From assembly GCA_023140175.1 (NCBI GenBank), contig JAGLMD010000057.1:1-51144 (forward strand): a stretch of 51,144 nt of DNA. Reading direction: 5' to 3'. Below are positions 1 to 51,144 of the stretch, piece after piece. The position numbers and the translations under genes are program-made. This DNA is from Nanobdellota archaeon (lineage in GTDB: Archaea > Nanobdellota > Nanobdellia > Woesearchaeales > WJIZ01). The notes below the pieces were generated by a model that searched no databases, was not told where the DNA came from, and worked only from the letters and a program-made list of their open reading frames with translations. The stretch's first letter is position 1. Each line of letters begins with the position of its first letter.

Positions 1-35
1 AATATTTTCTTCTGCTTAATAAATACCACCGAAAT

Positions 36-78
36 CTATATAAATTAACCTGCGTTTAATCACTACCCTGTAAGGAGG
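36..78 (+). promoter_or_regulatory. Promoter and ribosome binding site of operon A
   Basis: An archaeal TATA box (CTATATAAA, 36-44) is preceded by an A-rich BRE-like stretch. A transcript starting about 25 bases downstream would begin near 68. A strong Shine-Dalgarno sequence (AAGGAGG, 72-78) lies 7 bases before the ATG at 86. This is inferred from motif and spacing only. Confidence 0.6.
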
Positions 79-85
79 GATAATT

Positions 86-586
86 ATGAAAACAATTGAT
101 GAATTGAAGAATGAGAAAGGAGAAATAGATAGCAATGCTGTCAAGCAGATTATACCTTATGAAAGGCCTTTTTTAATGATTGACCGTGTTCTAAGCCTGG
201 AAAAAAACAAGATAATAGCAATTAAAAATACAACAGCCAATGAAGAATTCTTTAAAGGCCATTTTGCAGGCTTTCCGATAATGCCGGGCGCTTTAATTAT
301 TGAGGGCATGGGCCAGGCAGCAACCCTAATGATAAGATATAATATTGAAAATCACCTGGAAAAAGAAGTTCTTGCATACAAGATAAAGGAAGCTAAATTT
401 ACTTTGCCAACTTTTCCAGGAGATCAGCTTAAATATGAAGTAGTTTTGCTTGGACAGGATGAACGAGGGGGCCTTGTAAGTGCAAAGGCATTTGTTGATG
501 ACAAGGTAGTTGCTGAGGCGCAGATGATGCTTGCTGTTGTTGACAGAAAAGAATTTCGCTCAAAAGCATCACCAGTATACAAATGA
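86..586 (+). CDS. fabZ: FabZ/FabA-like hot-dog (3R)-hydroxyacyl dehydratase
   Basis: This 166-aa protein has the single hot-dog fold signature of FabZ. PFLMIDRV at 28-35 matches the N-terminal FabZ motif, and FFKGHFAGFPIMPGALIIE (55-73) carries the catalytic His59 and Glu73 with the 14-residue spacing of bacterial FabZ. Family members remove water from (3R)-hydroxyacyl thioesters to give trans-2-enoyl thioesters in the cytoplasm. No acyl carrier protein gene is nearby, so a CoA thioester substrate is the better guess. It is the first gene of an operon with two thiolases and a FabG-like reductase, which supply the preceding steps of an elongation cycle. Start ATG 86 has a strong ribosome binding site. 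The usual bacterial PHR before PFL is replaced by PYER. Family assignment is secure; the substrate is inferred. Confidence 0.88.
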   Translation: MKTIDELKNEKGEIDSNAVKQIIPYERPFLMIDRVLSLEKNKIIAIKNTTANEEFFKGHFAGFPIMPGALIIEGMGQAATLMIRYNIENHLEKEVLAYKIKEAKFTLPTFPGDQLKYEVVLLGQDERGGLVSAKAFVDDKVVAEAQMMLAVVDRKEFRSKASPVYK

Positions 587-607
587 TTTTTTACGGTTCT
601 AATTACC

Positions 608-1750
608 ATGTCAGCTGAATCTATACCGGAAAGATATGTTAGGGGAGTGGGAATGGCTAAGTTTGGAGTAGATGATAGGCCGACATGGAGTATGTCCCAC
701 GAAGCTATTTCTCAGGCGCTTGATGATTCGGATATCAGCCTAAATAAGATTGATGCAGCAGTGGTTTCCACTGTGGATACGAAAATTAATGAAGAAAGGC
801 AAAGGCACTATCCCCCTCTTCTATCTTCTTTGCTCAGGAAAAAAATACCTATCATAAGGGTTCCTGCTGTCTGCGGTGGAGGGGGAGCAGCCTTTTGGTC
901 TGCTTTAAGGCTAAAATATGATAATGTGCTTGTTCTTGCAGTGGATAGCGTTTTATCAGGCCCAACACCAATAATCACAAACGAGATCATGAATGCTTCA
1001 GAAAATGTATGGGAGCAGCAGGAGGGCATGATTTTTCCGGCAATCAATGCACTTGTAGCACAGCAGCATTTTCTGAAATATGGCACAACCCATGACGATC
1101 TTGCATTGGTTTCATATAAAAACCATAGTTTCGGCGCTCTTAATCCAAAAGCAAGATTTTATGGCAAAAAGGTAAGCCTGGCTGAGATTAAGAGTTCTCC
1201 GGTAATAGCTTCACCATTTACATTATATGATTGTTCAATAAGTGTAAACGGCGCAGCCGCGGCCATAATTTCAAAAGACAAGACCGACATAAAAATCAAA
1301 GGATCTGCTTTAGCTACAGATTACATTGCTCCTTTTGAAAGGGATGACATGACAGTTTGGAATGCCACTGTAAAGGCAGGAGAAGGGGCATACAGGCAGG
1401 CAGGCATATCTCCCTCAGACCTTGATGTTGCAGAACTCCATGATGCTTTTACTATTATAGAGCTGATTGCATATGAAGACCTTGGCTGGTGTAAAAAAGG
1501 TGATTCAAAAAACCTGATAAGGGATGGTTTCACTTCATTAGATGGCAAATTGCCTGTAAATACTTCAGGCGGCCTTAAAGCAAAAGGCCACCCAATATCC
1601 CCAACAGGAATGGCTCAAATAGTTGAGATTATTGACCAATTAAGAGATAGATGTAATGATCGGCAGGTAACTTCTCCTAAATATGGCCTTGCCCATAATG
1701 TTGGCGGCCCGGGTGGAACAACAACAGTCCAGATTTTCAAAAAGGTATGA
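608..1750 (+). CDS. Thiolase family protein (acetyl-CoA C-acyltransferase, archaeal/SCP-x type), copy 1
   Basis: A 380-aa thiolase. The nucleophile Cys89 sits in VPAVCGGGGAAF. The second-half motifs are AELHDAFT, then GGLKAKGHPISPTG with the active-site His, and a C-terminal NVGGPGGT in place of the Cys-containing motif of classical thiolases, as is usual in the archaeal/SCP-x group. Such enzymes condense or cleave 3-ketoacyl-CoA; in archaea they often work with a DUF35 partner, which is encoded next. It is a paralogue of the thiolase at 5453-6580, from which it differs by an 8-residue N-terminal extension. No clear ribosome binding site precedes ATG 608. The two copies may differ in chain length or primer preference, or form a heteromer; sequence alone does not settle this. 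Confidence 0.9.
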   Translation: MSAESIPERYVRGVGMAKFGVDDRPTWSMSHEAISQALDDSDISLNKIDAAVVSTVDTKINEERQRHYPPLLSSLLRKKIPIIRVPAVCGGGGAAFWSALRLKYDNVLVLAVDSVLSGPTPIITNEIMNASENVWEQQEGMIFPAINALVAQQHFLKYGTTHDDLALVSYKNHSFGALNPKARFYGKKVSLAEIKSSPVIASPFTLYDCSISVNGAAAAIISKDKTDIKIKGSALATDYIAPFERDDMTVWNATVKAGEGAYRQAGISPSDLDVAELHDAFTIIELIAYEDLGWCKKGDSKNLIRDGFTSLDGKLPVNTSGGLKAKGHPISPTGMAQIVEIIDQLRDRCNDRQVTSPKYGLAHNVGGPGGTTTVQIFKKV

Positions 1751-1765
1751 GTTAGGTGATAAGAG

Positions 1766-2893
1766 ATGGCTAAAATATTAAGATGGTTATGCGAAAAATG
1801 CAATAAGAAGTGGATTTACCCAATTGAGACATGTTTATACTGTAAAGGCAAAGTAAAGAAACAAATAGGAACAAAAACAAAAGTCATAGGCTACACAAAA
1901 GTCAGTATTCCAAGCCCATTACATCCTGTTATTCCTTATAATGTGCTTCTATTAGGGGATGAACATGGAAATAAGATGCCTAAGAAAACAATCAAAGACT
2001 ATAATGTTGGTGATTTATATGAAGATATTCCAGATTCTTCTGAGAATTCTATATCGGCTGTAAAGATAAAATATGATTATTATGAGGCTGTAAAGGAAGC
2101 ACTAGAGCTTATCGGAGATATAATTGTAGATGAAAATAAGAAAATCCTCGTGAAGCCAAATTTAAGCATACCTGGCTACTCTTACCTTGGTATGTGTACA
2201 AACCATAAACTCATGGATGCCCTTATTCAATTACTTCTTGATAAGGGGGCAAAAAAAGAAAACATAACAATAGCAGAGCAGTCCTTCTTTATGCCGCTGG
2301 AAAAAGCAGTAGCTAAAACAGGCACTCCAGAAATAATAAAAAAATATAGCATTAATTACGTAGATATCTCCAAAACAGAGTTTGAAGAAAAGAAAATAAG
2401 AGAATTCACATTTGAGATTTCTAAAATTGTAAATGACTTTGATGTAATCTTGAATGTTCCTGTAATAAAAACAGACATGCTTCTTGGCTTAGATGGCTCT
2501 TTTGAAAATCTTACAAGGTTCCTTTCAAAGAAGAATTTTGATGAGCTTGCAAAAGATCCGCAGAAAGCTGCATTGGCCCTAGCTGTTCTTCCTGGCTTAT
2601 TCCCAAAATTTATAACTATCGGAGATGCATCTATAGGCTTACAGGGAAATGGCCCTGCCCAATATGGAGAACCAGGTTACTATGATATAATATTTGTAGC
2701 AAGAAATCCTGTTGTTCATGACAGGGCAGTTCAGGAAGTTCTTTGCTTGAGAAAATTACCTTATGTAGAACTAGCATCTCAACTCGGCTCAGGCGAATAT
2801 GATATTTCAAAAATAAAATTTATAGGAAATGAATTAGAAGCTTTAAGACGAGACATAAAACAGCCAATTGGCTCAAAACTGATTAAGAAATGA
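1766..2893 (+). CDS. Zinc-ribbon/OB-fold (DUF35-like) protein fused to a DUF362 domain
   Basis: A 375-aa two-part protein. Residues 1-85 form a rubredoxin-like zinc ribbon (Cys9, Cys12, Cys23, Cys26) followed by an OB-fold-like stretch, the layout of DUF35 proteins that bind acyl-CoA and bridge archaeal thiolases to partner enzymes. Residues from about 95 to 350 look like DUF362 (ILVKPNLSIPG, NHKLMDALIQLL, VILNVPVIKTD, ITIGDASIGLQGNGP). DUF362 proteins are often iron-sulfur associated and poorly understood; no ferredoxin-type cysteine cluster is visible here. The gene follows thiolase 1 by 15 bases and overlaps the next gene by 4, so it is probably a partner of the thiolase. The fusion itself is unusual. 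Domain calls are by motif, so the DUF362 half is moderately certain. Confidence 0.75.
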   Translation: MAKILRWLCEKCNKKWIYPIETCLYCKGKVKKQIGTKTKVIGYTKVSIPSPLHPVIPYNVLLLGDEHGNKMPKKTIKDYNVGDLYEDIPDSSENSISAVKIKYDYYEAVKEALELIGDIIVDENKKILVKPNLSIPGYSYLGMCTNHKLMDALIQLLLDKGAKKENITIAEQSFFMPLEKAVAKTGTPEIIKKYSINYVDISKTEFEEKKIREFTFEISKIVNDFDVILNVPVIKTDMLLGLDGSFENLTRFLSKKNFDELAKDPQKAALALAVLPGLFPKFITIGDASIGLQGNGPAQYGEPGYYDIIFVARNPVVHDRAVQEVLCLRKLPYVELASQLGSGEYDISKIKFIGNELEALRRDIKQPIGSKLIKK

Positions 2894-3069
2894 ACTATAT
2901 AAAGATATGTCCAAAATGTGGAAGCACTGATACAAAAATACCTAATGCAGGATTGGATATGAAGATGATCCTGGCAGATAAATGCTTAAATTGCGATTTT
3001 ATCGGTAATTTCCCGGAAGTAGAATCTGACAAAATAGAAGAATTCAAGGATAAAATAAAAAAACAATGA
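2890..3069 (+). CDS. Small zinc-ribbon protein (59 aa)
   Basis: A short gene with ATGA overlaps at both ends (stop of the preceding gene, start of vorB), which supports real translation. The product is 59 aa with two cysteine knuckles, CPKCGS at residues 7-12 and CLNC at 32-35, giving a four-cysteine zinc ribbon, then an acidic/lysine-rich helical tail. In 2-oxoacid:ferredoxin oxidoreductase operons this position is often taken by a small ferredoxin (delta) subunit, but this protein lacks the CxxCxxCxxxCP motifs needed for 4Fe-4S clusters. It may be an accessory factor of the oxidoreductase or of the DUF35-containing protein. Function is unknown. Confidence 0.75.
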   Translation: MNYIKICPKCGSTDTKIPNAGLDMKMILADKCLNCDFIGNFPEVESDKIEEFKDKIKKQ

Positions 3070-4145
3070 CAGAAAAAATATTAATGAAAGGAAATGAAGC
3101 TATGTCTGCAGCAGCTGTAAAAGCAGGCTGTAAATTCTATGCAGGCTATCCTATCACTCCTCAAAATGAAGTTACCCAGTACCTTTCAAGAGAACTGCCT
3201 AAAGTCGGATCTGTATTTATTCAGGCAGAGTCTGAGCTGGCTGCCATCAACATGGTCTTTGGCGCTTCATCTACAGGAGCCAGGGCAATGACCTCTTCAT
3301 CAAGCCCCGGTATCAGTTTAAAGCAAGAAGGGATATCATATATCGCAGCTGCAGAGCTTCCTTGTGTTATTGTGAATGTAATGAGGGGCGGCCCTGGTTT
3401 AGGTAATATTATGGGTTCTCAGGGGGATTATTTTCAGGCTACTAAGGGAGGCGGCCACGGAGATTACAGGTTGATTGTGCTTGCTCCATCTTCAGTACAG
3501 GAAACGTACAACCTGACAATCATGGCTTTTGATTTGGCAGACAAATATCGTAATCCAGTCATGATTCTCACAGATGGTGTTCTTGCTCAGATGGCAGAAG
3601 CAATCGAACTAAAAGAACCCCCATCACACCACAATCTACCAAGAAAAGATTGGGCTTTAACAGGATGCAAAGGAAGAAAACCAAATGTGATAAAGACGCT
3701 TCACCTTTATCCTGCAGATGCCCTTGAAAAAGTGAATATAATGCTTGATAGGAAGTACAAAAAAATAGAAGATGAACTCCAAAAATGCGAAAAGATAAAT
3801 TGTGATGATGCGGATATTGTTGTAATAGCTTATGGCTTGCCTTCAAGAATCGGAAAGTCAGCAATAAAAAAAGCAAGACTAGACGGAATAAAAGCCGGCT
3901 TATTAAGGCCAATTACCCTGTGGCCATTTCCAAAAAAAGAAATTCAGGAAATCTCCAAAAAATGCAAAAAATTTCTTGTTGTTGAAATGAGTAACGGCCA
4001 GATGATAGAGGATGTAAAGCTCGCATTATATGAAAATGGCAATGAAATAGATATATCTTTTCTCGGAAGAGGCGGCGGCTGGTATCCAAAGCCGGAAGAA
4101 GTGTTGAACAAGATAAAAGAAGTTATTGGAAATGGAAAACAATAA
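3066..4145 (+). CDS. vorB: 2-oxoacid:ferredoxin oxidoreductase alpha subunit (VorB/KorA type)
   Basis: A 359-aa subunit of a CoA-dependent 2-oxoacid:ferredoxin oxidoreductase. Diagnostic segments are [64 protein letters not shown] and [11 protein letters not shown]. These resemble VorB (2-oxoisovalerate) at least as closely as KorA (2-oxoglutarate). The complex decarboxylates a 2-oxoacid, reduces ferredoxin and forms an acyl-CoA. IlvC, IlvD and IlvE in the same window make or use 2-oxoisovalerate, which favours the branched-chain substrate and isobutyryl-CoA as product. It lies in a tightly coupled cluster with overlapping ends. The subunit identity is firm; the substrate is inferred. Confidence 0.85.
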
Positions 4146-4872
4146 AGAAAATAAAGAAGCAACATTAAGGCAGGTAAAAATGCATTACTGTCCTGGCTGC
4201 GGCCATACAATAGCCCATAGGATAGTCGCTGATGTAATCGATGAATTAGGAATAAGGGAAAAGACGATAGGCTCTGCACCAGTGGGCTGTGCAGTTTTGT
4301 TGTATGATTATTTCAATTGTGATATTATTGAATGCCCTCATGGCAGAATACCTGCAGTTGCAACAGGAATAAAGAGAACCAACCCAGACAAAATAATTTT
4401 TGTTTATGGCGGCGATGGTGACTTACTCTCAATAGGGATGGCTGAAACAATACATGCTGCAAACCGCGGAGAGAATTTTACTGTTATATTTATTAATAAT
4501 GCAATCTATGGCATGACAGGCGGCCAGATGGCGCCAACAACTTTGATAGGCCAGAAAACAATAACAACCCAGGATGGCAGAGATGCCGACACAACAGGAA
4601 TGCCAATAAGGATATGCGAGATGCTTGCTACTTTGGGAAAGCCAGCTTACATCGAAAGAGTCGCTGTTAATGATGCTCAAAACATTGCAAGAGCAAAAAG
4701 CGCAATTAAAAAAGCATTCAAAAACCAGATAGAAGGAAAGGGGTTTTCTTTTGTTGAAGTATTATCAATGTGCCCGACAAATTGGAAGTTAAGTATAAAA
4801 GATGCATGTAGGTTTGTTAATAATGAAATGGCAGGTTATTTTCCTTTGGGCAAGTTTAGGGATATAGATTAA
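4132..4872 (+). CDS. vorA: 2-oxoacid:ferredoxin oxidoreductase beta subunit, TPP-binding (VorA/KorB type)
   Basis: This subunit carries the thiamine pyrophosphate site: HYCPGCGH near the N terminus, and [10 protein letters not shown] followed about 30 residues later by [11 protein letters not shown], the TPP/Mg signature. It pairs with the alpha subunit just upstream, whose end it overlaps. A TTG at 4126 in the same frame could also start it, but ATG 4132 is preferred because homologues begin shortly before HYCPGCGH. About 246 aa is normal for a beta subunit. No iron-sulfur cysteine cluster is added at either end, so electrons must pass to an external ferredoxin not encoded here. Confidence 0.87.
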
Positions 4873-4874
4873 AT

Positions 4875-5426
4875 ATGAAAAAAATGGAAGAAAAAATTTT
4901 TATTGCAGGATATGGTGGGCAAGGAGTTGTTCTGGCAGGAAATATACTGGCATATGCAGCTTTAAAAGAAGACAAGAATATACTGGGGATGGTTTCTTAT
5001 GGCGCAGAAGTGCGTGGAGGAGCATCAAACAGCTCTGTAATTATATCAGATGACGAAATTGACTGTCCTATAATCGAAGAAGCAGAAATAGCCATTATTC
5101 TTAGCCAGGAATCCTATGATAAATTCCAGTCAAAAGTAAAGAAAAATGGTTTTTTGTTCTTAAATTCCTCAAAAGTCAACATTGACAAAAAAAGAGAAGA
5201 CATAACAATAGTTGAGATACCCGCAACAAAAATAGCCGCTGAAATGGGTAATGTACGGGTAGCTAATCTGGTACTTGTCGGTGCTTTGATAGAAAAAACA
5301 AAGATTCTTAAGAAAGAAAGCGTCATTTCAGCATTAAACATAATATTTTCAGGTGCCAGAAAGAATTTGGTATACATCAATGAATGTGCTGTTAAAAAAG
5401 GGATAGAACTTGCGGCCAATAATTAA
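4875..5426 (+). CDS. vorC: 2-oxoacid:ferredoxin oxidoreductase gamma subunit
   Basis: A 183-aa gamma subunit with the typical start IFIAGYGGQGVVLAGNIL (8-25), the motif YGAEVRGGASNSSVIIS, and a C-terminal helix-rich region. It completes the alpha-beta-gamma set and starts 2 bases after vorA. Another in-frame ATG lies three codons in. The absence of a recognisable delta ferredoxin anywhere in the operon is the odd feature of this complex. Assignment to the family is secure; substrate specificity follows the alpha subunit and is uncertain. Confidence 0.87.
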   Translation: MKKMEEKIFIAGYGGQGVVLAGNILAYAALKEDKNILGMVSYGAEVRGGASNSSVIISDDEIDCPIIEEAEIAIILSQESYDKFQSKVKKNGFLFLNSSKVNIDKKREDITIVEIPATKIAAEMGNVRVANLVLVGALIEKTKILKKESVISALNIIFSGARKNLVYINECAVKKGIELAANN

Positions 5427-5452
5427 ATAAATCATAATCGAGTTGAAATATC

Positions 5453-6580
5453 ATGTACATAAAAGGAGTAGGTATGACAAAGTTCGGAATTTCAGATAAA
5501 TTCTCGCATCAGCTGGCTTACGAAGCCACATTAAAAGCATTAAATGATGCTGATATGAATTTCAATGAAATAGATGCTGTTGTTTGTTCTTCATTGGAAT
5601 GGTTCTTCTCAGTTGAGAAGCAGAGGCATTTTGCAAGCATGCTCTCTTCAATGTTCAAGACAAATAAGCCCATAGTAAGGGTTCCTGCAGCGTGCGGCGG
5701 CAGCGGTGCAGCTTTGTGGTTTGCTAATCAGCTTGAATTCAATAATATTCTTGTTGTTGGCGCAGAAAAGCTCATGACTGGTAATTCAGAAGCAATTACA
5801 GATGAGTTTATGATGGCTGCTGAAAGCAAATGGGAGCAGACCCAAGGACTTATTTTTCCAGGGCAGAACGCTTTAGTTGCCCAGGAATATATGCTGAAAT
5901 ACCCGGAAACAACAACAGAGCATCTGGCTTTGATAGCATATAAGAATCATTCAAACGCACTGCTTAATCCTTATGCAAGATTTTACAAAACAGAAATTTC
6001 CTTAGATAAGATAAGAAACTCTCCTGTTGTTTGTTCTCCTTTAAGGCTTTTTGATTGCTCAATCTCAGCAGATGGAGCATCCGCAGCCATAATATCAAAA
6101 GACAAGACAGATATAAATATAATTGGCTCAGATCTCTCCACAGATTATCTGCCCACATTCGAAAGAGATGATAACACTTCATGGGATGCATCAACAATAA
6201 CTGCAAAAAATGCATATAAGCAGGCAGGAATAGGACCCTCAGATGTCGATGTCGCAGAGCTTCATGATGCCTTCACTAGTGTGGAATTGATAGCATACGA
6301 GGATCTAGGCTTTGCAGAAAAAGGCAAAGCCTATAAAAAAATAGAAGACGGCTACTTTAACTTAGACGGCAAATTGCCCATAAATACTTCAGGCGGCCTT
6401 AAAGCAAAAGGCCATCCAGTCTCAGCCACTGGCTTATCACAAATATATGAGTTAGTGAAACATTTAAGAAATGAAACAGGTGCCAGGCAGGTTCCTAATG
6501 CAAAGATAGGGTTAGCACAGAATATAGGCGGGGCAGGAGGCACAGTTTCTTGTCACTTATTAAGAAAAATAGGGGGTTAA
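5453..6580 (+). CDS. Thiolase family protein, copy 2
   Basis: A 375-aa paralogue of the thiolase at 608-1750, collinear over its whole length. Nucleophile Cys81 lies in VPAACGGSGAAL; AELHDAFT and GGLKAKGHPVSATG carry the conserved His residues, and the C-terminal motif is NIGGAGGT. Such enzymes make or split 3-ketoacyl-CoA. Position between the oxoacid oxidoreductase and the FabG-like reductase suggests that it condenses the acyl-CoA with acetyl-CoA and passes the ketoacyl-CoA to the reductase. A biosynthetic or degradative direction cannot be read from this gene alone. Confidence 0.9.
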   Translation: MYIKGVGMTKFGISDKFSHQLAYEATLKALNDADMNFNEIDAVVCSSLEWFFSVEKQRHFASMLSSMFKTNKPIVRVPAACGGSGAALWFANQLEFNNILVVGAEKLMTGNSEAITDEFMMAAESKWEQTQGLIFPGQNALVAQEYMLKYPETTTEHLALIAYKNHSNALLNPYARFYKTEISLDKIRNSPVVCSPLRLFDCSISADGASAAIISKDKTDINIIGSDLSTDYLPTFERDDNTSWDASTITAKNAYKQAGIGPSDVDVAELHDAFTSVELIAYEDLGFAEKGKAYKKIEDGYFNLDGKLPINTSGGLKAKGHPVSATGLSQIYELVKHLRNETGARQVPNAKIGLAQNIGGAGGTVSCHLLRKIGG

Positions 6581-6587
6581 GATAAAA

Positions 6588-7328
6588 ATGTCGTTTAAAG
6601 GAAAAAATGCGTTAATAACAGGTTCAGCTCGTGGTTTAGGAAAAGAAATGGCCATGGCCCTTGCAAGAGAAGGCAGCAATATCATCATCAATGATATCGA
6701 GCCTATGAAAGAAGAAGCATTAAAGACAGTCGAAGAAATAAAAAAACTGGGTGTAGAATCAGAATTTATTGCAGCAGATGTCTCTGATTTTGAGTCCTGT
6801 AAAAAAATGGCAGATGCCATAAAAGAAAAGTTCAAAGAAGTTCACATCCTTGTGAATAATGCAGGCATAACAAAAGACCGGACATTAAAAAAAATGTCAC
6901 CAGAAGAATGGTATCCTGTTATTAATGTGAATCTTAACTCTTTGTTCAATGTCACGAGAAATGTCCTTGAAATGATTCCGGATGAAGGCAGGATAATAAA
7001 TATAAGCTCTTTAGCTGGCATTTCTGGTAATTTTGGCCAGACAAACTATGCTAGTACAAAAGCAGGCGTTATCGGCTTCACTAAATCATTGGCAAAAGAA
7101 GTCGGAAAGAGAAAGATAACTGTAAATGCAGTTGCACCAGGCTTTATTAAATCGGCGATGACAGACAAAATACCATTAGAACTTTTGTCCAACATCTTGC
7201 AGCTTATTCCACTAAGAGAAATAGGCCAGCCAGAAGACGTTGCAAACGCAGTAAAATTCCTTGCCTCAGATGAAGCAAAATATGTGTCTGGAACAGTGAT
7301 AAAAGTGGACGGCGGAGTCAGTTTTTAA
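6588..7328 (+). CDS. fabG: FabG-like 3-oxoacyl reductase (short-chain dehydrogenase)
   Basis: A 246-aa classical SDR. The nucleotide-binding motif TGSARGLG is at 11-18, NNAG at 90-93, and the catalytic triad is Ser141, Tyr154 and Lys158 (YASTK). Asp36 at the end of the second beta strand suggests preference for NAD(H) over NADP(H), unlike most FabG. The C-terminal half has VNAVAPGFI and the final VDGG motif of FabG. The product of FabG-type enzymes is the (3R)-hydroxyacyl thioester, which matches the FabZ-like dehydratase at the start of the operon but not a crotonase-type hydratase. It starts 7 bases after thiolase 2 and ends the operon. Confidence 0.87.
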   Translation: MSFKGKNALITGSARGLGKEMAMALAREGSNIIINDIEPMKEEALKTVEEIKKLGVESEFIAADVSDFESCKKMADAIKEKFKEVHILVNNAGITKDRTLKKMSPEEWYPVINVNLNSLFNVTRNVLEMIPDEGRIINISSLAGISGNFGQTNYASTKAGVIGFTKSLAKEVGKRKITVNAVAPGFIKSAMTDKIPLELLSNILQLIPLREIGQPEDVANAVKFLASDEAKYVSGTVIKVDGGVSF

Positions 7329-7346
7329 GCTTTGCTTGCTCTTTTG

Positions 7347-7368
7347 CTTCTTTTTTCTAAAAAAGAAG
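7347..7368. terminator. Hairpin terminator after operon A
   Basis: A perfect inverted repeat CTTCTTTTTT / AAAAAAGAAG (7347-7356 and 7359-7368) lies 19 bases past the fabG stop. Its T-rich arm would give a U-rich 3' end on the plus strand. It sits directly against the end of a minus-strand gene and may serve both directions. Confidence 0.5.
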
Positions 7369-7369
7369 A

Positions 7370-7639
7370 TTATAGTGGAAAAAATAAATATTTATGTTCT
7401 TTATAGAATAACATGTATTTGTAATTTCTAATTATGTCAGCAAATTGTTTCTTTATTTCTTCTAAAAAATTTCTTAAATCTTGGATTGTTTTGATCTGAA
7501 CTTCTATTTCAATATCATCTCCTCCCAAAATTTCATTATCATAAGTTACGTTAAGATGTTGTCTTAGGTAAGATCTAAACTGTTTTTCTTTTTCTTCAAT
7601 TAAATTATGGAGATTAAAGTGGATTTTGATTATAATCAT
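7370..7639 (-). pseudogene. Stand-alone or remnant Lrp/AsnC C-terminal (RAM) domain
   Basis: The 89-aa product resembles only the C-terminal ligand-binding domain of archaeal Lrp/AsnC regulators: a KIHFNLHNLIEEKEKQF start, a GGDDIEIEVQI strand, a QDLRNFLEEIKKQFADII helix and a final YLFFP. The DNA-binding helix-turn-helix half is missing. An in-frame TAA lies four codons before the ATG, so nothing upstream extends it. It could be a remnant of a lost regulator, perhaps once of the neighbouring acyl or amino-acid genes, or a stand-alone RAM protein. No ribosome binding site is evident. Homology is by pattern only. Confidence 0.5.
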
Positions 7640-7756
7640 TTTTCCAGCCGCTTACTGTAGAAGGAGCTAAAATTTCGCTTTCTAAGTGTGCACATTTAGG
7701 GGTTCACTCCAAAGAACTAAAAATATTATTCCTAAACTCAATAACTTCATAGTAAT

Positions 7757-8131
7757 TCACTTCTTCTTGTATCCAAAAATCTTATCATATTTCTTATGAT
7801 CCATGAATTCCAGAACAAAAGCAATTATCTTGACTTCATCTCCAGAGATTGTATAAATCATTCTCCAATAGCCTACTAAATCAACTTTCCATAGTCTATC
7901 AGTTCCATAGCGATTAACAATAGCCTTAGAGACATTTCTTCTAGGAATGTGTATTCCATATTGAGGTTCAATTTTGATATTGTCCTTTTCTCTATCAATT
8001 GATTTTAGCAATTGCATATTAGATGAATTCTCAATACCCTGTCCCTTTTCTTGCAAGACTTTCTTCTGTAATTCCCTATAGTCGTTGTTAGCATCTTCAG
8101 AAAATTCCACCCATATTTCTTTGTTATGCAT
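7757..8131 (-). CDS. RelE/ParE-superfamily toxin
   Basis: A 124-aa protein with the RelE-type C-terminal pattern: RLWKVDLVGYWRMIYTI, then a strand IIAFVLEFMDHKKYDKIFGYKKK rich in basic residues, as in mRNA-cleaving ribosome-dependent toxins. The N-terminal half is helical and longer than in the smallest RelE proteins. It starts at the base next to the stop of the 87-aa gene upstream, which is the expected antitoxin. The pair is isolated among eroded genes, typical of a toxin-antitoxin module in an accessory gap. Catalytic activity is not established from sequence. Confidence 0.72.
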   Translation of the reverse strand: MHNKEIWVEFSEDANNDYRELQKKVLQEKGQGIENSSNMQLLKSIDREKDNIKIEPQYGIHIPRRNVSKAIVNRYGTDRLWKVDLVGYWRMIYTISGDEVKIIAFVLEFMDHKKYDKIFGYKKK

Positions 8132-8395
8132 TTATGCCACCCTAACTGCATTCTTTAACAAATCCTTTAATTTTGGACTAGGATTATTAACCCAGGTTAT
8201 GCCTCTTGAACCAATTATAATTTTACCGCTATTTTCCAAATACTCCAAAATTAAATTTAAAGTCTGATGCATAATCTGAGTAGGGAGTCTTCTTTTTAAT
8301 TCTGCTTTAGATACCACTGTATCTGATTCTTGTATAATCTTCTCAACAATTAAAACAGTCCTTAGATTGGGGTAATGTAAAATTTGATTTTGCAT
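8132..8395 (-). CDS. Winged-helix antitoxin-like protein, partner of the RelE-type toxin
   Basis: An 87-aa protein whose order of elements fits a winged helix-turn-helix: TVLIVEKIIQES, a VSKAELKRRLP recognition region, MHQTLNLILEYLENSGKIII and a wing GSRGITWV. A C-terminal tail (SPKLKDLLKNAVRVA) could bind the toxin. The ATG at 8395 is preferred to the in-frame GTG at 8404 because GTGA then acts as a ribosome binding site. It directly abuts the toxin gene. The antitoxin role is inferred from partner and arrangement. Confidence 0.68.
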   Translation of the reverse strand: MQNQILHYPNLRTVLIVEKIIQESDTVVSKAELKRRLPTQIMHQTLNLILEYLENSGKIIIGSRGITWVNNPSPKLKDLLKNAVRVA

Positions 8396-8404
8396 TTTTC
8401 TCAC

Positions 8405-8450
8405 TAATTATATAAGTTTATATATGTATAAGTTTATATAATATTTAAAT
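8405..8450 (-). promoter_or_regulatory. Promoter with paired 14-bp direct repeats upstream of the toxin-antitoxin pair
   Basis: TATAAGTTTATATA occurs twice exactly, at 8411-8424 and 8427-8440, so the copies are 16 bases apart. They overlap the TATA-like sequence upstream of the antitoxin start at 8395. Such spacing, about one and a half helical turns, suits binding of an autoregulating antitoxin, though the region is very AT-rich. The function is inferred. Confidence 0.45.
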
Positions 8451-8577
8451 CTTTCGTTAATTTTTCTCTCTTTTTGTCGGTTCTCTTCACATCAACGAAT
8501 GATAACTTCTAAGCATAAACCTCTTCTCTTTTTATTGGATTATTAAATCAACAATGATAAGAAAGTAATATTTTGCT

Positions 8578-8604
8578 TTACTCCTGCTTTCATAGCAGGA
8601 GTAA
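8578..8604. terminator. Perfect 10-bp hairpin in an intergenic gap
   Basis: TTACTCCTGC (8578-8587) and GCAGGAGTAA (8595-8604) form a perfect 10-bp stem with loop TTTCATA. No intact gene ends just before it on either strand. It precedes a kinase-like pseudogene and could be an orphan terminator or the remnant of a repeat. The rest of 8451-8665 shows nothing else recognisable. Confidence 0.4.
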
Positions 8605-8665
8605 TCCCTCCAAGGCTGCTCTTAGAGCAAAGAAGTTCCTGTGCATCTCATAGGGCTTATCATAA

Positions 8666-8932
8666 AATGCCCCGGATTTTCTTATAATAGTAAATGCAAA
8701 TGCAGATCTAATAGCCTCAAGAGCAAAAAAAGACAGCAATGGGATATTTGACAATCTCTTCTTCCAGAGAAGAATAGAAGAACGTTTTGAATCAGGATGG
8801 TTAAAACAGATATTTGAAAGATTTGGCTCAAAAGTCCTCTATTTAGATGGAAATTGCTCAATCTCAGAACTGAAAGAAAAGGCTTTAAAACTGTTTAAGG
8901 ATTATGTTTTAGAAGGCCAGAAAACCCTATGA
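8666..8932 (+). pseudogene. C-terminal remnant of a thymidylate/deoxynucleoside kinase-like protein
   Basis: Translation from 8666 without any start codon gives about 88 residues up to TGA at 8932. It contains PDFLIIVNANADLIASR, a basic LID-like region, FFQRRIEERFESGWLKQIFE and VLYLDGNCSISELKEKAL. This is the pattern of the C-terminal half of P-loop dTMP or deoxynucleoside kinases (PD-hydrophobic-D...R, then a final acidic strand-helix). A TAA lies just upstream; a one-base shift would join it to a preceding reading with HKMP. The P-loop half is absent. Assignment to the kinase family is tentative. Confidence 0.45.
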
Positions 8933-8958
8933 TTCTTTTTATATTCACCCCCCAAAAC

Positions 8959-8996
8959 CTTTATAAATTACACTAATTTTCAACTCAAGAGGGGAA
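8959..8996 (+). promoter_or_regulatory. Promoter and ribosome binding site of operon B
   Basis: CTTTATAAATT (8959-8969) preceded by an AAAAC BRE-like element is a good archaeal TATA box. A start about 25 bases downstream falls near 8989, just at GAGGGGAA, which serves as the ribosome binding site before ATG 8998. The leader would be only about 10 bases long. Confidence 0.6.
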
Positions 8997-8997
8997 A

Positions 8998-10152
8998 ATG
9001 GACTTTAACTTCACTAAAAAACAACACCTGCTAAAGCAGACTATAGATGAATTCTGTGAAAAAGAGATAGTTCCATATGCAGATGATATTGACCATGAGC
9101 AGATATTCCCGGAAAAGCAGATAAAACTTCTTTCAAAGATGGGCATAATGGGTATGTCTATTCCAAAAGAATATGGCGGCGCGGAATTAGATAATGTTTC
9201 CCAGACAATAATAATGGAAGCAGTCTCAAAAGCCTGCGCCTCTACCTCTGTAACCATGGGTGCTCATACTTCATTAACTTGCTTTCCATTGGTTGCTTAT
9301 GGCACAAAGGACCAGAAACAAAGATTTCTTCCAAAGCTTGCATCTGGCGAATATCTGGGAGCATTCGCTCTTACAGAGCCAAACGCAGGCTCAGACGCAT
9401 CTAATGTAGAAACAACAGCTGTAAAAGACGGCGATGAATATATCATAAACGGCTCAAAGATATTCATAACTAACGGTGGTAAAGCAGATTTAATAAATAT
9501 AGTAGCTACAACAGACAAATCAAAAAAGCACCACGGCATATCAATCTTCACAGTAGAAACAAAAAAGGCAAAAGGATTTGAGATTGGCAAAAAAGAAGAC
9601 AAATTAGGCCTGAGAGGCTCAAATACCAACGAGATAATATTCAAAGATATGCGCCTTCCCAAAGAAAACCTTGTCGGCGGCATAGAAGGGATGGGTTTCA
9701 AGATAGCTATGGGTGTATTTGATTCAGGAAGAATTGGCATAGGTGTTCAGGGAGTAGGTATTGCTCAGGCAGCTTTTGATAAGGCTTTGCAGTATGTCAA
9801 TGAAAGAGAACAATTCGGAAGAAAACTTGCTAAATTCCAGGCAATGCAATTCTATTTAGCAGATATGGCAACAAGGATAGAGGCAGCCAGGTTGCTTTGT
9901 TATAAAGCAGCTTTCATAAAAGATCAAAAGAAAAAATATGCCCAGGTTGCAGCCATGGCCAAGCTTTATGGCTCTGAAGTTGCAATGTATTGTTCAAGGC
10001 TTTCTTTGCAGATTCATGGCGGTTACGGATTCATAAAAGATTATCCATTAGAAAGATTCTATAGAGATGCAAAAATAACAGAAATATATGAAGGGACATC
10101 AGAGATAATGAAGCTGGTTATAGCTGCCAATTTATTGGGAAAGGGATTCTAA
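8998..10152 (+). CDS. acd: Acyl-CoA dehydrogenase / enoyl-CoA reductase candidate
   Basis: A full-length 384-aa member of the FAD-dependent acyl-CoA dehydrogenase family. It has FALTEPNAGSDAS (substrate and FAD contact), IFITNGGKADL, REQFGRKLAKFQA, QIHGGYGFIKDYPLERFYRDA, and EIYEGTSEIMK with catalytic base Glu365 at the position used by short/medium-chain and butyryl-CoA dehydrogenases. It oxidises acyl-CoA to enoyl-CoA, or with low-potential electrons through ETF can run in reverse. It is followed without a gap by etfB and etfA, its electron partners, then by glycerolipid acyltransferases, a context that points to reduction of enoyl-CoA for lipid synthesis. No CoA ligase or crotonase is nearby to support degradation. 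Direction is an inference. Confidence 0.92.
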   Translation: MDFNFTKKQHLLKQTIDEFCEKEIVPYADDIDHEQIFPEKQIKLLSKMGIMGMSIPKEYGGAELDNVSQTIIMEAVSKACASTSVTMGAHTSLTCFPLVAYGTKDQKQRFLPKLASGEYLGAFALTEPNAGSDASNVETTAVKDGDEYIINGSKIFITNGGKADLINIVATTDKSKKHHGISIFTVETKKAKGFEIGKKEDKLGLRGSNTNEIIFKDMRLPKENLVGGIEGMGFKIAMGVFDSGRIGIGVQGVGIAQAAFDKALQYVNEREQFGRKLAKFQAMQFYLADMATRIEAARLLCYKAAFIKDQKKKYAQVAAMAKLYGSEVAMYCSRLSLQIHGGYGFIKDYPLERFYRDAKITEIYEGTSEIMKLVIAANLLGKGF

Positions 10153-10932
10153 ATGAAAATAGTAGTATGTATGAAACAAGTACCAGATACAAATGAGATT
10201 AAGATAGATCAAAAAACAGGCACCTTGCAGAGAGAAGGCGTTCCTTCGATCATGAACCCAGAAGATAAGCATGCTTTATTAGCAGCATTAAATATAAAAG
10301 ACGCAGAAGTAATTGCACTATCAATGGGCCCACCTCAAGCTGAGATGATCTTAAGAGAAGCCCTTGCATACGGAGCAAACAAAGCCATCTTATTATGCGA
10401 TTTTGCCTTCGCAGGCTCAGACACAGCCGCAACATCATATACATTATCTAAAGCAATTGAAAAAATAAATCCAGATTTAATAGTATGTGGAAGACAGGCC
10501 ATTGATGGCGACACAGCGCAAGTAGGCCCGCAAATAGCCGAACTCCTGAATTTACCCCAAGCAACCTATGTTCAAAAGATAATAAAACTGGATAATGAAA
10601 AAGTAGAAATCCAGAAAGAAACAGAAATAGGCTATGATATAATGGAGCTAAATCTGCCGGCATTAATAACCTGTACCAATGACATATCAGAGATTGATTA
10701 TCCAAGCTTGCAGGGAATAAGCAAAGCATTCGAAGAAAACATAGAAACATGGAAAGCCACAGACTTGAAAGCAGATAAAGAAAGGCTTGGATTAAATGGT
10801 TCCCCTACCTGGGTAAACAAATCATTCACTCCCACTCATCAAAGACAAGGCAATATCCTTAAAGGCAATGTCAAGGAATTAGCTAAACAATTGGCAAAAG
10901 AATTCATCAGAAAAGAAATTGTAAAGGAATAA
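10153..10932 (+). CDS. etfB: Electron transfer flavoprotein beta subunit
   Basis: A 259-aa EtfB. The start MKIVVCMKQVPDTNEIKID, the segment MNPEDKHALLAAL, the GANKAILL strand and LIVCGRQAIDGDTAQVGPQIAELL are typical of the family. EtfB with EtfA carries FAD and AMP or a second FAD, and passes electrons between acyl-CoA dehydrogenases and quinone oxidoreductases, ferredoxin or NADH. It starts at the base after the acd stop, and etfA begins one base after its own stop. Whether the complex bifurcates electrons cannot be decided here; modelling of the second nucleotide site would be needed. Confidence 0.92.
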   Translation: MKIVVCMKQVPDTNEIKIDQKTGTLQREGVPSIMNPEDKHALLAALNIKDAEVIALSMGPPQAEMILREALAYGANKAILLCDFAFAGSDTAATSYTLSKAIEKINPDLIVCGRQAIDGDTAQVGPQIAELLNLPQATYVQKIIKLDNEKVEIQKETEIGYDIMELNLPALITCTNDISEIDYPSLQGISKAFEENIETWKATDLKADKERLGLNGSPTWVNKSFTPTHQRQGNILKGNVKELAKQLAKEFIRKEIVKE

Positions 10933-10933
10933 A

Positions 10934-12094
10934 ATGAAAATAAAATTATCAATAAATTACCCCTCTTCAGAGCTTCATATAGGCAATGGTATATTAATAA
11001 ATAAGGAATCTGATTGGTTAGAAGTCGAGGAAACCAAAGAAATCAAAGAAGCAATAGAAAAAGGATTTCTTGAATATGAAGGCAAATTAGAAAAAAAAGA
11101 AGAAAAAAAGGAAAAATCAGATAAAGATGAAATATGGATCTTCGCAGAAGCATTACATGGAAAATTAGCAAGGGTTGTTCTCGAATTATTGGGCAAGGGA
11201 AAAGAGCTTGCAGATTCCCTTAATGTTAAGTTATCTGTAATATTATTGACAGATAAGGACAATTATTCAAAAGAGCTGATTAGCTATGGCGCAGATAAAG
11301 TATATATTCTGGAAAATCCTCTTCTTAAAAACTATGATACTAACTTATTCGCAAAAGTAATTACAGAAGCAATAAAAAATTATGCACCCCAAATAGTTCT
11401 TTACGGCGCTACCCATATTGGCCGTGATCTAGCTCCAAGAATAGCAAGAAGACTTGATACTGGCTTGACAGCAGACTGTACTGGCTTAGATATAACTGAG
11501 AATAATGAGCTATTACAGACCCGGCCGGCTTTCGGTGGTAATCTGATGGCACAGATTTTGTGTAAAAAAAGGCCGCAGATGTCAACTGTCAGGCCAGGCG
11601 TTATGCAGATCATTCCTCAAGATAAAGACAAGAAAGGAGAAATAATCAAACTTGAAATAAAAATTTCTGAATCCGACTTAAGTACAAGATTAAAAGAATC
11701 AGTGAAATCTGCAAAAAAAGTAATTAACCTTGAAGAAGCAGAAATTATTGTATCAGGCGGCCGTGGTCTCTCATCACAAGAGAACTTCCATAAGCTCATA
11801 CCAGCATTTGCAAAAGTCCTTAATGCAGAAATAGGTTCATCAAGGGCAGCTGTTGATGCGGGCTGGATAGAAAAACCGCACCAGGTAGGTCAGACAGGAA
11901 AGACAGTAAGGCCAAAAGTCTATATTGCCTGCGGAATAAGTGGGGCAATACAGCATCGTGCAGGAATGCAGGATTCAGATTTAATCATAGCAATAAATAA
12001 AGATCCATCTGCACCAATATTCAAGATTGCAGATTATGGTTTCGTAGCTGACATAAATGAGTTTATCCCGGCATTCATAGAATCATTGAAATAA
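10934..12094 (+). CDS. etfA: Electron transfer flavoprotein alpha subunit with charged N-terminal extension
   Basis: A 386-aa EtfA. The C-terminal FAD domain is clear: GSSRAAVDAGW, QVGQTGKTVRPKVYIACGISGAIQH and AINKDPSAPIFKIADYG. The N-terminal alpha/beta domain begins around residue 67 with IWIFAEA. Residues 1-66 are an extension absent from the simplest EtfA proteins. In several anaerobes this place holds a two-cluster ferredoxin domain, but here there are no cysteines; residues 51-64 are a lysine/glutamate-rich run. It probably once was or replaces a redox domain, or acts as a linker. The gene sits between etfB and the plsC genes with 1-2 base gaps. Confidence 0.9.
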   Translation: MKIKLSINYPSSELHIGNGILINKESDWLEVEETKEIKEAIEKGFLEYEGKLEKKEEKKEKSDKDEIWIFAEALHGKLARVVLELLGKGKELADSLNVKLSVILLTDKDNYSKELISYGADKVYILENPLLKNYDTNLFAKVITEAIKNYAPQIVLYGATHIGRDLAPRIARRLDTGLTADCTGLDITENNELLQTRPAFGGNLMAQILCKKRPQMSTVRPGVMQIIPQDKDKKGEIIKLEIKISESDLSTRLKESVKSAKKVINLEEAEIIVSGGRGLSSQENFHKLIPAFAKVLNAEIGSSRAAVDAGWIEKPHQVGQTGKTVRPKVYIACGISGAIQHRAGMQDSDLIIAINKDPSAPIFKIADYGFVADINEFIPAFIESLK

Positions 12095-12096
12095 AA

Positions 12097-12756
12097 ATGG
12101 CATATCCTTTTGCAAAAATTTTTCTTGGTAGTTTTATAAGGTTATACATGCGAAAGACAACAGGCATAGAGAATATTCCAAAAAACAAAGCATATATCGT
12201 AGCTCCAAACCATTCAAGCTATGCTGATGATCTTATTGCACCATATACTATGATAGCATATGGAAAAAAGAAGCTGCATATTTTTGTTAACTCAAGATTC
12301 TACAAAAATTTTTTTTTAATAAAATTACTGGATCATTTCGGCTGCATCAGGGTTGATGTAAGCAAAGATGTAAAAGACGAAGAAAAAAGAAAAAAGACAA
12401 ATGAAAAAGCATTTAAGATTGCCCTGGAAGGCCTTAAAAATGGTGATATTCTCATTATATTTCCAGAAGGAGGAAGAAGCCAAAACGGAAAATTGAAAAA
12501 AGCAAAAACAGGGATTGCTAAAGCAGCACTGGCTGCAAAGGTGCCTGTTCTGCCAATGGGTATAAAAGGTTCATATGAAATTATGCCAAAAGGCGCAAAA
12601 CTCCCTAAATTTAAGAAGGCAGATATTATAATCGGCAAGCCGATGTATTTTGATAAATATTATGGAAAAGAGAAAGATTATAAAACACTCGAGACAGTTA
12701 CCACATTGATCATGAAGGAAATCGCAAAGTTAACAAATCAGGATTATAATTATTAA
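12097..12756 (+). CDS. plsC: PlsC-type 1-acyl-glycerol-3-phosphate acyltransferase, copy 1
   Basis: A 219-aa member of the PlsC/LPLAT family. The catalytic HX4D motif is His39-Asp44 (NHSSYAD), the glycerol-phosphate-binding motif is FPEGGRS, and VPVLPMGIKGS is the fourth conserved block. The N-terminal hydrophobic stretch (about 1-17) would anchor it at the membrane. The family transfers an acyl group from acyl-CoA or acyl-ACP to the glycerol backbone of lysophosphatidic acid. It is in one operon with acyl-CoA dehydrogenase and ETF upstream and a second PlsC and GpsA downstream. Acyltransferases of this type belong to bacterial and eukaryotic, not archaeal ether-lipid, membranes. Confidence 0.9.
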   Translation: MAYPFAKIFLGSFIRLYMRKTTGIENIPKNKAYIVAPNHSSYADDLIAPYTMIAYGKKKLHIFVNSRFYKNFFLIKLLDHFGCIRVDVSKDVKDEEKRKKTNEKAFKIALEGLKNGDILIIFPEGGRSQNGKLKKAKTGIAKAALAAKVPVLPMGIKGSYEIMPKGAKLPKFKKADIIIGKPMYFDKYYGKEKDYKTLETVTTLIMKEIAKLTNQDYNY

Positions 12757-12757
12757 A

Positions 12758-13399
12758 ATGGCATACCAAATAACAAGCAGGGTTATTTCACTTCTAATTA
12801 AGCCATGGACAGGGCTGTGTACAGGAATCCATAATATACCTGCTGATAAAGGTGTTATCCTTGCTGCAAACCATTCATCTTATCTTGACCATTTTATCGT
12901 AGGCTGTAGTATCTTTCTAAACCTGAATAAAGCTGCATATTATCTTGCTAAGAAAGAGCACTTTGATACATTTTTCCAAAGAAAATGGCATCAATTCCTG
13001 CCAGCCATACCTATAGATAGGGAAACATGCGGCAGAGAAGCATTATCAAAAGCAGTAGAACATCTCAAGAAAGGGAATTTAATTATGATATATCCAGAGG
13101 GAACAAGAACCATTACAGGTAAGATGAATCGTGCTAAAACAGGAGTAGCAAGATTAGCATTAGCCGCAAAAGCCCCGGTAATACCCATGGGTATTACAAA
13201 TACCTTCAAAATTTGGCCCAAGGAAAAAAAAATACCCAGATTTGGAAAGAAAGCAGATTTAAATATAGGAAATCCGCTTTATTTCGATAAATACTATGGA
13301 AAAGATGATGACAAAAAAGCATTGAGAAAAGTAACAACACTAATAATGAATGAAATAGCAAAACTTTCGCATCAAAAATATGAATTCGATCAGGAATAA
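12758..13399 (+). CDS. PlsC-type acyltransferase, copy 2
   Basis: A 213-aa paralogue starting one base after the first plsC. HX4D is His39-Asp44 (NHSSYLD), at exactly the same positions as in copy 1; YPEGTRT and VIPMGITNT are the later motifs. The C-terminal segment PLYFDKYYGK is shared with copy 1 (PMYFDKYYGK), so the two come from a duplication. Two acyltransferases could acylate the sn-1 and sn-2 positions of glycerol 3-phosphate in turn, which would replace PlsB or PlsX/PlsY, none of which is seen here. Which position each serves is not predictable. Confidence 0.9.
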   Translation: MAYQITSRVISLLIKPWTGLCTGIHNIPADKGVILAANHSSYLDHFIVGCSIFLNLNKAAYYLAKKEHFDTFFQRKWHQFLPAIPIDRETCGREALSKAVEHLKKGNLIMIYPEGTRTITGKMNRAKTGVARLALAAKAPVIPMGITNTFKIWPKEKKIPRFGKKADLNIGNPLYFDKYYGKDDDKKALRKVTTLIMNEIAKLSHQKYEFDQE

Positions 13400-13404
13400 C
13401 TAAA

Positions 13405-14388
13405 ATGAAAATAGCAATCATTGGTGCAGGAAGCTGGGGCACAACCCTGGCAAATCTTTTGGCAGAAAACAATCCTGATAAAGAAGTTATTTTATGGGCC
13501 AGAGAAACAGAGGTTATAGATTCTATAGAAAATGAAAATGAAAATGAATTATTCTTACCAGGGATAAAACTCTCAGAAAACCTAAAATCAACCGCAGACT
13601 TAGAAAAAGCTGTTTCAGATGCAGATATATTAGTCACAGCGATTCCATCTCAGTTTCTAAGGGAAAAAGCCAAAGAAATAAACAAATATATTAAAGAAAA
13701 CTCTATAATAGTAAATGTAGCAAAGGGATTTGAAATTGATACTTTTAAGAGGATGTCTGAAATATTGAAGGAAGAGCTTCCTCCATCAATTAAAATTGCA
13801 GTTCTCTCCGGCCCAAATCATGCTGAAGAAGTTAGTAGAAAAATCCCAACAGCCACAGTAATAGCCTCAACAGAAACTGATTTAGAAAATCTCAGGAAGA
13901 TTTTTGAGACAGATTATTTCAAAGTATATGCCCATGATGATGTCATTGGCTTAGAAGTTTGTGCTGCAGTAAAGAACATTACTGCAATCGCAACAGGAGT
14001 TATTGCAGCTCTTGGTTTAGGTGATAATGCAACTGGTTCAATAATAACTCTTGGCCTAAGAGAAATGGTCAGATTAGGCAGGCACTTAGGCGCAAGACAG
14101 GAAACATTCTATGGTTTAGCAGGAGTGGGCGACTTAGTAGCTACATGCACATCCAAACTCTCAAGAAATAGAAAAGCAGGTAATTTAATCACAAAAGGCC
14201 TCGATGCTGAAGGAATAATGGAAGCTATGCATGGTATGGTAGCAGAAGGAATAATGACATCTAAGGCAGTCCATGAATATGCAGAAAAAAATAAACTCTA
14301 TTTACCATTGACAGCCCAGGTATATAGCGTTCTTTTTGAAAAAAAAGAATTAAACCAGGCAATAACTGACTTAAAAAAATTAATATAA
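13405..14388 (+). CDS. gpsA: Glycerol-3-phosphate dehydrogenase, bacterial type
   Basis: A 327-aa NAD(P)-dependent sn-glycerol-3-phosphate dehydrogenase. The Rossmann motif GAGSWGTTLA starts at residue 7; LSGPNHAEEV, AAVKNITAIATG with the catalytic Lys, GDNATGSIITLGLREM and FYGLAGVGDLVATC are family hallmarks. It reduces dihydroxyacetone phosphate to sn-glycerol 3-phosphate, the bacterial backbone enantiomer. Archaeal membranes normally use sn-glycerol 1-phosphate from an unrelated enzyme. As last gene of the operon after two plsC genes, it would supply the acceptor for acylation. A catabolic role in glycerol use is less likely in this setting. Confidence 0.93.
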   Translation: MKIAIIGAGSWGTTLANLLAENNPDKEVILWARETEVIDSIENENENELFLPGIKLSENLKSTADLEKAVSDADILVTAIPSQFLREKAKEINKYIKENSIIVNVAKGFEIDTFKRMSEILKEELPPSIKIAVLSGPNHAEEVSRKIPTATVIASTETDLENLRKIFETDYFKVYAHDDVIGLEVCAAVKNITAIATGVIAALGLGDNATGSIITLGLREMVRLGRHLGARQETFYGLAGVGDLVATCTSKLSRNRKAGNLITKGLDAEGIMEAMHGMVAEGIMTSKAVHEYAEKNKLYLPLTAQVYSVLFEKKELNQAITDLKKLI

Positions 14389-14410
14389 TAATTGTAATAT
14401 AACAATTATT
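14387..14410. terminator. Bidirectional hairpin overlapping two stop codons
   Basis: AATAATTGT (14387-14395) and ACAATTATT (14402-14410) are perfect inverted 9-mers. The hairpin overlaps the stop codons of gpsA on plus and the uS2 gene on minus, so it is placed to terminate both convergent transcripts. Confidence 0.45.
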
Positions 14411-15005
14411 CTTCTGTAAATTCATCTATGCTTTCTTTCAGTTCATCTTTCTGGTCTAATATTCCCCTATTTCTCAGATATTCCCTGGCCAATAACCAGA
14501 AAAATAATCCAAGGCTCTTCTTTCCTTTATTGTTGCATGGCACAACAAGATCAATATAATTTGACTGGTTGTTTGTATCACAAAGCGCGATAACAGGAAT
14601 CCCAATCTTATTAGCATCTTTTATTGCATTTCTGTCTGGCCACGAATCAGTAATTAATAGGACTCTAGCCTCAACAAAATTCTTAAGTTCAGGGTTAGTC
14701 AATATTCCTGGGGGGTATCTTCCTGCAAAAACCCTTGTTCCTGTAGATTTTGAAAAAGCCTTGACAGATTTCCAGGAATTTTCTCTTCTGGATACTATCA
14801 GTATTTCTTCTGGCTTGTACTTTCCAAGTAAATTTGCTGCTATCCTTATTCTCTCATCAATCTTTTGCAGATTCAGGACAGACAATCCATCAGGCCTTGT
14901 TTTGTATATGAAGTCTGCCATATACTTTGTCTTGAATTTTGTGCCTATATGTATGCCTGATTTTAAATATCCTTCCTGCGATATTAAAAACTGTGCTTCT
15001 GTCAT
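14406..15005 (-). CDS. rps2: 30S ribosomal protein uS2 (archaeal type)
   Basis: A 199-aa archaeal S2. Hallmarks are GIHIGTKFKTKYMADFIYK, RPDGLSVLNLQKIDERIRIAA, FAGRYPPGILTNP, DSWPDRNAIKDAN and GIPVIALCDTNN. It belongs to the small ribosomal subunit near the central pseudoknot. Length and sequence match archaeal and eukaryotic S2/SA rather than the longer bacterial protein, which is one of the best taxonomic markers in the window. A strong GAGGAGGA ribosome binding site lies before ATG 15005. In archaea it is usually in an operon with RNA polymerase subunits and uS9; here it stands alone before the ThpR gene. Confidence 0.95.
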   Translation of the reverse strand: MTEAQFLISQEGYLKSGIHIGTKFKTKYMADFIYKTRPDGLSVLNLQKIDERIRIAANLLGKYKPEEILIVSRRENSWKSVKAFSKSTGTRVFAGRYPPGILTNPELKNFVEARVLLITDSWPDRNAIKDANKIGIPVIALCDTNNQSNYIDLVVPCNNKGKKSLGLFFWLLAREYLRNRGILDQKDELKESIDEFTEE

Positions 15006-15135
15006 CTTAATTCCTCCTCAAAATTACAATATATCTGCCCTATATTTTTATGACCTCGATAAGGCAATTGCAAGGCTTCAAGTATCAGCTTTGCCTTCGG
15101 TAATATCTCTTAGAAATCAATTTCCTTTTATAAAA

Positions 15136-15663
15136 CTATGCTTCAAATTCCTCCAAATTTTCATAAACAGGGCCGCCAGGAGTTAGTATACTTTTTATAA
15201 GCTTAAATCCATTCACCTTAAAATGTTTTTTTCCAATATCAATATCTAAAACATTTTTCTTCAATTCTTCTTTATCTCTGACAAACTTAACTCTCGCTAA
15301 GGTTATATGCGGATGAAAGTTTTTCTCTTTTGAAAAAATATCAGACAAACATTTATCTATGCTTTGCTGCAAATCCCTTACTCTTTGATTGTTCTCAATC
15401 CCTATCCAAATTACTTTGATATATTTTTCATTGGGAAAAAATCCTATTCTATCAGCACACAACTCAAATGCTTCAAACTTTACTCTTGCCAGCCTTTCTT
15501 TTATTTTCTCAATCTCTTTTTCACCTATTTCTCCAAGAAACTTCAATGTTAAGTGGTAATTCTTAGTGAATATTAATTTTAGTGAACTAGAATCAATCTT
15601 ATCTTGTATACCTCTAAAGAAATCCCCGCAAGAATCAAGCTCAATCGCAATAAATAGCCTCAT
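15136..15663 (-). CDS. thpR: RNA 2',3'-cyclic phosphodiesterase (2'-5' RNA ligase family)
   Basis: A 175-aa member of the 2H phosphoesterase family. The two HxT motifs are visible in NYHLTLKFLGE near residue 41 and HPHITLARV near residue 120. It starts MRLFIAIELD, as typical for ThpR. These enzymes open 2',3'-cyclic phosphates or join tRNA halves in vitro. It is upstream of uS2 on the same strand with 130 bases between, so the two may or may not share a transcript. The intervening stretch has a TATA-like sequence that could serve rps2 separately. Confidence 0.9.
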   Translation of the reverse strand: MRLFIAIELDSCGDFFRGIQDKIDSSSLKLIFTKNYHLTLKFLGEIGEKEIEKIKERLARVKFEAFELCADRIGFFPNEKYIKVIWIGIENNQRVRDLQQSIDKCLSDIFSKEKNFHPHITLARVKFVRDKEELKKNVLDIDIGKKHFKVNGFKLIKSILTPGGPVYENLEEFEA

Positions 15664-15734
15664 AAATTATTTATATCAAATAATATTTATAAAATTAGTT
15701 ATAAATAAAAAAACAAGAAATAAAAAATAAGAAT

Positions 15735-16160
15735 TTAATCCTCTTTTTTATCTTCTTCTGCTTCTTCTCCAAAATCCTCAGTATCTTTAGACTCTTCTTC
15801 TGCAGGTTCAGCATCAGAACTTTCTTCTTTCGGCTCTTCTTTAGAAACATCAGAACTTTCTTCTTTCGGCTCTTCTCCAAAGTCTTCGGTATTCTGGGGC
15901 TCTTCTTCCTTTTCTTCACCCACAATTCCTTCAGCCTTGCCCACAACTTCAGCAAAACCGACATTTCTCAAAACCTTTGTTATCTTTATTCTGACTTCAT
16001 CCCCTTCTTTTGCACCGGGTACAAAAAGAACAAATCCTTTTTCCTTTGCTATACCGTCGCCTTTTTCTCCTACTGCATCTATTTTTACATCTATCTCTTG
16101 GCCAACATTAACAGGAGCAAAACCCCTCTGGCCTCCAAATCCACTTCTATCTTGGTACAT
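15735..16160 (-). CDS. TRAM-domain protein with acidic repeat tail
   Basis: A 141-aa protein starting at ATG 16160 after GGAGG; an earlier in-frame ATG would add 17 unlikely residues. After a glycine-rich lead (DRSGFGGQRGF), residues 15-80 form a TRAM domain: VNVGQEIDVKIDAVGEKGDGIAKEKGFVLFVPGA, followed by EVRIKITKVLRNVGFAEVVG, an RNA-binding beta barrel. Small TRAM proteins are common in archaea and act as RNA chaperones. Residues 85-141 are almost only Glu, Ser, Lys, Asp and Pro with internal repeats (KEESSD, TEDFGEE). The tail is unlike the short archaeal TRAM proteins and may reduce RNA affinity or bind basic partners. Confidence 0.82.
   Translation of the reverse strand: MYQDRSGFGGQRGFAPVNVGQEIDVKIDAVGEKGDGIAKEKGFVLFVPGAKEGDEVRIKITKVLRNVGFAEVVGKAEGIVGEEKEEEPQNTEDFGEEPKEESSDVSKEEPKEESSDAEPAEEESKDTEDFGEEAEEDKKED
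15813..15876. repeat. 28-bp direct repeat inside the TRAM gene tail
   Basis: An identical 28-base unit occurs at 15813-15840 and 15849-15876, period 36 bases or 12 codons. It encodes the repeated KEEPKEESSD-type acidic segment, so the tail has grown by in-frame duplication. Confidence 0.8.
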
Positions 16161-16327
16161 ACTTACTTCCTCCAATATATCTACTAAGTGCCAAAGCACT
16201 AATAATTGCACAAACTATGTACAATAAAGAGGGAGTTAACAAAGTAGTATATAAATCTGACGCATATTTTGTTTCAATCTAAATATTTTTAAATAGCCCC
16301 CTATATCTAAATCAGGAGGTAATCAAA
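16161..16327. promoter_or_regulatory. Divergent promoter region between TRAM and LeuB-like genes
   Basis: On minus, a TATA-like TTTATATAC (16248-16256) and GGAGG serve the TRAM gene. On plus, TTTTTAAATAG (16286-16295) is about 26 bases before the LeuB-like gene's AGGAGGT ribosome binding site (16314-16320). Both are inferred from motif and position. Confidence 0.5.
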
Positions 16328-17464
16328 ATGGTTAATTACAGAATAGCAAAAATACCAGGTGATGGGATAGGCCCAGAAATAATAATAGAAGGTGTTAAAG
16401 TACTCGAAAAAGCATCTGAATTAAATAATTTTGAAATTGACTGGATCAAATATGATAATGGGGCAGAGAAATATCTTAAAACAGGAGAATTAATAACAGA
16501 AGATACTCTGAAGGAGATAAAAACTACCTGCAAATCAATTTACCTGGGCGCCTTAGGCGATCCCAGATGCAGGCCGGGAATCCTTGAAAAGGGAATTCTT
16601 CTTAAAACAAGATTTTACTTTGATCAATATGTAAATTTAAGGCCGATAAAACTGCTTGAGGGCGTATGGTGTCCTCTCAAAGACAAAACACCCAAAGATA
16701 TAGACTTCACAGTAGTCAGGGAAAACACAGAGGATTTTTACGTGGGAATAGGTAATAGGGCTAAAAAAGGAAGCTCAAAACAGGAACTTGAGGTGGTAAG
16801 GTCAATCTACCATGCAAAATTTAGTTTAGATATAGAAACTGATGATGATGAAATTGCATACCAAATCGGAGTTATGAGCAAAAAAGGTGCCCGGAGAGTA
16901 ATAAAATACGGCTTTGAATTAGCAAAAAAGGAAAATGTTGGCACAGCATACTTTGTAGATAAGGCAAATGTCCTTTCAGATATATATGGTTTCTGGCGTG
17001 AGAATATTGAAGATATTTCAAAATCTTACCCAAATATTAAGCCGGAATATATGTTTGTTGATGCCATAACAATGTGGTTTGTAAAAAATCCTGAGTGGTT
17101 CAAGGTGGTTACAACACCTAATATGTTTGGTGATATTATAACTGACCTGGGTGCAATGATTCAGGGAGGTCTTGGCTTAGCTCCAGGCGGAAATATCAAT
17201 CCGGGCGGCATTTCAATGTTTGAGCCAATTCACGGGTCAGCTCCGAAATATAAGGGCATGAATGTTGCGAATCCGTTAGCCACAATATGGGCAGGAGCAA
17301 TGATGCTTGATGAAATAGGCCAGCAAAAGGCTGCTGAGCAGATTATAAATGCTATTCAGGAGATATTAAAAGAAGGAAAAGTAAAGACAAAAGACTTGGG
17401 CGGCACTAATTCAACATCCGAGGTAGGGGATGCTGTTGTCAAGAAGATTGAAGATATGCAGTAA
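16328..17464 (+). CDS. Isopropylmalate/isocitrate dehydrogenase family protein (LeuB-like)
   Basis: A 378-aa beta-decarboxylating dehydrogenase. [10 protein letters not shown] (9-18), [63 protein letters not shown] and [11 protein letters not shown] are the family motifs. FDQYVNLRP and the lack of the isocitrate-binding serine motif favour 3-isopropylmalate over isocitrate, as does the neighbouring ilvC, 34 bases downstream. The GDPR variant is also seen in tartrate/malate dehydrogenases of this family, so the substrate is not settled. In leucine synthesis the enzyme converts 3-isopropylmalate to 2-oxoisocaproate. leuA and leuCD are not in the window. Confidence 0.75.
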
Positions 17465-17498
17465 TTTTATAAAATATAATAATATAAAAGGTGAGAAT

Positions 17499-18500
17499 AT
17501 GGTAAATATATTACATGATAAGGATGCAGATTTATCTGCGTTAGATAGCAAGACTATTGCAGTTATTGGCTATGGCAGCCAAGGCAGTGCACAAGCACAG
17601 ATGATGAAAGATTCGGGTATTAGTGTTATTATTGGCGAAACAGAAGTCCTTGGAGATAAGCCAAATCCAAGCTGGAATAAAGCAAAAGAAGATGGATTTG
17701 AAGTTATGGCCATAAGCGATGCAGCAGAAAAAGCAGACGTTATTCACATGCTGCTTCCAGATGAATTTCACAGGCCAGTATATAAAGAGCAGGTTGAAAA
17801 ACATATGAAAGCCGGCAAAACCTTAAGTTGCTCTCATGGTTTCAATATTGTATATAAACAGATAGTTCCACCTGAAGAAGTAGATGTTATTATGGTTGCT
17901 CCAAAAGCTCCAGCTACAGAAGAGCTTAAAGCATACAAAGCAGGTTTTGGTGTTCCTGGTTTAATAGCAATAAAAAAAGATGCTTCCGGGAAAGCAAGAG
18001 ATATTGCTCTGGCAATGGCAAAAGCTATGCGTTTCACAAGAGCAGGTGTCTTGGAATGTACTTTCGAGCAGGAGACATACGAAGATCTATTTGGAGAACA
18101 GAATGTTCTTTGCGGCGGAACAGTAGACCTGGTAAAATATGGCTTTGAGGTATTGACAGAAGCAGGCTATCCTCCTGAAATGGCTTATTTTGAATGCCTT
18201 CACGAATTGAAGCTTATTGTAGACCTTATTTACGAAGGCGGCATTCAGAAGATGAATGCAGTTATCTCAAACACAGCAGAATTCGGTGAATATTACAACG
18301 GCCCCAGGATTATAGGGCCGGAAGTAAAGGAAAAGATGAAAGAATCCTTAAAAAGGATTGAAGACGGTTCTTTTGCTAAAGATTGGCTGGAAGAGAGCAG
18401 AAACGGCGCACCAAATCTCCTTGCAAAGAGAAAAGCATTGGGGGATCACCCAATAGAGATTGTCGGAAGAAAGATTAGGGCGTTGTTTGAGAAAAAATAA
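17499..18500 (+). CDS. ilvC: Ketol-acid reductoisomerase
   Basis: A 333-aa class I enzyme. The nucleotide site is IAVIGYGSQGSAQAQ; MVAPKAPATEELKAYKAGFGVP, FEQETYEDLFGEQNVLCGG, and the C-terminal knotted domain with YFECLHELKLIVDLIYEGG carry the metal-binding acidic residues. It isomerises and reduces 2-acetolactate to 2,3-dihydroxyisovalerate. ATG 17499 with a GGTG site is chosen; earlier in-frame codons would place the start inside the preceding gene and add 23 residues absent from the family. Acetolactate synthase is not in the window. The product feeds IlvD encoded at 23168. Confidence 0.94.
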   Translation: MVNILHDKDADLSALDSKTIAVIGYGSQGSAQAQMMKDSGISVIIGETEVLGDKPNPSWNKAKEDGFEVMAISDAAEKADVIHMLLPDEFHRPVYKEQVEKHMKAGKTLSCSHGFNIVYKQIVPPEEVDVIMVAPKAPATEELKAYKAGFGVPGLIAIKKDASGKARDIALAMAKAMRFTRAGVLECTFEQETYEDLFGEQNVLCGGTVDLVKYGFEVLTEAGYPPEMAYFECLHELKLIVDLIYEGGIQKMNAVISNTAEFGEYYNGPRIIGPEVKEKMKESLKRIEDGSFAKDWLEESRNGAPNLLAKRKALGDHPIEIVGRKIRALFEKK

Positions 18501-18547
18501 GAAGGCGCAATTCTTCTTTAATTTCTTACTTCTTTCTATTCTAAAAT

Positions 18548-18572
18548 AATTAAATTTAAATAAAATTTAATT
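18548..18572 (+). promoter_or_regulatory. Inverted repeat overlapping the promoter of the FAH-family gene
   Basis: AATTAAATTT (18548-18557) and AAATTTAATT (18563-18572) are perfect inverted 10-mers around the TATA-like TTTAAATA, centred about 26 bases before ATG 18586. The transcript would be leaderless, and the repeat could be an operator. AT-richness makes chance symmetry possible. Confidence 0.4.
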
Positions 18573-18585
18573 CTTAGCTTTAATC

Positions 18586-19218
18586 ATGCCAATCCCATCT
18601 TTCCTCAAAATCCCACCGACAAAAATAATAGCCATAGGCTTAAACTATAAAACCCACGCCAAAGAACTTAACATGCCTATTCCTAAATCTCCTATTCTTT
18701 TCATGAAGCCAGTCTCATCAATTATAGGCCCAGAAGAAGACATAATCCTTCCAGAAATGTCAAAAAGAGTTGATTATGAAGCAGAACTTGCCTTCATAAT
18801 AAAGAAAAAGGCAAAAAATATAGAAGAAGAAAATGCTTTAGAGTATATTGAAGGATTCACATGCTTAAATGATGTTACAGCAAGAGATTTGCAGAATCTG
18901 GATGGTCAATGGACAAGAGCAAAATCCTTTGATACTTTCTGTCCAATAGGCCCAAAATTAGTAGACACAGATAAACTAGATCCGAACAATCTGAAAATTC
19001 AGCTTTACCTTAATGGAGAATTAAAACAGGATTCATCAACAAAAGAATTTATTTTCAAAATAGAAGAAATACTTTCATTTATCTCAAAGATAATGACCTT
19101 AAACCCAGGAGACATAATAACAACAGGCACTCCTTCAGGTATTGGTCCTATGCATTCAGGTGATACAGTAGAAGTGAGGATAGAAAAGATAGGCGAACTA
19201 AAGAATTATGTAAAATAA
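18586..19218 (+). CDS. Fumarylacetoacetate hydrolase (FAH) family protein
   Basis: A 210-aa enzyme of the FAH/FAHD1 fold. IIAIGLNYKTHAKEL near the N terminus, PILFMKP, the metal-binding DYEAELAFI, FTCLNDVTARDLQ, RAKSFDTFCPIGP and GDIITTGTPSGIGP are the conserved blocks. Small members act as acylpyruvate hydrolases or oxaloacetate decarboxylases with Mg2+. Its exact substrate here is unknown. It stands downstream of ilvC with its own promoter, so functional linkage is weak. Confidence 0.88.
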   Translation: MPIPSFLKIPPTKIIAIGLNYKTHAKELNMPIPKSPILFMKPVSSIIGPEEDIILPEMSKRVDYEAELAFIIKKKAKNIEEENALEYIEGFTCLNDVTARDLQNLDGQWTRAKSFDTFCPIGPKLVDTDKLDPNNLKIQLYLNGELKQDSSTKEFIFKIEEILSFISKIMTLNPGDIITTGTPSGIGPMHSGDTVEVRIEKIGELKNYVK

Positions 19219-19281
19219 GCTATTATTATATAATAAGAAACTATAAAAATCAACTAACACTCCTCTCTTTCTGGTATTACT

Positions 19282-20475
19282 ATGTATAAGTTTATACAAG
19301 CATTTGATTATCAAAAAACAATTGGAATAAATGGAAGAAAAAGGATAGTAAGCCCGCTTACTGAACTTACTCCTCAAGCCGAGCCAGCATTGCTTCGTGA
19401 GTGTACTTCATATCTAGCTAAATATATAAAACCCAGCCATAAGATATTAACAGAAGAACATGGAGCAGGCCATATTGCAGGTGCACTTTCTTATTTAAAT
19501 GGGAATGACCTTGCCATTGCAAGGTGGACTCCCGATGGATTGGCAAAAAGCTTAGAGCAATATTTCAGCAAAGGTGCTATGTATAGGGGGGGTAATCTGA
19601 TCCTTCATGGTGTCCAGCCAGGAGATACTGTAGACATAATTGATGATGTAATGGACAAAGGAGAGACTTTAGAAACACTTATTAGCCTTGTCGAATCTCA
19701 CGGCGCAATTATCTCTGATATATATGTCATTGTAGAAAAGACATACAATGGAAGAAGCATAGGCAGAGAGAATTTGAAATCTAGAGGGCACAAAATAAAC
19801 TCTTTATTAGAAGTTGAAGTATCAGGAGAAATAAGTCATGTAACACAAGCCAATCTCCCTAGGACAATTCGTTATTTAGATAATCCTCAAATTGAATGGT
19901 CTGATAACCTTTTAGCTCGTTCTTACGAAAATCAGGAATTAATCGAACTTGAAAACCACATGCGCTTTATGCTGGTTCCACTTAGTGAACACTACCCTTT
20001 GACTTCAGCCCCCTTATTAAGGGAAACAGTTGACAAACTGTCTAGCTTAATGCCTGAAAATGTCGATAAGATAGTTGCAGAATTTGATAGGTGTGCACAT
20101 ATTCTAGGAGCTATTTCACTGCATACAAAATTACCAATAGGTGGGGCCAAATGGTTTCCAGGACCAATCAACTTAGGCAGTGATTTTAAAATGGAATATT
20201 ACGAAGGGAGATTATTTCCTTATGGGATTAACTCTGGAGATAAATGCTATCTCATAGATGATACAGTAAGCAGTGGTGGAACAATGGTGGGCTTTATCAA
20301 TCTTATAACTAAGATGGGTGCAAAAATTGTTGGTGCCGCAGCCGCAGTTGAAAAAGAAGAGTATAAAGGAATTCAGAGAATAAAGAAAGAAACTGGAATT
20401 GAAGTTGACAGGATTCTGGGAATTTCTATTGCCGGGCAAAAAACAAAAGTTATCTCAGATAGGTTCCGTGAATAA
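19282..20475 (+). CDS. Tandem phosphoribosyltransferase (two PRTase domains)
   Basis: A 397-aa protein built of two type I PRTase domains. Each ends with a PRPP-binding loop: VDIIDDVMDKGETLETL in the first half (about residue 115) and CYLIDDTVSSGGTMVG in the second (about 325). Each loop is preceded by a matching block, EEHGAGHIAGALSYL and EFDRCAHILGAISLH, and followed by a GA-I strand. PRTases of this type transfer ribose phosphate to purines or orotate, or act as regulators. The first loop has DKGET rather than the SSGGT-like loop of the second, so one domain may be regulatory or have another substrate. No pyrimidine or purine genes are adjacent. The domain duplication is evident; the function is not. 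Confidence 0.78.
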   Translation: MYKFIQAFDYQKTIGINGRKRIVSPLTELTPQAEPALLRECTSYLAKYIKPSHKILTEEHGAGHIAGALSYLNGNDLAIARWTPDGLAKSLEQYFSKGAMYRGGNLILHGVQPGDTVDIIDDVMDKGETLETLISLVESHGAIISDIYVIVEKTYNGRSIGRENLKSRGHKINSLLEVEVSGEISHVTQANLPRTIRYLDNPQIEWSDNLLARSYENQELIELENHMRFMLVPLSEHYPLTSAPLLRETVDKLSSLMPENVDKIVAEFDRCAHILGAISLHTKLPIGGAKWFPGPINLGSDFKMEYYEGRLFPYGINSGDKCYLIDDTVSSGGTMVGFINLITKMGAKIVGAAAAVEKEEYKGIQRIKKETGIEVDRILGISIAGQKTKVISDRFRE

Positions 20476-20477
20476 AT

Positions 20478-21251
20478 TCACTTCACTCTTATCAACTCAG
20501 TCGGTTTTTCTCTATATGTCAGCATTGTCTTTAAATTTTGAAGATCCTTTCTTTCACGCAGCATAGAATTAAAAGTATTTAATGCAACATCAGGGGTATT
20601 ATTATTCAAACTCAGGTGAGAGAGCAAAACATATTGTAATTTTCTTTTTCCATGCTCCAGCACAAGCAGGCCCGCATCATAGTTGGACAAATGGCCTTTA
20701 TCACCCCCAATCCTCTTCTTCAGATAGTGAGGATAAGATCCATTTTTCAGCATATTAGTATCATGATTGGATTCAAGGATAACTAAATCAGATTCTGCCA
20801 CACTTTTGATGACATTATCACAGCTATATCCTATGTCTGTTATTATGCTTACTTTTTTGCCCTTGTTCTTTATCAAATAACTTACCGGGTCAGCCGCTTC
20901 ATGGCTTTTGGAAAATGGAAGTATCTTCAATCCATTTAAATTAATTTCTTCATCACTTTTTATCAGGTTCACATTACTCTTATCAAGATAACAATTCCTC
21001 AAAGTTCCTTTATTGATATAAACAGGAATATTATACTTTCTCGTCAACACATCTATCCCTCTTGTATGGTCTCCATGCTCATGCGTTACAAAAATTCCCT
21101 TTATATCTCTAATATCCTTGCCTATCTGTTCTAATCTTTGAGAAATCTGCTTGCAGCTTATCCCAGCATCGATCAATATATCTCCTTTATCACTTCCAAT
21201 ATAAAAGCAATTTCCAGAGCTTCCGGATGCAAGAACACTTACTTCGAACAT
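20478..21251 (-). CDS. MBL-fold metallo-hydrolase (YycJ/WalJ-like)
   Basis: A 257-aa metallo-beta-lactamase fold protein. It begins VSVLASGSSGNCFYIGS, has the metal motif THEHGDHTRG, a later FSKSHEAADP histidine, and ITDIGYS with the bridging Asp; LESNHD follows. This matches the YycJ/WalJ-type hydrolases, some of which are DNA exonucleases. ATG 21251 is chosen because homologues begin here; a longer frame would add 51 residues without family similarity. It is convergent with the tandem PRTase gene, separated by only two bases. Confidence 0.85.
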   Translation of the reverse strand: MFEVSVLASGSSGNCFYIGSDKGDILIDAGISCKQISQRLEQIGKDIRDIKGIFVTHEHGDHTRGIDVLTRKYNIPVYINKGTLRNCYLDKSNVNLIKSDEEINLNGLKILPFSKSHEAADPVSYLIKNKGKKVSIITDIGYSCDNVIKSVAESDLVILESNHDTNMLKNGSYPHYLKKRIGGDKGHLSNYDAGLLVLEHGKRKLQYVLLSHLSLNNNTPDVALNTFNSMLRERKDLQNLKTMLTYREKPTELIRVK

Positions 21252-21443
21252 ATGTTTAATTCGGATACAATTTATTATTAAACTTAATGGTTTTTGTAAC
21301 TTCAAAAGCAATTTGCTCAAAAATTTGAATATAACGCTGAGAAGATGATTGAGTATTATTTTCCCCCTATCCGTTAGAGATATTGATTTGATTCCACTAT
21401 ACAACTACTTTGCGCCTGTTATGTTCTCCGAACGAAGTGGGGA

Positions 21444-21486
21444 TTGATTTTTAGTGCAACACTCGGGCGAAGCCCGAAAAAATCAA
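21444..21486. ncRNA. Composite hairpin in an intergenic region
   Basis: An outer stem TTGATTTTT/AAAAATCAA (21444-21452 and 21478-21486) and an inner stem TCGGGC/GCCCGA (21463-21468 and 21472-21477) with a GAA loop stack with one 10-base 5' bulge. It is more GC-rich than its surroundings. It could be a 3' regulatory element, terminator or small RNA. The rest of 21252-21580 holds no gene I can support. Confidence 0.35.
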
Positions 21487-21580
21487 AGTCGTCGTGTCTA
21501 TAGTTTTTTTTGGGGTTGTCGTCTCCTTTTTCCCACTAAAAAAAGAAGAGAATTAAATAATATTTTTTAGGTGGGAATCT

Positions 21581-22858
21581 TTATTGTTGAGTCGGATCAC
21601 TCATTCTTCCTAAAAATAATATGTTTCCAGTTTCTTTTTCCTGAATGATAAATACAAATGGATGATCTGCCATGAACATGTTTGAGAATCCAGCTGATTT
21701 TTCTGCCATTATTACTGCAGTTGCAGCAGCAGCTTCTGTTCCTTCTTCATTAACTTCAACAAAAGCCTGATGGATTACTTGACTAATATAAAGTCTATCT
21801 GTTCCATCCATACCCGAGAAATCTGCAGCCATTGAAAAAGCAGTTGGCATACCCATCTGCTTTAAATCTTCTTTCATAAAGTATTTTGTTTCAAATTTGA
21901 ATTTAGGCATATGTACATCAATCTTTCTTTCTTGAAGTGAATTTCGCCATTCATTAAGTTTTTCAGGAGTAAGTGATTGTTCAAATTCGTCTAAGGTGCC
22001 TTCTCTTGGTAAAAGCACAAGCATAGATAATTCTTCACCTTTGTAAGGCATTTCAAGAATCTGAAGATTTTCTGTTTCTGCATAATTGAATTTTGCTTTT
22101 TCTCCTGTAAGGGTCATCATTTGTGCTTTTACATTTTTAGTAGGAATAACTTTAAAATCAGCTTCTCTAGTTTTCTTTTTGTCAAATTGTAATACCCAAT
22201 CTCCTTTGAAATATATAGCATTTGTTAAAACTAATCTTGTATCCGGCTTTATAACAGGAGGACTTTTTGGTAAAAGCTCTTTAATTTTATTATTGGTTTG
22301 TTCTTCAATAAATGCATTGATGGTTTGCCTTGATTTTTCTGTTTCTTTTTTAAAATCAAGATTTGCTACTTGTCCACCATAATATTGCCCAACTCTAGAG
22401 AAATATTCTTCAAGAAATTGGTAATCATATTGAGCCCATAAAGCATTGCCTGTCATCAATTTATAGGGCTTATCTTTTTTATTTATATTATTATAAATTG
22501 CTGCAGAATTTGGTCTTAATATGCCAAATTCAGGAAAATGAAAAACTGATTGCATTTCTTCAGCTGTTTGTCCTCTGGCTCCCTCATAAGTCATTGCTAA
22601 TGCTGTTGAAATACTATAGGGAGAAAAGAAAATATTTGAATCCTTATATTTAGGATCATCTTTATATTTTGAATATATATCAAAAGCAAATTGATTATTT
22701 GCACTTACAACTTGTTGAATCCCTTGTTGTGTTGAACCAGTATCATCTGTTTGTGGTGGTTGGTCTGGTTGATAGGGAAAAAGAAACAATATTGCTGTAG
22801 CAGTTACAATAGCTGCCATAAGAAGTGCTATTCCGATTGTTAAAAACTTTTTGTTCAT
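21581..22858 (-). CDS. Serpin, membrane-anchored or secreted
   Basis: A 425-aa serine protease inhibitor of the serpin fold. After a short basic start, residues 5-28 are hydrophobic (signal anchor), followed by a Gln/Pro/Thr linker and the serpin core: NIFFSPYSISTALAMTYEGARGQTAEEM, LTNAIYFKGDW, MTLTGEKAKFNYAE, and PFVFIIQEKETGNILFLGRM. The reactive-loop hinge EEGTEAAAATAV is of the inhibitory type. Counting from the hinge as in antitrypsin puts P1-P1' at Lys-Ser, which predicts a trypsin-like target, but the loop is about two residues longer so this is approximate. It acts outside the cell. Archaeal serpins are uncommon. It has no functional neighbour. Confidence 0.93.
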   Translation of the reverse strand: MNKKFLTIGIALLMAAIVTATAILFLFPYQPDQPPQTDDTGSTQQGIQQVVSANNQFAFDIYSKYKDDPKYKDSNIFFSPYSISTALAMTYEGARGQTAEEMQSVFHFPEFGILRPNSAAIYNNINKKDKPYKLMTGNALWAQYDYQFLEEYFSRVGQYYGGQVANLDFKKETEKSRQTINAFIEEQTNNKIKELLPKSPPVIKPDTRLVLTNAIYFKGDWVLQFDKKKTREADFKVIPTKNVKAQMMTLTGEKAKFNYAETENLQILEMPYKGEELSMLVLLPREGTLDEFEQSLTPEKLNEWRNSLQERKIDVHMPKFKFETKYFMKEDLKQMGMPTAFSMAADFSGMDGTDRLYISQVIHQAFVEVNEEGTEAAAATAVIMAEKSAGFSNMFMADHPFVFIIQEKETGNILFLGRMSDPTQQ

Positions 22859-23167
22859 ATAATAAAATAATAATTTAGCTAATATATAAATGTTTTTTTA
22901 GCTTCAAGTTGATTTGAAGTAAGTATTAATGTCAGGTGGGGAAAATATTATTTCTATTAATCTCAAAAATGAAGTTTTTGACTAAATATCCCGAAGGGAT
23001 GGCGACAACAACCCCCTTTAATAAATATACACAACGATTGAATATAATATTCGCTTAATCTTTACTTTTAAGTGCAATATCTTTGGGTTTATTGCAGATT
23101 ATCTTCATATACCTAAAATTCAATAATAATTTAAAGGAACATAAAATTCCCATACTGGGTGATTGTT
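22859..23167. other. Intergenic region between serpin and ilvD
   Basis: About 300 bases without a gene. It contains a small hairpin ATCCC-GAA-GGGAT (22988-23000), then GGCGACAACAACCCC (23001-23015), which is nearly the inverse of GGGGTTGTCGTCTCC at 21512-21526 on the other side of the serpin. An ATTTAAAG near 23128-23136 may be the ilvD TATA element. GGTG at 23158-23161 is the ilvD ribosome binding site. Confidence 0.5.
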
Positions 23168-24808
23168 ATGAGAAGTGATATAATCAAGAAAGGAGTTGAA
23201 ACCTTGCCCCATAGGGCATTATTTATGAGTGCGGGGGTAAAAAAAGAAGATTTAGAAGCAGGTAAACCCTTCATAGGCGTGGCAAATAGTTACAATAATA
23301 TTGTTCCGGGACATATACTCCTAAATGACCTTACAAACGAAGTGATAAGGGGGATTGAAGATGGCGGAGGAATTCCTCTTGTTTGGGGAGTGCCTGCAGT
23401 TTGCGATGGCCAGGCAATGTATGTAGAAATGCGTTTAAGTTTGCCCTCAAGAGAACACATAGCAGACAACATAGAAATAATGACATTGTCTCATTCTATG
23501 GATGGATGGGTAGGTGTAACTAATTGTGATAAGATTACTCCAGGCATGCTTATGGCTGCAGGAAGGTTAGATCTCCCTTCTATAATCCTCACAGGCGGAC
23601 CCATGAAGACTCATATCTGCGAAGATGGGAAAAAACACCATCCTATTGAAGGCTTTGGGATAGTTGGGCAGGTCAAAGCTGGCAAAATAAGCGAAGATGA
23701 AGCAAACAAAATGCTGCCTTGTCTTGCCTGCGGAGCAGGCTCTTGTGTCGGCCTTTATACAGCAAACACAATGGCATGTGTTACAGAAACATTAGGGATG
23801 TCTTTGACAAAATGTGCAACAACCCTTGCTTTAGATCCGGAAAAGAAAAAACAGGCATATGAAACAGGGAAAAAAATTGTAGAATTAGTAAAACAAGACA
23901 TAAAACCATCACAAATAATGACTAAAGAATCCTTTGAAAATGCAATAAGGGTAGATATGACTATGGGCGGCTCAACAAATGCTGTTCTTCATATTCCAGC
24001 TATAGCAAGAGAGCTCGGAATTGATATAGATGTGACAATGTTTGATAAGATAGCACAAGAAACCCCTAATATCTGCAAAATTATTCCGGCAGGCACATAT
24101 GAGATGGCTGATCTTGATAAAGCAGGAGGCATTCCAGCAGTCCTGAATAGAATAAAGAAAATGCTTAATGATAACCTGACAGTAAATGATGGTTCAATAA
24201 AAGAGATTGCAACTGAAGCTAAAGTCCTGGATGATGATATCATAAGGCCATTAGATAATCCCTATTTTGAACAGGGTGGAATAGCAGTCCTGAAAGGCAA
24301 CATAGCAAACAGTTCAGTAATAAAGCAGACTGCAGTAGAAAAAGAAATGATGGTTCATTCAGGTCCGGCAAAAGTCTTTACCTCAGAGCCGGATTTATTA
24401 AGGGCAATAGAGAAAAAACAAATAACAGAAGGGGATGTTATTGTCCTGAATTTCATGGGGCCTGCAGGCGCCCCGGGCATGCCTGAAATGTTAACCCCGA
24501 CAGATGCTATAAAAGGAGCAGGCTATAAAAAAGTGGCATTAATTACAGATGGCAGATTTTCTGGCGGCACATCCGGCCCATGTGTAGGCCATGTTGAGAT
24601 GGAAGCATATAATAAAGGCCCGATAGCAGCTATAAAAGACGGCGACATAATAGAAATTGATATTCCAAACAGGAAATTAAATGTAAATCTGACAGATGAA
24701 GAGATAAAACAAAGACTTAAGGAAATACAGCCGCCAAAAAGAAAGACAACACCCTTGCTGGAGGCATACAGGAATAAATTCATTGGTAAAAACTGCTATG
24801 GAAAATAA
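23168..24808 (+). CDS. ilvD: Dihydroxyacid dehydratase
   Basis: A 546-aa enzyme of the IlvD/Edd family. Iron-sulfur ligands are expected in GVTNCDKITPGM and ACGAGSCVGLYTANTM; MTMGGSTNAVLHI, GRFSGGTSGPCVGHV and the N-terminal GVANSYNNIVPGH are conserved. It dehydrates 2,3-dihydroxyisovalerate to 2-oxoisovalerate for valine, leucine and pantothenate. ATG 23168 is favoured over the in-frame GTG at 23159, which would overlap the GGTG ribosome binding site. The product is also the likely substrate of the VOR complex encoded at 3066-5426. An AEC transporter and ilvE follow. Confidence 0.95.
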   Translation: MRSDIIKKGVETLPHRALFMSAGVKKEDLEAGKPFIGVANSYNNIVPGHILLNDLTNEVIRGIEDGGGIPLVWGVPAVCDGQAMYVEMRLSLPSREHIADNIEIMTLSHSMDGWVGVTNCDKITPGMLMAAGRLDLPSIILTGGPMKTHICEDGKKHHPIEGFGIVGQVKAGKISEDEANKMLPCLACGAGSCVGLYTANTMACVTETLGMSLTKCATTLALDPEKKKQAYETGKKIVELVKQDIKPSQIMTKESFENAIRVDMTMGGSTNAVLHIPAIARELGIDIDVTMFDKIAQETPNICKIIPAGTYEMADLDKAGGIPAVLNRIKKMLNDNLTVNDGSIKEIATEAKVLDDDIIRPLDNPYFEQGGIAVLKGNIANSSVIKQTAVEKEMMVHSGPAKVFTSEPDLLRAIEKKQITEGDVIVLNFMGPAGAPGMPEMLTPTDAIKGAGYKKVALITDGRFSGGTSGPCVGHVEMEAYNKGPIAAIKDGDIIEIDIPNRKLNVNLTDEEIKQRLKEIQPPKRKTTPLLEAYRNKFIGKNCYGK

Positions 24809-24817
24809 ACATAAACA

Positions 24818-25696
24818 ATGCAAGCAATAGTATCAGTTCTGAATACAGTAATACCAGTATTTCTTATTATTCTTTTAGGTTTTTTAATTGGTAGAAAGAA
24901 GCAGATAAATATCCAGCCAATAATAGATTTAATAGTCTATATCGCAGGCCCCTCTCTGATATTTACTTCTATGTCAAGGTCAGAAATATCTATATCAGAT
25001 TTTTCAGCTATCTTCTTTGCAGCGACATTGATTATCATCATCTTAGGCTCTTTATTTTTCTTTATATTGAAAATAACGAAATCAAAGAAGGTAGGCTTGT
25101 ACCTTCCCGCAGTTATTGGTAACACAGGCTATCTTGGTTATCCTGTTGCTTTATTTGCATTTGGAAATTTAGGATTATCCCATGCAATAGTATATGATAT
25201 GGCTAACTCTCTTTTTATATTCAGCTTAGGAATATATATAGTCCATCACAAAAACGAGTTTAAGGAAATATTGAAAGTACCACTGATCTATGCAGTAGTC
25301 TTTGGTGTTCTATTCAATATTTTTCAAATACATGTTCCTGATGCTGTCTTTAAGCCAATGGAAATGATTGGTGCAATAACTATTCCTGCAGCCCTGCTTA
25401 TTTTAGGATATAAGCTAACTGAGATAAGATTATCTAAAATAAAAATAGCTTTGCTGGTGTCTTTATTTAAGGTAGTTGGAGGATTTATAGTGGGCTTAAC
25501 TATAATCTCAATAATCAATATTGAAGGCACCCTAAGAAATATAATTCTTATCCAATCAGCAATGCCCTCTGCTGTTATGTCAATGATACTTACTCATAAA
25601 TATGGCAGGGACTCTGACCTCGCAGCCTCTGTTGTACTCATAAGTACAGTTATGAGCATAATAACAATCCCATTAATCCTTTTATTTGTGTTATAA
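24818..25696 (+). CDS. AEC family transporter
   Basis: A 292-aa integral membrane protein with about ten hydrophobic segments and the AEC (auxin efflux carrier-like) pattern: an N-terminal VIPVFLIILLGFLIGRK, IVYIAGPSLIFTSM, PAVIGNTGYLGYPVALFAFG, and a second half with PAALLILGYKL and LIQSAMPSAVMSMIL. The two halves are inverted-topology repeats. Members move small organic anions such as malate or, in bacteria, other metabolites. It lies 9 bases after ilvD and 57 before ilvE, so export or uptake of a branched-chain oxoacid or related acid is plausible but unproven. Confidence 0.87.
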   Translation: MQAIVSVLNTVIPVFLIILLGFLIGRKKQINIQPIIDLIVYIAGPSLIFTSMSRSEISISDFSAIFFAATLIIIILGSLFFFILKITKSKKVGLYLPAVIGNTGYLGYPVALFAFGNLGLSHAIVYDMANSLFIFSLGIYIVHHKNEFKEILKVPLIYAVVFGVLFNIFQIHVPDAVFKPMEMIGAITIPAALLILGYKLTEIRLSKIKIALLVSLFKVVGGFIVGLTIISIINIEGTLRNIILIQSAMPSAVMSMILTHKYGRDSDLAASVVLISTVMSIITIPLILLFVL

Positions 25697-25753
25697 CTGT
25701 TACATAAAATATTTAAACAAAATTACATTTTTCACACTGAGATAAGGAGTAAG

Positions 25754-26662
25754 ATGAAAGAAACAAAGTATATCTGGATGGATGGTAAATTAGTGCCATG
25801 GAAAGATGCTAAGGTCCATGTACTTTGTCATAGCCTGCACTACGGCCTGGGCGTTTTTGAAGGCATAAGATTCTATGAAACAGATAAAGGCCCGGCAGTC
25901 TTCAGATTAAAAGACCATATAAAAAGATTATTTGACGGTGCCAAAAAAACATTTATGGAAGTGCCTTTTTCAGAAGAAGAAATAAGCCAGGCAGTCATAG
26001 AAACAATCGCGAAGAATGAAATAAAAGAAGGATATGTAAGGCCAATTTTCTTCTATGGATATGGGAAAATGGGTCTTGATCCTCATGGTGCACCTGTAAA
26101 TATCTCCATTGCTGTATGGCCTTGGGATCCCTTTCTCGGGGAAGATGCTATAAAAGTAAAAACCTCAAGTTTTATCAGGCTGCATCCTAAATCAACCCGC
26201 GCAGAATGCAAAATATCCGGCCATTATGTCAATTCAATTTTTGCATCATGTGAAGCAAAAGCAGAAGGTTATAGGGAGGCATTATTGTTGGATTATAATG
26301 ATAATATAGCAGAAGGCCCTGGCGAGAATATTTTTATTGTCAGGGGCGGCAAATTATTAACTCCAAAACTTGGAAATATATTAGAGGGGATAACAAGAAA
26401 ATCAATAATTGAAATAGCAAAGGACGAAGGAATTGAAGTAGAAGAAACAACATTGAAGCAGGAAGATATATATGGTGCTGAGGAATCTTTCTTTACAGGC
26501 ACAGCAGCAGAAGTCTCACCTATTGCCTCTCTAGACAAAAAGCCCATAGGAAAAGAAGTCCCTGGACCAATTACAAAAAAATTAAAAGAAACATTTCTTG
26601 ATATAGTTCATGACAGGAACAAGAAATATGAAAAATGGCTGACTTATGTTAATAATTCTTAG
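25754..26662 (+). CDS. ilvE: Branched-chain amino acid aminotransferase
   Basis: A 302-aa class IV PLP aminotransferase. It begins YIWMDGKLVPWKDAKVHVLCHSLHYG, then GVFEGIRFYET, YVRPIFFYGYG, CKISGHYVNSIFASCEAKAEGY (holding the PLP Lys), AEGPGENIFIV and FFTGTAAEVSPI. It interconverts valine, leucine and isoleucine with their 2-oxoacids. A TAAGGAG ribosome binding site lies before ATG 25754. The stop overlaps by four bases the stop of the convergent PAP2-family gene. Confidence 0.93.
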   Translation: MKETKYIWMDGKLVPWKDAKVHVLCHSLHYGLGVFEGIRFYETDKGPAVFRLKDHIKRLFDGAKKTFMEVPFSEEEISQAVIETIAKNEIKEGYVRPIFFYGYGKMGLDPHGAPVNISIAVWPWDPFLGEDAIKVKTSSFIRLHPKSTRAECKISGHYVNSIFASCEAKAEGYREALLLDYNDNIAEGPGENIFIVRGGKLLTPKLGNILEGITRKSIIEIAKDEGIEVEETTLKQEDIYGAEESFFTGTAAEVSPIASLDKKPIGKEVPGPITKKLKETFLDIVHDRNKKYEKWLTYVNNS

Positions 26663-27093
26663 AAAATCAAAAAAACACTCACCCCAATAAAAAACCCGAT
26701 AATAATTCCAGCCAATACTTCTATAGGCTTATGCCCCATGGAATAGCGCAGTTGATGTATCTTCAGTTTCTCTAATTTTATTATCTTATTGACAATCTTA
26801 GCTTCTTCACCAGCAGTCCTTCTCACTCCCATAGAATCTGTTATTACAATTATAAAAAGTACAATTGCAGCCGCACTTAAGCCGCTAAGGCCGTACTCCA
26901 ATAACGATATAGCAAAAAGCGAGCTTACTAAAGCACAATGGGTGCTTGGCATTCCTCCTGTAACAACAAAATCACTCAATAATACGCCCTTTTTATCCTT
27001 AATCACATTCAAAATTATTTTTAATCCCTGGGAGATAAAAGCTGCACACATAACTGCAAAAAATACCTTATTATTTATTATCCATTCTATCAT
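26659..27093 (-). CDS. Divergent PAP2-family membrane protein (DUF212)
   Basis: A 144-aa protein with four hydrophobic segments. GGMPSTHCALVSSL and a downstream D-S-MGVRRTAGEEA, GHKPIEVLAGIIIG match the divergent PAP2 family, which carries parts of the lipid phosphatase motif (SxxxH). Members are membrane-embedded and suspected lipid phosphate phosphatases. With the acyltransferase and GpsA genes in the same window a role in phosphatidic acid dephosphorylation is conceivable, but the gene is 12 kb away and on the opposite strand. Confidence 0.8.
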   Translation of the reverse strand: MIEWIINNKVFFAVMCAAFISQGLKIILNVIKDKKGVLLSDFVVTGGMPSTHCALVSSLFAISLLEYGLSGLSAAAIVLFIIVITDSMGVRRTAGEEAKIVNKIIKLEKLKIHQLRYSMGHKPIEVLAGIIIGFFIGVSVFLIF

Positions 27094-27148
27094 ATCCTAA
27101 AATTAAAACCAGAAATATAAAAATCTTTGTAAAATGCGCTTAAAAAAA

Positions 27149-27430
27149 GTAGGCAGACACACCCGGAAATGGATACTACAACAAAAGACCAGTTTGCCCC
27201 CGCTCTTCCTCTGCCCCGCTACCCTAAGAGCACCAGTTTAATCAGTTATAGCTGCTTCATTCCTGATCTGACTAGGTTCCTGAAAAAACCAATCCCAAAG
27301 GACAAAGCCTCATTGTCTGAGCAAGGACTGTTCCTTTATCATAATACCTCTTTCTAAGCTTCAGCTCCGCCGTATAGCCCGGTTGCGGTTACAGTGCAGG
27401 GCTAATGCACCAGCCTAGTCTGCCCGCACC
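27149..27430 (-). ncRNA. ffs: Signal recognition particle RNA (7S RNA)
   Basis: This stretch is far more GC-rich than its surroundings. Read on the minus strand it has the archaeal SRP RNA order: 5' closing strand GGGCAGAC pairing with GTCTGCCT at the 3' end, an Alu-domain TGTAACCGCAACCGGGCTA, and an S-domain helix 8 at 27251-27272 reading GTCAGATCAGGAATGAAGC with a GGAA tetraloop, the SRP54 binding site. A run of seven T on the minus strand follows the 3' end. Ends are estimated to within a few bases. Length about 282 nt fits archaeal 7S RNA. It acts in co-translational targeting to the membrane. Confidence 0.92.
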
Positions 27431-27434
27431 TTGT

Positions 27435-27460
27435 AAATATATAATCTCTTTTAAATCTAA
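27435..27460 (-). promoter_or_regulatory. Promoter of the SRP RNA gene
   Basis: On the minus strand AGATTTAAAAG (27450-27460) is a TATA-like element about 26 bases before the predicted 5' end at 27430. A second candidate TTATATATTT at 27435-27444 would give a start inside the paired 5' strand and is less likely. Confidence 0.4.
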
Positions 27461-27567
27461 CGAAAAAATGTGGCAAAACCATAAAGAACATCATACCACT
27501 CTGCTTATTCTTCTCCATCTTTAAAAGAAGCCGAAAACAAAAGCTTTATTAATTTCGGCACTTCTAA

Positions 27568-28431
27568 ATGGGTCATAGGGGGATAAAAATAGATTCATCA
27601 ATATTATTTTTAGGCACAGGTACCGGCGCAGCCATAACTGGAAAAGGCATAAGGTCTTCAGGAGGCATAATTCTTAGATTTATGGGCAACCAGTTTCATA
27701 TTGACCCAGGCATCGGCGCAATAACCAAGGCAGCAGAATTCGGTGTAAATCTTCGTGAAAATACAGCTGTTTTAGTTTCTCATACCCATCTTAACCATTC
27801 TAATGATACCAATGCAGTCATAGATGCCATGACTTATTCTGGCCTGGACAAAAAAGGGGTCCTTATAGCTAACAAGACCAGCTTACAAGGTACAGAAGAT
27901 TATGATAATGTGATATCTAAATACCATAGGAATCTTTTAGAGCGTTTCATAGCAGTCGATAGGGGCCAAAGAATAGGTATAAATGAGGTGGAAATACAGA
28001 CAATAACAGCCCGCCATAATGAGCCAAATAGCCTAGGCTTTAAATTTTTCACCCCAGATTTTACACTTACTTATACTGGAGACACAGTCTATGCAGTTGA
28101 TATAGTGGAGCAGTATATGAATTCAAATATTCTTATCCTCAATGTTCCAAATATAAAAAAATCAGGGCATAATCTCTGCACAGAGGATGCTATAAAAATC
28201 ATCCAGAAAGTAAACCCCCGATTAGCAATAATAACTCATTTCGGTTATGAGATGATTAGGTCAGATCCTTTATATATTGTAAGGGAAATCCAGAAACAAA
28301 CAGGTATACAGACATTAGCAGCTAAAGATGGTATGGCAATAAACCCAATATCTTACTCTGCCTCCGCGGGTCAGAAAACTTTACAGGGTTTTAAGAAATC
28401 TGTCGATGCCTCTCCCAAAGAAGGAACTTAG
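27568..28431 (+). CDS. MBL-fold hydrolase with HxHxNH metal motif
   Basis: A 287-aa metallo-beta-lactamase-fold protein. ILFLGTGTGAAITGKG, SHTHLNHSNDTNAVIDAMTY, ARHNEPNSLGFKF, YTGDTVY and IITHFGYEMI carry the metal-site histidines. The central motif is HTHLNH where most family members have HxHxDH, so the Asp that binds the second metal is Asn. This variant may be normal for an archaeal subfamily. The substrate is unknown. It is divergent from the SRP RNA and convergent with the presenilin-like gene. Confidence 0.82.
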   Translation: MGHRGIKIDSSILFLGTGTGAAITGKGIRSSGGIILRFMGNQFHIDPGIGAITKAAEFGVNLRENTAVLVSHTHLNHSNDTNAVIDAMTYSGLDKKGVLIANKTSLQGTEDYDNVISKYHRNLLERFIAVDRGQRIGINEVEIQTITARHNEPNSLGFKFFTPDFTLTYTGDTVYAVDIVEQYMNSNILILNVPNIKKSGHNLCTEDAIKIIQKVNPRLAIITHFGYEMIRSDPLYIVREIQKQTGIQTLAAKDGMAINPISYSASAGQKTLQGFKKSVDASPKEGT

Positions 28432-28435
28432 TTTA

Positions 28436-28526
28436 TTGCAGATTAAATTAAAAATTTATCATTATCTAATATTTAATCTGCAAGGGTGGAAATTTAACCT
28501 AATGAAATTTTTTTAGTTAAATTTCC
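28436..28526. terminator. Two strong inverted repeats between convergent genes
   Basis: TTGCAGATTAAAT (28436-28448) with ATTTAATCTGCAA (28471-28483), a perfect 13-bp stem, is followed by GGAAATTTAAC (28488-28498) with GTTAAATTTCC (28516-28526), a perfect 11-bp stem. They lie between the MBL gene and the convergent presenilin-like gene, so each may terminate one transcript. Confidence 0.55.
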
Positions 28527-28533
28527 AATAATT

Positions 28534-29448
28534 CTAAACAATATAATTTATTAATATAATAACTCCATATCCTGATAAACATCCAGCTGTAAGAAAAGGC
28601 ATAGCAGGATAAAACTTATTCTTATCACCCTTTATAAAAAGAAGGTATAAAGCAATAGTTGTAAAAAAAGGAATTATCAATGTCTTTAAGAATCCAATTA
28701 AAACCGTATTATTCAGCATAAGCCCTTTCATCACCACTCCTGCAAATATCAATGGAAAACCAATATCTCCCCCGCCTAAGATGGCGTTCTTAACCTTGCT
28801 TGTCTTTACTCCAAGTTTAGTAGAAGCAATTTTTTCAATCTTTCCTGTTGATTTGTTGTAAGGAACAGACAATCCGGCAAATACATTCGTTTCTGTGGTA
28901 AATTTTGCCAGTTTAACCATATGTTTGCTTTTCCATACTGCATACATATCATAAATAGAGATTAGTATAAGCAGCATCAAAGCAGAAAAGATATTCATTA
29001 TAGGAACAAAAATCGCAGCCAGGCCGCCATATATGAACAGCTCTGTAAAGTTATGTATCAATATTTTTGGCCTGAATATTTTGAAATATCCTACCACCAT
29101 AGCAAGAACAATAGCCAAACTCTGATGAATAAATGCCGCAAAAGCAATAGTTAAAGTGATAAAGACACTAAGAAAATACCATGCCTTCCATATCCTTATT
29201 TTCCTGAATCTTACTATGATAAGTAGCAGCACAGTGCCCATTAGTATTGCAGCTATTATATACCAGAAAGAGCTGCTTTCTTCAAGGGGCGGCCTTTCAA
29301 TATCAAATGGAAGTTCATTTGCAACTATTTCCCCGGTTTCCTGTGTTTTCTCATAATCAATATACTGGCTCACGATTACTAATCCTATAACCTGGCTCAT
29401 AAAGAATATAGCAACAAGAATAAATATTATTTTCAGATTGTGCTTCAT
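28534..29448 (-). CDS. Presenilin/signal-peptide-peptidase-like intramembrane aspartyl protease (A22 family)
   Basis: A 304-aa multi-pass membrane protein. The two catalytic motifs are ISIYDMYAVW (YD) and LGGGDIGFP (GxGD); the C-terminal PAMPFL corresponds to the PAL motif. About nine hydrophobic segments are visible. Archaeal members of this family cut transmembrane helices, for example signal peptide remnants. The start at ATG 29448 is chosen because a TATA-like ATTTAAAAC lies about 26 bases upstream, which would give a leaderless message, and because homologues begin with this MKHNLKI-type segment; a longer in-frame form would start at 29508. Confidence 0.88.
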   Translation of the reverse strand: MKHNLKIIFILVAIFFMSQVIGLVIVSQYIDYEKTQETGEIVANELPFDIERPPLEESSSFWYIIAAILMGTVLLLIIVRFRKIRIWKAWYFLSVFITLTIAFAAFIHQSLAIVLAMVVGYFKIFRPKILIHNFTELFIYGGLAAIFVPIMNIFSALMLLILISIYDMYAVWKSKHMVKLAKFTTETNVFAGLSVPYNKSTGKIEKIASTKLGVKTSKVKNAILGGGDIGFPLIFAGVVMKGLMLNNTVLIGFLKTLIIPFFTTIALYLLFIKGDKNKFYPAMPFLTAGCLSGYGVIILINYIV

Positions 29449-29508
29449 AACAATTTTATATAGGGGCGTTTTAAATAACTTATGGAAATCTTTTCTTAAA
29501 AATAACAT

Positions 29509-29652
29509 ACCTCCAAAATCAATCCGATTAAAATAGGGGGTTTCTCACGCAGAACCACCAATACTAAATTTACAATTGTCCAAATGAATTAAAAGGACAA
29601 TTAAAGATAGGGGGTTTCACAAAGTGAAATCTTTAGAAGGGAGCGAGAAAAT
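29509..29652. repeat. Short repeats next to the antirepressor-like pseudogene
   Basis: ATAGGGGGTTTC occurs twice about 80 bases apart, followed by CTCAC or ACAAAG. Between them lies an 8-bp inverted repeat AATTGTCC/GGACAATT, and the second copy runs into a TTTCAC-AAA-GTGAAA hairpin. No gene is present. These may be remnants of an inserted element. Confidence 0.35.
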
Positions 29653-30564
29653 TTATTTACATTTCTCATGTTTAATTTGCTTTTTCTTTTTAGTTAAATC
29701 GAGGTAGTTATCTTTTGAGATAATGGATTTGCCTGTTTTTTGCTCAATCTCTTCCCTAGTATTCTTTGCTATTGTGCCTCCTTCTTTTGCTGAAGTCTTA
29801 CACTCATTCAAACCATTTGAATCCTTTGAAATTGTAATGTCTGTTGTTGCTTTTTCTCCAACCATTGTCAAAATTAATTCCCAATCTGTCATATGATCTC
29901 TAAGATTTTGATTTTTTCGCTTTAAGCTTTTGAATCTCTTATACTCTTTAACTGTCTTGTCGAATGTGGCCTTCGAAACGCTCAGAAATTAAAAAATTTC
30001 TGGCGCACCAAAAACTTTGTTTTTGAGTGTCTCATTTGTGAGTATTGCAAATTCTTTTTCCTCTTGAATGCCTCTGCTTCCCCATTCATCAGTTAAATCC
30101 TGCCTTATCGCTATTCCCCGTAGTCTTTTGTCAATCCATTCTTTAGGATAGCCTTTAAGCTCATAATACTCTTTTACCCTGTCTTGGGCTAATTCAGGAT
30201 TTTCTATCTCATCAATTCTCTCTTTTCCTACCTGAGCAAGCCATTGCTTAAAAGGCTCTGCTTTCCTTGATGGTATTGACTGAATTATTCTGAACATAGA
30301 TTTGGTATTTGCACAGTCTGTAAGCCTTAATTTGCCATCAAGGGCAGGTAATTTCAACTGGTGACATTTTGTCACCGTTTCACTTCCTTCTTCTCTAAGC
30401 CTTTGATTTAGCTTATTCCAGTATTTTCTTGCTTTTTGGTAATCAGCCTGATCTGTTAGAACAGCAGCTATATCTATCACTGAGTAATGCCACTCTTCAT
30501 TATACCATATTCTCCTGATTTTCTTATCCTGAAAAACGATTAAGGATTTATTGTTTGATTTCAT
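29653..30564 (-). pseudogene. BRO-N-like phage antirepressor-type protein, broken by a frameshift
   Basis: Two collinear fragments make one gene. The 5' part (29989-30564, 191 aa) has IRRIWYNEEWHYSVIDIAAVL, ARKYWNKLNQRL, LRLTDCANTKSMFRIIQSIPS and AEPFKQWLAQVGKERIDEI, the BRO-N/antirepressor pattern. It ends in FGAPEIF and a TAA. The 3' part continues in another frame with SKATFDKTVKEYKRFKSLKRKNQNLRDHMTDWELILTMVGE and a KTGKSIISKDNYL end. Relatives continue smoothly from ILTNE into such a SKATF segment, so about 45 bases, including a hairpin at 29983-30002, appear to have been inserted. The intact protein would be a DNA-binding virus or defence-associated regulator. Confidence 0.72.
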
Positions 30565-30567
30565 TTT

Positions 30568-30711
30568 TTATCCAATGTTTTTATTTTTTAATTTTTCTTC
30601 CATCATTATTTCAAACTGACGAGATACTATTAAACCTTTATGTTTACAGTATTTTCTATACTTATCATATAATCTGGATTTGACTTTTAAGGTTACACTT
30701 TTACTTAACAT
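30568..30711 (-). CDS. Small ribbon-helix-helix protein (47 aa)
   Basis: A 47-aa gene ending 3 bases before the start of the BRO-N-like pseudogene. The product reads a basic beta strand (SVTLKVKSRLYDKYRKYCK), a turn and a second helix (SRQFEIMMEEKLKN), the size and order of a ribbon-helix-helix (CopG/Arc-like) repressor. A GGGGGTG ribosome binding site and a TATA box lie upstream. It is probably the autoregulator of the small operon. It is too short for automatic calling but its context supports it. Confidence 0.65.
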   Translation of the reverse strand: MLSKSVTLKVKSRLYDKYRKYCKHKGLIVSRQFEIMMEEKLKNKNIG

Positions 30712-30731
30712 TTTAACACCCCCTATAATAG

Positions 30732-30755
30732 AAATATCTAGACATATTTATAAAT
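30732..30755 (-). promoter_or_regulatory. Promoter and likely operator of the RHH gene
   Basis: An inverted repeat AAATAT-N6-ATATTT (30732-30749) with centre CTAGAC overlaps a minus-strand TATA box ATTTATAAAT (30746-30755). Its half-sites suit a dimeric ribbon-helix-helix repressor. The function is inferred. Confidence 0.4.
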
Positions 30756-30968
30756 ATTATTTTTCAAAACGATAAAACTCTCTCTATACTTTAACATGAT
30801 GAGCCTTCGGCTTTGATATAACGAACACCCCCCGCTACTTATTCCTGATTGCTCTTACTGGCTAAAATGAGCCGATATATCAACTAAATATTTTACTGCT
30901 TCTGCCTAAACTTCTATAACTTAATTTTTGGCAAAAAATTAAAAATAGTAACAATACTCCATTATAAT

Positions 30969-31421
30969 ATGAAAAATATACATCACATCTGGCTTACTGT
31001 TTATTCAAAACCAGAAGACAATGAATCAGAAATCATTGAAAATCTGAAAAAATTCATCTCTTTTAATTTAGAAAAAGAAAAAGTAAATATAAGCAGAAAA
31101 TCAGCCGCAAGCGTTGAAGAAAGAAAAATAGTAATATTTCAGATACATCTGGAAAAAAGCAGGCATATAAATCAATTTGTTAAAGATATAAACAGCATGC
31201 TAAAGCCAGAACAAAAAGAGCTTCTATTAAACCAAAAAGAATCACGCCTAGACTCAGAAAATCATTTTTTTATAAGATTCGATAAAGACAAATTACTCAA
31301 AGAAAACAAATTCTTTATTACAGACAAAGGAAACTGCTATCATCTGAAGATGTCTATAGCAGCATTTCCTTCAACTAGGGAAAACGCATTGAAGGTTGTG
31401 GAAGCGATTTTTGAGAATTAA
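30969..31421 (+). CDS. DUF54/COG1325 RNA-binding, exosome-associated protein
   Basis: A 150-aa archaeal protein starting with IHHIWLTVYSKPEDNESEII and ending with CYHLKMSIAAFPSTRENALKVVEAI, with SRLDSENHFFIRFDKDKL in the middle. This order is that of the small archaeal RNA-binding family often placed next to exosome genes. It has its own TATA-like promoter and no leader. Its last 47 bases overlap the 3' end of the chorismate mutase gene on the other strand. Its role in RNA metabolism is from family knowledge only. Confidence 0.75.
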   Translation: MKNIHHIWLTVYSKPEDNESEIIENLKKFISFNLEKEKVNISRKSAASVEERKIVIFQIHLEKSRHINQFVKDINSMLKPEQKELLLNQKESRLDSENHFFIRFDKDKLLKENKFFITDKGNCYHLKMSIAAFPSTRENALKVVEAIFEN

Positions 31422-32109
31422 AATATTTCTTCAAAACATATTTTTTCAAATCAGCATTATGAATAGATGGAACTAATATCTTCTCAAAAGATTTTCCTTC
31501 CTTTTTAGCCATTTCCAGAATATAGATTATTTCTAAATCTTTAGTTAACTCAATTATCTCCTTAAAAAAATTAGCTATAGGCTCTTCCTCAATTCCATTT
31601 TTTCCGGCAATATCTATAGCATCAGATATTACCTTTCCTTCCCTGTCATAATTTTCTATTTTTGGCCTTAATTCTTCTCTGCCAACTAATCCATCCAGGC
31701 CGGGCTGATTTATTTTTATCTGCGCCACATATCCGGCAAGACTTAATCTCTTATAGATATATTCAAGCATTACCCTATCCTGGTCTATTAAATAATTATG
31801 ATCAGCCGCTTCCTTGTTTCTGCATAGCTGGCTTAATGTTCTGATATATGAGTCAGCCACTATTTTCCTAAGATTTACTTCTTTATTGATTTGCTTTTGA
31901 AATCCTACTACCTTCTCTGCATATAAATTCGAACTAAACTCATTATAGGTAGGGACTTCACCAGAAACAGGGATATCAGCTATACTGCCTTTAAACAGCG
32001 GGGATTCAGCTCTTTTGCCCAATCCTTTCACTATAGAGCAGGTATATTGATTTAATACTTCCCGGACAAAATCAAGATCATGAGCTGCATCTTTCTGTGC
32101 ATATTTCAT
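31375..32109 (-). CDS. Chorismate mutase, eukaryotic-type AroQ-beta
   Basis: A 244-aa all-helical protein that aligns with yeast chorismate mutase Aro7 end to end apart from a shorter middle. All seven active-site residues known from yeast are in place with the same local spacing: Arg16 (DLDFVREVL), Arg121 and Lys132 (KRLSLAGYVAQIK, 11 apart as R157/K168), Asn153 and Glu157 (as N194/E198), Thr189 and Glu193 (as T242/E246). The enzyme makes prephenate from chorismate for phenylalanine and tyrosine. It lies downstream of an ACT-domain gene and divergent from trpE, so the locus holds both branches from chorismate. The alignment was made from memory of the yeast sequence. Confidence 0.85.
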   Translation of the reverse strand: MKYAQKDAAHDLDFVREVLNQYTCSIVKGLGKRAESPLFKGSIADIPVSGEVPTYNEFSSNLYAEKVVGFQKQINKEVNLRKIVADSYIRTLSQLCRNKEAADHNYLIDQDRVMLEYIYKRLSLAGYVAQIKINQPGLDGLVGREELRPKIENYDREGKVISDAIDIAGKNGIEEEPIANFFKEIIELTKDLEIIYILEMAKKEGKSFEKILVPSIHNADLKKYVLKKYFNSQKSLPQPSMRFP

Positions 32110-32158
32110 TAAATATCAGAATTCCTATGCGTTTTTATGTCTTTCTAAATAGAACTAA

Positions 32159-32794
32159 CTATTCTTTCAGCCTTTTTATTATCTCATATGCCTTAAGGAC
32201 ATACTCTTCTTTAAGATAAATTAGAAGCTCTGGTGTAGCTGTCAAAAGTTCAGTTATCACCGCATCATTTACAGCCAGTTCCCGGGTAATTGTAGATAAT
32301 ATTCCCCTTGCATCAACTGCTTTATCAGGGAACATAAGGCTTATCTCTGAAATATTGTCTAGCCTGTGCTTCAATTTATACTGTCTGAATATTTCTTTCA
32401 ACTTATCCTCTTTTTTCTGGTCTATAAATACTTTGATCGACGATGACCCCACAACAATCTTCAATGTATCTCCCCTATCATAGTCTGTATGTGCAATAAG
32501 CCTTTGCAGTTTCTGCATTAATTCTTTATCTTTCTCAAAATCTAAAATCAGAATCCTATCCTTTATATTAACTCTAATATCCTTAAAAATCTCCATGCTT
32601 TCTTTTTTAGGTTCTTTAAAATTAAACCTTCTGAGCATCGCAATGACAGCCTCAAGTTGATTATTTTTCGCCACCCCCTTCCTAATAAGATGTCTTGCTA
32701 AGCTTCTCCTGTTAATCAATCCTGCTTGATAACACTTCTCAACTTCAGGATATAAGCTGAGAAACTGCCTAAAGCTTTGTTCTATTTGTGACAT
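32159..32794 (-). CDS. ACT-domain protein, possible regulator of aromatic amino-acid genes
   Basis: A 211-aa protein. Residues 1-60 are helical with a possible helix-turn-helix-like segment (INRRSLARHLIRKGVAKNNQLEAVIAML). The C-terminal 70 residues form an ACT domain: ISEISLMFPDKAVDARGILSTITRELAVND and ELLTATPELLIYLKEEYVLKAYEII. ACT domains bind amino acids to regulate enzymes or transcription. Similar small archaeal ACT proteins are known without assigned function. It is upstream of the chorismate mutase gene in the same direction with a 49-base gap, and divergent from trpE, so feedback control is a fair guess. Confidence 0.75.
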   Translation of the reverse strand: MSQIEQSFRQFLSLYPEVEKCYQAGLINRRSLARHLIRKGVAKNNQLEAVIAMLRRFNFKEPKKESMEIFKDIRVNIKDRILILDFEKDKELMQKLQRLIAHTDYDRGDTLKIVVGSSSIKVFIDQKKEDKLKEIFRQYKLKHRLDNISEISLMFPDKAVDARGILSTITRELAVNDAVITELLTATPELLIYLKEEYVLKAYEIIKRLKE

Positions 32795-32902
32795 AAAAAT
32801 AACCTATATGCCATTTATTAATAAATCTTTCTAATTATGCCACAATATTTAAATAAGATATATCAACAAATCCATCTTAAAAATAATTATAAGGTAACTA
32901 AA

Positions 32903-34504
32903 ATGCAAAATTTTCAGGATGAAATAAGAAAAGCAAAAAAAGGAGAAATAGTAACCATATACAAAGAATTAGGCTATACTCCTGATCCTGTAGATTACTT
33001 TGCTAAGATATCGGGCTACGGAAAGAAAAAGAACTGCTTGTTATTAGAATCAGCAGATATAATTGCAAAGTACGGTGAAAAAAGCCTGGGCACAGCAGAT
33101 CCATGCTTAAAATTAGTTGGAAAAAAAGAAGAATTTGAGATAATAGCTTTAAATGACCTCGGAATTAAGTTTATCAAAGAGCTGAAAGGCGATTTGAATT
33201 TTTGTGATGAAATAATCTATGAGACCAACTTAATTAAAGGAAGGCTTACTCCTAAGAGAAAGGCTGTAAATGAAAGCGAGCGTTTGAATCTCAAGACACA
33301 TATAGATATAATCAGAAAAGTAGCATTCAAATTCAAACCCGCAAAAAAAGAGTTTATACCTTATGCCGGCCTATTTGGCTCTATAAGCTATGATTTTATT
33401 GACCAATTTGAAGATTTACCAGAAAGCAAAGAAGATATTCTCCAAGATCCCGATTATGAATTGTATTTTGTAGATAATTTATTCTTAATGGATTATAAAA
33501 AGAAAAAAACATTCTTTATAGCAAACGCCCTTATAACAGATGGTGATAAAGAAAAGATATACGAAGAATGTATGAAGAAAATAGGGGTTTATGAGAAAAA
33601 TCTTGATAAAGAGATTACTAATATAAAGAAAAGAGAGCCGGTAAAACAGGAGATTATCTCTGATACATCAAAAGAGGAATTTATTGAAACAGTTAAGAAA
33701 TTAAAAGGGAATATTTTAGCCGGGGATGTATTTCAGGTTGTGCCTTCAAGAACAATAATTACAAACTATAATGCAGAGCCGCTTGATATATACAAAAGCC
33801 TAAGGGATTTAAACCCAAGCCCATATATGTTTTATATAAACAATCAAAACGGCACTTTTCTCGGTGCTTCTCCGGAAATGTTCCTAAAAGTAGAAGGAGA
33901 CAAAGAAAAAATCGTAGAAATAAGGCCTATCGCAGGCACAAAGCCAAGGGGTATAATTAATGGAAAAGTAGATGCTGATCTGGATTCAAGATATGAAGCA
34001 GAGCTTAAGATTGATAAAAAAGAATTGGCAGAGCATACTATGCTGATAGATTTAGCAAGAAATGATGTAGCCAGGATCTCAAAACCCGGGACAAGATATG
34101 TTGACGAGCCATTTATTGTTGAAAAATATTCTCATGTCCAGCATTTAGTAAGTAATGTAAGCGGTGTTTTAAAGGACAACCTGGATGCTTTGCATGCTTA
34201 CCTGGCTTCAATGAATATGGGTACATTGACAGGCGCTCCAAAAGTTGAAGCAATGAAGCTTATAAGGCTGGTTGAGAAAACCAAGCGCGGGTTTTATGGC
34301 GGCGCTGTAGGCTACATCACGCCAAGCAATGACTTTGATTCCTGCATTGTGATAAGGTCAATGAGATTAAAGAATGATAAGGCTTACATAAGGGCAGGTG
34401 CAGGCATTGTATATGATTCAGTCCCGGAAAAGGAATATGATGAAACAGATAAAAAAGCAGGAGCATGTTTAAAAGCAATACAGCTGGCAGGAGGATTAAC
34501 ATGA
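32903..34504 (+). CDS. trpE: Anthranilate synthase component I
   Basis: A 533-aa chorismate-using enzyme. The C-terminal catalytic part has [66 protein letters not shown] and [21 protein letters not shown], all conserved in TrpE. With TrpG it makes anthranilate from chorismate and glutamine. Start ATG 32903 is chosen since AAGGT lies just upstream and the longer in-frame form has no similarity. It begins the trp operon, which proceeds with ATGA overlaps. TATA-like ATATTTAAATAAG at 32844-32856 fits a start about 25 bases later. Confidence 0.94.
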
Positions 34505-36087
34505 ACATCCTCTTCATTGATAACTTTGATTCATTTACCTATAACCTTGTAGATGAATTTGAGAAAAGAAACTGTAATGTATTAGTGTATAGGAACAATA
34601 CTGATATTGAGATTATAGATAAAGTAATTCAGAAATTCAAACCCAGGCTTATTGTTATAAGTCCCGGCCCCTCAACCCCTGAAAGAGCGGGAATTTCAGT
34701 AGGCTTAATAAAAAAGTACTATAAGGCAGTACCTATATTTGGTGTATGTCTTGGCTATCAGTGTATAATTGAAGCCTTTAATGGTGTAGTAGAGAAATGT
34801 TCTGAGACTATCCATGGAAAGCCAAGTTTAATAAATCATAATGCAGAAGGAATTTTTAAAGGACTGGAAAATCCTTTTCAGGCAGGCAGGTATCATTCCT
34901 TAATCGGATCAAAGATTCCGGATGAGCTGGAAATCTCTGCAAAAACAGCAGATAAGAATCTGGTGATGGCAGTAAAGCATAAGCAGTATAATCTTGTCGG
35001 TGTTCAATTTCATCCAGAAAGTATTTTAACACCTGCAGGTGGAAAAATCATTGAAAATATTATTGGGGGTTGTAAAATGATCCAGGAAGCAATATCTAAA
35101 TTAGTAGAAAAAAAAGATCTCACTTTAAAAGAAGCAGAAGATGTCATGGACGAAATCATGTCAGGCCAGGCTACAGATGCTCAAATAGCTGGTTTTTTAG
35201 TGGCATTAAGGCTGAAAGGCGAAACAATAGATGAAATCACAGCATGTGCAAAAGTCATGCGTGAAAAAGCCTCAGGAATATCTCCCAAAGTAGAAAAACT
35301 AGTCGATGTTGTAGGAACAGGAGGCGATAATTCCAACACCTTTAATATCTCAACTGCTTCTGCCTTTGTTGTAGCTGGCGCAGGTGTTCCGGTAGCAAAG
35401 CACGGAAATAAATCAGTTTCTTCAAAATCTGGAGCCGCAGATGTTTTAACCTCATTAGGTGTGAATATAATGCTTGAACCAAAGCAAGTTGAGAAATGCA
35501 TAGAAGAAATAGGCATTGGCTTTATGTTTGCTCCCAAATTTCATAGCGCTATGAAATATGCAATTGGCCCCAGAAAAGAGCTAAAATTAAGAACAGTCTT
35601 TAACATATTAGGCCCTTTAACAAATCCAGCTAGTGCAGAACATGAGCTCATGGGTGTTTTTGATGAAAGCCTTACAGAGCCTTTGGCAAAAGTTCTGGCT
35701 AACCTCGGAGTAAAGCATTCCTTAGTTGTTCACGGCTCTGGCATGGACGAAATCACTTTAACAGGCCCGACTAAGATATCAGAATACAAAGATGGTGTTA
35801 TAAAGACATATACTATCAATCCTGAAGATTTCGGTATGGAGATATGCACCAAAGAAGATATAATGGGCGGCACACCAGGGGAAAATAAGGATATTATTCT
35901 AAATATCTTAAAAGGCAGAGAAAAAGGCGCCAAAAGAGACATAGTTGTCCTAAATGCAGCAGCTGCTTTACTGGCTGCAGATGAAGTAGATAGCATCAAA
36001 GAAGGAATTAAAAAAGCCGAAGAAAGCATTGATTCAGGAAAAGCATTAGAAAAATTGGAAAAAATGATAGAATTCACGAACAAATGA
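34501..36087 (+). CDS. trpGD: Anthranilate synthase glutaminase fused to anthranilate phosphoribosyltransferase (TrpGD)
   Basis: A 528-aa fusion. Residues 1-190 are the glutaminase Trp[27 protein letters not shown], nucleophile Cys83 in FGVCLGYQ, and QFHPESI. Residues about 195-528 are Trp[46 protein letters not shown] and [10 protein letters not shown] for PRPP and anthranilate. The first half supplies ammonia to TrpE; the second attaches ribose phosphate. GGAGGA precedes ATG 34501, overlapping the trpE stop. Separate trpG and trpD are common in archaea, so the fusion, familiar from enterobacteria, is notable. Confidence 0.95.
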
Positions 36088-37460
36088 TTCTAAATAAAAT
36101 AACTGCCTTTAAGAAGAGAGAAGTAGCTAAAAACAAAAAACTTTTCCCTTTATCTAATTTCAAATCCAGGCTTAAGAAATCAGATAGAGATTTTAAAAAG
36201 GCTGTATCAGAGAACTCTTTAAATTTGATCGCAGAAATAAAAAAAGCCTCTCCTTCTGAAGGCATAATCAATAAAAACTTTAATTTTGAAAAAATTGCCG
36301 AAACATACAGCAAAAACCAGCATGTAAAAGCAATTTCTGTTTTAACAGATGTTAAATTCTTCGCAGGCAGAAAAACACTGATTCATGCAGTAAAAAAATT
36401 CACTGAAAAACCAATTTTAAGAAAGGATTTCATCATTGACAAATACCAGATATATGAATCAAGATTTTATGGCGCAGATGCCCTCTTGCTTATTGCAGGA
36501 ATCCTGACAAAAAAACAGCTTGAGAAATTCATTAAAATAGCAAAGAGATATGATATGGACTGCTTAGTCGAGATTCATAATAAAGAAGAAATAGCAAAGC
36601 TTCCAAATAGCACAGAAATCATCGGTATAAACAACCGTAATCTGGACACATTAAGCATCAATCTAGAAACAACAAATAAACTAGTGAAATTAATCAATAA
36701 AAAACTAAAGAATAAAGTAATTGTCTCAGAGTCAGGAATCAACAGCAGGGCAGACATAAATAAAATCCAGGACAAAGTAAATGCAGTCTTGATTGGCACT
36801 TCATTGATAAAATCAAAAGATATAAACTCAAAGATAAATTCTTTATTTAAGCCAAAAATAAAGATCTGCGGAATAACTAACTTAGAAGATGCTAAAGCTG
36901 CTTCAAAATTAGGGGCAGATTATCTTGGTTTTATTTTCTATAAAAGATCACCCCGTTATATAGGTGAGGACAAGGCAAAAAACATAATAAGCCAAATAAA
37001 AAAATCAAACAAAGATATAAAATTTGCAGGAGTATTTGTCAATGAATCAATTGAAAAAATCAGCAAAATCAAGAAATACAGTAACCTGGACTTTATCCAG
37101 TTTCACGGTGACGAAACTAATGATTTTATCAAAAAACTGAATGAAAAAAATATAATAAAAGCATTCAGGGTAAGAAATAACCAGGATATTAGAGAAATAA
37201 ATAATTCCTTAGCAAAATATGTCCTGTTAGATGCCTATCATAAAAGTTTATACGGTGGAACAGGCAGCACATTCAATTGGGGCATAATGCCTAAAATAAG
37301 AAACAAAAAAATATTTTTGTCAGGCGGCCTAAATCCTGATAATATAAAAAAAGCAGTAAAATTAAATACATATGCAATTGACTTGTCTTCAGGTGTGGAA
37401 AAATCTCCCGGTAAAAAGGATCATAAAAAATTAAAAAAATTATTTAAGAATTTAAAATGA
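36084..37460 (+). CDS. trpCF: Indole-3-glycerol phosphate synthase fused to phosphoribosylanthranilate isomerase (TrpCF)
   Basis: A 458-aa fusion. Residues 1-250 are Trp[56 protein letters not shown] and [11 protein letters not shown]. Residues 255-458 are Trp[55 protein letters not shown] and LSGGLNPDN. Together they convert N-(5-phosphoribosyl)anthranilate to indole-3-glycerol phosphate. It overlaps trpGD and trpB by four bases (ATGA). The domain order is that of the enterobacterial fusion. Confidence 0.95.
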
Positions 37461-38641
37461 AAAAAGGCTATTTTGACAAATATGGCGGTGTATATGTTTC
37501 CGAAACACTAATGCCTGCTGTACAGGAATTAGAAAAGGCCTTTAATAAATGCAAAAATGATAAAAAATTTAATAATGAATTAAACAATCTACTCAAAAAT
37601 TATGCCGGAAGGCCGACTCCCCTCTCATTCTGCGAAAGATTATCTAAAAAATTGGGATGCAAAATTTATCTTAAAAGGGAAGATTTGGCGCACACAGGAG
37701 CACACAAGATAAATAATGCACTGGGCCAGGCTCTACTAGCAAAATACATGGGCAAAAAGAGAATAATTGCAGAAACAGGCGCAGGCCAGCATGGTGTTGC
37801 AGCAGCAACAGCCGCAGCTAAACTTGGCCTGGAATGCGAAATATATATGGGCACCATTGATATTGAAAGGCAAAAGCCAAATGTTTTTAGAATGAAGCTC
37901 CTCAGTGCAAAGGTAAATCCTGTTTCTTCAGGCGGCAGGACCTTAAAAGATGCTATTAATGAAGCCTTAAGAGACTGGACAGCCAATGTTAAAACAACAT
38001 ACTATCTATTGGGCTCTGTATTGGGGCCGCATCCATACCCGGAAATGGTTGCTCATTTTCAGAGCATTATTGGAAAAGAGACGAGAAAACAGATCCTGGC
38101 AGCTGAAGGTAAATTGCCTAATGCAATCATAGCATGTGTTGGCGGCGGCTCTAATGCAATCGGAATTTTCAGGGCGTTCTTAAAAGATAAAGATGTAGAT
38201 TTGATTGGCGTAGAAGCAGGCGGACTTGGTATAGAATCAGGAAAACACGCAGCAAGATTTGCAGACCAAAAATTAGGCCGTTTAGGCATTTTGCATGGAA
38301 CAATGACCTATGTCCTGCAGGACAAGTTTGGCCAGATTTATAACACTCATTCAATCTCCGCAGGCCTTGATTATTCTGCAGTCGGCCCAGAACATTCGCA
38401 TTTAAGAGACTTAAAAAGAGCAGCATATACTTTTGCAACAGATAAAGAATGTTTAGAAGCATTCAAATTATTATCTGAAGAAGAAGGCATTATCCCTGCA
38501 CTCGAGTCAGCCCACGCAGTTGCTTATGCCCTTAAATTAGCTAAAAAAATGAATAAAGAAGATATCATAGTCATTAATTTATCCGGAAGAGGGGATAAAG
38601 ACATCTTTGAAGCTGCAAGGCATTTAGGTGTTAAAGTATGA
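37457..38641 (+). CDS. trpB: Tryptophan synthase beta subunit
   Basis: A 394-aa PLP enzyme of the main TrpB1 type. Lys84 in [17 protein letters not shown] is the Schiff-base lysine; [41 protein letters not shown] and [13 protein letters not shown] are conserved. It joins indole and serine into tryptophan, with indole coming through a tunnel from TrpA. It overlaps trpCF by four bases. A small GNAT remnant separates it from trpA with ATGA overlaps on both sides. Confidence 0.96.
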
Positions 38642-38799
38642 TAATAAGAAAAGCAAAAATAAAAGACATTTCTCATTTATTAGTGCTTTGGGAGGGATTA
38701 ATGCAATATCACAAAGACCTAGATAAAAAAGCCTTTACAACTTGGAAAAAAATGGGTTTTACAGAAGGTGCGAAATCTATATTTAAATCTATAAAATGA
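38638..38799 (+). CDS. Internally deleted GNAT acetyltransferase remnant (53 aa)
   Basis: A 53-aa reading frame between trpB and trpA. Its start overlaps the trpB stop and its stop overlaps the trpA start, both as ATGA. The first 29 residues ([20 protein letters not shown], then LMQYHKDLD) look like the beginning of a GNAT acetyltransferase; the last 24 ([21 protein letters not shown]) look like the usual GNAT end, where a Tyr/Trp-K-x-GF motif is normal. The acetyl-CoA loop (RxxGxG/A) in between is missing. It cannot be an active enzyme but keeps the frame and translational coupling intact. Confidence 0.6.
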
Positions 38800-39593
38800 G
38801 CTACAAAAAAACCTTTTCAGAACTAAAAAAGAAAAAACAAAAAGCATTAATCCCATTCGTAGTAATTGGAGATCCAGACTATGAAACAAGCTTAAGAATA
38901 GTCAGAACAATAGTTGAAGCAGGAGCAGATATTTTAGAGCTGGGCTTTCCATTTTCAGATCCGATTGCAGACGGTCCAATAATACAATCTGCAGATGTAA
39001 GGGCACTAGAAAGCGGGATAAACACAGATAGTTGTCTAAGATTCATTAAAGAAGTAAGAACTTTTACTGATATTCCTATTGGCTTATTAGTTCATTATAA
39101 TCTTATTTACCAGAGAAGAATAGACAAATTCTTTGAAGATTGTAAAGGAGCAGGAGTTACATCAGTTTTAGCAGCAGATGTCCCAATAGAAGAATCTGAT
39201 TTAATAATAAAAGCCGCAAGAAAAAACAATGTTGATACTGTCTTTATTGTAAGCCCCTTAACAGAAGGCAAAAGATTAGAAAAGATTCTAAAAAACTGCA
39301 GAGGCTTTGTTTATATTGTTTCGAGGCTGGGTGTAACTGGAGCAAGAGATGATTTACAGGAATCAACCTTAAGCCTAATCAAAAGAATAAGAACAAAGAC
39401 AAATCTTCCATTATGTGTTGGCTTTGGCATTTCAAAGCCAGAACATGTTAGGGCAGTATTGGAAGCAGGCGCAGATGGCGCAATTGTGGGTTCTGCAATA
39501 GTAAAAATCATTGAAAAAAATCCAGATAATAAAAACAGGATGTTAGGGGAATTAAGATCCTTTGTTGATAACATGAAGGCAGCAACTAAGTAG
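38796..39593 (+). CDS. trpA: Tryptophan synthase alpha subunit
   Basis: A 265-aa TIM-barrel subunit. Catalytic Glu48 and Asp59 lie in LELGFPFSDPIADGP, with the spacing of the Salmonella enzyme; VSRLGVTGARDDL, VGFGISKPEHV and GADGAIVGSAIV complete the phosphate site. It cleaves indole-3-glycerol phosphate to indole and glyceraldehyde 3-phosphate for TrpB. It is the last gene of the trp operon, with its start overlapping the small GNAT remnant. Confidence 0.95.
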   Translation: MSYKKTFSELKKKKQKALIPFVVIGDPDYETSLRIVRTIVEAGADILELGFPFSDPIADGPIIQSADVRALESGINTDSCLRFIKEVRTFTDIPIGLLVHYNLIYQRRIDKFFEDCKGAGVTSVLAADVPIEESDLIIKAARKNNVDTVFIVSPLTEGKRLEKILKNCRGFVYIVSRLGVTGARDDLQESTLSLIKRIRTKTNLPLCVGFGISKPEHVRAVLEAGADGAIVGSAIVKIIEKNPDNKNRMLGELRSFVDNMKAATK

Positions 39594-39658
39594 TTCTTTT
39601 TTATTTATATACCCCTTCTTCAGTAATATTTAAAAAAAGATAGCCTTTCTCTAGAATC

Positions 39659-40300
39659 ATGAGGATAAAAATTGCCCCTTCAATACTATCTGCAGACAAG
39701 GATAATCTGCAGAAAGAAGTTGAGGAAATAGAGCCCTACGCAGATCTCATCCATGTAGACATAATGGATGGTAAATTTGTCCCTCCAATTACTTTTCTTC
39801 CAGATGAAATAAAAAACATAGACTCAAAGCTTCCAAAAGATGTACATTTGATGGTATCTGATCCAGAAAAAAGCTTTATTGATGATTATGCAGAAGCAGG
39901 AGCTTCAATAATCACAATTCATGCAGAGGCATGCGGGGATATCACTAAAACCATAGAGAAAATAAAAAATCTAAATATAAAAGCCGGCTTATCAATAAAT
40001 CCACCAACTCCTTTAGAGAAAATCCTTCCCTATATCGGCCAGGTAGACATGGTTCTTATAATGTCAGTAAATCCAGGATATGCAGGCCAAAAATTCATTC
40101 CGGAAGTTCTTGAAAAAATAAGAAAACTCAGGCAGTTAAAACCAGAACTGGATATTGAGATTGATGGCGGCATAAACAAAGACACAATAAAGCAGGCAGT
40201 AGATGCAGGCGCCAATGTCATTGTTGCAGGCTCCGCTATATTTAACCAGAAAAACAGGAAAAAAGCAATAGATGAATTAAGAGAAGCATCAGGTATATAA
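39659..40300 (+). CDS. rpe: Ribulose-phosphate 3-epimerase
   Basis: A 213-aa TIM-barrel epimerase. IAPSILSADKDNL near the start, HVDIMDGKFVPPI with metal ligands His32 and Asp34, HLMVSDPE, MSVNPGYAGQKFIPEVLEKI and EIDGGINKDTI are conserved. It interconverts ribulose 5-phosphate and xylulose 5-phosphate, linking to ribose phosphate supply for PRPP. A TATA-like ATATTTAAAA about 26 bases upstream indicates a leaderless message separate from the trp operon. Confidence 0.93.
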   Translation: MRIKIAPSILSADKDNLQKEVEEIEPYADLIHVDIMDGKFVPPITFLPDEIKNIDSKLPKDVHLMVSDPEKSFIDDYAEAGASIITIHAEACGDITKTIEKIKNLNIKAGLSINPPTPLEKILPYIGQVDMVLIMSVNPGYAGQKFIPEVLEKIRKLRQLKPELDIEIDGGINKDTIKQAVDAGANVIVAGSAIFNQKNRKKAIDELREASGI

Positions 40301-40346
40301 GAAATAACCCAAAAGATTTAAAATAAAGAATACTTAATAATATAAA

Positions 40347-41468
40347 ATGGCCAAGTTTAAAGTAACCCCTTGGGAAGTTGAAGGCGAAGTAGACTATAAT
40401 AACCTGATACATCAGTTCGGTACTAAGCAATTGACCAGTGAGTTAATAAATAAGATAGAAAAAAAAGCCGGTTATTCTCATCATATGCTTAGAAGAAAGA
40501 TATTTTTCAGCCATAGGGAATTAGATATACTTCTTAAAGAACATGAGCAGGGGAAAAAATTTGCCCTCTATACAGGAAGAGGCCCCTCAGGCCATACCCA
40601 TATTGGCCACTTAATACCCTGGTTTTTTACAAAATACCTGCAGGACGCATTTGATGTTCCGCTTTATTTCCAGCTTACAGATGATGAAAAATTTCTATGT
40701 AAACAAAATCTGTCATTAAAAGAAACAAACAAAATGGCTTATGAAAACGCCTTAGACGTTATTGCTCTCGGCTTTGATCCAAAAAAGACGCATATTATAA
40801 TAGATACAGAATATTCAAAGACATTATATAAAATCGCTATACAGATTGCAAAAAAAGTCACAGCTTCAACAGCAAAATCTGTTTTCGGTTTCACAAACGA
40901 GACCAATATAGGTATGTATTTCTGGCCTGCTTTGCAGGCAGCCCCATGTTTTTTACCTTCCATCTTGGGGAAAGAGAAAATCCGAACCTTGATACCCGCA
41001 GCTATTGATCAGGACCCATATTGGCGCATAGTCAGGGATGTAGCACCAAAACTGGGCTATCCAAAGACTGCAGCAATACATTGCATCTTTCTTCCTGCCC
41101 TTACAGGATCATCAGGAAAGATGTCCACATCAACAGGTGAACAATCTACAATATTCACAACAGATGATGAAGGGGCAGTGAGAAAAAAAGTAATGAAGTA
41201 CGCCTTCTCAGGAGGCAAAGATACCTTAGAAGAGCATCGAAAACACGGCGGAAATCCTAATATAGATATCTCATATCAATGGCTTACATTCCTGGAAAAG
41301 GATGATAATAAATTAAAGAACATCTATGATGACTATAAGTCAGGCAAACTGTTATCAGGAGAGCTAAAGCAGATATTAGTTGATAAATTAAATGCTTTTC
41401 TGAAGAAGCATTCAGAAAATAAGGAAAAAGCAAGAAAAAATATAGATAAATTCCTGCTTAAGGATTAG
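40347..41468 (+). CDS. trpS: Tryptophanyl-tRNA synthetase, archaeal/eukaryal type
   Basis: A 373-aa class I synthetase. The HIGH-like motif is SGHTHIGHLIPW and the KMSKS-like motif is SSGKMSTST. The N-terminal FKVTPWEVEGEVDY and FFSHRELDILL, with YTGRGPSGH, are typical of the archaeal/eukaryal group rather than bacterial TrpRS. It charges tRNA-Trp. A TATA-like ATTTAAAATAA 25 bases before ATG 40347 points to a leaderless transcript. Location after the trp operon and rpe keeps the tryptophan theme. Confidence 0.94.
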   Translation: MAKFKVTPWEVEGEVDYNNLIHQFGTKQLTSELINKIEKKAGYSHHMLRRKIFFSHRELDILLKEHEQGKKFALYTGRGPSGHTHIGHLIPWFFTKYLQDAFDVPLYFQLTDDEKFLCKQNLSLKETNKMAYENALDVIALGFDPKKTHIIIDTEYSKTLYKIAIQIAKKVTASTAKSVFGFTNETNIGMYFWPALQAAPCFLPSILGKEKIRTLIPAAIDQDPYWRIVRDVAPKLGYPKTAAIHCIFLPALTGSSGKMSTSTGEQSTIFTTDDEGAVRKKVMKYAFSGGKDTLEEHRKHGGNPNIDISYQWLTFLEKDDNKLKNIYDDYKSGKLLSGELKQILVDKLNAFLKKHSENKEKARKNIDKFLLKD

Positions 41469-41517
41469 CAAACTTTAAATAGTTTCGAACATATTAATGA
41501 TAAAAAGAGGTGACAAA

Positions 41518-41742
41518 ATGTTTTATAAAGTAGTTCCTTTGTCTTCAAGTTTCATGCTTACCAGCATTGTCGGAGCAATAATCTCGATATTATATGTTTA
41601 TCCAAGATCAGCACCCTTTGGCTTTACCTTCTTCCTATTCTTCACTATTATGTTTATTTCATCTTTGATATCAATGACTTTGGCTCCCCTGGATGCAGAG
41701 TTTGACATTAAAAAAGAGAAAAACAGAAAGATAAAAAGTTAA
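41518..41742 (+). CDS. Small two-helix membrane protein
   Basis: A 74-aa product with two hydrophobic helices (about 12-30 and 37-57) and a basic C-terminal end (KKEKNRKIKS). AGAGGTGA before ATG 41518 decides the start over an in-frame ATG seven codons earlier. The sequence (VVPLSSSFMLTSIVGAIISI, PRSAPFGF) resembles small conserved membrane proteins of DPANN archaea, but no function is known. Its stop overlaps the stop of the next gene on the opposite strand by four bases. Confidence 0.7.
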   Translation: MFYKVVPLSSSFMLTSIVGAIISILYVYPRSAPFGFTFFLFFTIMFISSLISMTLAPLDAEFDIKKEKNRKIKS

Positions 41743-42041
41743 TTGCCGAACTTCTTATCAAATTTTTCTTTAGCTTTATTCTCCTTCCAATATACAGCAT
41801 GGCTTGCCCGTTTATCAAATAAAGCAATTGATATCTTGATCATATCACTCTGGAATTTCTTGAGTGCCTTCTTTTCTACAATTATCTTAGAATCCTCAAT
41901 GCACTCCTGCATAAGCCTTATATTTTCCTTTCTGCATTTCTGCTCTTCTTCTTTCTCTTCATCTTCAGTTAGAAATATCTCTTCCCACATAGGATAAGTG
42001 CTTCCTTTTACAGTCCTTGGGAATGATTTTGAAAATGGCAT
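41739..42041 (-). CDS. Conserved hypothetical protein, charged (100 aa)
   Basis: A 100-aa soluble, highly charged protein. It begins MPFSKSFPRTVKGSTYPMWEE, then an acidic run, KENIRLMQECIEDSKIIVEKKAL, and SDMIKISIALFDKRASHAVYWKENKAKEKFD. The pattern is familiar from DPANN genomes but I know of no assigned function. No metal or catalytic motif is apparent. Convergent with the small membrane protein gene. Confidence 0.7.
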   Translation of the reverse strand: MPFSKSFPRTVKGSTYPMWEEIFLTEDEEKEEEQKCRKENIRLMQECIEDSKIIVEKKALKKFQSDMIKISIALFDKRASHAVYWKENKAKEKFDKKFGN

Positions 42042-42088
42042 TATAAGTAAAGAATCAACCAGGATATAAATAAATTTCTAAAGAAAGG

Positions 42089-42132
42089 TTTATATATAGT
42101 AATTATTAGAGTTAAAGAGAAGAGGTAGGTGG
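42089..42132 (+). promoter_or_regulatory. Promoter and ribosome binding site of the surface protein gene
   Basis: TTTATATATA (42089-42098) is a strong TATA box; a start near 42119 leaves a short leader with GGTAGGTGG (42124-42132) just before ATG 42133. Confidence 0.55.
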
Positions 42133-45100
42133 ATGAGAAATAAGATATTTATGCTTACATTTCTGGGAATACTATTACTTTCTCCATTAGTTTTTTCCTT
42201 CTCTTCCAACTCTACATCCACTTCAGAATGGAAGATGTTTGGAAGAACATTAGATAATAATAGATATTATCCAGATACAGTTAATATGAGTCATTTTGGA
42301 TTGTTGTGGAGTTATGAGGCTGATGATTCCTTTGATTCTTCTCCCGCAATCTCTCAAGGCATCTTATATATTGGAAATCTAGATAAGAATGTATATGCTC
42401 TCAATGCCACCACTGGAAACATGATTTGGAATTATACTTTATCACATGCAACAGAATCTTCTCCTGCAATTTCACAAGGTAAGGTATATATAGGATGTTA
42501 TGGACATACTATGTATGTTCTTAACGCCACAATAGGCACTCAGCTTTGGAACTATACTATAAAAGGTTATATTCGTTCTTCCTTTGTAATTCTAGATGAT
42601 ATCCTGTATTTTGGTGACTATGACTATGGAAATAATAGTGTCTATGCTCTTAATACTTCAACTGGTACTCAGCTTTGGAACTATACTATAGGAGACTCAA
42701 TGTTTTCCTCGCCATCAATTTATAATGACAGAATTTACATAGCCAGCGAAAATAATATGACATTTGCTCTCAATGCTACAACAGGGATTCAACTCTGGAA
42801 CTATACTACACAAGGTTATATCCACTCTTCGCCCGCCATTTCAGGGGGCATTTTATATATAGGAAGCTACGATAATAAGGTCTATGCTTTGAACGCCACT
42901 AACGGTATTCTCATTTGGAATTACACCACAGGTTATTCTGTTCTTTCTTCCCCCGCAATATCTCAAGGGATTTTATATATAGGAAGCTACGATAATAAGG
43001 TCTATGCTTTGAACGCCACTAATGGTGAAGAATTATGGACTTATGTGGCAGAAGGTAGCCTTCTTCCTTCTCCAGCAATATCTCAAAATATTCTTTTCAT
43101 TGGAAGTCATTCTAACAAAACATATGTCCTTAATGTTACTACAGGTATTCTACTTTGGAACTACACAACAGGTAATATTATTCTTTCATCTCCTTCAATT
43201 GCAAACGGAATAGTTTACATTGGAGGTCATGACAACAAACTCTACGCCTTCTCAGCCCTTCCTAATTTACCTCCTTCAATAACCCAGAACTACCCGCCAA
43301 ACAATTTATTTACTTCAACAAGAAACATAACCTTCAATTTCACAGCCACTGATGATTTCGACTCATCACTAACATGCAACTTAACTATCGATGGAAAAGT
43401 AAATCAAAGTGGTTTAACAGTTATAAACAGCACACCTCACGCTACTTATGCAACAGGAAATCTCTCCTTAGGTACACACACATGGAATATTACCTGCTGG
43501 GACAATGATCATGCTCATAATACTTCAGAAACAAGAACATTTACAGTAGAAAATTGTAACCCGCCGACAGAAGGAGATTGGAACATATATAATCAAAATG
43601 TAACTTGTTTTAATAGAAACATATCGTTGAACGGAAATTTATACATAAGTGGTAGCTCGATACTTACTTTTAATAATACAAACTTACTTATTTTGCCATG
43701 GGACGGTGAGTTTGTTGTAAACGACAGTACTCAAGTTAATATTTATAACTCTAACATCACTAGTTCAATCGACCCCTATGATCATAATGACTATTATACT
43801 AATTTTAAAGGCACATCTAGTAACTACATAGAGAATTCTTTTATTGATTTCTTGCTATTAGAAGAAAATACCAATACAAATATCTCTATTTTATCTTCTT
43901 ATAATATTGGCTATGGAGGCAATGCTTCTGGTTATCTTTTCAACTCAACAATATCAAGGTCAACAGAATTAAGAGTAAATCCCATAATTGATTTCATTAA
44001 CTCTAGTTTAAATAATTTAACTATTGAAATTTATGGGGATACAAGCATAATTTTTAATAATATCTATCAAGAAAATAATATCATAGACTCTTTTTCTTCA
44101 ACCAATCAAAAGATAAAATTTAATTTTTCAAATAGCTATGTTAATAAACTATGTATAAGAACTAGCTCTGATAATAATATCTCAATTATTCTATCGAACG
44201 TCTCAATATATTCAGCCGAATTTGGGGGTTATAATTCAATGTACACCATTATTAATTCTACTATAGAAGACACTCTTTGGGTTTTAACTCAGGCTTATTC
44301 GGATGTACAAAATTCAAATATTTTGAATTTAGATAGTTATGGAGATTCTATTATCAATTTTACAAAACTTACTAATTTAACTAGGTTTTATAGCTTTAAA
44401 GCCGGCCATCCAATAATAGCAGGTAATGTTAACATAATTTCCAATATTATACCTTCTTTGGTTAATGCAAATGTAACTCGTTTATATCCCCTCTACCTAT
44501 ATAACAGCTCTTCATCAAACCTATACAACTCTAGCGTATCAATAATAAATTCCAACACGATCATATGGAATAGCACCCTTTCAGGAGGCTATGTAGAAAT
44601 AAACCTAACATTCAATTCTACAAATTACAATAACACCTATAATATAACTTTGCCAAACGATAAAATAATAGGTGTGATTAGTCTCTTAACAAACACCCCC
44701 ATTAACATTACCTTCGACCAAAACGCACCTAATCTTACTATCAACAGTCCAATAGACAATTACAATTCTTCCGCAAATTCTATCTCTTTCAACTTCACAG
44801 CAACAGATGATTTCCATGATATTTTATTATGCAACCTAACTATAAACGGAACAGTAAACTTAAGCAATATAATTGCTGCAGGCGGCGCACCCCAGATCAA
44901 CACCACCAGCCTTAATACCGGCACTTATTATTGGAACATCTCCTGTTGGGATGAAGGCAATAAAGTAAACATCTCTATAACTAGAACACTTACTATTGAC
45001 ACTACTTTCCCAACAACCTGCACAAATATCACTTTAATAGCTGATACAGATAATGACGGAAATATTGAGATAAACTGGAGTACAGACTCAGATGCAGGTA

Positions 45101-46572
45101 AATATGGCATCTTTAGGGCAGCAACTAATTCATCAAGCATATCTTCAGCTGCAAGATTAATTAACATAACAGGAAACTTCTTTGAAGACAATACTTCATT
45201 ACATAACACAGAATACTGGTATGCTGTAACAGTAATAGATTCAGCAGGAAATGAAAACCTCTCAATTTTCTCAAACTCATCTAACATGATAAACGCAGCA
45301 GCAAATGACACAATTAATCCCAAACTACCTTCTTCAATAACAGTTACAAATGCAAGCAATACAGCAACAATAAGGTGGCCTGCAGTGCTTTATGACATTG
45401 AAGGAAATGCTGATTTTACTGGTTTAACTTATGAAATATGGTATAAGGCTCCAGGCAGTATCAATATTAGCAGGAACATGACTGCAAATATCTTCCAGGA
45501 AATAACTAATACTGATGTTTCAGCCAACTCAACTGAATTTAGCATACCATCAAGCTGCGGAAGTTCCTGCAATTATATGTTTATAGTTATAACCAAAGAT
45601 GATGCCAATAACAGAAATCTCTCAACTCCCCTGAATGAGCTTAACATCGCAAATGTCAGTTTGAGCTATTCCTCAGGAAGCAGCACCCCGCCTCCCTCCA
45701 GCTCTGGAGGAGGGGGCGGTGGGGGCATTATAAGAGTTAAACAAAACATATTCTCAAAAGGATGGGCAGATGTAGAAGATTCCTTAAACATAACTATAGA
45801 TAATTCATTTATACCTTTGACATATGTATCATTTCATCTTAAGGAAAAAGTATCGAATCTTCAGTTTACTGTCGAAACATTAGGCAGCCATCCTGAGCAT
45901 TTACCTGAATTGAGAAATCTTGCTTATAGTTTCCTTAAGATAACTGCAAGAAACGTAGTAGATGATAATTTAATATATCCGACAGTAAAATTTAAAGTAA
46001 AGAATTCTTGGCTTTCAGAAAACAAGTTAAATAAAGGAGATGTTGCCCTATTCAGATACAAAAATAATAAATGGCATAAACTAAAGACAGAATTTGATTC
46101 TCAGGGCGGTGATTACTCATATTATTGGTCTGAAATTCCGGGTTTTAGTTACTTTGTCATTGCTTCATCAACTATACTCACTGCAGCAAAAACAGGCTCA
46201 CCCACATCTCAAGATACTCAGCCAAGAACAGAAGACCAGGAAAGGGGCGAACAGGATTTTCCAGATATAACTAAAATTCAGGAAGATAAAATTAACTTCC
46301 TTAAAATAATCTTTATATCATTAGGAATCATATTATCTCTTGCAGTAATCTCCCTGTCAGCCTATTTTATTTTCTCAAAACTAGGAGAAAAAAGACTGGA
46401 TATGCTAATAGATTCAGAAAAACAAGTTCCAAAAAAGCTTCTCGAATATATCAAATTAGAACTCTCAAAAAACATCCCAAAAGAAACAATAAAGAAAGCA
46501 TTATTCTCTAAAGGTTGGCCGGAAAAACAGGTAGAACAAGCCTTTCAAAAATGTCAAAAACCACTCTGCTGA
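42133..46572 (+). CDS. Large cell-surface protein: PQQ-like eight-bladed propeller, Ig-like/FN3 modules, PGF-pre-PGF domain, C-terminal membrane anchor
   Basis: A 1479-aa secreted protein. Residues 1-22 form a signal peptide. Residues 30-390 hold eight PQQ-like repeats, each near 40 aa with a YIG...VYALNATTG...LWNYT core, which fits an eight-bladed beta-propeller. Two Ig-like modules (ITFNFTATDDFDSSLTCNLTI and SISFNFTATDDFHDILLCNLTI) flank a middle region of Asn/Ser/Thr-rich repeats that may be a beta-helix. An FN3-like part, a Ser/Pro/Gly linker (GGGGGGG near 1190), a PGF-pre-PGF domain (about 1200-1370), a transmembrane helix (about 1393-1415) and a basic cytoplasmic helical tail follow. 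N-glycosylation sequons are abundant. A surface-layer or adhesive role is likely. Confidence 0.85.
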   Translation: MRNKIFMLTFLGILLLSPLVFSFSSNSTSTSEWKMFGRTLDNNRYYPDTVNMSHFGLLWSYEADDSFDSSPAISQGILYIGNLDKNVYALNATTGNMIWNYTLSHATESSPAISQGKVYIGCYGHTMYVLNATIGTQLWNYTIKGYIRSSFVILDDILYFGDYDYGNNSVYALNTSTGTQLWNYTIGDSMFSSPSIYNDRIYIASENNMTFALNATTGIQLWNYTTQGYIHSSPAISGGILYIGSYDNKVYALNATNGILIWNYTTGYSVLSSPAISQGILYIGSYDNKVYALNATNGEELWTYVAEGSLLPSPAISQNILFIGSHSNKTYVLNVTTGILLWNYTTGNIILSSPSIANGIVYIGGHDNKLYAFSALPNLPPSITQNYPPNNLFTSTRNITFNFTATDDFDSSLTCNLTIDGKVNQSGLTVINSTPHATYATGNLSLGTHTWNITCWDNDHAHNTSETRTFTVENCNPPTEGDWNIYNQNVTCFNRNISLNGNLYISGSSILTFNNTNLLILPWDGEFVVNDSTQVNIYNSNITSSIDPYDHNDYYTNFKGTSSNYIENSFIDFLLLEENTNTNISILSSYNIGYGGNASGYLFNSTISRSTELRVNPIIDFINSSLNNLTIEIYGDTSIIFNNIYQENNIIDSFSSTNQKIKFNFSNSYVNKLCIRTSSDNNISIILSNVSIYSAEFGGYNSMYTIINSTIEDTLWVLTQAYSDVQNSNILNLDSYGDSIINFTKLTNLTRFYSFKAGHPIIAGNVNIISNIIPSLVNANVTRLYPLYLYNSSSSNLYNSSVSIINSNTIIWNSTLSGGYVEINLTFNSTNYNNTYNITLPNDKIIGVISLLTNTPINITFDQNAPNLTINSPIDNYNSSANSISFNFTATDDFHDILLCNLTINGTVNLSNIIAAGGAPQINTTSLNTGTYYWNISCWDEGNKVNISITRTLTIDTTFPTTCTNITLIADTDNDGNIEINWSTDSDAGKYGIFRAATNSSSISSAARLINITGNFFEDNTSLHNTEYWYAVTVIDSAGNENLSIFSNSSNMINAAANDTINPKLPSSITVTNASNTATIRWPAVLYDIEGNADFTGLTYEIWYKAPGSINISRNMTANIFQEITNTDVSANSTEFSIPSSCGSSCNYMFIVITKDDANNRNLSTPLNELNIANVSLSYSSGSSTPPPSSSGGGGGGGIIRVKQNIFSKGWADVEDSLNITIDNSFIPLTYVSFHLKEKVSNLQFTVETLGSHPEHLPELRNLAYSFLKITARNVVDDNLIYPTVKFKVKNSWLSENKLNKGDVALFRYKNNKWHKLKTEFDSQGGDYSYYWSEIPGFSYFVIASSTILTAAKTGSPTSQDTQPRTEDQERGEQDFPDITKIQEDKINFLKIIFISLGIILSLAVISLSAYFIFSKLGEKRLDMLIDSEKQVPKKLLEYIKLELSKNIPKETIKKALFSKGWPEKQVEQAFQKCQKPLC
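42850..43022. repeat. Near-identical 53-bp tandem unit in the propeller
   Basis: Bases 42850-42902 and 42970-43022 are identical over 53 positions, period 120 bases (40 codons). They encode blades five and six of the propeller. Other blades share the protein pattern but not this DNA identity, which indicates recent duplication or gene conversion. Confidence 0.85.
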
Positions 46573-46573
46573 A

Positions 46574-46666
46574 CTTCAAGCTCTGCTTGAAGGCTTATAA
46601 ATCTCTGATTCAAGAAAGTCTTACTATCGTAAGATGATTATAGATATAAGACTTTATTGTCTTATA
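46574..46666. terminator. Three successive hairpins after the surface protein gene
   Basis: CTTCAAGC-TCT-GCTTGAAG (46574-46592), TCTTAC-TATC-GTAAGA (46619-46634) and TATAAGAC-TTTATT-GTCTTATA (46645-46666) are perfect stems in a row. The first, two bases past the stop, is the most likely terminator or 3'-stability element. The region 46667-46805 has no gene. Confidence 0.5.
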
Positions 46667-46805
46667 AAGCATGCGTATTATTATGGATTCTATACTTTAT
46701 ATACAATAAAAAAGCAGAGTGGCATGTTTTTAGGCGCTGCAAAGGTTAAGTGGTTTTTGAGCATACAGATACAATCCAACTAAAGTTGAATAGTATTCTG
46801 TCGTA

Positions 46806-48125
46806 TCAGAAATCAAAAATCTTCTTCTTCTCTTCAAATGCAATAGGGCTTCCACCACCGTGCCATGTAAATCTCGGCCTTATTCTCATCGGATACATCT
46901 TTTCATTATTATCATCAAATATTATAGCAGCCCCCTTTACTCTGGGCAGATAATTAAGCTGCTTGTCCAAGCCTTCTCTCATATAACTCTGCATTAGCAT
47001 ACCCAAAGCCTTCACATCGTAGTTTGCGGTAATTCTATGCGCAATTACAACATCTGACTGGGTCATTACATCAGTATGTATCTTTCCAGGCTGCTGGCTT
47101 GCAAGAATCAACGATATGCCAGGCTGCCTTCCTTCTCTGAGTATTGTAACTAATGGTTGTGTTGCCATGGTCTTTCCTTCATTAGGCAGGAACTCATGAG
47201 CCTCGTCAATTATCAGCCAAACCAATGGCTCTTTTCTCTTCCCTTCCTCATCTTGCTCAAGTAAAGATGTATTCTTCTTTATAGATCTATGCTCTTCACT
47301 CTTTCTTGCTACCATCCTGTTTAGAAAGAGTTTCTGGCTGACAAGCCCGATTACTAATGCCCTAATATTAGATGCTCCGGGAATAGTAGCATAGCAGCTG
47401 ACATCCAGGACAGTGACCTGCCCGCCTTTTACTAACTCCCGTATTGGCGTACCCTTTTTATCAAAAAGCCCCCATTTTTTTGCAGATAAAAACCTATTCT
47501 CTATAGCATCTTTTATTTCATTTCTTATAGCATCTTCGCTTTTTATTTTATGAATAATATCATCAATATCATAATCTTTTGTTTCTTCTTTCAGGTCATT
47601 GATTACTCTTTCCATTGTCACACCAATCTCAGAATTAATATCAATATCAAAGCTCATGCACCAGTCGCTTGATTCTAGTTCACTTGGCTTAATCGAGAAT
47701 GGAAAATCTGTCGGTATTCCCTCTTCTTTATATTTATTATAATAACCTGTAGGTGTATAGATATGTACATGTAATCCTTTTCCTTCAAGGCCCCATTCCT
47801 TAAGTAATTTTTCCTCTTTCTTGTTAGGATATTTCATAGGCCAGTATATGCCCATAGTGTCAAGCATGACAACAGAAATATTATCCTTTACTTCACTTGG
47901 AAGGTCGCTCATACCTTCTGCAATAACACCCATAGAATAACTCTTTCCGCTTCCCCTCTTTCCGCAGATAAATATAACATGGCTCCTTAGGACATCAATA
48001 AGAATCTTATTAGATAAAGAAGTGGTTTGCCCCATTTTCACATAATGTTTTCCGATAAATATAGTCCCCTTTGTGCCAAATCTCTTCTTATCTTCTTCAT
48101 CTCTTCCTACAACAATATCATACAT
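46806..48125 (-). CDS. HerA-like (DUF87) hexameric ATPase
   Basis: A 439-aa ATPase of the HerA/FtsK superfamily. Walker A is GKRGSGKS at 55-62, Walker B is VWLIIDEAHEFLP, and ILREGRQPGISLILASQQPGKIHTDVMTQSD with an arginine is the following helicase-like block. The N-terminal FIGKHYVKMGQTT forms a HAS-barrel-like beta segment. HerA itself works with NurA in DNA end resection; this group lacks an adjacent nurA, so its job may be a different DNA or membrane process. GGTGAT precedes ATG 48125. It is divergent from the parvulin-thioredoxin gene. Confidence 0.85.
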   Translation of the reverse strand: MYDIVVGRDEEDKKRFGTKGTIFIGKHYVKMGQTTSLSNKILIDVLRSHVIFICGKRGSGKSYSMGVIAEGMSDLPSEVKDNISVVMLDTMGIYWPMKYPNKKEEKLLKEWGLEGKGLHVHIYTPTGYYNKYKEEGIPTDFPFSIKPSELESSDWCMSFDIDINSEIGVTMERVINDLKEETKDYDIDDIIHKIKSEDAIRNEIKDAIENRFLSAKKWGLFDKKGTPIRELVKGGQVTVLDVSCYATIPGASNIRALVIGLVSQKLFLNRMVARKSEEHRSIKKNTSLLEQDEEGKRKEPLVWLIIDEAHEFLPNEGKTMATQPLVTILREGRQPGISLILASQQPGKIHTDVMTQSDVVIAHRITANYDVKALGMLMQSYMREGLDKQLNYLPRVKGAAIIFDDNNEKMYPMRIRPRFTWHGGGSPIAFEEKKKIFDF

Positions 48126-48275
48126 ATTGTCTATACATCACCTATTACTATAAATAATTTAGAAACTATTCTAAAGTAGTATATTATAGAAAAATTTATT
48201 AATGCAATACCCTTTATATTATAAAAAGAGGGGGAAACACAACAAATATTAAAAATCATATTAGATGGTGATATA

Positions 48276-49634
48276 ATGAAAAAAAAGAAATCTAAGATAA
48301 ATCAAAAAGTGAAATCAGCTATTTTCACTGCCGTTTTAGCAATAATTGTTATAAGTCTTTTTTATTATCTTATAGCAAAAGAAAGTTCTAATAATCAGTC
48401 TGAGGATAGCTCAAGCCCGGTCGCAATTGTCAATGGCGGGAAAATTACCGAGAATGATCTGGATAAGGAATATTCTAAAATATCAGAAGAATATCAGGCA
48501 CTTGTATCAAAAGATCAACTATTGGACCAGCTCATTAATAAAAAATTGGTTCTTCAAGAAGCAAATAATCAGGATATTTTAGTATCAGATTCTGAGATAG
48601 AGGAGCAGCTGAATATTGTTAAGCAGCAGTTTCCAACAGAGGAATTATTTATGGAAGCACTTGAGCAGCAGGGTCTCACATTAGAAATTATGGGCATCCA
48701 GATTGAAGAAACCATACTTATAAATAAGCTTCTTAATCAGACTGTTATTTCTGATATAGAAGTATCAGAACAGGAAATATCTGAATATTATACAGGGAAT
48801 AATGAGCAATTTACTGCTAAAGAAGGGGAGATAAGGGTAGCCCATATTTTGGCTGAATCAGAAGAAGAAGCAGGGGAAATAATATCTATACTGAAAAATG
48901 GAAGAAATTTTCAGGATCTTGCTCAAGCTGTTTCAAAAGACCCTTCAGCAGAATTCAACAAAGGAGACCTTGGCTTTTTCTCGCAAGGCACAATGGTGGC
49001 GGAATTTGAAGATGAAGCATTCTCCCTTAAGGTAGGCCAGATCTCTGAGCCAGTAAAAACAGAATTTGGCTATCATATCATAAAAAGGCTCCCTAATATA
49101 ATATCTTTAAATGAGGCAAAAGATGGCATATCAGCAGTAATCTTGAATTCTAAACAATCAGAATCTATAGAAGGGTACATTTCAGAATTAAGAGATAATG
49201 CAGATATAAAATTAAGTGAAGAGATAGCGCCATTAGGCGCAGCTATTCAAGAAGAAACTGAAATTGAGAATGAGTTTAAAGAGACATCTGATGAAATATG
49301 TACAGAAGACGAAAAACCAATTATAAGGATGTATACTTCCTCGACATGTGAAAAATGCAGAGACATTGAAATAGCTTTCAGAAATACAGTCCAAACCTAT
49401 GATGTTGTAGTTAAAGAATGGGAATTAGATACAGGAGACAACCTTTACACCTCTGAAATTGAAACAAGCATGACAAGCTCAGAATATGAATTATTAAAAA
49501 AATACAACCCCTCATTTGCAGTTCCTGCCTATGTCTTCGGTTGCAGGTATGTAAGGATAGGAAATGCTTTTGCTGAGCCGGATTACCTGGAAGAAGAAAA
49601 AATATTTATGGAGACAATTGAAAGAATAATATGA
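48276..49634 (+). CDS. Membrane-anchored parvulin (PpiC) fused to a thioredoxin-like domain
   Basis: A 452-aa protein. Residues 14-33 are a transmembrane anchor after a lysine-rich start, placing the rest outside. Residues 45-170 are SurA-like helices (AIVNGGKITENDLDKEY, DQLLDQLINKKLVLQEA). Residues 185-275 are a parvulin peptidyl-prolyl isomerase: IRVAHILAESEEEA, FQDLAQAVSKDPSAEFNKGDLGFF, FGYHIIKRL. From 345 a thioredoxin-like domain follows with Cys358-x-x-Cys361 (TCEKCRD) and a cis-proline candidate Pro417 (AVPAYVF). The combination suggests an extracytoplasmic foldase that also handles disulfides. It overlaps the next gene by four bases (ATGA), which is also thioredoxin-like. Confidence 0.85.
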   Translation: MKKKKSKINQKVKSAIFTAVLAIIVISLFYYLIAKESSNNQSEDSSSPVAIVNGGKITENDLDKEYSKISEEYQALVSKDQLLDQLINKKLVLQEANNQDILVSDSEIEEQLNIVKQQFPTEELFMEALEQQGLTLEIMGIQIEETILINKLLNQTVISDIEVSEQEISEYYTGNNEQFTAKEGEIRVAHILAESEEEAGEIISILKNGRNFQDLAQAVSKDPSAEFNKGDLGFFSQGTMVAEFEDEAFSLKVGQISEPVKTEFGYHIIKRLPNIISLNEAKDGISAVILNSKQSESIEGYISELRDNADIKLSEEIAPLGAAIQEETEIENEFKETSDEICTEDEKPIIRMYTSSTCEKCRDIEIAFRNTVQTYDVVVKEWELDTGDNLYTSEIETSMTSSEYELLKKYNPSFAVPAYVFGCRYVRIGNAFAEPDYLEEEKIFMETIERII

Positions 49635-51046
49635 GCCAGGATTCTTTTAAATTAATGAGGGAAATGAGGTTTATAGAAAGCAGTTTCGAGGCAGGCATAA
49701 TTACAAAATCCGAATATGAAATTTCTAAAAAAAGAGTAGAAGATAAGCTGGACATAGTTAAAAAAGAAGAAGCAGAATCACAAGAGCCAAAACAGCCTGA
49801 AAAGATAGAAGCAGCTCTGCCGGAAGAAAAAGAACAAACAGAACAAGTTGTTCATGAAGAAGAAAAAATATCGGCTCATGAAGAAAAGCCTGAAGTAAGT
49901 GTTTACTATGATGAGTCTCATCCAGCTAAAGTTGAAAGAAAGGAAGAAGAACTTAAGGAAAAACAGCCTGTAGCTAAAGAGCAGCAGCCATTACAAGAAA
50001 AACAACGTACTGGTCGTTTTGAGACCTATGGCAGCAGGTTTGCTCTGCCAAAAAAATCCAGGCTTTTGGTTTTTCTGTCTTTCTTAATTCTTATTTTTAT
50101 TATTTTATTCTCTTTCAATTCAGGTAATCTTAAAGACACTTCTTTCACACCTGTTTGTGAATCTGATCTTGATTGCCAAAAAACAGGATTTACAGGAAAA
50201 TGCATTAATGCATCTACTGGCTCTGCAGAATGTATATTTAAGCCGGCCATACAAACAGATATCACGATAATTACATCAGAAGAATGTAAATTATGTGATA
50301 TAGGCAGGATGAAAAACACCATCACTCAGATTTATCCAGGAGCAGAATACCAATTAATAGATGCAAATGACCCGGATGCAGAACTTTTTATCTCAGAACT
50401 TAGTATAGAATCTCTTCCAGCATACATATTTGATAAAGGTATAGAAAAAACAGAGAGATTCAAGTCTACTTCAACTATTTTTACCAAGCCAACATTTATA
50501 GGAGAAGAAGAATTTTATCTTATGAAGCCGGGAGCGTCTGGCTCGTCATATTTATTTAAGAACGAGCAGCAGAAAAACTCAGTAGAGCTATTCTTCACGC
50601 CGTTTGCAAAATCATCTGAAAGAGCATTTGAAAATATATTGGAGCTCACAAAAGACAAAGATATCAACCTCAATATAAGATATTACACAAGACAAGAGAT
50701 TGGCCCGGGAAATTCAGATGTAAAGGAGCTCTTGAGGCAGGTATGTATAAGGTCTGACTCAGAAGATAAGCTCATATCTTATATAGGCTGTATATTCAAA
50801 GAAGGAATGGATGAAGAAACAGCTATAACCTGCATGGATTCCTATAACATTCCAAAACAAAAAATAGAGAAATGTATACAGGATGATGCAGAATCAATCC
50901 TCTCTGGAGATATTGACAAAGCAAGGGAATTTTCAATAAACACTCTGCCTGTTTTCATATTCAATAATCAATACAAGAAAGGCGGTTCTTTATCAGTTGA
51001 TATCTTAGAAGATCTTTTCTGTAAAATTAATCCTGATAGTTGTTAA
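49631..51046 (+). CDS. Membrane protein with SHOCT-like N terminus and external thioredoxin/DsbA-like domains
   Basis: A 471-aa protein. Residues 5-40 look like a SHOCT-type short helical motif (ESSFEAGIITKSEYEISKKRVEDKL); 45-130 are an acidic, Glu/Lys/Pro/Gln-rich linker on the cytoplasmic side. A transmembrane helix spans about 145-162. Outside, a cysteine-rich segment (residues 176-201) precedes a thioredoxin-like domain with Cys219-x-x-Cys222 (EECKLCD) and a SLPAYIF cis-Pro loop. A second domain (about 310-471) has a DsbA-like all-helical insert with several Cys and a TLPVFIF cis-Pro loop but no clear CxxC. It probably passes electrons with the parvulin-thioredoxin protein. No VKOR or DsbB gene is in the window. 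Confidence 0.75.
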   Translation: MSQDSFKLMREMRFIESSFEAGIITKSEYEISKKRVEDKLDIVKKEEAESQEPKQPEKIEAALPEEKEQTEQVVHEEEKISAHEEKPEVSVYYDESHPAKVERKEEELKEKQPVAKEQQPLQEKQRTGRFETYGSRFALPKKSRLLVFLSFLILIFIILFSFNSGNLKDTSFTPVCESDLDCQKTGFTGKCINASTGSAECIFKPAIQTDITIITSEECKLCDIGRMKNTITQIYPGAEYQLIDANDPDAELFISELSIESLPAYIFDKGIEKTERFKSTSTIFTKPTFIGEEEFYLMKPGASGSSYLFKNEQQKNSVELFFTPFAKSSERAFENILELTKDKDINLNIRYYTRQEIGPGNSDVKELLRQVCIRSDSEDKLISYIGCIFKEGMDEETAITCMDSYNIPKQKIEKCIQDDAESILSGDIDKAREFSINTLPVFIFNNQYKKGGSLSVDILEDLFCKINPDSC

Positions 51047-51144
51047 AATATAATTATATTTATATGTTCTTTTTCTAAATTTTATAAAACAACAACCAAA
51101 ATTTTACCACTCTAAAATAGTGTGTATTAAGCTAAACTATATTC

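What the first reader, a model, noticed from the sequence alone, without database searches (positions are those of the whole stretch)
31375..32109. Eukaryotic-type chorismate mutase in an archaeon
The protein aligns with yeast Aro7 and has equivalents of R16, R157, K168, N194, E198, T242 and E246 at matching local spacing. Archaea typically use the short AroQ-alpha form, fused or alone. A stand-alone AroQ-beta protein here may be an ancestral form or transfer, and its shorter middle section lacks part of the region used for allosteric control in yeast.
Basis: partly seen in the sequence, partly recalled or inferred. Interest (0 to 1): 0.68.

Follow-up and report, generated by a model that had tools for sequence, protein, structure and literature searches.

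The report
Stripped-down eukaryote-type chorismate mutase in archaeon
A symbiont-type archaeon carries, beside its tryptophan genes, a second chorismate mutase that is a distant, simplified cousin of the yeast/plant enzyme: it keeps every catalytic residue but has lost the parts that sense tyrosine and tryptophan.

Summary
Confirmed on the minus strand: window 31375-32109 encodes a 244-aa AroQ-fold protein (Pfam CM_2 E=7e-8, above cut-off). A beta profile built without it scores it 51 bits (best of 1000 shuffles 12.5); a local AroQ-alpha profile does not separate it from shuffles. It is divergent: ~22% identity to Aro7 and no hit to the curated eukaryote-type model TIGR01802. Allosteric positions are 0/8, the effector-binding region is 36-38 aa against 58-63, and loop 11-12 is 9 aa against ~20.

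It is not the genome's only mutase: a normal 95-aa AroQ-alpha lies elsewhere. Eukaryote-type mutases, canonical ones included, occur patchily in other Woesearchaeota, an Aenigmatarchaeote and several bacteria. The archaeal ones group together (94/96), so a recent eukaryotic transfer is unlikely. A related genome has the same gene order without this gene, and the gene's last 15 codons are antisense to its neighbour's conserved end, so it was probably inserted beside a TrpY-like HTH-ACT regulator and the trp operon. Best reading: an active, unregulated isoenzyme. Nine other archaea with such mutases lack EPSP synthase.

The parts
31375..32109 (-). divergent AroQ-beta-type chorismate mutase, 244 aa
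   Evidence: Pfam CM_2 7.4e-8; leave-out beta profile 51.4 bits; active site 7/7; predicted fold matches only AroQ-beta enzymes at probability 1.00
31531..32064 (-). span holding the seven active-site codons: R16 32062-32064, R121 31747-31749, K132 31714-31716, N153 31651-31653, E157 31639-31641, T189 31543-31545, E193 31531-31533
   Evidence: alignments
31375..31421 (-). last 15 codons plus stop of the mutase gene, antisense to the conserved 3' end of the convergent RNA-binding-protein gene
   Evidence: sequence and G003 homologue comparison
32159..32794 (-). HTH-ACT-ACT regulator-like protein, 211 aa, 49 bp upstream of the mutase gene, same strand, divergent from trpE
   Evidence: AlphaFold model: N-terminal helices plus two ACT-type folds; Foldseek to aspartokinase regulatory subunits 1.6e-8; ACT_7/ACT hits in homologues; paralogue divergent from dapB-dapA-lysA-like genes in the same genome
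32837..34504 (+). trpE-like anthranilate synthase large subunit (name inferred from sequence and operon position)
   Evidence: homologue in the same divergent place beside the ACT gene in G003 and G053
34465..36087 (+). trpG-trpD fusion
   Evidence: GATase + Glycos_transf_3
36084..37460 (+). trpC-trpF fusion
   Evidence: IGPS + PRAI
37457..39593 (+). trpB (37457-38641) and trpA (38796-39593), named from sequence
   Evidence: ORFs; homologues in order in G003 and G031
30969..31421 (+). convergent RNA-binding (exosome-subunit-like) protein gene; in G003 it abuts the ACT gene directly
   Evidence: PF01877 2.7e-14; synteny

Best explanation
The gene encodes a second, catalytically competent chorismate mutase of the AroQ-beta (eukaryote-type) lineage that has lost Tyr/Trp allostery. 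It should turn chorismate into prephenate with the usual AroQ-beta active site: two arginines and a lysine hold the carboxylates and ether oxygen, and E157, T189 and E193 complete the pocket. It belongs to a patchy archaeal group of beta-like mutases, not to a recent eukaryotic import, and in this lineage it was inserted between an ACT-regulator gene and an RNA-binding-protein gene beside the trp operon. Since the enzyme no longer senses amino acids, the likely control is transcriptional, through the HTH-ACT gene just upstream on the same strand. Shown: family, active-site residues, lost allosteric parts, second AroQ-alpha, absence from the syntenic relative, overlap with the neighbour's 3' end. 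Inferred: activity, direction of the event (gain), co-transcription and Trp-linked control.
For: CM_2 above cut-off. Leave-out beta profile 51.4 bits against best shuffle 12.5; hhalign to canonical beta alone E=2e-6 over 191 columns; local AroQ-alpha profile below several shuffles. Active site 7/7 while allosteric positions are 0/8, effector-binding region 36-38 aa against 58-63, loop 11-12 9 aa against ~20 (regions as defined in PMC12459221). AlphaFold pLDDT 79, pTM 0.80; the 13 best PDB matches, the only ones at probability 1.00, are all AroQ-beta. Substrate is available: DAHP synthase, aroB, aroD/E, aroA and the start of aroC lie on C90, prephenate dehydrogenase and dehydratase on C82, AroQ-alpha on C169. 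In G016 a related divergent beta protein is the only CM_2 hit beside a PDT/PDH pair. Gain at this site: G003 has the same order over ~15 kb without it, and the C-terminal tail is antisense of the neighbour's conserved end. Archaeal grouping 94/96.
Against: No TIGR01802 hit. Branch length of about 4-5 changes per site, so placement is unsure. The fold model used beta homologues in its alignment, Foldseek E-values are only 0.008 or worse, and TM-scores are 0.50-0.61. AroQ-alpha already supplies the activity. E23, invariant in canonical forms, is T. No orthologue with high identity was found, so selection on this very gene cannot be measured. No TGTACA box (the TrpY site as I remember it) lies in the ACT/trpE spacer.
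Confidence: 0.7

Rival explanations
1. It keeps the AroQ-beta fold and pocket but no longer serves prephenate synthesis: an inactive or repurposed paralogue (regulatory partner, or an enzyme on a related substrate such as isochorismate).
For: Redundant with AroQ-alpha. Some archaeal relatives have lost R16 (G031 and G474: A), so drift of the pocket happens in this group. Other archaea with such proteins lack EPSP synthase and, where tested, chorismate synthase. Very fast evolution.
Against: All seven active-site residues kept at ~22% overall identity. The glutamate matching E198 is kept; PMC12329711 reports that isochorismate pyruvate lyase PchB has valine there.
Confidence: 0.2
2. Old vertical AroQ-beta in this archaeal group, lost in relatives such as G001-G006, rather than gained here.
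For: Archaeal beta sequences form one side of a branch (94/96); patchiness can come from loss.
Against: Only 9 of 353 genomes of the order have a strong match. G003 keeps the flanking order with no remnant, and the mutase tail is carved from the neighbour's antisense strand.
Confidence: 0.2
3. Recent transfer from a eukaryote (for example a protist host).
For: Beta-type enzymes are textbook eukaryotic; the lineage lives in association with other cells.
Against: Grouping with eukaryotes costs 11 log units, p-AU 0.051, and it falls with archaeal sequences; no extended identity to any eukaryotic sequence (24% at most).
Confidence: 0.04
4. An AroQ-alpha mutase with extensions, or assembly contamination.
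For: Pfam CM_2 covers all AroQ classes.
Against: AroQ-alpha profile built from its own family does not recognise it. Contig genes are about 35-86% identical to G001/G003 genes, in the same order as in G003.
Confidence: 0.03

Closest known systems
AroQ-beta chorismate mutase (yeast Aro7, plant CM1-3; NCBIfam TIGR01802)
   Same: fold by model, N-terminal R16 helix, R157/K168/N194/E198/T242/E246 equivalents in order
   Different: ~22% identity, below TIGR01802; effector-binding region about 40% shorter, loop 11-12 half length, no allosteric residues; extra ~40-aa C-terminal tail
Canonical archaeal and bacterial AroQ-beta (G086, G204; Lentisphaerota, Kiritimatiellota, Spirochaetota) found here
   Same: same lineage; G086 and G204 score above TIGR01802
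   Different: those keep the 60-aa effector region and most of the effector-site residues
Ustilago Cmu1 (secreted non-allosteric AroQ-beta relative)
   Same: structural match at probability 1.00; allostery-free beta-type
   Different: Cmu1 is a secreted effector; this protein starts MKYAQKDAAHDL with no evident signal peptide
Aenigmatarchaeota 167-aa mini-beta protein (L030)
   Same: keeps RRK-ETE pocket without the regulatory region
   Different: lost the effector region completely (6 aa left against 36-38 here)
TrpY of Methanothermobacter (for the neighbouring ACT gene)
   Same: regulator gene divergent from trpE (PMC6737238)
   Different: two ACT domains and ~211 aa here; homology to TrpY not tested; no TGTACA box

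Membership tests
AroQ-beta (wide sense: lineage) | significant profile match to beta sequences, better than to AroQ-alpha | tested here: met
   51.4 bits to leave-out beta profile, 9.6 bits (within shuffles) to local alpha profile
AroQ-beta (wide sense: lineage) | active-site set R16, R157, K168, E198, T242, E246 (N194 often varies) | tested here: met
   7/7
AroQ-beta (wide sense: lineage) | AroQ-beta fold | tested here: inconclusive
   top 13 PDB matches are all beta, but TM 0.50-0.61, E 0.008 or worse, and beta homologues were in the input alignment
TIGR01802 CM_pl-yst equivalog | score above the curated cut-off of 170.9 bits | tested here: not met
   no match at E<=10; none in G000. Not filed as a TIGR01802 member
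Allosteric AroQ-beta (Aro7/CM1 type) | effector-binding region (yeast 42-104), loop 11-12 and effector-site residues | tested here: not met
   0/8 residues, 36-38 aa and 9 aa
Chorismate mutase (EC 5.4.99.5) | chorismate to prephenate activity | not testable with these tools
   needs assay or complementation
AroQ-alpha | ~90-aa three-helix protein matched by AroQ-alpha profiles | tested here: not met
   best NCBIfam alpha match 24 bits against 67
TrpY (neighbouring gene) | regulator gene divergent from trpE with TRP boxes in the shared promoter | tested here: inconclusive
   divergent place met; TGTACA absent; TrpY sequence not compared

The most novel reading that the evidence does not exclude
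The window protein belongs to an undescribed radiation of allostery-free AroQ-beta mutases in episymbiotic (DPANN) archaea that spreads by insertion and mostly sits in genomes unable to make chorismate. There it would act on chorismate or prephenate taken from a partner cell; in this shikimate-competent genome it was placed under an amino-acid-sensing regulator, so that gene control replaced lost enzyme control.
Probability: 0.2. Interest if true: 0.68.

Novelty: new variant of a known kind. Interest (0 to 1): 0.48.

Why it matters
One of the papers read calls AroQ-beta the elaborate eukaryotic 12-helix mutase, and it is a model for allostery (PMC7762937, PMC12459221). Prokaryotic members, some keeping and some missing the regulatory parts, give a natural series from full (yeast, Lentisphaerota) through reduced (this protein) to minimal (167 aa, Aenigmatarchaeota). 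That makes the order in which allostery was gained or lost testable. Bacterial and eukaryotic forms group apart from the archaeal ones, which bears on where the eukaryotic enzyme came from. Mutases in archaea that appear to lack EPSP synthase pose a metabolic puzzle about use of partner metabolites.

Tried and rejected
(1) Single-sequence searches of relatives and PDB with the protein gave no convincing hit, so profiles were needed. (2) Scans of viral contigs found no relative, so viral carriage despite the nearby Bro-N gene has no support. (3) A first tree with few archaeal sequences did not resolve placement; wider sampling and leaving out three rows (two very divergent archaeal ones and L031) gave the archaeal group. 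(4) My first AroQ-alpha profile held two wrongly oriented reads; redone. (5) TGTACA boxes between the ACT gene and trpE: none. (6) Literature searches for eukaryote-type mutases in archaea, DPANN or Lentisphaerae found no description. PMC4621298 mentions in passing a bacterial protein 37% identical to a fungal Aro7, so prokaryotic AroQ-beta as such is not new. (7) Base composition of the gene (about 32-36% GC) does not stand out.

Full report
OBSERVATION. The ORF lies on the minus strand of 31375-32109 (244 aa, ATG). Pfam CM_2 matches residues 111-193 at 7.4e-8, above its gathering score. Pairwise identity with Aro7 is about 22% and a plain BLASTP gives only 27 bits, so chance had to be tested. 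A beta profile built without the protein scores it 51.4 bits; the best of 1000 shuffles scores 12.5. An AroQ-alpha profile from its own family gives 9.6 bits, below four shuffles. hhalign against canonical beta sequences alone gives E=2e-6 over 191 columns. An AlphaFold model (pLDDT 79, pTM 0.80) has AroQ-beta enzymes as its 13 best PDB matches, all at probability 1.00 and nothing else at that level, although E-values are 0.008 or worse, TM-scores 0.50-0.61, and beta homologues were in the input alignment.

WHAT IS LOST. At the eight yeast effector-site positions checked (E23, D24, R75, R76, N139, G141, S142, T145; list from memory of the Aro7 structures) the protein keeps none. The effector-binding region (yeast 42-104, PMC12459221) is 36-38 residues against 58-63 in canonical forms, and loop 11-12 is 9 against ~20. 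It does not reach TIGR01802, the curated eukaryote-type model, while two other archaeal proteins do (G086 213 bits and G204 202 bits by hmmscan, cut-off 170.9). I therefore do not file it as a TIGR01802 member; it is a divergent relative in the AroQ-beta lineage.

HOST AND PATHWAY. The order includes a Candidatus Woesearchaeota genome (L002 and L021 are contigs of the same length, 11802 bases, with the same protein). The window genome has a complete route to use a mutase: DAHP synthase, aroB, aroD/E, aroA and the start of aroC at a contig end (C90), prephenate dehydrogenase and dehydratase (C82), trpE, trpGD, trpCF, trpB and trpA in the window, and a normal 95-aa AroQ-alpha (C169). Five of the six other genomes of its family that were tested have AroQ-alpha; none has a beta match. 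The beta-like mutase is thus a second enzyme, not a replacement.

NEIGHBOURHOOD. The gene follows, 49 bp downstream on the same strand, a 211-aa protein with N-terminal helices and two ACT-type domains, which is divergent from trpE. This is the arrangement described for trpY and trpE in Methanothermobacter (PMC6737238), and a paralogue in the same genome is divergent from dapB-dapA-lysA-like genes (names from sequence), so a pathway regulator is likely. No TGTACA box lies in the spacer. Co-transcription and control of the mutase by this regulator are inference.

INSERTION. In G003, of the same family, about 15 kb of gene order around trp is the same, but the mutase gene and a Bro-N gene are missing and the ACT gene overlaps the RNA-binding gene's end. 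In the window the last 15 codons and stop of the mutase are antisense to the conserved 3' end of that RNA-binding gene. Gain by insertion explains both; loss without trace in relatives is the rival.

DISTRIBUTION AND TREE. One scan of genome contigs found AroQ-beta in Lentisphaerota, Kiritimatiellota, Spirochaetota, a Woesearchaeote and an Aenigmatarchaeote (not exhaustive, two patterns). A profile search found strong matches in 9 of 353 genomes of the order, in nine families. With this sampling the nine archaeal sequences kept in the tree form one side of a branch (94/96), the protein pairs with G182 (91/68), bacteria and eukaryotes lie together, and forcing it with eukaryotes is nearly rejected (p-AU 0.051). 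Branches are very long, so the deep origin is not settled.

OPEN PUZZLE. None of nine other archaeal genomes with beta-like mutases has a detectable EPSP synthase, and the five tested lack chorismate synthase; three of these also lack prephenate dehydratase and dehydrogenase. One is a single-contig genome (G016) whose only CM_2 hit is the beta-like protein, beside a PDT/PDH pair elsewhere on the chromosome. The rate of such gaps in genomes without beta mutases was not measured, and several of the nine genomes are incomplete, so this is a lead and not an association test.

VERDICT. A real, divergent, allostery-free AroQ-beta-type mutase, most likely active, in a known superfamily. Membership in the lineage is supported, membership in the curated eukaryote-type family is not, and activity is untested.

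Noticed in passing
genomes G016, G053, G086, G182, G204, G031, G441, G474, G226: Archaea with beta-like chorismate mutases but no detectable EPSP synthase; five of them also tested and lacking chorismate synthase; G086, G182 and G204 also lack prephenate dehydratase and dehydrogenase: 'orphan' mutases.
   Followed up: partly
L030 4080-4580: 167-aa minimal AroQ-beta protein in an Aenigmatarchaeote, with the catalytic set but no effector-binding region.
   Followed up: partly
L126 1314-2042; L110 1492-2304: Two archaeal beta proteins (G031, G474) have alanine at the R16 position. The G031 one lies beside trpA-trpB, with an orthologue of the window's ACT regulator on the same contig.
   Followed up: partly
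L019, L020, L022-L026, L028: Bacterial AroQ-beta (Lentisphaerota, Kiritimatiellota, Spirochaetota) group with eukaryotic enzymes rather than with archaeal ones: possible bacterial source of the eukaryotic enzyme.
   Followed up: partly
L027: A 'Gammaproteobacteria' bin contig carries an AroQ-beta with a long Ser/Asn-rich N-terminal extension that groups with plants: probably eukaryotic contamination.
   Followed up: no
29989-30564: Bro-N domain gene absent from the syntenic place in G003; a second insertion near the mutase gene.
   Followed up: partly
31375-31421: Convergent overlap: the mutase C-terminus is encoded antisense to the conserved end of an RNA-binding protein gene.
   Followed up: yes
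86-14388: Bacterial-type lipid and fatty-acid genes in an archaeon: FabA-like, thiolases, acyl-CoA dehydrogenase, two PlsC-type acyltransferases and a bacterial-type glycerol-3-phosphate dehydrogenase.
   Followed up: partly
21581-22858: Complete serpin with an N-terminal hydrophobic segment (Pfam 7e-120).
   Followed up: no
32159-32794 and paralogues on G000 C134, C166, C84: Family of HTH-ACT-ACT proteins in Woesearchaeota, two of them divergent from amino-acid biosynthesis operons (trp, and dapB-dapA-lysA-like genes): candidate amino-acid-sensing regulators matching DUF7523 weakly.
   Followed up: partly
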